From: Thraustochytrium sp. TN22
Lineage: Eukaryota; Sar; Bigyra; Thraustochytrida; Thraustochytriidae
Assembly (NCBI GenBank): GCA_013306675.1
Contig: JABLUY010000060.1
Coordinates: 92,465 to 156,464 of the forward strand
Length of the DNA: 64,000 nt
Direction of reading: 5' to 3'
Notes under the pieces: model-generated
Database searches by the model: none
Told to the model about the DNA's origin: nothing
Seen by the model: only the letters and a program-made list of their open reading frames with translations
Shown here: positions 1-64,000 of the stretch, one piece after another
How the letters are laid out: each line of letters opens with the position of its first letter
How positions within the stretch are numbered: the stretch's first letter is position 1
Translations under genes and position numbers: made by a program

Positions 1-3000
1 ACCTCGCACGCCTCGCCGTCGCGCCAGGGCGCCCGGTCCGGATTCGCCAGCGAGGACGATGGCGAGGATCTTAACGCGGAGGAAGACGCCATTGTGGCCG
101 CCTTCCGGGAGAGCGCGCCCGTCACCTTCAACAAGCTCTCGGTCGTTTTGCGCAAGGTCTCAGGCAAGCCGGTGCTCTCGTCGCAACGTAGGGAGCTCAC
201 CGCCTTCCAACGCGAGCTTGGTCTGCAGAGCCGGGACGAACTCTCCTTGGCCCAGTTCCGTGGCCTCTGCAACCGCTTGGGCATCGGCGGCGCGGAAGCC
301 GGTGGGCGGCTCAGCGCGTCCAGCCCGGCAGCATCCCGAGCCCAGCCACGGGCCGGCGGGATGATCCGCTCCTCTAGCGCCGGCTCGGTTGCTTCAACGG
401 CCTCTGGCGAGGTGGCGCGCATCCAGTATCTCTTCAACCGTGAGCGCAGGGTCACGCTCACCTCGGCGCCTGCACTCCTGCAGAAGCTCTCTGGGCGGCC
501 TCTCTCGACACAGCAGCGCGGGCGCCTCAGGGAGTTCTCCATGGCGCACGGCCTGGGGCCGCGAGACGCGCTCACGCTTGATCAGTTCGAGGACCTCTGC
601 AATAGCCTGCGCATCCTCGAGAGCGTCTCCTATGAGGACGGGTCGCCGGGCCAGGGCCGGCCCGCGGGCGATGCGCAGGCCTTTGCGCGTGGGGACCGTG
701 TCCGTGCCCGCTTCGGCGGCAAGTCGCGCTGGTACAATGGTCGCATCGTGCAGGTCAACCGTGACGGGTCCTACGACATCGACTACGACGACGGGGACGC
801 TGAGCAAGGCGTGGATCCGAGCTTGATCGAGCCCTTCGCTCAGGTCGAAGCCTCCGACCGCCGCAGCCGCTTCGCAGCGCGTGACTTGCAACGGCACGAG
901 GATGGCGGCGCAGCGGAAATGTCTTTTGAGGCCGGTGATCGAGTGGAAGCGCGCTTTGGGGGCAAGTCGCGCTGGTTTGCTGGAGTCATTCGCCGCGCAC
1001 GACGAGACGGCACCTTCGATATTGATTATGACGACGGCGATGCCGAGCAGGCCGTTCCCGAAACCCTGATCCGACCCGCGTCAGGAGCGCGGGCCGGCGG
1101 TCCAAGGTCACCCGGAGCTGCCTCACTCGGTGCCGCCTCCGAGGTCTCCACCGATGGCGACTCCGCGGCCCGGCAGGTCTTTGCACGCGCCGGCCGGGTC
1201 ACCCTTAACAACGTGGCCACGCTACTTCGCAAGGTCTCAGGCAAGCCGGTGCTTGGCTCGCAGCGCCGAGCCATCCAAGACTTCGCCAAGAACCGCGGTA
1301 TCGGGCCCCGCGATGCCTTCGACGAAGCGCTCTTCGAGGACCTTTGTGCGGAGCTCGGCATTGGGGCCCCGCCTTCAGCGGCTCGCGGCTCAAGCCCTAG
1401 ACGACCCGTCGAGAAGCCGGCAGGATCCTTGTCACGCGGGCAAGCAGTTGAAGCCCGCTATGGCGGCGGACGCCGGTGGTTCAAGGGTGTCGTGAGGCGT
1501 CTCCACGCGGACGGCTCCGTCGATATTGCCTATGAGGACGGCGACAGCGAGACCAAGGTGCGAGCAGACCTGGTCCGCGCCCTCGGTGGATCGGCCACAG
1601 ACGACATGGATCAGGGCTTCGACTCCCCGTCAAGATCGCAGGGGAGAGGTGGCGGCGGCGCCCGCGCGGGCCCCGGCCGCACCGCGGGCCCGGGGGAACA
1701 GGCCGCGCTCGAGGCCTACCATGGCACCGCGCGAGTGACACCTACCACAGTGGCCGGTGTGATGAGGACCATCACCGGCCGGCCCGTGCTTTCCTCGCAG
1801 CGGCAGCAGATCCTCCGTTTTACGCGCGAGCGCAGACTCGGTCCGCGCGACGTCTTGGATGAGCATACCTTCCTCGAGCTCTGTGAGGAGCTTGGCGTCT
1901 TGTCTGCGCCTCCGGGGCCAGACTCAGAAGCAGAGATGAGCCCAATGGAGACGCCTTCTTTTCGACGCGGCCAAAAGGTCGAGGCGCGCTTCGGCGGCAA
2001 GTCCAAGTGGTATGGCGGCACCATCACCCGCGTCAATGTCAATGGCAGCTATGACATCGCCTACGACGATGGCGACGCCGAGCGTGGGGTGCGCGCAGCG
2101 CTCATCAGGGCCAAGGACGGGGGCTTGGGGCGCTCGCCTCGTCGCACGTTCGAAGCCTCTGACGCCGAGGAGACTGACGCTGAGCAAGGCTTTCGACGCG
2201 GCCAAAAGGTGGAGGCGCGCTTCGGCGGCAAGTCCAAGTGGTATGGCGGAACCGTCACCCGCGTCAATGTCAATGGCAGCTATGACATCGCCTACGACGA
2301 CGGCGACGCCGAGCGCGGGGTGCGCGCGGCGCTCATCAGAGCCAAGGACGAGGGCGTGCGACGCTCGCCTCGTCGCACGTTCGAAGCCTCTGACGCCGAG
2401 GAAACTGACGCTGAGCAAGGCTTTCGGCGTGGACAGAAAGTTGAGGCGCGCTACGGCGGGAGGTCCAAGTGGTTCTCTGGCGTCATCAGCAGGGTCAATG
2501 TCAACGGCAGCTACGACATTGCCTACGACGACGGCGACGCCGAGCGCGGGGTGCGCGCGGCGCTCATCAGAGCCAAGGACGAGGGCGTGCGACGCTCGCC
2601 TCGTCGCACGTTCGAAGCCTCTGACGCCGAGGAGACTGACGCTGAGCAAGGCTTTCGACGCGGCCAAAAGGTGGAGGCGCGCTTCGGCGGCAAGTCCAAG
2701 TGGTATGGCGGAACCGTCACCCGCGTCAATGTCAATGGCAGCTATGACATCGCCTACGACGACGGCGACGCCGAGCGCGGGGTGCGCGCGGCGCTCATCA
2801 GAGCCAAGGACGAGGGCGTGCGACGCTCGCCTCGTCGCACGTTCGAAGCCTCCGATACCGAGGAGACTGACGCTGCACAGGGCTTTCGGCGTGGACAAAG
2901 GGTCGAGGCACGCTTCGGCGGCAAGTCCAAGTGGTACGGCGGCACCATTAGCCGAGTTAATGTCAACGGCAGCTACGACATCGCCTACGACGACGGCGAC

Positions 3001-6000
3001 GCCGAGCGCGGGGTGCGCGCGGCGCTGATCCGAGCCAAGGACGAGAGCGTGCGGCGCTCTCGCTCGCCCCGCCGTCCGCTCGACTCGGACGCCGAAGAGA
3101 CCGACGCTGAACAGGGCTTCCGACGCGGGCAAAAGGTCGAGGCACGCTTCGGCGGCAAGTCCAAGTGGTATGGCGGCACGATTGACCGGGTCAACGTGAA
3201 TGGCACCTATGACATCATGTACGACGACGGCGACAGCGAGCGAGGAGTGCGCACGGCAATGATCCGGGCCAGGGACGAGTCCACGCGCCGCTCTCGTTCG
3301 CCGCGGCGCCCTGTGGACTCGGACGCCGAGCAGAGCTTCCGGCGCGGGCAAAAGGTGGAGGCGCGCTTCGGTGGCAAGACGAAGTGGTATGGCGGGACCA
3401 TCAGCCGGGTCAACGTAAACGGCAGCTACGACATTGCTTACGACGACGGCGACAGCGAGCGAGGAGTGCGTGCGGGGCTGATTCGGGCTAAAGACGAAAG
3501 CACGCGCCGCTCTCGCTCGCCCCGCCGGCCGGTCGATTCTGACGCAGAGGAGACCGATGCTGAGCAGGGCTTCCGGCGTGGGCAAAAGGTGGAGGCGCGC
3601 TTCGGTGGCAAGTCAAAGTGGTACGGCGGTACCATCGCCCGCGTTAACGTTAACGGCACCTACGATATTTCGTATGACGACGGCGACTCGGAGCGTGGGG
3701 TCCGCGCGTCACTTATTCGCGCCAAGGACGAGGTCACACGCCGCTCGCGCTCGCGCTCGCCGCGGCGTCCCATCGATTCGGAGGCGGAAGAGACGGACGC
3801 CGAGCACGGCTTTCGCCGCGGGCAAAAGGTGGAAGCGCGATTCGGCGGCAAGTCCAAGTGGTATGCCGGAGTCATCAGCCGCGTCAACGTGAATGGCACC
3901 TACGACATCGCATACGACGATGGCGACGCAGAGCGCGGCATACGCGCAAGCCACATCCGCGCGGCCAAGGCAAAGGGACGGTCTCGAAGCCCGCGCCGGC
4001 GCCTGGATGCCCAGACCGAGGATCGACTGCGGTATCTCTACGAGCGCGAAAATGGCAACGTGACGCTGGGAACGGCGGGCGAGCTCTTGCACAAGGTGAT
4101 TGGGCGGGCACTCAGCTCGGACGAAAGGCGCGGTCTGAGTCAGTGGGCGCGAGAGGTGGGTATTCGACCACGCGCGGAGCTTGCCTTTGAGCAGCTTGTC
4201 GACGCTGGCGTCCGCATTGGCGTGCTTGGAGCGGACGCTGCAGAGAGGAGCGAAGACGCTGGCACGGAAGACGAGACTTTCCGCGTCGGAGATCGCGTGG
4301 AGGCCAAATTTCAGGGCGGAGCCAAATTCTTCAAAGGCACCGTGACTCGCGTGAACCGCGACGGCAGCTATGCAATCGACTACGACGACGGTGACCAGGA
4401 GCGGCGCGTTGCGGCAAACCTTATCCGTGGCGCGGGCAAAGCCAGCGCGCACCGACTGGCGGCGGGAGACCGCGTGGAAGCTCGCTTTGGAGGCGGCAAA
4501 CGCTGGTTCAAGGGCACGATTCGAGGCGTGCACCGTGACGGGAGTTGCGACATCGAATACGATGACGGCGACAAAGAGACGCGCGTGGCGAGCGCCATGG
4601 TGCGCGCGCTGGAGGATAGTGCCGCCTCAGGTCCCGCGCCTCGTGCCGGGGACCGCGTGGAGGCTCGCTTTGGCGGCGGTGACAAGTACTATGGTGGCGT
4701 GGTCCGCGCGGTCCATGGCGATGGCTCCTGCGACATCGACTATGACGATGGCGACAAGGAGAGGCGCGTTGCGCCAGCCCTGGTTCGAGCGGCGAAACGG
4801 GCCTCGCCACGATCCGGGAGCCATGGTCGCCCACACTCTCGGTCGCCCCGCCGGCGGCATGGGTCTCGCTCTCCGAGGTCTGCGCGTGACGAAAGCGAGC
4901 CAAGCAGCGCGGACGCTGCTGATTTCCGCGTTGGCCAGCGGGTGGAGGCGCGCTACGGTGGGGGCGAGGCCTGGTACAAAGGTGTCGTTTCAGTGGTGCA
5001 TCGGGATGGGAGTCTTTCCATCGACTACGACGACGGCGATAAGGAGAAGCGGGTGGCGCGCCGTCTGGTACGGGCCACCTCAGGCCGTCGCCGGTCGCCC
5101 AGAGCAGCTGACAGCGGTAGCAAGACCCTGGCCAAGAACGATCGTGTCAAGGCTCGCTTTAAGGGCGGCGCCGAGTTCTACGTGGGTAAGGTGGCCGCCG
5201 TGAACCGTGACGGTACCTATGCGGTGGCATTTGACGATGGCGACTATGACGAGCGCGTGCAAGCCAAGGACGTGCAGGCGCTGAGCTCAAACGGGTCCCC
5301 GCGGAAGCGCAACTCGCCCCGCGCAGCCTCAGGCGGCAGAGGCGAGGCGGACCGCTTCAGATACGTCTTTGAAAAAGAGGCCAAAGTGACACCGAGCAAC
5401 GCGCCCGAGGTTATCCGCAAGACCACTGGCACCGAGCTCAGCTCGGATCAGCGCAAGCAAGCGTACATGTTCTGCAAGCGCAAGGGCTTGCAGTCCTCCG
5501 ACACGCTCAGTTTTTCCCAGTACCGCGACATGTGCGTCGACCTGGGACTTATGAGCGACAGCAGCGGCACGGACGACGACATGGCCTCCTCGCGGTCAGC
5601 GCGTCGGCACCATCGCAGCCGGAGCAGGAGCCGGAGCCGGAGCCGGAGCCCGCGTGCACGCGCCGGCCGAAGTGGCCGAGACGAGGCGGGCGGCAGCTCC
5701 GAGGACTCAGCCGACTTCCACGTGGACGACCGTGTCCAAGGCCAATTTGGCACCGGGACCGAATGGTACTCCGGACGCGTGGTTCGGGTGCACCGCGACG
5801 GCTCCATTGACATCGACTACGACGATGGCGATAAGGAGCAGCGCAAGGAGCCCAACAAGGTGCGTCCGTTGGGTCGGTCCTCGCCGCGCCGTGGCGGGCG
5901 CTCGCCCCGCAAGGACAAGAGGGAGCGCACGATTTGGGACAAGATGAGGCGCGTGGCCGCCCGTGAAGCCGGCCGTGGGCACAGAGCTCCAAGCATGAAT

Positions 6001-9000
6001 GAGATTGACCGGGAGGAGGACCTGCGCAAGCGGTGCAAGGCTATTCTAGGGCCACGTCGCTTCAACGAGCTGAAGCGCGCCTTTGACAAGTACGACCGCG
6101 ACGGGAACGGCGAGCTGACCGAGGATGAGGTGGCCGAGACCTTTCGTGACATGGGCAAGTCCTTTCGGCGAAGCGACGTGCGTAAATGGATCCGTGAGGT
6201 CGACGCAGACCGGTCCGGCACGGTCGACCTGGTCGAATTCATTCAGGCGTACACGGGCATCTCCGTTGACCTTTCAGGCGACTCGGGCTCCGAAGATGAT
6301 TCAGACTCGCGAAGCTCTGCTTCGTCTGGCGCATCTCATTCCCGCCGACGCTCGAGGCGCGCGCCAAGCCGCGGCCGTAGTCGCAGCCGCAGTCGCGGCC
6401 GCAGCCGGCACGGACGGCACCGCGGTCGCAGCACGTCAAGCTCCGAGTCCTCGCTCTCGAGCGGCGAAGAGATGGTCGAGCGTAAGCTGTGGAAGAAGGA
6501 GGCCTGGGCCCAGCGTCTCGACGCGGATGCCATCGAGGCGGTCGAGGACGCCTTCGAGGAGTACTGCTCCAAGACGCGGCGAGGGCGGCGCATTCTGCCG
6601 GCCAAGTTTGTCCGTGTGGCGCTGGTCAGCACCGGCAAGGAGGCCTCCGTCTCGCAGGTGGGCGAGTATATGCGCGTCATGGGACTGAGCAAGGTTGACG
6701 CGCTCTCACTACCCGAATTTGCGCACGCCTACGCCTATATGTTCTGCGATCCCGAGCGGGACGAGTTCGGCCGCGCCGGCTCATACTACGATAAGCTGTG
6801 GGGCTCCGGTGCCGCGGGCCGTACCGGTGGCGCCTCCTTGAGCCAGCGCAGCTCCATGGGAGACGAAGAGACGATCGCGGCGCTGGCGGCGCAGGTCTTC
6901 CGCGCCGGCGAGTGGAAGGGTTCACGCGCCGAGAACGAGGCGCTCTTGCGCAAGCTTTCCCTAGGTCGTGCTCCTGAGGAGGTCGACGCCCTCCGGAAAC
7001 TGGTGCGCGCCTTTGAAGCGATGGACGAGGGGGAGACGGGGGAGATCGAGACCCAACGCACCGAAGATCTGCTGCGTCAAGCCGCACGCGACCCTGGTCC
7101 TCTCAAGGCTACCATTGAGGCATTTGGCAAGACCCGCGCGCGCACATCCCTTCCGGAGTTCCTCGCCGCCTTCGGCTTCGTTTTCGAGAGTATTACCGCA
7201 GAACCCACTGTTGCGGCCGCCTTTGCAATGCTTCGCCTCCACGCGACGCCGCAAGACACGCGCGTCGCGGCCGAAACCGTGCTGCACATCATCAACGAGG
7301 TGCTCGCGCGTCCTGACGACGCCAACCTTTGGCAAGTCTCGGTGCGCGAGAAGCGCTTCAGGGCCCGCATCGGCCGCCTGCGCGGCGGCATCGAGCTCAT
7401 GCACGCGGTCGGCTTCGCGCCCAGGCACAAGACGACTGCGGGCGCGCCAGTGCCAGGCTCGGGGCACGTGCAACTTCTCGCGCTCCGCGGGACCGCCGAC
7501 AAGCACGGCCGCACCATGGTCGAAGGCCTGCCCAAGGACACGCTCGCCACCCTTGCGGTCCGGCGAGAGGAGGTGGAGGCCGAGCTGCGGCAGCTCGAGG
7601 GCGGCGCGCCGACCGTCGGTGAGATCGTCCGCCTGTTGCAGCAGGAGTGCACCCTGGCGGAGCTGCGCACCGCGCTCGAGACGGCCCTTGGCATTGTCAA
7701 TGGCGTCCTACAGCACCCAAAGGACTCCCGCCGGTGGCGCGTTCGCGCTGCCAACCCGCAGTACCTGAAGAAGGTGGGCCAGTGGCAGCACGGACCGGCC
7801 CTCATGGAGGCTGTGGGTTTTGAGCGCCATAAGGAGCTCGACCTCCTCTGCCTGCGCGGCACTCAGACGCAATCCTCTACTAGCGTCGGTGCGGGCGCCG
7901 ACTTTAAGTTTCCTTCGCTCTCGCAAGAGGTCGAGTCCATGCTCTGGCGGCGCAAGGTCGACCTTGAAGCGGCGCTTCGCGCTCTTGAGGTCGCCATCAT
8001 CACGGGCAAGGCCACGGTGACCGAAGCTGGGCCGGCGTCCCACGCAAAGGAAGAGAACTCCTCCCAGTCGAGGTCACCGAGAGGTCGAAGGGCAGCTGTG
8101 GCTGGGGCGCCTCCCGTACGCGCGGGCGAATTGCCTCTCGAGGCCGGCTTGCAGGGTCGCTCTGCCACCGAGGAGCTTCAACTCAAGATGATTCGCCGCG
8201 CCTTCGCAGACCTGGACGTCGACGAAGACGGCTACATTACGGTACGCGACCTCAAGACAGCCTTCCAGACTAAGGGCATGGACACCAGTGACACGGCCGT
8301 GGCAGACTGGATCAGGGTCCGCGATATCGATCATGATGGGTGTGTCTCCCTCGCGGAGTTCACCGCCTCTTTCGCTCATATGGTACCGCCGCGAATCAGT
8401 GAGGGGGTTGCCAAGGGCTCGATGCATGCACAACGGTCGTCGGCGGCCCAAGGTGGTGGACCTGGGACGAGGGCTTCATCGCTCCCGGCGATGGTCGACG
8501 CGGTGTCCCCCGCGGCCGTCGCATTTGGCCTCGTACGCCTCTTCAGCACCAAAAAGCTCTGCGCCTCGATCATCTCAAATGCCGTGGCGCTGACCGACAA
8601 GGCCATCGACCATTGCGTTCGCGCTTCGCGTAGCGGCGCTGCGCCGGAGAAGCCCTTTGTATTGTCGCTCGAGGACGCTGAAAGGCTTTTTGGCCGTGCA
8701 AAGGGCGTCAAAGAGGTCTTCGCGGCGCTCGGCTGGTCGGTGGACGCGCGCCGAGGCACCTACGCATCCCGACTCGACGCGGATCAGGTCGCTGCGGTTC
8801 GTGCCAGCCTCCGGGAGCTCGAACTCCACCGCCGCGGCCTGGACTTTCTCGAGGTGGCCAACGCGAGAGCAGTTGGAAGCGCTGTCGCGGCACTTGGTCT
8901 CACCCCCTCTACCCAGGAACACCGCCCGTCCTCTTGGCTTGCCGCCATGGAGACGACGGCGCGATACCTTGGCAACCTCGTGCAAGACCCACAAGCGGCT

Positions 9001-11019
9001 CGTTTCCGGCGCATCAACATCCAGAATGATGCCTTTCGAAGGCGCATCGGGCGCATCGATGGCGGCATCGAGGTCCTCCTAGCAGCCGGCTTCCGGGAGA
9101 GCGAGGAGTCTGTGCTCGTTCTGCCGCCTAGCGCCAATATGGGCGAGGTCTCGGCGCGTCTCGTTGAGATCAAGGCTGGCATCGAGCCTCTCCGCGCGTC
9201 CGCCAAGGCAGAGCGCCTTTCGCAGCCTCCCGCTGCGACCGCTGCGACGACGAAGGAGCAGCGCGCCGGCGCGGCCAACGCGCAGAGCCGCAAGGCTGAC
9301 AAGGGTGGTAAGCAGGGCAAGCCGGGCAAGTCGGGCAAGGACGAGCCGCGTCAAGCAAGCCTCGCCTCGTCGCGCATCGATGCATTGCGCATCCGGGAGC
9401 TGGAGGCCCAGGTTCATGTCCTCAAGGACAAGCTCGAACATACTCGCGAGGCCTCACGATCTCAGACAGGTGCCGCTGGAGGGCATTCGCAGTCGCTCGG
9501 CCGCAGCACAAGGGGTTCAAGGCGAGGCCCGGACCCAGCAGACGACGCAGACTGGGCTGCAGAGGCCCTCTTGGCCGAATCGAAGCGAGGCGTTTCGCTC
9601 AAACGCGGCAGTGGACGCGGCGGAGGCGCTCTTTCCGGCGCCAACCAAGTAGGCGACGCCGGCGGCTTCTCGTCGCGAAGGTCCAGGACATCGAGCGCCC
9701 GGACTCGCACGTCTCGGGGTGTGACCCGAGGCGAGAGCCGGTTGCAAGTCGAGTCCGTGGAGGGCTTCCGTCGCGGGGATATGGTAGTCGTGGGCCGCCC
9801 TGGGGATCGGCAGCAGGAGGCGCGCTTTGTGGTGGGTATTAGCGACGGCGGATTGATCGTGGACCGCGCGCTAGACTACAACCAGGAGGAAGGCGCGCCG
9901 GTGGTGGAAACCAAGGCGAATCGGTCGGAACAGCGCGGCTTCCAGCGCCGTGAGACTGCTAGCTTCATCACGTCGGCGATCTTGCTCCCACTCGTAGACA
10001 CCTGCGCGGGCATGGGCGAGGCTATCGTACACGCGCGCGATCTTCAACGGCGATTCGAGGAGCGTCCGCTGCCTAGGCCCGTCTTCAGAAGCCAGCTAGA
10101 GTTCCTGCGGGTGCTCGGTGAGGACTCACGTGTCGTTGCGGCTTCCACCCTCGCGCGTGGCCGCGTCGCGGGGCCGCCCGAGGTCGCCATGGCCACCCGC
10201 CTTGTGCATGACCAGGCCACTGCCAGCCTGCACGTGCTGGGGCGCGGAAACACTCTGCATCGCTGGACTGCGGCTCTGTCCCCGCTCGAGCTGCGGGACC
10301 TCTTCGAGCTCATGGATGCCGACGGAGACGGCAAAGTCACTCGCGAGGAGGTGGTCGCCGCGGCGAGCAGTGAGCCCCGCATTGCGGCACTTCTGGGTTC
10401 TAACTGCTTCCGAGCCATCGGTGGAGGCGGCGACCGCGGCACGTCGCTGGCGCTTGGGGCCATCTTTGGCGGCAACCTGAGCGCCGGTCACGGGGCGCAG
10501 CAGCAACAGCACGCGCAGCGCGGCGTGCGATGGGAGGATTTCGCAAGCTTCTTCAGCGCCGGGGCGCGCCGCGCCGCTCGTGTGCGCGCTCAGGCGGAGT
10601 GGTGGGCGCAGGTCCAACGCTGGCGCGATGCGACATGGGCTGAGGGACTTGACGAGGATGACATCTGCGAGCTCCATGTCGTCTTCTCCCTGTTCGATTC
10701 GGACGCGGACGGGAAGCTGACCTGGGACGAGTGGCAATCCGCCTGCCTCAGCATGGATGGTACCAAGCCGCCTTGCACCGGTTGGCCCGACCAGGCCTCC
10801 GCAACCACACGGCCTTTGGATAGCACGGACCAAGTCGAGAAGAGCATCGTGGATGATCCACGGAGCCGCAAGGTCGGTTTCGCTGACTTTTGTCGGCTCC
10901 GTGCTGCGCTCGCGCGCAAGTTCGACGGCCCACGGCGCCACTTCGGGGCGTCTCGCGGTGGACTGGGCGTTCTTACGCTCATCCGCCGCCATCTACGTCG
11001 CGTGTTTCACCAGCAGGTA

Positions 11020-11072
<53 letters not shown>

Positions 11073-14000
11073 GACCGCACTTTCGGGCGAGTCCTTCTTG
11101 CAAGCGGCTTTGGAGGACGAGGCCCTCGCCGGCCTCATGCACGTGCCCCTGCACGACAGCAGCTCCAAGAACGATCAGCTTCCAACGACGCTAGAGACAC
11201 GGCTCCGTGATTGGGGCCGCCGTGTATCACAACGCTCCGCGTCCATCGCCTGGGCAGACGTAGCCGCGTGCGTGCAGCTCCTGCACGGCGCAGAGGAAGC
11301 GCCCGCGGTCGACACGGATGTGTCTGTGCCGCTCTTTTCCGCAAGCGCGCCGGAGCGCTGTGTTTTCGAAAGCCGCAGTGGTTCGACGGTGTACGAAGTG
11401 GTTGCGGATCAGGAGCTACAGCTCTTCTTTTTGCTCCTCACAAGCGGCGTGCTTGAAGTGTGGGCAAGCGACGGAACCCGCATGCTCGCCAGCTCAAGGG
11501 TGCTGGACCGGGAGTCCGAGGCGCGGCGCACACTGGCGTCCGGTTCGCGCGCCTTAAAGGTGCTACAATTCGATGAGCAATCCTCCCTCCTCGTCATGTG
11601 CACAGCGGCAGTTGACGGTGAACTGCGGCTCTTTGAATCGGTGAGCCTGCGGGAGCTGCGTCGCGTCAAACTCCGGCCACAGGCCAAGGCTGGCGCGGAG
11701 GTTGGCGCCGTCGTGCAGGCGGCCGTCTTCTCGTCGCGCTGGGATGCGGTCTTTTGCTCGGTGGCGGGCGGCGTCGCAGGTGTCCAAGTGCTCTGCGCAA
11801 GGAGCGGTAAGGTGCTCGCGGTCCTGCCCGAGGCCGGCGAGGCCCCTTGTCTGTTGCATGTGCCACAGGCCGCATTTCTGGTCGCTGGTGACAGCAAGGG
11901 CAGGCTGCAGTTCTGGGACCTGGCCGAGCAGATGCGCTGGCGTCAGCTCGCACAGGAGCGGACGCAGAGCGACGCCGGCTTGCACAAGGTGCTGCGGCGC
12001 CTGCAGCAAGCCGTGGCGGAGCACGCCGCGCTTGAGAACGTGGGACGGCCCGCCCGGGTGCTTTCCCGGGGGAACGACACAGCTGTCAACGTCCGCTACA
12101 TGGACGACCTGGGCGGCACGGAGCTGGGTGTTGCTCTCTTCCGGCTACAGCCTCGCGACGATGCCTCGTCGCAGGCCGCCGTGGGCGGCGCTCTTTATCG
12201 TGAGGGCGCCCTCGTACAGGTGCACGGCCAGCGCCGCTTGCGCGTACTCGTCTCGCGCCTGTACGCGGGACGGCCTGGCGTAGTCGACGTGCGCGTGCTC
12301 GAAACAGGCGAGGGCTGGGCGGCCGTGTCCTTGCCGGAAGCGTCGCTCAACGCCGGCATTGGCGACGAGGTAGAAATGCCCATCCCGGCAGAGCGCGTCG
12401 ACATGGAGGCCGTCTTCACTCGCCTCGACGAGAATGGCGATGGAATCGTCTCGCTGGACGAGCTGAAGCGCATCATGCAGCAGCGGCTGCGCCTGGATGT
12501 TCACGAGGAGGACGTGGCACGTGTTTTTGAGCACATCGACGTGAACGGGGACGGCCAGATCTCGCTACGCGAGCTGTCGAGCGCACTCGGCGCGCCTGCC
12601 GCGGCCTCAGCCGCACGCGAGCGAGGGCGCCGGCAGCCGCCCCGTGAGCTGGTGTGCCGGCACACGGAGCGGCTGCCTCCGGGTCGCCGCGAAGGCACGA
12701 CAGGCGTGCCTATCGTGGCGCTCGAGTACCTGCCCGACGCTGGCTTGGTCTGCGCGGCCGGGGCGCTCGGGTCAATTTACTTGGTGGACCCGCTGGCGCG
12801 GCGCTTCCGCCTCACGCACCCGGTCTTCGCAGAGCTCACCTCTGAGGGCACGCAAGAGTTTGCGCAGGCCTCGGAGCCGTACGCGTGCGTGCACGTGATT
12901 CAGGCGCCACCTGGGGCGACCGTGACACAGCTCACGCGTGTGCAGTTCGAAGCCAGCGCCGGGGCCAGCGCAGGCGCCTGCATTGTGAACGAAGCGCAGG
13001 CGCAGGCCGCCCGCAACGCGGACGCGCGCCTTACGGAGGGTCTCGCGCGCGACGATCGCCTCGTGCGAGGCTTCGCATATGTACTCGCGAGCGGGGAGGT
13101 GTTCGCGGTAGAGGCCTCCGGGTTCGACGAGCGGATGGTGGAGCTCCAAGACCGAGCTCTATTTGGTGTTCACGGCGCCATGACATGCACGGGCGGCTGG
13201 CGGACCGGCACCGATGACTTGCGCGAGGCCTTCCGGCTCCGCGACCGCGTGCGGCGCGTGATTTACTTTGCGTCCAAGGAGGCGCGGGCCGTCTCAGAGG
13301 TGCGTGCTTCGCTCGAGCGCGGCCAGCTTGCGCTGGGCGACGCGCAGGCCATGGCGCGCGCCATGGAGAGCCCGCAGGTGCTACTCTTCCCGTTCTACCA
13401 GCACGGAGATGGGCCCGACAACGTGCTACCGGGCCCGGCGGCAGCCTCGACAACAGCTGCCGTGCTGCGCGAGACCGGCGTGGTGACTCGTCGCCTGGAC
13501 CGCAGCGTGTACGAGGTGGCCTACGACGCCTCGCGTACGCTGCTCAAGCTGCCGCGACACCTGCTCGAGGCGCTGGAGGACGGGTCGCAGACGCGGGCGC
13601 TCAGAACCGGCGAGCAGGTGCGCATCCTGCGCGGCAGCCTGCAGGCTCCCGCGGAGGGGAACGCCCTGGCGGCCGAGCTGCGCCTCGGCGCGGATATGGG
13701 TGCCCCGAGCCTTGGTGCGATACGACGGTCGGCCGGCGTGGAGTTCCTCGCGGCGCTCCTCGTGAACCCGGACGGCGGCCAAAGCGTGGCGCTGTGGTCC
13801 GTGGACCGCGGATGCGTGCTGACGCCGGCACGAGACCTTGGGCTTCCGCTCGAAAAGAGAGCGCTCACCGAGGCACTCTTGGCGCGCGACCGCTGGCGGG
13901 CCATGGCTCACCAGAGCGTGCGCACGTCGGCAGCGCTGGCGCGCGTGCAGACGACAAGCTTTCGAGAGGCGGAATTGGAGCTGCTCGAGGAGATCGGTGC

Positions 14001-17000
14001 GTCCATGCGCGGCGTCTCGCTCGCGGTGGACCGCGGCCGTGTCGAAACGGCCGCGAAGCAGGCCTTCCGTCTCGCACTGCGACTCCCAGCGAGATGGAGC
14101 GCGCGCTTCCGCCACATGCAAACGTGCTACAGAGAGCTCTTCCGCCGGACTGCCGAGTCCGGCCGGTGCTCCGCGTTGGCACTTGTCGACGCGGTTAACG
14201 CGGCGCTTGTCACCGGAGATGAGGCGTCTACACTGGGTCTGCGCCTGGGTCTCGGCGTGGGCCTCGCTCGCTTTTCGAGCGCACTCACAAGGCAAGGCCG
14301 TCGCGAGACCGTCTCGGAGCGCGACCTCCTGGAGTGTGTCGCGAATCTGCGCCATGAGGTGCTCGCGCCTGCGGAGGCCTTCCACGTGCTGCAGCAGGTT
14401 CACATCCTTGACGAAGCGACCTGGTCCGCCGACGACATCGTCGCTCTCTGCGGCCAGCTGGGCGCGACGGACGCGAGCCTCGCCCAAGAGCACAAGAGCG
14501 CCCATGATGAAGGCGACCGTAGCCAGGCGGTGTTGGCCTTCTCTGAGGCCGGCTTTGGTCTGCTGGCAAGCCGTATGGACCCGTTCTGGGCCGTGCGCGA
14601 CGCAATGGGCGCGGTCCACGTGCAGGGGGCACGTGCAGAGTCCTGCCCCACGCACGCGAGCAAGCTGCACAGACTTGCGGCACTGGCCGTGGCCGAGGAC
14701 TGTGCGGCCGGCCTGCAGGCCTGCGAAGCCCAGCTCAACAGCCTCGCGGGCGCTTTGCGTAAGCGGGCTGTGAAGCTCGTCGAGGCCGTCGTGGCGGACC
14801 GCGTGGAGGTCTGCCAGGGCCCAGACGACGGAGGAAGAGCAGGAGGAGGAGGAGGAGGAGGAGACAGTAAAGAAGACGACCGAGACAACTCGGTGGACGA
14901 GGAGTTGAGGCGCTGCACGGAGCACGCGAGGGACCTTGCTCTCGAGGCGCTCGATAGCCCGGCACCCATCCGCTTCAAGGCCGAGCGAGTGATTCCGGCG
15001 CTGAGCATGCAGCTACGCGTTGTCTCGCGCGCGCACGCGAGTCTCGCAGGCCGTAGCTCGCGGGAGGTCAGTCTCTATGTGCACACCGTCGCCGCGAGCA
15101 AGCTTGGGCGCGTGCAGATCAGTGACGGCCAGCCGTACGAGGCGCACTTGGAGCGTGAGGCTGCCATGTACCGCCTGCTGCAGGAGGACAATGTGGCTCC
15201 GGTGCTGCTCGATAACGCCCGCGCGGCCCTCGCAGATGGCGCCGCGAGTCGCGGTGAGGAAGGGGCCAAAACCCTCGTCCTGGCCGGTCTACCCGGGTGG
15301 AGAACCCTGCGCGAGTGCCTCGACACGCACGGATACCTGGGCGACCCGGCAGCGGCGCCCCTCCTCGGACTGTGGGCGTCGCAGCTCGTGGACCTTGCGC
15401 GGCGACTGCACGCCAAGGGCATTCTTCTGCGTGGTCCGCGCCCACGCCAGGTGCTCGTGTCGCCCTGTGGACGCTTCGTGCGGCTGGCCTCTCTTGCAAC
15501 GGCTGGCTTGCTGTCGATGGACGGTGACGCCGAGGGCACGATGGTCTGTGGACCCGATCTCGGGGCCTTGGTTCCCCCGGACGAGCGCGGCTACGATCCA
15601 CGTGCCGACGTCCAGGGCGGCCGGCAGCCGGGTCCGGAATACGACACGTACTGTATCGGTTGTCTGCTGCTCGAGGCCATGACCGGAGCGGCGCCTCCTG
15701 CAGATCCCGAGCTCATCCCCTTCGGCTGCTTCAGCACACAAGTGGGCGGGCACTCCGCTACGGCGAGCGCCACACGCGGTAGCCTCGTGGTGGGCTCACG
15801 TGGCGAGCTGCAGCTGCAAGCGCCCTCTCAACAAGGGGGCGAGCAGGACACCAGGTTGGCTCGGCGGCACGCCGAGCTCTCGGCGCTCGTGGGATGGCTT
15901 CTTGCAGGCAGCTTCGCTGCAACGTCCGAAATGGAGCACGAGCAGCCTGCGCAGGTCGCTGTGCTTGACTTTGCTGTGCGGTGCGTACAGCACGAACCCG
16001 GAGCTAGGGCGCAAGCCACAGACCTGGCGCCCTGGGTGTCCGGCTACACCTCGCGGACCGCCTTTGCAGACGCAAGCCAGGCGGCGCGCGTGTGGACCGC
16101 GCAGAAGCGCGTGAGCATGGACGTAAGAGAGGGCATTGCCGTGCCTCTGGAAATCCTCGCCGCGCAGGCGCACTTGCTGCAGTCGCCATCGACCAAGGAT
16201 GCGCAAGAGGAGGCGACGTCCGTGGACCCGCGTCTTCTTCTGGATGCTGTGGACGCGGTGGTGGAGTGCTGCTGCGGCAACAGAGCGAGCACCGCAATTG
16301 CGGAGAGCTCGCCTTCTGCGTGCGACGAGGTAGTGGGCATGGGCGCGCTGCAGACGCTTGCGAAGTTGGCGCTCCGCGCCTATGCGGACGACCTTCGCCA
16401 GGGCTCCACGTCGACGGCGGCGGTGCCTGAGGATCCGGTTCGCGTACGCCTAATGCGCCGCGTCGTCCAGGCCTTCCAAACCATCGCTGCGGAGCTTGGG
16501 CGTCCGGGCCCTGCCTCGCCCATGGCGGCCCATGCTGGCCCCTTGCTGGAGGCAATGACCCTGCTGTACTGCGGGCGCTTCGAAGCCTCGCTGGATACCG
16601 CAGAGATCAACGAGTGCGTGTGGACCCCGGAGCTGGAGCGACTCGTAGCACCGCTCGTGCGGCAGCTCGTGACCGAGGAGGGCAGCGGGAATGCACGGTA
16701 CCCCGCGCTTCGCGAGTGGCTCGCACGCGGCGAAGTGACGCGGTCCGCCACGTACTACGGCGAGATGCTCAGCTTGGGCCACAGCCTCGCGCAGCTCGCA
16801 ACGTCAAGGCGCAAGTCGCGGTCGCGCATCGTTGCGGGCCGTGTGGTGCTCTCGATGCTGCGGTCGCCCGAGCCCCAGCACGTGCAGCTGTGCGTTGACC
16901 TCGGCGTTGCGGAGCACGCGGCAGCGCTGGTCGGCGACGAGGAGGAGGAGCTGGCCTTGCTAGCGCTGGAGTGCGCCCAGGTGGCGCTGGAGGCCATCAC

Positions 17001-19764
17001 TAGTGAGGCGAGCGCGGCCATCCTGGATGGGGCGCTTCTCGCTTCGCGGCGGCGGCTCGCGCTCGCTTTCGCGTCGGTTCCATTTGTGGCGGCGCTTGTC
17101 CGGCGCGTGGTGGAAGGGGGAGAGCGAACGCGCGAGGCTGCTCTTGCAGTGTTGGCGCTTCTCGTGCAGTGTGGGGAGGCAATGACGGGCGCGTGGCAGG
17201 TTTGCGACGTCTTTCCCGCCCTCCTGCATGCTCTGCGCAAGTCCCACGCTCAAGCCGCGGCGCGAGTTTGCGCTGCGGTCGCGGAGCATGGCAGCAGGGA
17301 CCTGCTCGACCTGCTCCTCGCCTTCCCAAGCCTCGTGCAGCTTGTACAGGAAAACTTCGGGGTTGAGATACCGCGTATGATGGCGTTCGAAGGGCCTGGC
17401 GCGACCCGCGCCGCGCTCGAGCAGCTCATGCTGGACGCCAAGGAAGCCGGCCTCGTGGAGGAAGTGCGCGCGCAGCTAGGTCGCGTTCGCGTGGCACTCA
17501 CCGTGGACTTCGAGCCCTCTGACGCTACATTGGAAGAGGCATACATCGCCTTGCTCCGCCTGGTCTTTGAGGAGTGGGTGACGAGCTTCTGGGATGCCAC
17601 GCTGAACAGCGCAGCGCTCGCCAAGGACCGTGCGCCTGTGCTGCACATGGCTTTCGAGATTGTGCGGCAGATGGCTCGCGGCGTAGAGCCAACGTTGGCC
17701 GCGCCCAAGGTCGCCCCGCTCCTGAGCGAGTCCGGTTGCCTGGCGACGGTGGCTCGCGTAGCCGCAGAGGACTTCGTGGATCTTTCCAGCGCCGGCGCAG
17801 AGGCCCTCAACCTGCAGAGCGTCGCGCTCGACTTTCTCCTGTGTGATTGCACGCGTGACCCGGTACTCTTGGACGCTGCTCTAGACGCTAGCGTTTCGGA
17901 TGCTGTTGCCGGCGGCATCGCGGGAGCGCTTCGCTCGTACCTGAGCGCCAACGAGGTGCTCCTGCGAAGCGCAGTGCGAGACGTGGAGATGCACGAGCCG
18001 ATCCTCTCCACGTGGCCTCGTCGCAGCGCGAGCCTGCGCCGCGGATGGCACAGCTTGCTTCTGGCCTGCGCGGCGCGCCCGGCCCTGCAGGAGGCGCTCG
18101 TTCACGTTGGCCTCGTCGAGGAGCTTCTTTGCGGCCTGCTGAGGGACACGACACAGCTCGAGGTAGCGCCGCATCTGGTGCGGCTGCGCAAAGATCTTGG
18201 CTCAGTTTGGCTTGGGTCAATGCCGCTGCGGCTGGACGGTATCAGCATGCTCAAGGCCCTCTGCGAGCGCGTCGCGTCCCTAGGCACGCTTCGCGCGGAG
18301 TTAGTCGCCCTTGCCAAGACGCACCAGGTCGTCGCGAACCAGGCGGAGACGGTCCGGAGGGGCGGGCCGCATGCGCGAGCCGCTCGGGCCGCGCTGCTGG
18401 CGCTCCAGAGCGCCAACGACCCCGACCTGGACGCCCTGATCCTTCAAGAAGTCAACCTAGGGCTCCGCCTGGATGAAGGCGACGATCTTCTGGAGGATCC
18501 CTTGCAGGATCGCTCCAGAACCGCATCGCACAGCTGGCGCCACGACGAGGCGGAGTCCAAGAGCGTGGCGACGGACGGCCCGATGCGCCGACCCGCGCTC
18601 CGTGTCCGGCCTAGCCCTCCGCCGGACGTCGCCAAGCCAGAGTCGCCGAGTCCAAGGGCACGGGAGCTCTTCAAGACCTACGCGAAGCGCCGAGGCGGCG
18701 GCGGCCAGCTCGCGCTCGGACCGCCCGAGCTGCAGCGGCTTCTCAGGGACCTACACGCGGAGTCGACTGCGGTGCGCGCCGGTACGAAGGCCGTGCAAGG
18801 TGGAGGCTCCATGGGACTGGCAGATTTTGCCTGCTTTTATGCACAACACCTTCAAAAAGAAGACCACGTCGGCGCGAGCGCGAGGGGGGGCGACGGCCAT
18901 GACGCCAGTGAAGTAGACGCCGCGGCGAAGATCTTTGCCCGCTTTGATCCGGCAGGCACGGGTAGACTGCCATCTCGTCGCGCGCAGGCCGCCCTGAGCG
19001 CGCTGCCTGGCGTGCGGGCCCTGGTCGACGGCGAGCTCGAGTCCATCGCGCGCTCCCTGGACCTGGGTTCCACGGCGGCATTCTCATTGCAAGACTTTCG
19101 GCTACTGGTTCAGGCGTGCGAGAGTCGCCCCGCCGCAACCTCGAGCCCGCGGCCCGGTGCTGGCGTTGCGGGCATTCCAGACCCGCTTCGCGAGACCTTT
19201 ATGGCGTACAGCGACGCTACGAATGTCATCAGCGGCGCCAACCGCGTGCGCGCCTTCTTGGCGGAGTACATGGCTCTTTCGGGTACCACGGGCCGTCCGC
19301 CGCCAGCGACACGCGTCCAGGCATGGCTCGTGGAGCGCGCCGGCCAGGCCCCGCACGGTGCCGCGCTGGACTGGGACCAGGCCTCCGACCTGGCAGCCTG
19401 GGCTCAGGCCGGTGGGGCCGAGAGTGGCCAGCGACCTGCACGAGCACCCGTGCCGGCGCTGGCTGCTGAGCCCGTGGCCGCCAGATACTCCTTCGAAGAG
19501 GCGGCCAAGTCGCTGCCGCGCAAGCTGGCCCGAAAGCTGGGCACCGACAAGCTGGAGGGCCTCTGGCGCGCGTTTTGCCGCTACGGCGGCGGCCGCGACG
19601 GCCTGATCCGCTTCATCAACCTGCGCGCCGCCTTTAACGAGATGGGCCGCACCCAGGTCCCCGACGCGGACCTGTACCAGTGGATTCGTGCTCGTGACCC
19701 CGACACCCGCGGTGCTGTCTCCTTCTCAAACTTCTGCGCCGCCTTCGCCGCGGCCGCTCAGTGA
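1..19764 (+). CDS. Giant modular tudor-like / EF-hand / PUB-like / pseudokinase-like protein, 5' partial
   Basis: The frame is open from the first base of the window to a TGA at 19762, giving at least 6,587 residues, and its true start lies upstream; there is no ATG near base 94, only a GTG inside a copy of the helical module. Order of parts: alternating helical modules and tudor-like modules to about base 5,870; Arg/Ser-rich linkers; an EF-hand pair near 6,090; PUB-like domains (7,207-9,105); EF-hands near 8,200, 10,310 and 10,690; a 14-Gln run; propeller-like strands (11,395-11,950); an EF-hand pair at 12,415-12,580; a degenerate kinase-like segment (14,980-15,990); long helical, possibly ARM-like, sequence to 18,400; and EF-hand-like pairs at the C-terminus. 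Eight EF loops look canonical. I do not recognise a named gene. A Ca2+-responsive scaffold is an inference. Frame and extent are certain, function is not. Confidence 0.93.
91..5556 (+). repeat. Six copies of an unnamed ~65-residue helical module
   Basis: Copies lie near bases 91-300, 415-630, 1165-1365, 1700-1900, 4020-4236 and 5350-5556, each next to one or more tudor-like modules. Shared features are V-T-x(4)-A-x-[LV]-[LMI]-[RHQ]-K (near the start), then [ST]-G-[KRT]-x-[LV]-[SG]-[ST]-x-[QE]-R, then G-[LI]-x-x-[RS]-[DA]-x-[LF] and an ending of F-x-[DE]-[LM]-C-x-x-L-[GR]-[IVL]. The layout of four short helices resembles an EF-hand pair that has lost its Ca2+ loops, but no loop residues remain, so I leave it unnamed. 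Confidence 0.7.
682..5873 (+). repeat. Eighteen tudor-like (YDDGD) modules in the giant protein
   Basis: Each module is about 52 residues and follows the pattern G-[DQ]-x-V-[EKR]-A-[RK]-[FY]-x-G-G-x-x-x-[WFY]-[YF]-x-G-x-[VI], then [VN]-x-[DN]-G-[ST]-x-x-I-x-[YF]-[DE]-D-G-D, then a basic residue and a hydrophobic pair before [LIM]-[IV]-R. Modules start near bases 682, 925, 1432, 1960, 2191, 2422, 2653, 2884, 3118, 3337, 3571, 3811, 4282, 4459, 4642, 4927, 5131 and 5716. The pattern of short strands with aromatic residues and the acidic turn fits a small SH3-like barrel of the Tudor/Agenet kind; this is a family-level inference from the motif. Linkers between modules are acidic or carry R-S-P-R-R motifs, which resemble SR-protein tails and phosphorylation sites. 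Confidence 0.85.
1960..3965 (+). repeat. Near-identical 231-bp coding tandem array
   Basis: Nine modules follow each other with a DNA period of 231 bp for the first five starts (1960, 2191, 2422, 2653, 2884) and then 234, 219, 234 and 240 bp. All period changes are multiples of three. The first five copies are close to identical in DNA, including silent sites, while the later copies have a different linker with extra R-S repeats. The array therefore grew by recent unequal crossing-over. Because of the strong codon bias the complementary strand is also open here for about 550 codons; that is a by-product. Confidence 0.92.
7207..9105 (+). other. Cluster of PUB-like domains inside the giant protein
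   Basis: Three segments (7207-7425, 7651-7830, 8929-9102) share the PUB pattern: a helix with [IL]-[IVG]-N-x-[VL]-[LV]-x-x-P-x-[DA], then W/F-R-x-[IV]-[RN]-x-x-N or an equivalent, a basic [RK]-[IV] turn, and a closing helix G-[GP]-[IA]-[EL]-[LV]-[LM]-x-A-[VA]-G-F. A fourth, weaker segment (8551-8742) ends in F-A-A-L-G-W. PUB domains of peptide:N-glycanase, UBXD1 and HOIP bind the tails of p97/VCP or related peptides, so a link to the p97 system is possible. An EF-hand pair with canonical loops sits between the second domain and the weak one. Confidence 0.7.
11029..11070 (+). repeat. CAG tract encoding 14 Gln
   Basis: A pure run of fourteen in-frame CAG codons lies just downstream of an EF-hand region of the giant protein. 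It is one of four CAG/CTG tracts in coding regions of this window. Confidence 0.97.
11395..11950 (+). other. Beta-propeller (WD-like) segment inside the giant protein
   Basis: Short strand-rich units of about 40-50 residues recur, with hydrophobic-strand starts and endings such as L-E-V-W-A-S-D-G, L-R-L-F-E-S, V-Q-V-L-C-A-R-S-G and L-Q-F-W-D-L-A. This is the cadence of WD40 blades, although the full GH...WD signature is not kept. Further blade-like strands appear near 12,710-12,830 beyond an EF-hand pair, so the propeller may be interrupted. The call rests on pattern only. Confidence 0.45.
14829..14864 (+). repeat. GGA-rich tract encoding poly-Gly
   Basis: A purine-rich GGA tract encodes Gly residues and is followed by an acidic stretch, just before the kinase-like segment. 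It probably acts as a flexible linker. Confidence 0.85.
14980..15990 (+). other. Degenerate protein-kinase-like (pseudokinase) segment of the giant protein
   Basis: The segment keeps the outline of a kinase: an N-lobe-like stretch with a helix E-x-E-R-E-A-A-M-Y-R-L-L, a helix ending L-H-A-K-G-I at 15,406, a catalytic-loop equivalent L-R-G-P-R-P-R-Q-V-L-V, an activation-start equivalent R-L-A-S-L, and Y-D-T-Y-C-I-G-C-L-L-L-E-A-M-T-G matching the helix-F region of kinases. The HRD Asp, the loop Asn and the DFG Asp are all replaced, so catalysis is not expected. It is best read as a pseudokinase, used for binding. Confidence is moderate because the N-lobe is weak. Confidence 0.6.
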
Positions 19765-20539
19765 GTCAGGCCACAACTTGATAGCTAACAAATGAACGTT
19801 GTGACGCTTGTCTGGATGGCGGCTCGCGCCCATGCTCGCCACATCTCTCGTGAGTGATGCCTGCTCGACCTTGTCGCTCTTCTGCAACAACGGGACGTGG
19901 CTTCTAGAATTTCTGTGCAGGCCAAGGTTAGCTACTAAGACTTCAGAAGCACGGCTGGCGCCCAGAAGGCTCTTGATGAGCAAGAACGAACGTTGTGACG
20001 CTTGTCTGGATGGCGGCTCGCGCCCATGCTCGCCACATCTCTCGTGAGTGATGCCTGCTCGACCTTGTCGCTCTTCTGCAACAACGGGACGCGGCTTCTA
20101 GAATTTCTGTGCAGGCAGAGGTTAGCTAAGACTTCAGAAGTACGGCTGCCAGTGGCGCCCAGAAAGCTCTCGATCGTTCTCATCAAGCCAGCGACGCCGT
20201 CCCGCCGTTTGACTGGCCAGATGGCTGGTCGCTTCCAGTTCAGACCGCTCGAGACGCCTTCAAGGTGCGGTCGCTTCGCAAGGCTATCGTCCAGCCTGGT
20301 CCAGGTCGATGTGCGAGGCCTGGGTCGGGTCGTCATCGTTTGTTGATCGGGAGACTCGCCGCGACTTGAAACGCAGACTTGAATCGCGCCGGCGCGGCGG
20401 GCGAGCGAGCGGCTGAGCGAACACGCGCGGCGGCGGCAGCGGCGGCGGCGGCGGCGGCGGCTGCGACTGAGCGAGCCGAGGCTCGGCCAGAGCGGTGACT
20501 CCTGGCGAGGTCGGCATCGGCATCGGCATCGGCTTCGAG
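19765..20539. other. Spacer between the giant gene and the saposin-like gene
   Basis: The spacer holds the 3' flank of the giant gene, a 194-bp tandem duplication (19794-20180), and then the presumed promoter and 5' UTR of the next gene. The last part contains GGC-rich DNA (about 20427-20461) and a short CGGCAT repeat (about 20511-20531). The frame of the next gene is open upstream to a GTG at 20495, but no ATG is present before 20540. I see no RNA gene that I can support. Confidence 0.7.
19794..20180. repeat. 194-bp direct tandem duplication
   Basis: Copy 1 starts at 19794 and copy 2 at 19988. The first 104 bases of the two copies are identical. After that there are a few substitutions, a 3-bp indel near 19935 and a 6-bp insertion in copy 2 near 20150. 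Both indels are multiples of three, so the frames on either strand run through. It is either a recent duplication of non-coding DNA 3' of the giant gene or a piece of a small unrecognised coding unit. Confidence 0.93.
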
Positions 20540-21505
20540 ATGGAGTTGAGGAGGCCAACGGCGCGCGCGACGCGGCGGCGAGGCGGCGCGGGCGCGGGCG
20601 CAGGCGCAGGCGCGCGGGCGCGGGTGCTGGCGATGGCGGCGGTGGCCGTGCTGAGCGTCGTGGGCCCCAGCAAGGCGTTCTTTGGCGCGCAGGAGGAGCA
20701 GGAGGACGGGGAGGAGGGCAGCGGCATGCCTGACCAGCTCTCGCAGGAGGAGCTGGAAGCCATGATGGCGGAGGCTGGCGCCGGCGGCTATGGCGACGGA
20801 GGCTTCGGCGACGGCGGCTTGGGTGGCTTCGGAGACGGAGGCTTCGGCGAAGACTTTGACTTTGGCGATATGATGGGGGGGATGGGCGACATGATGGGAA
20901 TGCAGAACCTCGGCGGTATGGGCGACATGGCCATGATGCGCGACACACAGCCGGAGACTGGTGACATCCCGTTCATCCTGTGCGAGACGTGCGAGCAAGT
21001 GGTCAAGAATGCGTACGAGCAGATCTCCGAGCTCCGCGCTGGCCTGCCCAACACCAAAATTAGCGAGGACCGCGTCGACGATGCGCTGGAGAAGATTTGC
21101 GACAGTAAGGAGGTGCCGGGGCTCTGGATCAGCAAGTTGGATATGGTAGAGCGTGACGATGGTCGCATCCACCTGGAAGACCAGGGCGTTTTCGGCCGGT
21201 GCATGGTGGAGTGCAAAACTGTCGAGGCTGCCTGCGCACGTGTCATGGAGGAGATCAGCACCGACCTGGTCGAGGCGCTGTACCTGGCTCGGGACGATCT
21301 CGCCAAGCTGCAGAGCCGGCTGTGTAGAAAGAACATTCGTCGGCTCAAGGGCGCCTGCGGCAAGCCATACCCAAGCATTCCTGACTCACGCGAGCCTGCC
21401 GGTGACAATTTCGTCGCCAAGACGGAGCAGGAGCTCGGCATGGACGAGATCAACCGTAACATTCGCGCTTCGCAGCTTGGGAGCTTTGGTGTGCGCGAAC
21501 TTTGA
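20540..21505 (+). CDS. MIR-interacting saposin-like (canopy-like) secretory-pathway protein
   Basis: The protein has 321 residues. The start is the first ATG of the frame, 45 bases inside a frame that opens at a GTG. An Arg-rich N-terminus leads to a hydrophobic segment (29-46, VLAMAAVAVLSVVGPSKA), a likely signal sequence. Then follow an acidic stretch, a Gly/Phe/Met/Asp-rich low-complexity insert (about 82-133), and a saposin-like domain (144-275) with eight cysteines (148, 151, 187, 221, 225, 232, 262, 273), beginning C-E-T-C-E-Q-V-V. This spacing matches the DUF3456/canopy group of ER proteins that assist folding of surface receptors; that role is family knowledge and not shown here. There is no KDEL-type tail (it ends VREL). 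It converges with the Tra1 gene 158 bp away. Confidence 0.8.
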   Translation: MELRRPTARATRRRGGAGAGAGAGARARVLAMAAVAVLSVVGPSKAFFGAQEEQEDGEEGSGMPDQLSQEELEAMMAEAGAGGYGDGGFGDGGLGGFGDGGFGEDFDFGDMMGGMGDMMGMQNLGGMGDMAMMRDTQPETGDIPFILCETCEQVVKNAYEQISELRAGLPNTKISEDRVDDALEKICDSKEVPGLWISKLDMVERDDGRIHLEDQGVFGRCMVECKTVEAACARVMEEISTDLVEALYLARDDLAKLQSRLCRKNIRRLKGACGKPYPSIPDSREPAGDNFVAKTEQELGMDEINRNIRASQLGSFGVREL

Positions 21506-21517
21506 GCGAACGTCTTT

Positions 21518-21521
<4 letters not shown>

Positions 21522-21561
<40 letters not shown>
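21522..21561. repeat. (TC)n microsatellite
   Basis: About twenty TC units lie between the converging 3' ends of the saposin-like gene and the Tra1 gene. The second similar tract in the window is just upstream of the Tra1 gene. Confidence 0.97.
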
Positions 21562-21564
<3 letters not shown>

Positions 21565-21663
21565 ACTTGGCCGCGATTGCATTGAAAAGCGTGCGACGAC
21601 TAGTCGAGGCGACGCAAGAGGCAAATGCAAAAGAAACTAACTTGGTTCAGCCTTTTTGCTGTT

Positions 21664-39156
<17,493 letters not shown>

Positions 39157-39641
39157 GGCGCCCCTGACGGTCTCGGTCTCGGTTGAGCAGGAGCGGCGCA
39201 GGGAAGAGGGCGAGGCGGTGCTTCCCGTCGGCGAGCTGCGGCCGCCCGTCGCGGCCCTCGGCGGTGCGCTTGGCCTGCGTGCAGCAAGCGAGAGCGCGCG
39301 CTCTGGCTGGCCAGCTCGTCGCTAGCTAGAAGCTACGAGCTACAAACCGGGAGAAAGATGGCACGCCGCAAGTTGGCTGGCAGCACGACGGCTTGGCGAG
39401 GCGAGGCGACGCGGCGCCGCCCAAGGGCGCGGCGCGCGATCGGCCGCTCCGGCCGGCCTTCCTCGTGCCGTCCGCCGCCGGCGGCGTCTACGCCGCGTTG
39501 ACTTTGAGTTTGGGGATCTACATGGCGGGTCGATCGATGGTGTCCGCCATCAACGTTAGGGGCGCGCTCACTCACTCCAGGCGAGGCAAAGCACGGATCG
39601 ATGCCCAGCAGATCAAGATACATGAGAAAGATGGCTTCACT

Positions 39642-39665
39642 CCCCTCTCTCTCTCTCTCTCTCTC
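39642..39665. repeat. (CT)n microsatellite
   Basis: About twelve CT units lie about 490 bp upstream of the Tra1 ATG. It is the second CT tract flanking this gene. Confidence 0.95.
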
Positions 39666-39749
39666 CGCTACGCTACGCACCGCCGCGCACAGCTACGCTA
39701 CGCACAATGTATACGTAAGCCAGAGCGACCCCCATCCGACGGTCCAAGA

Positions 39750-39897
39750 CTACTTGAAAGGTGAACGAGTCTCGAGCATGGCATGCATGACGAGAGGCTG
39801 CACAATGGCGTCGATGCGCTGCATGAAGCGACGACAACTTGATAGCACGATCTTGGAGACAGCGATGCCGAGAGCGCGCAAGGTTGCGAGGCGACAC
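39750..39897 (-). pseudogene. Remnant duplicate of the PH/filamin gene 3' end
   Basis: Bases 39771-39882 align without gaps to 39979-40090, the last coding part of the gene next door, at an offset of 208 bp; by hand 94 of 112 positions match and nearly all differences are transitions. On the minus strand the copy still reads R-F-M-Q-R-I-D-A-I-V-Q-P-L-V-M-H-A-M-L-E where the gene has R-F-V-Q-R-I-D-A-L-V-Q-P-L-A-M-H-A-T-L-E. Upstream of the conserved L-R-A-L the copy appears to carry a one-base indel that brings in a stop, and downstream it ends at a TAG (39750-39752). It is therefore a broken tandem copy, not a second gene. Confidence 0.8.
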
Positions 39898-39927
39898 GCT
39901 GCTCAAGTAGCAGGAGGCCAGCAAACG

Positions 39928-42177
39928 CTATGAAGTCGGGGCGCGACGCAAGGAGGATGCGGTGGCCCTGCTACGCGCCTCGAGCGTGGCATGCATGGCG
40001 AGGGGCTGCACGAGGGCATCGATGCGCTGCACGAAGCGATGGCGACTTGGCAGCATGCTCTTGGAGAAGGCGATGCTGAGAGCGCGCAGGTGCGCAACGA
40101 TATCCTCAAGCGGCGTGGTGCGCAGCGGCGGCAGGCGCGGGTGCTGCGTGAGCAGACGCTTCCACTGTGCCGGCACAGAAGCCGCGCCGCGCGTCTGGAT
40201 GCGAGCGACCTGCGCCAGCGGTCCCAGCGCGGCATCGAGCTGGTCGTAGGCATCCTGGACGTCGGCGAGGTCACGGACACCCGGTGGTGCCTTCTTATTT
40301 GAGTGCTCGTGCCGCCAGTCGGACGCGATCTGTTGTTGTCTGGCGGGGCGAGCGCTCCCGCTTGCGGGCCCAAGTCCTCGACCCGTGGTCGCCATGCGCG
40401 CGAGAAGCGCGTCGAGGTCCTCGTCAGGCCTGGGGATGGCGTCACCGTTGGCCTCGGCAACAGCCGGCAGGCGGACAAGGTAGGGCGAATCATGGACATG
40501 CTCTCCGGCGAGCTTGACGTGGACGAGGATGCGGTCCGTGTCGAGCGGGACGACGAGATGGGCGACGCAGGTGGCGAGGTCCGGACCATCAATCCGCGCA
40601 ACACGTCCTGGCGAGTCCGGCGCGAGATCGACGGCAAATTGATCCTCAAAAGACACGGGATTCGACGGGTCCGCGGGTTGAACCGGGTTGAGATGGGCGT
40701 CGCGGCGTTGCATGGTGAACTGAACAACGTGCACGCCCTTCTCGCGCGAGGTCTGAATACGCAGGTCGTCGATGACGCAGTGCGAAGCGCTCACGGGGCC
40801 CGGGTCGACGCGAACGCGCAGCGGCGAGCCGTACACGGGAAACCCGCGGAAGCGTACGTGCAGGCGGTAATGCGCGGCCTGGCGCAGCAGAGGCTTGACA
40901 TGGAAGTCCATGCCCTTGTCGTGCAGGATGGTGGCGGCTTCGGCGAGGTCGAGGCCAAGCGCCTCGAGGGAGTTGCGGTGGCGAGCGGCTGCGGCGGCGG
41001 TCGCAGCGGCGCCGACGCGTTCCAGGCGCGCCGTGAGCCCACGCAGGATGGAGGGCGCGTCAGCCGGGAGGCGCTCGGGCAAGAGGCAGCGCAGCTGGAA
41101 GCGGGACGGCTCGCGCGCCGCCTGCACGACGTGCGGGCCGTCGAGCACGCAGGCAGTCGCCGTGGCGGCACGCTGGCCTGCAGCTTGGTTGAGGCTGTGC
41201 GCCAGCACGTGCGCCGCACAGTGCTGCGCAAGGCTGGTGGCGGACTTCCAGCGCACTGGGGCTGGTATGCGCTCGCTCGTCGCGAGCTGCGCAAGCCAGA
41301 GGACCAGGGCGTGCGCCCATGCGAAGGTGGCGCGGTCGTCGCGCGCCTTGATGCGAAGGCGTACCTCGGCGGCAGGGGGCTGGTCCGCCGGGCGGTGCAC
41401 CGGCTCGCAGGTGGTCAGGTGCACCTCGAGGCTGCCGTGCGGGTCGGGCCTTGCCAAGCGCACCTCGGAAGTGGCGGGCGCTGGGCGCCACAGAAAGAGC
41501 ACTGCGCCGCGCGCGGGCGCTGAGAGCTCCGCGAGCACGTCAGGCCCCAGGACCGCAAAGGTCTCCCGCCAGCGCTGCGAGAGCGGCGCGGAGTGCACAA
41601 AGAGGTAGCCGCACCACGGCACGGTGGCTGGGCGCGGCGGCCAGCTTACGGTGAGCCCAGCGCGCGCCGCCCTGACGCAGGTTGAGTCGGCGGCCTCCCT
41701 GGGGCCCGACTGCTCTTGCCGTTGGTGGTGTTGCTGTTGCTGCTGGGGCTGGGGCTGGGGCTGTAATGAGGAGGGCGGCTCGGGTGCCGGCGCCTGCGTG
41801 GGCTGGCGCAGCGGCGGGAGCAGGTCAGCGGGCGAGCGCGCGTCGTCGTCGGCCAGGTCGCGCAGCGAAGCCGCCCAGCTGGCCGCGAGCGCCTCGAGGT
41901 CGTCTGACTGCGCCGGCGGGCAGCGGAACTCCGCCACGTCGTCGCCCGGCGCGAAGACCACCGCAAAGGTCGGCTCGCCCGCGCGGTGGACCACCTGGCG
42001 CACGCGGCCACGGAAGAGCAGCGCCGCCCCGGCCGCCGCAGCCTCCTTGACCTCGAGCTCCCGCACGCGCGAGTGCAGCAGCCCGAAGCACCGCCTCCAT
42101 CGCTCGCGCCCGTCTGCGCCGCGCTCCAGCACGTCCAGCCACCCGCCGTCGCGCAGGTACGCCGGCCCGTCGCCCAT
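39928..42177 (-). CDS. Two-PH-domain protein with filamin-type Ig repeats
   Basis: The protein has 749 residues and starts at an ATG with A at -3 and G at +4. Two PH-like domains are seen: residues 9-112 (starts G-G-W-L-D-V-L, ends with a Trp-containing helix A-A-S-W-A-A-S-L) and 186-300 (starts W-C-G-Y-L-F-V, ends F-A-W-A-H-A-L-V-L-W). A Pro/Gln-rich linker (125-160) joins them. Residues about 340-460 and 465-573 are filamin/ABP280-like repeats: the first ends Y-R-L-H-V-R-F-R-G-F-P-V-Y-G-S-P-L-R-V-R-V, the second L-V-H-V-K-L-A-G-E-H-V-H-D-S-P-Y-L-V-R-L. The C-terminal tail is helical. PH domains bind phosphoinositides and filamin repeats bind actin-associated or receptor tails, so a membrane-cortex adaptor is likely. 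I know no named gene with exactly this order. Confidence 0.82.
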   Translation of the reverse strand: MGDGPAYLRDGGWLDVLERGADGRERWRRCFGLLHSRVRELEVKEAAAAGAALLFRGRVRQVVHRAGEPTFAVVFAPGDDVAEFRCPPAQSDDLEALAASWAASLRDLADDDARSPADLLPPLRQPTQAPAPEPPSSLQPQPQPQQQQQHHQRQEQSGPREAADSTCVRAARAGLTVSWPPRPATVPWCGYLFVHSAPLSQRWRETFAVLGPDVLAELSAPARGAVLFLWRPAPATSEVRLARPDPHGSLEVHLTTCEPVHRPADQPPAAEVRLRIKARDDRATFAWAHALVLWLAQLATSERIPAPVRWKSATSLAQHCAAHVLAHSLNQAAGQRAATATACVLDGPHVVQAAREPSRFQLRCLLPERLPADAPSILRGLTARLERVGAAATAAAAARHRNSLEALGLDLAEAATILHDKGMDFHVKPLLRQAAHYRLHVRFRGFPVYGSPLRVRVDPGPVSASHCVIDDLRIQTSREKGVHVVQFTMQRRDAHLNPVQPADPSNPVSFEDQFAVDLAPDSPGRVARIDGPDLATCVAHLVVPLDTDRILVHVKLAGEHVHDSPYLVRLPAVAEANGDAIPRPDEDLDALLARMATTGRGLGPASGSARPARQQQIASDWRHEHSNKKAPPGVRDLADVQDAYDQLDAALGPLAQVARIQTRGAASVPAQWKRLLTQHPRLPPLRTTPLEDIVAHLRALSIAFSKSMLPSRHRFVQRIDALVQPLAMHATLEARSRATASSLRRAPTS

Positions 42178-42256
42178 CGTGGAGATGTGCTGCTGGCGCC
42201 GCCGATTTTGCCATCATCTGAGAGACATCAGGCATACCAGCCGACCGGACGGGAGA

Positions 42257-42289
42257 AGTATTATACACCGTATTATACTATCGTACAAA
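42257..42289 (-). promoter_or_regulatory. AT-rich patch, possible core promoter of the PH/filamin gene
   Basis: Two near-copies of GTATTATAC spaced by 12 bp stand alone in a GC-rich spacer, 80-112 bp upstream of the ATG at 42177. On the coding strand they read GTATAATAC, similar to a TATA element. No transcript evidence is available. Confidence 0.3.
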
Positions 42290-43197
42290 CGTTCTGACGA
42301 CTCCGAGTCGGACCGCGCGGCCGCAGACCGCGGTGACGTGCAGCGTCACGGTCGCCGACTTGAACGACTTCGAGGGCCCCGCGGCGCCCCGCGGCGGCCG
42401 GTGGCGCCGGGCTACTAGCCCAGCCTCAGGCTGGGCTGCCTGGCTGGCCGAAGCCACCGTGATCATGAGATTTACGCTCGAGCACCGCCGGGCCAGTGCA
42501 CTGTGCCTGCTGCAGCACACTCTTTCGGGCTACCATCCTGCCGACCAGCTGGCCGTGCTGGACCAGCGGCAGGGTCCCTGACTCCCGGCGCTGCCAGAGT
42601 CAGGCGGGACGCGCGCCTGGCGCCGGGCCGGAGCCCAGCGTGAGCACGTGGCACGCCATGCAGCATGATGCAGGCCGCCCGCGTGCTCGCGTCAGCCGGG
42701 TCAAGCCTGCTCGAGCGTGGGCTGCTCGCTCACAGGCTGGAGCTCTCTCACCGTCAAGCCAGAGCTGAGCGCGGGCGAGCAGCGCGCCCAGCGTGCCACT
42801 GCAGCCACTGCAGCCACTGCAGCCGCCTCCGCGCGCGCGCTGCTGCCGCTGCTGCGCGCTGCTGCGTGCTGCCTCCGGTTCCAGCGGCCAACCTGAGCAG
42901 CCTACGCTGCGGCCGTCTCCCCATCTCAAGCTTGCCCGCACCGGGAGCCTCGAGCCTCGCGCCGCCCGCCGGCCTCGCCGGCCTGCCAGTGGCCGCCTTG
43001 TGGCAGCCAGGTCGCCCGCGCCGCGGCGGCAGCCGGCGTCCGACTGCAGCGCGTGCACGGTGTGCCGGCGCGCGCCCGCGGCCACGGCCCGCCCGCCCCC
43101 GCCCCCGCCTGGCGAGGCGAGCATGATGGCTGATGCTGCTGCTGCCTTGGCGCGCGTGCACCTGGCCGCGCGCGCGCGCTGCTGCAGACCTTGATCG

Positions 43198-43260
43198 CGG
43201 CGGCGGCGGCGGCGGCGGCGGCGGGGCGGCGGCAGCGGGGGCGGCGGCGCGGGCGGCGGC
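43198..43260. repeat. GGC-rich tract
   Basis: An imperfect (GGC)n tract lies in the divergent spacer about 640 bp upstream of the exchanger ATG. Similar tracts lie upstream of the saposin-like and ankyrin genes. Confidence 0.85.
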
Positions 43261-43894
43261 GCGCGCGCGCTCGTTCCTGCGGCGGCGGCGGCCCGCGGCG
43301 GGCGGGATCGCGGCGCGGCAGGCAGAGACAGGCAGCTTGCGCGGCGGAGAGGGCGGCGGCCTGCGGCGCGCGTGCAGGCTCGGCGCGGCGCGGCGCGGCG
43401 GCGGAGGCCGACGCGACTGCGTGAGGTGCGGCAACGCGGCGGCGCGGCAGCGGCAGCGGCAGCGGCAGCGGCGGCGCGGAGCGCGGAGGCGCGGGCAGCG
43501 GCTCAGCGCGCGCGGGGCACGCCAAGGCGACGAACGAGCGGGGGAAGGAGGGAGAGCGCGAGGGAAAGAAGGGGTGCGTGCTGCCTGCACGTACACACGC
43601 CAAAAGCGCGCGCGCGTGGTGGTAGTCCGCGCGAGCCAGCACGGCGCGGCGCAGCGCGGCGTACGGTTGATCTGTGAAGCAGGCGGAGGGGGTTGCCAGT
43701 GGCAGCCGTGAAATAGCTGGCTGTAGGCAGGGACGGAAGCTCTGACTGACGGTGAGAGGTGGGGCACGAGCCTGCCTCCCCGCACGAACAGCGAGGGAGC
43801 GAGCGAGGGTGCGAGCGAGGGTGCGAGCTTGCGTGGCTCGTAGGGCAGCAGACCTCTGACGCGCCGAGGCCTGTCAACGAGGCCAGCAAAGAAG

Positions 43895-45991
43895 ATGGCA
43901 GCCCGGAGGGTCATCACGCTGCCGCGGCGGTATCGCTATCTGGCGCCCGCGCTGCGCGATGGCGAAGCTGGGCTGGAGCGCGTGCGCGAGGCCTCGATGC
44001 GTATGACGCGCGCACAGATCGTGGGCAAGGTCATGATGGTCGCCGGCGGCGCCCTCGTGGGCATGGCGTTGCTTTCGCTCACGGGCGCGGGCGAGCGGCA
44101 CGCCGAGACCGTGGCGGCCGGCGGTCGCATGTTGCAGGACGATCCGGAATGCGTCACGTACTTCTCGCCGTTCCGCGATGGCACGATCCAGACCAAGGGA
44201 GTGGCCCTTTGTGAGGGCCACTACGGCTGGTTGTGGCTCTGCGTGCTGCTCATGATGTACATGTTCTGGACGCTGGCCATCGTGGTGGACGAGGACTTCG
44301 TGAGCATCTTGGACTTTGTCGTCAAGACACTGGACATTGACGAGGACGTGGCCGGCGCCACCTTTATGGCAGCGGGTGGCTCGGCACCGGAGTTCTTCAC
44401 CTCTCTCATTTCGGTTTTTGAGCTCACCGGGACGGGTTTCGGCACCATCGTGGGCAGTGCCATTTTCAATATCCTCTTTGTCATCGCGGCGTGCGCATAC
44501 TTTGCGCGGCCGCGCGAGGAGGTGATGCTGCGCCGGGAGGGCAAGAAGCCGATGAACGCACCCTGGCCCTGGGAGCCCTTGCCGCTCTCGTGGTGGCCGC
44601 TGCTACGCGACTCGGTCTCGTACGTGCTCGGCCTGATCGTGCTGGCGCTCTTCTACTTTTGCTTTACAGAGGGCCTCACGCCGGGGACCTGCAATTTCAC
44701 GCAGGGCGGTTACATCATGTGGTATGAGTCCTTTTTCCTCTTTTGCATGTACGTGGCGTACTGCTTCCTCATGGTGGTCCAGAACCCAATCAAGCGCTTC
44801 ATCCAGTTGCACCTGCCCTTCATCGTTCCCATCAAGCAGCGCGGCGAAGTGCTGGCGCTGGCGGCTGCGGAGACGGGGGCGGAGACGGGCGCGGTGGGCG
44901 CGGACGATGGCGATGATGAGGACGACGTCGAAATTGGCCGGCCTTCGCGGACCGAGCCCAAGACCATCATGACCACGGCCAAGCTCAAGGGCAATCAGTC
45001 AGAGCAGAGCCGTCGCGACCTGCCAATCAACCCGGACGAGGTCAAGGCGACCAGGCAGGCCAGCGCCCAAAGCCTCGCCTCGAGCAACCGCACCCTAGTT
45101 GGCACGCCTTCGCTCAAGAACCTGCGCTGGTCCAGCGTGCGCTCCATGCGCGGCACGCGCTCTCACAAGGGCTCCGTCGCCTCCGGCACGCGCTCTCACG
45201 AGGGCTCCGTCGTAGGCTCGCCTAACGCCAGCAAGGACGGGAGCTCTCGGAGCGTGTTCGAGAAGCAGCTTGATGAGGAGGAGAAGGAGATGGCGGAGAG
45301 CTTTGAGGATGAGGAGCCCGAGCTCGAGGTCGTGGCGCCAAGCATGCGGCCTTCGGGCTGGATGAGCCTTGAGGCACGGAACGAGGAGGGCGACCCCATT
45401 CCGCTGTACATCGTCATCGGCAACAACATCTTGTACATCCTCGTGCAGCCGGTTCTCCTGGCCAACTTCACCGTCTACTTTCACTACGACAACCTCGGCA
45501 AGATCAAGCGCTTCCGCATGCTCGCCATTGTCTACGGCTTCATCATGTCGCTCATCTGGATCGCTATCTTCACCTGGCTCATGGTCTACTCTGCTGAGAC
45601 GCTCGCAGGCACTATTGGCATGCCGGATACCGTGCTCGGCTTTACCATCCTCGCCGCTGGCACCAGCGTGCCGGACTTGCTTTCCTCGGTCTTCGTGAGC
45701 CGTCTCGGCTACGGCGACATGGCCGTCTCGAGCAGCATCGGCAGCAACATCTTCGACATTCTCGTTGGTCTCCCCATCCCCTGGCTCATCAGCATTGCCA
45801 GCACCGGCAACCCGCTTCCCGTTACCACGGGCGCCGTCGCCTTCTCGCTTGGGGTCATCATCATGATGATCATCTTCCTCATCATCATCATTATCTGGCA
45901 GGACTGGAAGCTCACTATGTCAGGCGCCTACGCGATGATGGTGCTCTACTTTGTCTTCCTCGTCGCCATCATCTTGGCTGAGGTTTTGTGA
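43895..45991 (+). CDS. K+-dependent Na+/Ca2+ exchanger (NCKX/SLC24 type)
   Basis: The protein has 698 residues; the start is an ATG in the context AAGATGG. A hydrophobic segment (44-64) is followed by an extracellular stretch and a first membrane bundle: 112-131, then the alpha-1 repeat with A-G-G-S-A-P-E-F-F-T-S (160-170) and G-S-A-I-F-N-I-L (187-194). A cytosolic loop (about 300-505), acidic and Ser-rich, separates it from the second bundle, with A-A-G-T-S-V-P-D-L-L-S-S (alpha-2, about 587-598) and G-S-N-I-F-D-I-L-V-G-L-P. The alpha-repeat Glu and Asp (P-E-F in alpha-1, P-D-L in alpha-2) are those that coordinate Ca2+ in the family, and the wording is closer to NCKX than to NCX. It should extrude Ca2+ using Na+ and K+ gradients. 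The C-terminus is a membrane helix. It converges with the catalase gene. Confidence 0.92.
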   Translation: MAARRVITLPRRYRYLAPALRDGEAGLERVREASMRMTRAQIVGKVMMVAGGALVGMALLSLTGAGERHAETVAAGGRMLQDDPECVTYFSPFRDGTIQTKGVALCEGHYGWLWLCVLLMMYMFWTLAIVVDEDFVSILDFVVKTLDIDEDVAGATFMAAGGSAPEFFTSLISVFELTGTGFGTIVGSAIFNILFVIAACAYFARPREEVMLRREGKKPMNAPWPWEPLPLSWWPLLRDSVSYVLGLIVLALFYFCFTEGLTPGTCNFTQGGYIMWYESFFLFCMYVAYCFLMVVQNPIKRFIQLHLPFIVPIKQRGEVLALAAAETGAETGAVGADDGDDEDDVEIGRPSRTEPKTIMTTAKLKGNQSEQSRRDLPINPDEVKATRQASAQSLASSNRTLVGTPSLKNLRWSSVRSMRGTRSHKGSVASGTRSHEGSVVGSPNASKDGSSRSVFEKQLDEEEKEMAESFEDEEPELEVVAPSMRPSGWMSLEARNEEGDPIPLYIVIGNNILYILVQPVLLANFTVYFHYDNLGKIKRFRMLAIVYGFIMSLIWIAIFTWLMVYSAETLAGTIGMPDTVLGFTILAAGTSVPDLLSSVFVSRLGYGDMAVSSSIGSNIFDILVGLPIPWLISIASTGNPLPVTTGAVAFSLGVIIMMIIFLIIIIIWQDWKLTMSGAYAMMVLYFVFLVAIILAEVL
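45151..45216 (+). repeat. 33-bp tandem repeat in the exchanger loop
   Basis: Two in-frame units encode G-T-R-S-H-[KE]-G-S-V, in the cytosolic loop. Each unit carries Ser/Thr near basic residues and could be a phosphorylation site. Confidence 0.85.
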
Positions 45992-46481
45992 TGATGAGTC
46001 AACATGGCCTTTGACGCTTTCGAATGAGAAGTAACGATGATCACTGATGCCTTCCCCCCCCCTCCCAAATGATGTGTCACGCGCCGCACGTGCGCGAGCG
46101 CGAGCGCGAAAGCGCACGATCTGGCACCGGCTTGGACTCCAAAGAGCCCTCTTTTTTTCGAATGAGCAATCCGGCTCGACTTGAGTCGTTGCCTCGTACT
46201 TGCGATGGTGCAATCAATACCTTAGTGCCTGGGCCTTGGTCCCAGTGCACGCGTGGACAATAGTGTCTTGTCTGGCCACGACATCGCAGATGGTTGTTTC
46301 TGTGTATCTCGCAAGATGGTGTGTCTTTCCAAAAAAGGTTGCGAGCGTGTTGGTGCCCTACTCATGCCCCCCCCAAAGCCAGGACGGTCGATGATCTACA
46401 ATGCATGACTTATTTCCATTTCGCTGGCTCTTGAGTCCCTCGACGGACGACCATGCGTGTTTGTGGATTTTTTTTTTAAAG
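45992..46481. other. Convergent 3' spacer
   Basis: The 3' flanks of the exchanger and catalase genes meet here. The region has a lower GC content than the genes, C homopolymers near 46052-46068 and 46366-46373, and a T run near 46469-46477 just past the catalase stop. I see no gene. Confidence 0.7.
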
Positions 46482-47981
46482 TTAGACCTTGCCGGGCTGG
46501 AACTCGAGCTCCGGGCCCTTGACGCCCTCCATCGCCTTGGAGAGACGGTCCGCAAACTTCTCGTCCACGCGGCGAAAGTGGCCGAGCTGGCGGTCGATGG
46601 TCTTCTTGTTGCAGGTGCCAAGGCTGCCGGCGATGTTGTTGATGAGGCGCTCCATGGCGTCGTCGTCGAGGATGTCGAGGAACATCTTGGGCTGGTCGTA
46701 GACGTCGTCCTCGGTGCCCCAGTCGCTGCGCTGGATCTCGCCCTCCACGCGCCAGGTGGGCTCCGGATGCGCGCCCTCCTTCACCTTGGGGTGCGGCTGG
46801 CTGGTACGGTAGTAGTTGATGCGCGCGCCGTAGTTGCCGTCGACGCGCATGGCGCCGTCGCGGTAGGGAGAGTTGACCTCAGAGTTCTTGGGCTTGTTGA
46901 TGGGAATGGAGTTGTGGTTGACGCCGAGGCGGTGGCGGTGAGCGTCGGCGTAGGCGAAGGCGCGGGCCTGCAGCATGGGGTCCGGGGAGAGCCCAATGCC
47001 CGGGACGACCTGGTGCGGCGCGAAGGCAGACTGCTCGACCTCGGCGAAGTAGTTCTCCGGGTTGCGGTTGAGCTCCATGACGCCAACCTTGTGAAGAGGG
47101 AAGTCCTTGTGCGGCCAGACCTTGGTCAGGTCGAAGGGGTTCCACTTGAAGTTCTTGGCCTCCTCGTCGGTCATGGTCTGAATGTACATGGTCCAGCGAG
47201 GGAAGTTGCCGTCCTCGATGGCCATGTAGAGGTCCTTGGTGGCCCAGCGCGGCTCGACGCCCTCGAGCTTGGGCCACTGCTCCTCGGTAAAGAACTTGCG
47301 GCCCTGCTCCGACTTGAAGTGGAACTTGCACCACACGCGCTCGCCCTTGTCGTTGATGAGGCTGAAGGTGTGCGAGCCGTAGCCGTGCGCGTGGCGCCAG
47401 CCCATGGGCGCGCCCATGTCGCCCATGAGGTAGAGCACCTGGTGCAGGCTCTCCGGGGAGTGGCTCCAAAAGTCCCACCACATGGCGTCCTGCCGCCAGT
47501 ACTTCTCCGGGTGCTCCTTCTGGCTGTGGATGAAGTCGATGAAGCGCGAGGGGTCGCGCACGAAGAAGATGGGCGTAAAGTTGCCCACCATGGACCACAC
47601 GCCCTCCTCCGTGTCGAAGTTCACCGCAAAGCCGCGCACGTCGCGGTAGATGTCACCGCCGCCCTTGCTCCGCGCCACCGTCGAGAACCGCGCGAAGATG
47701 GGAGTCTCCTTGCCCACCTCGCCCAGGAACTTGGCGCACGTCAGGTGCGACACATCGTCCGTCACCGTGAAGGTGCCGTGCGCGCCCGCGCCCACCGCGT
47801 GCACCACGCGCTCCGGGATGCGCTCGCGGTTGAAGTGCGCGTTCTTCTCGATCAGCGCGAAGTCCTGCAGCAGGAGCGGGCCATACTTGCCCGCCGACTG
47901 CGAGTACTGGTCCGCCGGCAGCGGCGTGCCCACGTCGTTCGTCAGCACCTTCTGGTTCTCCGCCTCGCCGTCGAAGCCCAT
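46482..47981 (-). CDS. Haem catalase (small-subunit type)
   Basis: The protein has 499 residues. The frame is open further upstream to 48191, but that end is a TTG and there is no ATG before 47981, which has A at -3 and begins the usual catalase N-terminus (K-V-L-T-N-D-V-G-T-P). It converts H2O2 to water and oxygen. Landmarks: distal His61 in R-V-V-H-A-V-G-A-G-A-H-G, Asn134 in V-G-N-F-T-P-I-F-F, and haem-ligand Tyr344 in A-F-A-Y-A-D-A-H-R-H-R-L-G. Substitutions in normally firm motifs are A-G-A-F-G to A-G-A-H-G, R-D-P-R-G-F-A to R-D-V-R-G-F-A, and G-N-N to G-N-F. The active-site residues themselves are kept. The C-terminus (Q-P-G-K-V) is not a PTS1 signal, so the location is unclear. Confidence 0.95.
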   Translation of the reverse strand: MGFDGEAENQKVLTNDVGTPLPADQYSQSAGKYGPLLLQDFALIEKNAHFNRERIPERVVHAVGAGAHGTFTVTDDVSHLTCAKFLGEVGKETPIFARFSTVARSKGGGDIYRDVRGFAVNFDTEEGVWSMVGNFTPIFFVRDPSRFIDFIHSQKEHPEKYWRQDAMWWDFWSHSPESLHQVLYLMGDMGAPMGWRHAHGYGSHTFSLINDKGERVWCKFHFKSEQGRKFFTEEQWPKLEGVEPRWATKDLYMAIEDGNFPRWTMYIQTMTDEEAKNFKWNPFDLTKVWPHKDFPLHKVGVMELNRNPENYFAEVEQSAFAPHQVVPGIGLSPDPMLQARAFAYADAHRHRLGVNHNSIPINKPKNSEVNSPYRDGAMRVDGNYGARINYYRTSQPHPKVKEGAHPEPTWRVEGEIQRSDWGTEDDVYDQPKMFLDILDDDAMERLINNIAGSLGTCNKKTIDRQLGHFRRVDEKFADRLSKAMEGVKGPELEFQPGKV

Positions 47982-48265
47982 CTTGGTCTCTCGCTGGCTA
48001 GATGGCCAGGCCGGTCGCTCCTTGTGCGTGATCTCTTGCTCTTGCTCCGCGTGGTCGATTCGAGTCTGCCGCGCTCTGCCGCCCCAGAATAGCCGCTGGT
48101 GCTCCCTTCGCGCTCCTGACGCACAGCCTGGCTGGTCTCCCTCATCAAAAGGTCCGCTGTGCGCCTCCGCATCATGCGTTCTTCCTCCCAAGTGCGTTCA
48201 ACCTGGCAACCGCGGTCGAGCCTGCAGCCAGATCAACACCTCGATGCTCGAACACGAGAAGTTCT

Positions 48266-48285
48266 CTAGGCTAGCCTAGGCTAGC
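48266..48285. promoter_or_regulatory. CTAG-rich patch upstream of catalase
   Basis: The run TCTAGGCTAGCCTAGGCTAG is a partly palindromic CTAG cluster. Comparable clusters lie upstream of the Tra1, ankyrin and acidic-protein genes. A role as an initiator or factor site is a guess. Confidence 0.25.
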
Positions 48286-49561
48286 AGTGAGCAGCAGCCT
48301 GGCAGCCAGGCAGCAGCACAGTTCCGCAGAGCCGCTGTGCGTCGCCTACGGGTCCGGGTCGAGGGACGACGGCCCGACCGGCTCGGCCTGATCCTTCCAC
48401 TCCAGCCTCCCCAGCCGCAGCGGCGAGTGCCAGAGGCGGCTGGGCGGAAGGTCTCGTGGGCGCGGCGGAGGCGTGATGGCCGTGGCTGCAGTGGGCGGGC
48501 CGGCCGTCACCGCCGCGCAAGAGCCGCCTGCGAGACTGCGGCCGACCTGCGCCTCGCCGGGACAGCCGCGCTCCGTCCCGAAGCGCAGCCTCCCTCCCGA
48601 GTCACTCGGCCTTGCAGTGGTGGGAAGGGCAGTGCCAGAGCTCTACTAGTAACTTAGGCCTTAGAGTCACGGTGGTCGTCGCCTCAAGGCTCACGGTCAG
48701 GCAGGCTGGCAGCCAGCCCAAAAGGCCCGGCGCGGGCCCAGCTTGCGGCCAGGCACGGCAGCGAGGCGCTGGCTCAGCCTGGCTCAAGTTCAAGTTGTGG
48801 CCGCCGTGGCGTGGCGGCGGGAATCTTTTCGTTGCCCAAAGCGCCACAGGGAGTCAAGCAGCCACAGCGACGTGTGATCATGCCTGCGCGCCTGGCCCAG
48901 CTCCCGATGATGCTCTCAGCCTCATCGGGCGAACTGCATTGCTGCGAGAACTGCGCTGCTGCGAGAAAAAGGCCGCAGGGCCGCGCCGGGCGAGGTGCTG
49001 AGCGGCTCAGTCCACGGCGGGCAAGAATGCTGGCGCAGCTCGAGCGACGACTTGCCAGCGGCAAGAAGGCCTTGCGCGGCTCGAGCCTCGAGCCTCGAGC
49101 GACGACTTGGCAGTGGCCATTGTTGAGCACCCCAGGGCGCTCTCTCAGCCGTGGTGGATAATGTATGACGCCGGATGGCGACCACGAACCGCGATGGGTC
49201 TGCTTGTGCCTGAGCGGCCATGGCGGGCCGGCCGGCCTTTACTGTGTTTCAACAAATTCAAGTTCAAGTTGGGCTCCGAGCTGAGCCCAGCCCGCCGGCG
49301 GCCGCGGCCCGACTGCACTCGTCAAGTTCGACCGCGGACCGGATGCGCAGTGGCACTACTCCGAGTCTGCCATGGCAGTGCAAAGCGGGGCATCATGATG
49401 TGGTGGCGACCGGCGAGACCGAGCGCCGCTCAGCCGCGGTCCGCTGCGCCGGCAGCTGGCCCGGCACCTCTCGCACCATCTCGCTCTCGTGGTGGTCGCC
49501 CGCCCAGCCCAGCCTCCTTGGCCGGGCTTGGCCGGGCTTGGCCGCGACGAAGCGCGACGAA

Positions 49562-49611
49562 CTGCACTGCACCAGCACTGCACTGCACCAGCACTGCACT
49601 GCACTGCACTT
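49562..49611. repeat. Short tandem CACTGCAC-type repeat
   Basis: Three imperfect units built from CAGCACTGCACTGCAC lie upstream of the ABC transporter start. Confidence 0.85.
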
Positions 49612-49749
49612 CTTCGTTCGTCATTCTCACTGACAGACGGCGAGTGCCTGTGAGAGGCAGGCAGGCAGTCAGGCAGGCAGCTGAGGCGCGCTGATCAGAG
49701 GCAGGCGGGCAGGCTGCCATTCCCGTCTTCGCCGGCCGGTGGGAGGAGG

Positions 49750-52268
49750 ATGCTGCGCTGCGGCGGCGGCGGCGGCGGCCGCGGCGGCGCGGCGGCGCTG
49801 GTGGCGGTGGCCGCGACGCTGGCGCGGAGCGGGAGAACCCCCCGCGCGCTGGTCGGCGCAGGCCGGACGCGCCTTTGGTGGGCGGGGCCCTCCACGGCGC
49901 CAAGGTCCACCGCAACATGGACGGCCACGGCACGGCTCCACCCGAGGGCAGCGCTGGCGGCGACGTGGCGCGCGCGGGCCCTGCACAGCGGGCGGCCCGC
50001 GCGGCTCGCAGCGCAAGCACGGCCGCAGACCGAGCTGCTGTCCAAGAAGGACGAGCAGACGGAGCAGACGAAGCAGACGGAGCAAACGGAGCAGACGGCG
50101 CAGACGGAGCAGCCGCAGGCGCCGCGCAGCAACGCGGAAGCACTGCAGCGCATCTTGGGCATGGCCAAGCCAGAGGCGGCATTGATTGGGGCATCCATGG
50201 CGACGCAGGTGGTGACAAGCTCCATCTCGCTGGTGTTTCCGGCGGCCATCGGGCGCATTCTTGACCTGAGCCTGACGGACGCAACGGGGCTGACACCCAT
50301 GACCGTGACGGGCGTGCTGTCCGCTCTCTTCGTGGTGCAGGGCGCACTCATCGTGGGGCGCACGGCCATGCTGAACGTGGCTGGCGAGCGACTCATCGCG
50401 CGCTTCCGCAAGCAGCTCTTTGCGAGCATTCTGGCTCAGGACTTGAGCTTCTTTGACCGCACGCGCACGGGCGAGCTCATCAACCGACTGGCCAGCGACA
50501 CGCAGCTCGTTCAAAAGTCCATCACGGGCAACCTTGTGTCGGGCCTGCGCAGCAGCTTCATGGCCGTGGGCGGCACCTGCATGCTCTTCTACACCTCGCC
50601 GATGCTGGCGCTCGTCTCGCTGAGCGTGATCCCACCCGTGGGCGTGGCGGCGCGGTACTTTGGCCGCGCGCTCAAGGGCCGGCAGGCCAGCGTGCAGGAT
50701 GCGCTGGCCGAAACCTCCACGGTGGCTGAGGAGGTCATCGCCAACGTGCGCACCGTGCGACAGTTTGCCGGCGAGCCGCTCGAGGTGGCCAAGTACAACG
50801 CGCGCATCGACACGGCGTACCGGCGCGCCTGCGAGGTCGGGCTCACCTCGGCTTGGTTCGATGGCTCCGTGCACCTGGCCGCCAACTTCAGCCTCATTGC
50901 CGTGCTGGCCTTTGGCGGCTCTCAGGTCATGACGCAGCAGATCACCGCGGGCGAGCTCACGTCCTTCATCATGTACAGCCTCTACGCGGGCTTCAACATC
51001 ACGAACCTGTCCACGGTGTACTCGGAGCTCATGCGCGGAGTCGGCGCCTCCACGCGCATCTTCTCCATCATCGATCGCGTCCCACAAATGCCCTCCTCCA
51101 TCACTTCGGCTGCCGCCGGTCGCGCCGGCGCCACCAGCGACCCGAGTACGCTGCCGCCCTCGGTCGTGCACTCCATCTACAGCTTGATGGGCGAGGACGA
51201 GGATGGCAAGGCCAAGACGGAAGATGGCCAGGCCAAGACCGAAGCCGCCGCGGGCGCGGCGCACGCCGGGCGCCGCCACCCCTTCGGCGCCAACTTCTTC
51301 GGCCTCGTTCAGGAGACCACGGACCACCACACGACGCCGCGCGGCACCGAGGTCCAGGCGCACTCGGGCTACGACGAGATCGTTCGCGGCGAGGCGCTCC
51401 GTCTCGAGACGCCGCCCATTTACGGCAACATCGAGCTGCGCGACGTCTCCTTCGCCTACCCGTTGCGCCCCGGCTCGCCCATCCTGTCCGGACTCAGCCT
51501 GCGCCTGGAACGCGGCTCCACCATGGCGCTTGTGGGCTCCAGCGGTAGCGGCAAGAGCACCATCGCCAGTATGTTGCTGCGCCTCTACGACCCGCAGGAG
51601 GGCCAGGTGCTCGTCGACGGCGTCGACATCAAGCGCATCGACCCGCACTGGCTGCGCAGTCACATCGGCGTCGTGTCCCAGGAGCCTGTCTTATTCTCCG
51701 GCACCATCGAGGAGAACATCCGCTATGGCAAGATCAACGCATCCATGGACCAGATCGTCGACGCGGCGCGCGCGGCGCGCGCGCTCGACTTCATCCAGGC
51801 ATTCCCCGACGGTATGGACACGCGCGTTGGCGAGCGCGGCGTGCAGCTCTCGGGTGGCCAGAAACAGCGCATCGCCATCGCGCGCGCCATCCTCAAGGAC
51901 CCGCCCGTTGTCATCCTCGATGAGGCCACCTCGGCGCTCGACGCCGAGAGCGAGTACCACGTTCAGCAGGCCATCGAGGCCATGATGAAGGGTCGCTCGG
52001 TCCTCAGCATTGCGCACCGCCTCAGCACGTACGTTTCGCTTGACTCTTCGCGCACCAGCAAGATGGGCCGCTCGCTCACTGGAGACTGACCCGACACGTT
52101 CGAAACTTCTTGCTTGCTTGCTTGCTTGTTCGTTTGCCTACACACAGCATGCGCGCTGCGGACACCATCGCCGTGCTCCGGGAAGGGCGCGTCGTGGAGC
52201 AGGGCTCCTTTGAGGAGCTCAACCGCAAGGGCACCTCTTTGCAGGATCTCGTCAAGAGACAGCTGTAG
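49750..52268 (+). CDS. ABCB-type half-transporter, probably mitochondrial; two exons
   Basis: The CDS is join(49750..52028,52148..52268), 799 residues. The N-terminus (1-95) is Arg/Ala/Ser-rich with almost no acids, like a mitochondrial presequence, and is followed by a Glu-Gln-Thr repeat linker and a six-helix ABC membrane domain (about 135-430). The nucleotide-binding domain has Walker A G-S-S-G-S-G-K-S-T (596-604), signature L-S-G-G-Q (700-704), Walker B V-V-I-L-D-E (720-725) and switch His756. Read without splicing the frame stops 21 codons after that His; with the intron removed it continues S-T-M-R-A-A-D-T-I-A-V-L-R-E-G-R-V-V-E-Q-G-S-F, the normal end of such domains. Close relatives are Mdl1/ABCB10-like exporters; the substrate cannot be deduced. 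An insert of about 90 residues lies between the membrane and nucleotide-binding domains. Confidence 0.92.
52029..52147 (+). other. Spliceosomal intron in the ABC transporter gene
   Basis: The intron is 119 bp, with GTACGT at its start, repeated TTGC and a pyrimidine-rich end, and ACACAG at its acceptor. It splits a Thr codon (AC/C, phase 2). It contains an in-frame TGA at 52087, so reading through it would truncate the protein. Confidence 0.9.
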
Positions 52269-52355
52269 TCAGCTGGACGCCTCATTGCCACTCCTGCAGC
52301 TTGCCAGAAGCTGCTCCTCTCTGATAGAGTCCGCGCGCGAGAGCGAGCAGGCTAG

Positions 52356-52760
52356 CTAGTTTCTTCCGCGCGGCCGCATGCGCGCCACCTGCTCCAGGAA
52401 GGCGTCCAAGCGCGCCACCTCCGGCGCAAGAGCACGTGCTGCCTCAATGTCGCGCTCTGCTTCGCGCACGTCGCGCACGATTTGCTCCAATAGCGGCCCT
52501 AACTTGGACTGCACCTGCGCCTGGATCTCCAGCAGCTTCGCGTTCACCAGCGCCTGCGCACGCCGCAGCCCCTGTGTTAGCCAAACCCATGGAATCCACT
52601 CACGACCAGAACCGGCCCGAGCAAACCCTCGAGGACTTACCTCCACTTGCGGCACCACCTCTTTGCACGCCAGCGAGCACGCCTCCACGTCGGCCTGCAG
52701 CAGCACGGCGTCGTCCGCGCGCGGGGCTGCATCCTCGTTGTCTCCCGAGCCCTCCATCAT
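52356..52760 (-). CDS. Small coiled-coil protein with one intron
   Basis: The CDS is complement(join(52356..52571,52641..52760)), 111 residues. The start is the first ATG of the frame (the frame extends 15 bases further to a GTG). The N-terminal part is acidic, and from about residue 20 to 100 the protein is helical with heptad-like spacing, for example A-Q-A-L-V-N-A-K-L-L-E-I-Q-A-Q-V and L-L-E-Q-I-V-R-D-V-R-E-A-E-R-D-I, ending in a basic tail R-M-R-P-R-G-R-N. I do not recognise it; small helical subunits of trafficking complexes such as BLOC-1 or BORC look like this, but so do many others. It converges with the ABC transporter gene, 87 bp apart. Confidence 0.72.
   Translation of the reverse strand: MMEGSGDNEDAAPRADDAVLLQADVEACSLACKEVVPQVEVSPRGFARAGSGREWIPWVWLTQGLRRAQALVNAKLLEIQAQVQSKLGPLLEQIVRDVREAERDIEAARALAPEVARLDAFLEQVARMRPRGRN
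52572..52640 (-). other. In-frame 69-bp intron in the small coiled-coil gene
   Basis: On the minus strand the segment begins GTAAGTCC and ends TTGGCTAACACAG, with a CTAAC branch-like word just before the acceptor. Its length is a multiple of three and it has no stop, so reading through it is possible, but the 23 residues it would add (with three Trp) break a continuous helix. Removing it joins E to G-L-R-R-A-Q. Confidence 0.85.
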
Positions 52761-53643
52761 GCTCGCGCACTGCACTGCGGCTCAGCTCCTGCGGCGCTGC
52801 TCGCTCGTCCTTCCGCGGCCTCGCTCCGGCGCTCTTTGACTCTGACCCAAGCTGCCGTTCTGCTTGACGAGCACATGATTTCAAATTCCAAATGTCAATG
52901 CCTGTGCATGCGATTCGAAAGCGCGGTAACAAAGCTCGTTCATGAGGAGAGGCGCAGTACGAGTGAGAAGCATGACGTCGCGAGCTCGCGAAGCTAGCAA
53001 GTTGCGAAGCCATGATCGAGCAGGTGGTTCGCTCTGCATCACAAGCAAAGCAAGACAACAACGTGTTCTCGTCTTTCAAGAAATAGAAAAAAGAACGCGG
53101 ACCTGAGCGTTATGCCTCTGACGAACTAACCCCGCTCGCTCGCTCGCTTGTTCTCAGCGCTAAGCGCTCAGGCTTCCAAGCTCTCAAACTCTCAAAAGCT
53201 TTCGTCAAGCTATCGTCGTGGTGACTGGCACTGGCAGTGCGCTGTAACACCCCTGGACGCGGCCCCTGGACGAGTCAGCGCGTTTCGTCTGCGACCGCCG
53301 TGGCCGCTGCCCGGGCACTGGCAGGCAGCACGGCCACGGATCATCACGAACGTCGACAACTTGAACCATCCGGCGTGAGCCATCCAGCGCCGTCCAGGCT
53401 GTCCAGCGTCACGCAGAGCCCCGGAAGTGAGTAAACCAGCCGCTGCCGGGCGTCGCTGGCCGTCGCTGGCCGTTCACAGCAGCTGAGGCAGCTGAGCAGC
53501 GCACTGTAGGCAGTGCAGGCGGTGCGCACAAACATCATTCGCTCGCCTGATGTGCTGTCAGAGTCTTCTCCTTGCTCTCACTCTCACTGCTCTCTCCCTG
53601 CTCTCTCACTGCCTCACTGCCAGGCTCTCGGCAGTGAACACAA

Positions 53644-53680
53644 GCTAGGCTACTAGGCCTACTAAGTAGAGCTACTTAGC
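53644..53680. promoter_or_regulatory. CTAG/CTAC-rich patch
   Basis: The patch has overlapping CTAG, CTAC and GTAG words with inverted symmetry around AAGTAGAGCTACTT. It lies about 470 bp upstream of the ankyrin ATG. Function is unknown. Confidence 0.2.
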
Positions 53681-54027
53681 CAGCACGGCGCGCGCAGCAG
53701 GCTCGCCGAGACCCGCAAGCCGAAGCCCGCGCTCACGGCTCGCGCCGACCGCACGCACGCGAGGGGCCGCCAGCGCGCGGGGCGGCGGCGCTGCGCGGCG
53801 CTGCGCGGCGCGGCGCGGCGCGGCGCGGGAGCGAGCGGCGCGGGCGGGCGCGGCGGCGGCGGCGCGGCGGGCGGAGCCCACGCGGCGGCCGGGCGGCGCG
53901 TGCCGAGGCGGGCGGCACGCGCGCCGGCGGCTCGCGAGGCCTGCTTGCGCCGACGGAGGGCCGCGTGCGGCGTGCAGCGAGCGGCAGCACGCGCGCGCAC
54001 CGAGCGGTGCGGCGGAGACGCGCAGAG

Positions 54028-54040
54028 CGGCAGCGGCGGC

Positions 54041-54071
<31 letters not shown>

Positions 54072-54126
54072 GCGGCGGCGGTAGCGGCGGTAGCGGCGGC
54101 GGCGGCGGTAGCGGCGGTAGCGGCGC
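54028..54126. repeat. (GGC)n tract upstream of the ankyrin gene
   Basis: About 100 bp of GGC with occasional AGC and GGT triplets end 21 bp before the ATG at 54147. As RNA it would lie in the 5' UTR and could form stable G-rich structure. Confidence 0.93.
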
Positions 54127-54146
54127 GCGGGACAGAGGGAGGGAGG

Positions 54147-56114
54147 ATGCGGCGGGTGTCGGCGCCGCTGCCGCGCAAGCGCAAGACGCCGACCTGGCTA
54201 GAGCTGCTGGAGGCGCGCGACGATGTGTCGCTCACGCAGGCTCTGGAGACGGACGTGCTGGGCGTGCGCACGCGGGTGGGGCCGGACCAGGAGACGCTGT
54301 ACATCGCGGCGGTGCGACTAGGGGCGCGCAGCGCGGCGCAGGTGCTGCTGCGGCATGGCGCGGACATCAACGAGGAGGACCGCCTTGGCAACACGGCGCT
54401 GCACATGGCGTGCGCGACGCGGGATTCCCTCACTGCCAGGGACCTCATCGACAGCGGTGCCCACCTGGACAAACAGGGCAAGTTTGAAATGACGCCGCTC
54501 ATGCTGGCGTGCCGCGAGTGCCTGTATGACGTGGCCTTGCTGCTCGTGGAGCGCGGCGCCGATCTCAACCTTCAGAACCAGTATGGGTGGAACGCCTGCA
54601 TGTTCGCGGCGCGCTACCACAGTGCGAATAATCAGGTGCTCGTGAGCATGATCGAGCGCGGCGCCGACCTCTCGCTCAAGAACGACGACAGCTGGACGCT
54701 CCTCATGTTCTGCCTGCGCCACAACCACCTGGCCGTAGTGCCAATGCTGCTGGAGCGCAACGCGAATCTAGAAGGCGTGAATCAGGACAAGTGGAACCCG
54801 CTGCACCTGGCGCTGCGGTACGCTACGGGCGACGTGGCGCTTACCGTGCTGGAGGCCTTCTCCAGGAGCCCAACCGCCGACCTCAACGCCAAGAACGTTG
54901 ACCAGTGGACCGCGCTTGCCTTCGCCATCCGCTATGGCCATGCCGATGTCGCCAAGCGCCTGATTGAGCTCGGGTGCGACCTGGAGGCACAGAACATCGA
55001 CCACTGGCGGCCCATTCACTTCGCCACGCGCTACGAGCAGGAGCCCATCGCGCACCTCCTGCTGGACCACCACGTTGACGTCAACACCAAGAACCAAGAC
55101 GGCTGGACGCCGCTCATCATCGCCTGTCGCAACAAGCAGCCCAGTGTCGCCATCCGCATGGTGCAGGAAGGGTGCAACGTCAACTTGCAGAACAACAACG
55201 GCTGGACCGCACTCATGATGGCCTCCCGCAACCGAGAGCTCGAGATTGCCAACGCCATTCTTGAGCATCCCGGCGTCGACATCAATCTCAAGGAGGAGGA
55301 CGGCTGGACCGCCTTGCACTTCGCCTGCGCCTATGCGCAGAGCGCGCTCACGCGCTCCCTCCTCGAGCACGGCGCTGGCGTGCATGCTCTCACCGCGGAC
55401 GCCTGGACGCCACTCATGCTCGCATGCCAGGGCCCCATCGAGGACGGCAACGAGCAAGTCGACCTGCTCGAGTGCATCATTGCCTGCTACGAGTTTGGCG
55501 CCGACCTCATGCACAGGTGCGCGCAGCCCACCGTCTCCACGGCCCTCGAGCTCTGCGTCAAGTACAACCAGAACGAATCCAAGGCCTTTCTTGACTTCGC
55601 CATCTCCAGCAAGATCAAGCACATCCTCATTGACCGCCTCCATCTCTCGCGCCGCGTACTCGTCAACTTTTGGCGCGGAGGCTTCACCACCGCCCAAGCC
55701 TGTCTGCAGCTCTCCGCGGCCGACCTTCGCTCGCTCGGCGTTGCCGAGAACATGCACGCCAGCATTAAGACCTTCTTTGAGGAGGTCGCACAGGCCGACG
55801 CCGCGCAGGACTCCAGCTCCGACATGCTCGACGCCGTCAAGCGCCTCTCGCAGCGCCTCTCGCAGCGCGTGCGCGTCAGTGCCGGCCGCTCGCGCGACGG
55901 TGAGGGCGGTGTCAACCTTCCCGATCACGGCGCTGCCCTCGGCGGCCGTGCCGCGGGCGCTGCGGCAGCTGCCGTTGCCGGCGCGCGCACCAGCTCGCTG
56001 CGCCGTATCTTCATGCGTCACAGCGCCCGCCGGCAGCCCGCCGGTGAGCTTGTTGCCGTCGTCATGGAGGACGACGACGCCGGCCACCACCCCCACAACA
56101 ACGGGGGCAACTGA
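54147..56114 (+). CDS. Ankyrin-repeat protein with SAM-like tail
   Basis: The protein has 655 residues, and the start ATG has A at -3. A basic N-terminus leads into about 11 ankyrin repeats (roughly 48-450). Most repeats carry an aromatic version of the usual turn: D-x-W-T-P-L, D-G-W-T-A-L, D-K-W-N-P-L, and V-N-x-x-N-x-[DN] between units. After the repeats, residues about 495-548 (F-T-T-A-Q-A-C-L-Q-L-S-A-A-D-L-R-S-L-G-V) resemble half of a SAM domain. The C-terminal 100 residues are Ala/Arg/Ser-rich and end in an Asp/His/Asn stretch. Ankyrin repeats mediate protein binding. No enzymatic domain is present, so its partner and pathway stay unknown. Confidence 0.88.
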   Translation: MRRVSAPLPRKRKTPTWLELLEARDDVSLTQALETDVLGVRTRVGPDQETLYIAAVRLGARSAAQVLLRHGADINEEDRLGNTALHMACATRDSLTARDLIDSGAHLDKQGKFEMTPLMLACRECLYDVALLLVERGADLNLQNQYGWNACMFAARYHSANNQVLVSMIERGADLSLKNDDSWTLLMFCLRHNHLAVVPMLLERNANLEGVNQDKWNPLHLALRYATGDVALTVLEAFSRSPTADLNAKNVDQWTALAFAIRYGHADVAKRLIELGCDLEAQNIDHWRPIHFATRYEQEPIAHLLLDHHVDVNTKNQDGWTPLIIACRNKQPSVAIRMVQEGCNVNLQNNNGWTALMMASRNRELEIANAILEHPGVDINLKEEDGWTALHFACAYAQSALTRSLLEHGAGVHALTADAWTPLMLACQGPIEDGNEQVDLLECIIACYEFGADLMHRCAQPTVSTALELCVKYNQNESKAFLDFAISSKIKHILIDRLHLSRRVLVNFWRGGFTTAQACLQLSAADLRSLGVAENMHASIKTFFEEVAQADAAQDSSSDMLDAVKRLSQRLSQRVRVSAGRSRDGEGGVNLPDHGAALGGRAAGAAAAAVAGARTSSLRRIFMRHSARRQPAGELVAVVMEDDDAGHHPHNNGGN

Positions 56115-56534
56115 TTTGATCCAAGACCAGCAGACCACCAGCACGACCATCGCACGACGGTGACAACAGGGACGGTGCCGATGCCGATGGTGATGACGAT
56201 GAAGATGATGATGCTGACCACCAAATAGCTTGAACGCATGCCACTCTACCCAAGTTTTTTTTTTCTCTCTATCCAACACACCTTCATGGGGCCATCCATC
56301 TTGACTTGTCTGCCTGCCCGCCCAGGCCGCCCTCGCTGTTCGAGTGTGCGCAGCCCTCCTCAGCTCTTCAACACGTTCGGCCGTCGACAAGGGACAGCTG
56401 CATGAAGTCCCAACAATCCGTTCTGGCATGCGCTGCGCCGCCAAGGCCCGGCGCTCTTGCGCGCGCGCGCGCGACTTACTTGCGCGGGCACAATCAATGA
56501 TCGCGTGCGCGCAGCTCGTCGCGGCCGTGGCAGC
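56115..56534. other. Spacer between the ankyrin and EF-hand genes
   Basis: The spacer contains the 3' flank of the ankyrin gene with a GATGATGATGAAGATG-like stretch, a T9-CTCTCT run near 56257-56272, and the upstream region of the next gene with an alternating GC run near 56459-56471. The next gene's frame is open up to a TTG at 56457, but no ATG occurs before 56535. Confidence 0.65.
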
Positions 56535-58506
56535 ATGCGCTACCCCTGCCACTGTGGCGGCGGCGGCGGCGGCGGCAACAGCGGCGGCGTCGCCGACAGC
56601 GGCGGGGGCTTTGGCCAAGACGACACCGAGGGCGCTTGCCGGCATGCGTGGACCTGCACGTGCGCGCCTGGCCGCACGGCGGCTGGCGCCCGGGTGGTCC
56701 CGCACATGACTGCCGTGCACGAAGCCTCGCTGCGCGTGGAGGGGGCACACATCGGTGGCAGCGGTGGCGGCGACCCGGCGACCCGGGCGCACAAGCCTTT
56801 GCGCCTGCTCCGCGACAGCCTGCAGATTGCCGCAGAGTTCTGGCAGCGACCAAGCAACTTCGCCAAGCATTGGGCAGTGCAGTGGGACGGCGACCTGGTG
56901 GCGCAGTTTCTCCATCAAGTCACAGGCGCCTTCCCGGACGCCCTGCAGATCAACGGCAGGCAGCTTCTGCGCGTTGCCATCGCCGCGCACCTGCAGAGCG
57001 CCAGAAACGATGAAGTTGAGGCTGCTATTGGCGAGTTTGATGCCGTCGTGCCGCTTGCCATCCACCGCAAGAAAATTGTGCGCAGTTTACTTCAACGGAG
57101 CCCGCCTCAAGGTTTCGAGGCCGCGTCTACCGCGCACGACCACGGTGCTCACGGCCATGCAGCCCACCGCCCCACCACCACTACCACCACCTCCACCTCC
57201 ACCTCCTCCTCCTCCTCTTCCTCCCCCTTCTCATTGACCAATGCGGACGGGAACAAGTCCCAAGGCTCCTCGACGCTTGGTGCACCGGGCTCGGACCGCG
57301 CGTCAGCGCTCAAAGCGCAAGGCTCGCGCCCCGTGCTTGGCGTCGCGGGCTCAAGCCTACTCCAGACTGGGCCTGACGCACCGCCGCAGTCGCTCAACGT
57401 CACCATCTCCACCGCGTCGTTTCTGCTCAAGCTCCAGCGCTTCGCCGCGGAGCAGGAGTCTGCGCGCCGGCGAACGCCGCGGGGCGATGCCAGTGCGCGG
57501 GAACCACCACACGCGGGCCTCCTTGACAAGGATGCCGCGCTCCAGGCCGGCCTGGAGCTCTCGGTCGTACCACGGCTTGAGCCGGACGACGCGGAAAGGG
57601 TCCACTTCAATCCAGCGCGGCAAAACATCCGCTGGCTCCGCGAGCAGCACACGGTCGCATTCCAGGTGGAACCGTCGCGTACTCTGGCGGGCGCCGGCGG
57701 CGAGGACGCATACGAGACCTCACCCGCCTCTGCCGCGTGCAAAGGTCACGTTGAGCTGTGGGCGGGCCCGGTCCTGCTTGCACGTGCGCCATTCGGCTTC
57801 AAGCCGATGCGTGCGGCCGCAGGAAAGCCACCGGACACCACCTTTCACCACGAGGCGCCCGTCTTCCGACGCATTGCGCTGCTCTACGCGCCGGAGGAGC
57901 CTATATTTGCGACCGAGGTGGCCCACCTGGAGCCCAAGCTGAGCGGTTGTGTCGCGCTCGCCCACGTGCTCGCGCAGAACGCCACGCCCACCGATGACTT
58001 TGCCAACTGGGGCGCGCCACACGAGCGCGCGAGCACGCTCTGGCAGGTGGCCCTCTCCCAGCATGCGCAGCAACACAAGAAGGTGCGTGCGGCCGTCGAC
58101 AAGCTCGCCCGCCTCCTGGACGCTGCCCGTACTGCCAGCGAGGCCGTGCCGGAAATTATCGTGCATTCATGGAGCCATCCCAAGCCGGACCTAGTTGGCG
58201 TGGCGGCATTTGCACGCCTGCGTGGGCTGCTGGACCTGCATGCCCTCGTTTTCGAGCCGGGGACCTGGTTCGCTGCCGGCGGGCCGCACGCGGGCGGCAG
58301 CGGTCACGCTTTTCAAGGCGCGGTCCCGGCGCTGCACGAGCTCGTGCCCGGCACGCCAGTGCGCTTCGAGGTCGCCGGGCGCCGGCGAACCGGCCGTATC
58401 GTGTCGTCGGGCGAAGGCGGGCTCACGGTCGCTCCGGACGATCAAGACAAGCTCGTGCATAACCTGAGCCCGACCAAAGTCCAAATTCTGACGGGCGACA
58501 AGGCGT

Positions 58507-58559
<53 letters not shown>

Positions 58560-61500
58560 GACAACCCTGCTGCGGTCGGGGCAAACGCCCACGTCAACGC
58601 CAAGGGAAAGGCGGCACTCGCCTCGGCCGGGACCCCGGGCCAGTCGGGCGCCAGTAAGGGCGCCAGCAAGGGCGCCAGCAAGGGCGCGGACGCGAGCTTT
58701 GCGGGCGGGACCTCGCGCAAGAGCAAGCGGCGCGCTGTCTTCGCCGCGCTTTGCGTTGGCGACAGGGTCTTCGCGCGGCAGGCGGGCCGTCGCGAGTATT
58801 CACCGGGCGTAGTGGTCGGCCTGCACGCGGACTCCTTCTCGGCAGACATCGCCTACGACAGTGGGCGTGCCGAGGCGCGTGTGGAGGTACGCTACATCCG
58901 GCGCTTGCCGCAGCGGCCGGACCGCGCCAGCCCGCGCCGCGTCCAAGGCGCTCCGACCACAGCGTCCCAGTCCCGGGCCCTCTCAAATGGCGTCTCGGAG
59001 AGCAGCGGCGCCCTCCCTCACGGCGCGCTCGTGCAGGTGCTGCGCAGCGGCGCGGACACGGGCGCCTGTGAGATGGGACGCGTCCGCCGTGCGCTGGACT
59101 TTGGCCTCCGCTACGACGTGCTACTCAGCAACGGCGAGGAGCTCCGCGGCCTACCGGTGCGCCTCCTACGGCCTCTGGGCGGGTCTGCGACGGCCTCGGT
59201 GGCGGCCGACGGTGCGTCGACCACCTCTACAGAGCAGAGTCACGGCAGCCAGGGCGGCGTGAACCACTCCTACGTCGACGCCATGTGCGACCGGTTCAGG
59301 CAGGTGATCCGCGACGCGTCGCTAGCGCAGCCAGACGGCCGTGAGCTGCGGCTGCAGTTCGACCGGCTGGACCGCGACTGCACTGGGCGCGTGGAGGCCG
59401 CTGACTTTGCGACGGCCCTGCAAGAGCTCGGCTTCAGGCCCTCGGAGAGCGAGATCTTCGAGTTCGCAGACCGCATGAGCGAGCGCAAGGACGGCACGGT
59501 CACCTACGCCGACTTTGTACGCTTCGCGCTGCCCCTGGGCGTGCACCAGGGCCTGCGCCGCCTCAAGCGGTCTCTCGCCTACTATCAGGCAGCATTGGAG
59601 GCGTCCGGCGTCCTCGCCGAGCTGTGCCGCGCGCTCGGCGATCGCCTCGGCGACCTGTGGGAGGCGCTGGTCAACCTGGACGCCACCATGGCCGGCGTGA
59701 TCGACGAGGACTCTCTCGCGCGCTGCCTACGCAGCCTTGAGGTGCGCCTGAGCGCGGACCAGCACGCGGCCCTGGCGCACGCCTTCGAAGACGGGTCGGC
59801 CGGCGGCAGTATTGACTACCGCGAGCTCGCCTCGGTCGTGGAGGCGCTCCTGGCGCAGCGGCTCGCGGACGTCCCCATTCGGGTGGCCGGGCGCACCTCC
59901 AAGGACGGCCGCAGGTCCGGGGACGCCGACGAGACTGCGGACCGTGACGCCAAAGGCCGGCCCCTGGGCGAAAAGGAGCGCAGGCTGCGCCGGGAGCGCA
60001 ACGCTGCGACGCGAATCCAGGCGCTCGCACGGCAGCGCATCGCCCGGCGATCCGTGGCTCTGCGCAGGCAGACGCAGGCACGCACGCGGCGGTCCGAGGA
60101 GATTTGGAAGGGCAATCACGGCGTGGATGCGGCCGTCCCGGTTCTCTCGCGGCCTGCAGCCGGAGCCCGTGCCCTGGCGGAGTGGTACAAGCTGCTGCAG
60201 CTCAACACGCGCGGCGGAGCCGAGGTCCTGCCGACGTTCCGCGCGCTGGACACGAATTGCGACGGCCTGGTGGGCCTGGAGGAGCTGAGCGCGGCGCTGA
60301 AGCGGCACGCGCTGGACCCGCGATTTGCCAGCATGATCTTTCGCGAGATGGACCTCGACAGCGACGGCGCCGTGGACTTGGCGGACTTCAAAATGTTCGT
60401 GGCAGGCGCACGCACGCGCGTGGCCGCCGCGGCCGCCACGGCGCGCGATGGCGTGGAGCTGGCGGCCGGCGCCGGCACGCAGGTCATGCTCTCCGAGCTG
60501 GGCATGGACCTGTGCGCCAAGCTGCGGCGATACTTTGCCGTGCTTAAGCGCTGCGGCACAGACCTGCTGGAGCTCCTCCTGCACCGGCCGCGCGGCCAGA
60601 CCATGCCGGCCATGCTGCGCAAGCAGGGCTTTGCGCTCGATGGCCCCGAGTGGACGCGCCTCGAGGTGCACCTGGCCACCATGGTGGACCAGCGCGGCGA
60701 CCGCTCGGTGTGCGAGGACCTGGTGTCGCTGATGGGCATGGCGCAGGAGGAGTTTGAGCGCCAGCAGCAAGCCCGATACGAGCACCAGATCCGCGAGTAC
60801 CTGCAAAAGTCCAAGGTGGACGGCGACGGGGTGACGGGCCTGAGCCGCCTCAGCCAGCGGGTGCTGACGGCCATCCGGGAACTCTGCAAGGACGAGGCAC
60901 GCGCTTCACTCAAGCACGAGGTGCTCTGGTGGCTGCTGGCGCTCAACGAGAGCGGCGGCGGCCTGCGCATGGACCGCGTGGACTTTGAGCGCTTCCTGCG
61001 CGACCTTCGCCTGCGGCCGACCTCGTACGAGGTCGGCCTGGTTTTCAAGGCGCTTGGCGAGGCGGACGATGGCAGCGTGCCATGTCGCGGGCTCGCGCAG
61101 CTCTTCGGTATCAGCCGGCGCGTTCACGAGTACCTCGAGATGGACTACCTCTACTCGCAGTACTGCCGGTCCCAGGTCCTCACGCACCGGGCCCGCCTCG
61201 CCGCGCAAAGCGTCCAGCGTGGCGCCACCTCGAGCAGTCGGCTTGCGCGGCGCGACGGTTGCACGGCGCTCGTGCGCTGGCTACGCGAGGCCGTCGGCCC
61301 CACAGCATACCGCAAGTTGCGCGCGGTTGTGGTGGCCTCGCAGGCGCGCGGCATCCGCATTACCAGCGGCTCCTGGCTCAGCGAGCGGGCGCACGCCAAG
61401 CTCGGCTATTGCAGCGTGAACCACTTTGTCCGCGTCATGCTCGAGGTGGCGCCCGGCCTTGCGCAGGACGAGGCGCAGAGTCTGTGCCGCGCCCTGGACG

Positions 61501-62888
61501 AGGGCGACGGCCAGCTGGACCTCTTTGAGTTCGCTGACCTCTGCGAGGTGGTCCTCGCCGTGGCGGCTCCTGGCGAGTCCGCCGTGGCTGGCCATGGCCG
61601 CGAAAAGGGCGGCGCGGGCTTTGGCGGCGCGGGCTTTGGCGGCGGCGAGGGGGGCGACGGCGAAGACCAAACGCGCAGCGCATCGGAGCACTACCTGCAG
61701 GAGCTGCTGCAGGAGTACATTCGAACGCCGACGGGCCATCGAAACCTGGTACAAGTCTTCGAGTCCTTTGACACGCAGCGCTCGGGGACGCTGGACCAGA
61801 CCGAGCTGGAGGCCGCCTTTCAGAGCCTCGGCGCCGACTTGTCCAAGGTCGACACCAGCGCCCTTCTGCGGTACTATGATGTGAATGGCGATGGTCAGCT
61901 CAGCTACCAGGAGTTCCTCGAGGCTATCGACGTGCGCGTGCACACGCCACGCTCTGCGCGGGTCGAGGAAGAACAGTCTGGCAAGAACAAGAAGCGGGGC
62001 TCCGTGGCGGCGAGGGCGCGCACGGAGGTGGACCAGTCCATGTTGCGCGAGAAGCTCGTCACCTACGCCCCACGCACGCAGGTGTGCCGCGAGGACGTGG
62101 AGGACGCGGTGGCGCGCATCCAAGGCACCGGCCTGCTGAGCCGGCGCGACGCCGTCGACGTACTGGCCGCGCTCGGCCTCAGCCAGGCGTTGTCGGAGCC
62201 GGAGCTCTACAGCCTTTCGCGCTTCACGCGCCGCCGCTTCAAGGCCTTTTTGCTCGAGATCGTCCGGGAGCGCGCGCGGCACGGTGCCACCGTGAGGGAT
62301 CGCACAAGCGCGGTCCGCGGCACCGCGGGCCGGGACGGCAAACCTCACGCCAGCAGCGAGGGCGCCGTGGCGGCCGGCACGCGCGTCACCATCAAGAGCG
62401 CCCCGAACGCCGGCAAGGAGGCCTCCGTGGTGGGGCCTGGCCGTGCTGCCGGCACGGTCGACGTGCGCCTGGCCAGCGGCAAGATCATCGAAAGTTTGCA
62501 CCGGTCTCAGGTCGCCGTCGCGGGCGGCCAGCCCGCGATCTGCGAGGACGCCGTCGTCGTGGACAAGGCAACACAGGAGCGCGGCGTCGTCGTCCGCTTC
62601 GACGCCAAGGACCCGGCCTTTGTGGACGTGCGTTTCAAGTCAACTGTTCGTACACGCATTCCCAGCGCGTCCCTCGAGGTGCTCCCTGCCGGCGTCTCGG
62701 TCGCGGCTCTCCGGCGTGGTGCTCGCGTCTGGGCTCTCTCTCGCGTTGAGAAGCTCTATTATGCAGGCACCGTGGCCCGCGTGGACGTGCGCGACGGCGT
62801 TGTGGACGTCCAATTCGACCATGGCGAGCTCGAGCTGGCGCTCGCGGTTCGTGAGGTGCGCCCGCTGCGGCCCAGGCCTCCGCTCTAG
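56535..62888 (+). CDS. Large EF-hand / IQ / tudor-like scaffold protein
   Basis: The protein has 2,117 residues from the first ATG (A at -3); a second ATG at 56706 is possible because the first 57 residues are Gly/Cys-rich and look unconserved. The N-terminal third is unrecognised with Thr/Ser-rich tracts. SH3/tudor-like modules lie at about 602-652, 738-790 and 827-882, and three more at the C-terminus (about 1,945-2,115), the second of the first group with D-I-A-Y-D-S-G-R and the last with V-D-V-Q-F-D-H-G-E. EF-hands lie at about 935-1,000, 1,232-1,290 and 1,738-1,797, with canonical loops such as D-V-N-G-D-G-Q-L-S-Y-Q-E. An IQ motif (I-Q-A-L-A-R-Q-R-I-A-R-R) near 1,160 should bind calmodulin. 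Its modules match the type seen in the giant protein at the left of the window. A Ca2+-responsive scaffold role is inference. Confidence 0.85.
58509..58556 (+). repeat. (AGC)16 tract encoding poly-Ser
   Basis: Sixteen AGC codons follow a Tyr codon. This is the same CAG/AGC/GCA triplet that is read as Gln in Tra1 and the giant gene. A short G-A-S-K repeat of 12-bp units follows at about 58651-58690. Confidence 0.96.
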
Positions 62889-62942
62889 CTACTACTAAGC
62901 CTTGGAAGAACCTTTGACAAAAAGACCTCTATTACTACTACA

Positions 62943-63461
62943 CTATTCGGGCAGCGACAAGCAGCCTGATGAGAGCGACGAGCAATCGTCGTCATCCATT
63001 TCGCCGCCCGAGACCAGCATCAGATCGCTAATATCGTCAAGCATCGCATCCAGACTGTTGCTGACGCTTCCCGCCGCAGCAGGTCGCGTGAGCGGCACTG
63101 CAGGTGGTGGAGGTGTATCCGGCTCGTCCTGGCTATGCTCGTCGTCCTGGGCTTCGTCCTCGTGGTCCTGCGTGAGTTCATGTGGAGATTTCTGCTCCGG
63201 CGGCGGGCCGCGCAGCTCCACAGGGGCCGGCGGTGCCGGCGATTCCTCGCAAGGCTCATCATCGCCGTCCAGCACCGCCTGCAGGTGGTCCAGCTCTTCC
63301 CTCTGCTCCTCCCTGAGCTTGTCAAAGTCTTTTACCATCTGCCACAGCGCTGCAGCGCTCTGCGTTGCAAACCAGGACTCTTCCCTGTCGACGGCGAGCG
63401 CCTCCAGTCTGCACAGCCGCATCTCTGCCAGTCGCTCCACCGCCGCAGATTCTGCCATCAT
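62943..63461 (-). CDS. Small acidic hypothetical protein
   Basis: The frame encodes 172 residues from the first ATG (a second ATG follows directly). Residues 1-70 are predicted helical with Trp and heptad-like spacing (A-A-L-W-Q-M-V-K-D-F-D-K-L-R-E-E-Q). The rest is Pro/Glu/Asp-rich and disordered, with a short hydrophobic-acidic stretch near the end (S-L-D-A-M-L-D-D-I-S-D-L-M-L). Its codon and residue usage look like a real gene, unlike the frames on the other strand. It converges with the EF-hand gene, whose stop is 54 bp away. I do not recognise a family; acidic helix plus acidic tail would suit a transcription-related or chaperone-like protein. Confidence 0.6.
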   Translation of the reverse strand: MMAESAAVERLAEMRLCRLEALAVDREESWFATQSAAALWQMVKDFDKLREEQREELDHLQAVLDGDDEPCEESPAPPAPVELRGPPPEQKSPHELTQDHEDEAQDDEHSQDEPDTPPPPAVPLTRPAAAGSVSNSLDAMLDDISDLMLVSGGEMDDDDCSSLSSGCLSLPE

Positions 63462-64000
63462 CACGGCGACGTGCGCCGGCAGCGCAGCGTTGTGCTGTGC
63501 TATCTAGCTAGCTAGCTAACTAGCTAGCTAGAGCTAGAGAGCGAATGCACTTTGCTGTTCTTCTCTTCGGCTCAGGCCGCTCAGGCTCGCGCTGCGCACC
63601 CCTCGCTCCCCCGCAGCTCAGGACAAGGCATAACGGATGCAAGCATTTGAACTCACTGAGTCACTACTACAGTGCACCCACAAAGCTCTAGTAGTGAGTG
63701 CTTGAAGCCGCGGCAAAACGACGAGGTCCACCGCTGCTGCACTGGCAGCGCGTCTCTCTCTCTCTGCCCGACCAAGGCGTCGCCACGGCCGAGCTCCGTG
63801 CCTTTCGGCGCCAGCAATCACGGGCCACTGCCGCCGCCTCTGGCAGTGCCTTCTCCAGCTTTGCCAACCTTGATGGCACCTTTCGTCGCTTTCGACACCT
63901 TGCTCCGCTTTCTGACCGTCAGACTCTGCGCCCATCTCCTCGGTTCCGTCTAGGCTATCGATTTGGGGGTCCCCGTAGGAGTCGCAGTCTCAGACCGGGG
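63462..64000. other. Right-edge region without a firm gene
   Basis: Next to the acidic-protein gene lies a run of TAGC units (63503-63538), its probable promoter region. Beyond it no frame shows a recognisable domain. On the minus strand a stretch of about 110 bases from the edge inward reads acidic, protein-like sequence, which could be a terminal exon of a gene outside the window, but no splice site or family decides this. Confidence 0.5.
63503..63538. promoter_or_regulatory. (TAGC)n-like patch upstream of the acidic-protein gene
   Basis: The patch reads TCTAGCTAGCTAGCTAACTA and continues with further TAGC units; it is almost fully palindromic. It lies 42-77 bp upstream of the ATG at 63461. 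A short CTAG patch of the same type sits 165 bp upstream of Tra1 (39321-39345). Confidence 0.35.

Follow-up and report, generated by a model that had tools for sequence, protein, structure and literature searches.

A giant protein of tudor modules, EF-hands, PUB domains and a pseudokinase encoded in one reading frame of Thraustochytrium sp. TN22

Results

A giant multi-domain protein is encoded at the start of a 64,000-nucleotide stretch of the Thraustochytrium sp. TN22 genome (the window; assembly GCA_013306675.1, contig JABLUY010000060.1, positions 92,465 to 156,464). This confirms the observation of an earlier note on the same DNA, which understated the protein at its N-terminus. Known binding modules are combined here at extreme scale in one polypeptide, in a genome in which EF-hand and tudor modules recur. 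All parts of the protein that were assigned are of known kinds; among modular scaffolds of the types already known, it is an extreme case. We give a probability of about one half to the reading that it acts as a calcium-responsive multivalent scaffold.

Reading frame and extent of the gene

The frame is free of stops from base 1 of the window to the stop codon that ends at position 19764 (1..19764, forward strand). From base composition alone, the giant frame would stay open with a probability of about 1.6e-71. In the same interval, 1-19764, the remaining five frames contain 72, 92, 95, 167 and 168 stops, and the G+C content by codon position is fairly even along the giant frame. The open frame and this coding signature together indicate that the stretch is coding throughout.

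The earlier note had reported an uninterrupted frame of at least 6,587 codons, which holds, and had proposed that the gene be extended to its true start. We place this start at an ATG that lies 627 bases before the window and is the earliest start codon following an upstream in-frame stop. The extension (L002:9374-10000) adds 209 codons, giving 6,796 codons in total, and brings in an N-terminal C2 domain (PF00168) that scored over the Pfam cut-off (E 1.4e-8). A comparison of the C2 domain with PDB sequences gave no significant match.

Tudor array and helical modules

The protein carries 18 tudor modules of about 47 residues each (691..5865, +), joined by linkers rich in charged residues and in Arg/Ser. 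All 18 copies were found by our own profile, which was built from 15 of them and is circular for those 15. Pfam Tudor_5, which is independent of this profile, matched 17 stretches (E 2.5e-89), and the 18 tudor-like modules described earlier are thereby upheld.

A structure model of the fourth helical module (see below) with the tudor that follows it, made from an alignment of 19 stretches of the window, reached a mean pLDDT of 80. The tudor copy in this model has five strands (block pLDDT about 78-88) arranged as an SH3-like barrel, so that the fold expected in the earlier note was obtained for the one copy modelled. In a Foldseek search with the tudor model, the tudors of PHF20, MTF2, PHF20L1 and PHF1 came out on top, PHF20 with the best E value (7e-4; TMt 0.87, rmsd 1.5). 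Two of the 1369 matches had an E of 0.001 or better, and the best 50 were mostly tudors.

Passages of PMC5974088 name Trp1495, Tyr1502, Phe1519, Asp1521 and Tyr1523 as the methyl-lysine cage of 53BP1, and state that the Y1523A variant retains H4K20me2 binding. By a residue mapping of our own, based on a 53BP1 alignment that is not significant alone (E 0.39), the first four positions are aromatic, aromatic, aromatic and Asp in all 18 copies: Trp/Tyr/Phe/Asp of 53BP1 becomes Phe or Tyr, Tyr or Phe, Tyr or Phe, and Asp. Extending this alignment by one further residue places the fifth position (Tyr1523), and there all 18 copies have Asp. Because of this Asp and the non-significant alignment, methyl-lysine reading by these tudors is unproven. 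The modelled copy shares its SH3-like barrel with the tudors of 53BP1, PHF20 and PHF1. In contrast to those proteins, the giant protein has 18 tudor copies with Asp at the fifth cage position, and no chromatin enzyme was detected in it.

The nine tudor copies that are most alike gave a pS of 0.455 and a pN of 0.081 (ratio 0.18). The ratio was 0.48 over all 18 tudor copies and 0.74 over five helical modules, with silent differences near saturation in both sets (0.61 and 0.64, respectively). Since the nine copies differ mostly at silent sites, their protein sequence is under constraint, and these copies are held by protein-level selection, unless gene conversion contributes too.

Six helical modules of about 71 residues each, which were absent from the earlier list of domains, lie before and among the tudors on the forward strand (module 1, 76..288; module 2, 406..621; module 3, 1153..1365; module 4, 1690..1905; module 5, 4012..4230; module 6, 5341..5556). 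A search with a profile of the six found no seventh. The module in the structure model consists of four helices. Comparison of the helical-module profile with an EF-hand profile gave a weak match (7.6%, P 0.005, 47 columns aligned). Perhaps the six modules, module 1 included, are degenerate EF-hand pairs.

EF-hands

Eight canonical 12-residue EF-hand loops were recognized by pattern, and EF-hands also scored above the Pfam cut-off, in agreement with the earlier note. Six of the loops form three adjacent pairs (6061..6255, 8188..8367 and 12400..12576, +), the last of which follows the WD40-like stretch described below. The other two loops are 127 residues apart (10315..10731, +). Another pair, at the C-terminus (19567..19746, +), is degenerate and lies below the curated Pfam cut-off (E 4e-4). 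Judged from the sequence, calcium binding by the EF-hands and peptide reading by the tudors are plausible.

PUB domains

The PUB-like domains of the earlier note also stand. Pfam recognized three stretches, with a joint E of 1.7e-31, over the cut-off. Taken singly, PUB1 (7258..7431, +) and PUB2 (7660..7863, +) were just under the curated cut-off. PUB3 (8941..9141, +) was closest to the PUB domain of N-glycanase (E 4.6e-8).

According to passages of PMC6995525, the p97-binding pocket of PUB domains consists of YxxN(x)9Y plus K/RxxN, and p97 binding is abolished in PNGase that lacks the pocket Arg. In passages of PMC4017264, the Asn of the second pocket motif of HOIP is called a cornerstone residue, and the HOIP PUB domain is described as binding an internal motif of OTULIN. 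An alignment with the PUB of an N-glycanase gave the pocket residues of the giant protein. At the five pocket positions PUB3 reads Y, N, F (in place of Y), N (in place of R) and N; the tyrosine pocket is largely kept, and the Arg that clamps the p97 C-terminus is replaced by Asn. PUB2 has retained the R and N of the second motif (RxxN), and Y, N and Y of the first are absent. In PUB1 the pocket residues are lost (0 of 5 in the aligned columns). Both PUB1 and PUB2 carry an Asn one residue ahead of the first pocket Asn position. The whole p97-binding motif is present in none of the three domains.

By analogy with HOIP and its internal OTULIN motif, the motif that PUB3 recognizes may likewise be internal and not C-terminal. 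The giant protein resembles PNGase, UBXD1 and HOIP in having a PUB domain, with most of the tyrosine pocket retained in PUB3. It differs from these proteins in its three PUB copies, each short of the full motif, and in that its Pfam lists contain no transglutaminase, UBX or RBR domain.

Pseudokinase, WD40-like stretch and C-terminal part

A pseudokinase is located at 15133..15705 (+). As a template we aligned 15 kinases of the same genome, out of 16 loci cut from 135 matches. The stretch matched this template by hhalign with 94.8% and a P of 5e-8; the match covers 160 columns (41-200 of the 256 in the template). Two other stretches of the giant protein gave 0.1 and 0.2%. The stretch had no match in Pfam. 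A phmmer search against PDB gave a best E of 0.072, which is not significant, with kinases in 17 of the 18 rows. The catalytic motifs are lost: LRGPRPRQ stands at the HRDLKPEN position (HRD to LRG) and SLA at the DFG position. The profile comparison and the lost motifs bear out the earlier description of a dead kinase. Modelled without relatives, the structure of the kinase region came out too poor to use (mean pLDDT 38).

The propeller proposed in the earlier note fared less well. One WD40-like blade, in a stretch at 11500..12300 (+), matched a profile of 11 repeats weakly (hhalign, 8.5%, P 0.004). The second propeller-like stretch gave 0.3%, with 0.2% for another control stretch, and does not support the claim. 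Searched against PDB sequences, the WD40-like stretch reached a best E of 0.02, which is insignificant; all 16 rows were WD40 proteins by name, and we take them to belong to the WD40 family from these names. A WD40 propeller in the giant protein is possible.

The stretch after the kinase matched nothing in Pfam (16501-18699) or among PDB sequences (16321-18600), and helical repeats are therefore not supported there. In ULK4 and STK36 a pseudokinase or kinase is followed by helical repeats. The giant protein is similar in that a dead kinase precedes a long C-terminal stretch, but this stretch is without any sequence match.

Relatives in the genome and in the literature

The genome that we searched comprises 37.9 Mb in 453 contigs. 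Tudor_5 had at least 54 matches on 11 contigs (C104, 19; C410, 15; C66, nine; C95, four; and seven single ones), and PUB had 15 matches on 12 contigs. A frame of 2,340 codons on C66 contains both EF-hands and tudors. The frame on C104 (2,696 codons; L031, L029) gave 19 tudor hits, and inspection by eye also showed stretches rich in RS and an N-terminus resembling a degenerate EF-hand; two pieces of it that were scanned gave no EF-hand under E 0.001. Within the window, the frame at 56457-62888 (+) has three EF-hand-pair stretches and a weak tudor (Pfam E 9.6e-5, below the cut-off). In this frame, about 37 kb from the giant gene, BLASTP also indicated a second C-terminal tudor-like stretch, and an IQ-like motif was seen by eye. 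A portion of a 7,373-codon frame (C332:26000-31000, L078) contains two tudor modules.

The proteins of C66, C104 and 56457-62888 share tudor copies of the same type with the giant protein, and those of C66 and 56457-62888 also have EF-hands in the same frame. In contrast to the giant protein, the scanned parts of these frames gave no PUB or kinase, and 56457-62888 has only one weak Pfam tudor. Because EF-hands with tudors recur on C66 and, with a weak tudor, at 56457-62888, the theme is not unique. EF-hand plus tudor is a theme of this genome, to which PUB, pseudokinase and C2 appear to have been added in the giant protein.

No second frame with the full domain combination was found in the parts of the genome examined. 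For residues 3834-6587, the genome yielded no relative except EF-hands (6 matches; 17 of 31 candidates scored). Viral contigs contained no relatives of PUB3, the pseudokinase stretch or a two-tudor stretch, and prokaryote contigs no relative of the second propeller-like stretch. The earlier note knew of no described protein with this combination. Full-text literature searches likewise turned up no paper that seems to describe it; a described or annotated orthologue may nonetheless exist among eukaryotic proteins. The EF-hand and tudor part of the combination is shared within the genome. The main text of an ectoplasmic-network proteome study (PMC12221091) contains neither 'EF-hand' nor 'tudor', and passages of PMC3019232 and PMC8864356 describe nothing that resembles the giant protein.

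Discussion

A proposed calcium-responsive scaffold and its alternatives

Scaffolding, calcium control, partners and location of the protein are what we infer from these modules. A predicted single gene would encode a single-exon giant scaffold, in which the C2 domain and the tudor array would supply many weak binding sites. The tudors would bind methylated or otherwise modified peptides. The eight canonical EF-hand loops lie between binding parts, and calcium might alter the spacing or exposure of the sites. For PUB3, the expected ligand would be a PIM-type motif with a tyrosine in some partner, and the dead kinase, the possible propeller and the unassigned C-terminal part would serve as protein-binding platforms. 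If calcium gates the array, this would be a new way of controlling the multivalent reading of modified proteins. A bolder version, which we regard as a long shot, is a lineage-specific class of multivalent readers that combine EF-hands with arrays of as many as about 19 tudor modules and whose binding of methylated clients is gated by calcium. In the giant protein, PUB3 would link such an array to a partner with an internal PIM motif, from quality control or a deubiquitinase.

A flagellar or basal-body protein, acting as a calcium-responsive axonemal or centriolar scaffold, is a tentative alternative that we consider rather unlikely. Thraustochytrid zoospores swim, and cilia contain proteins that combine EF-hands with WD40 repeats as well as pseudokinases or kinases with helical repeats, such as ULK4 and STK36. 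The domain order (EF-hand, WD40-like, EF-hand, pseudokinase) would suit such a protein, as would the scarcity of genome relatives other than EF-hands from residue 3834 on. Weak hints before PUB1 point the same way (myosin light chain, E 0.92; centrin, E 3). However, the best 60 of 368 PDB matches to 10201-13980 were all calmodulin-like or EF-hand proteins, with no other axonemal protein among them, and the giant protein contains PUB domains, which to our knowledge are atypical of cilia. Passages of PMC8358228 report tudor domains on Arl13, a ciliary GTPase, in two stramenopiles, the thraustochytrid Aurantiochytrium limacinum and Phytophthora sojae. Because of these tudors on a ciliary protein, we rated the ciliary reading up, and the nuclear and p97 readings below down.

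A nuclear scaffold for methylated histones or splicing proteins, bound through the tudors with their RS-rich linkers, seems improbable. The tudor model was closest to the chromatin readers PHF20, MTF2 and PHF1, four of the five cage positions are kept, and RS/SR dipeptides number 80 in window residues 1-2,160 and 63 in the other 4,427 (counts without a shuffle control). Against this stands the N-terminal C2 domain, often a membrane module. Moreover, no nuclear enzyme or DNA-binding family was over the Pfam cut-off (a dsDNA_bind match had an E of 0.25), and the G+C-rich composition may partly explain the R/S-rich linkers.

We attach still less probability to a p97/CDC48 adaptor, in which the PUB domains dock the C-terminal tail of p97 and the tudors bring modified clients. 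Three PUB domains are present, PUB3 with Tyr, Asn, Phe for Tyr and the second Asn, and PUB2 with RxxN, but a complete pocket motif is found in none of them. Nor did the genome offer a clear CDC48 tail: the AAA genes on C44 (the best TIGR01243 match) and C170 have C-termini without a p97-type tail, and a weak search with the tail pattern gave 4 hits over the genome versus 6 for the reversed control. CDC48 was without certain identification, as none of 27 matches was above the family cut-off; the true CDC48 gene may be split by introns. A single CDC48_N match was rejected as CDC48, since its sequence reads as NSF. The earlier note had linked the PUB domains to p97 and proposed a calcium-sensing scaffold for a p97-type machine. 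Of this, the three PUB domains stand and the EF-hand loops and tudor cages fit a scaffold, whereas the p97 link is weak.

Finally, that two or more genes were joined through an accident of annotation or assembly is very improbable: the N- and C-terminal halves differ strongly and introns seem present in the genome (the CDC48-type match on C170 is in three pieces), but the frame has no stop and a fairly even codon-position G+C throughout, and frames of 4,522, 5,691 and 7,373 codons were found elsewhere in the genome.

Neighbouring genes

Directly after the stop codon of the giant gene lies a 194-base tandem duplication (19794-20148; 1.8 copies, 95% matches). It is followed by a single frame of 5,830 codons on the reverse strand (21664-39156), convergent with the giant gene, that encodes a Tra1/TRRAP homologue with Tra1 central and ring regions, FAT, a PI3/4-kinase-type domain and a weak FATC. 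Elsewhere in the genome, a 3,044-codon frame carries 10 evenly spaced ACP domains, a row that we take to be typical of thraustochytrid PUFA synthases. Further genes in the window, all on the forward strand, encode a sodium/calcium exchanger (43895-45991), an ABC transporter (49750-52089) and an ankyrin-repeat protein (54147-56114).
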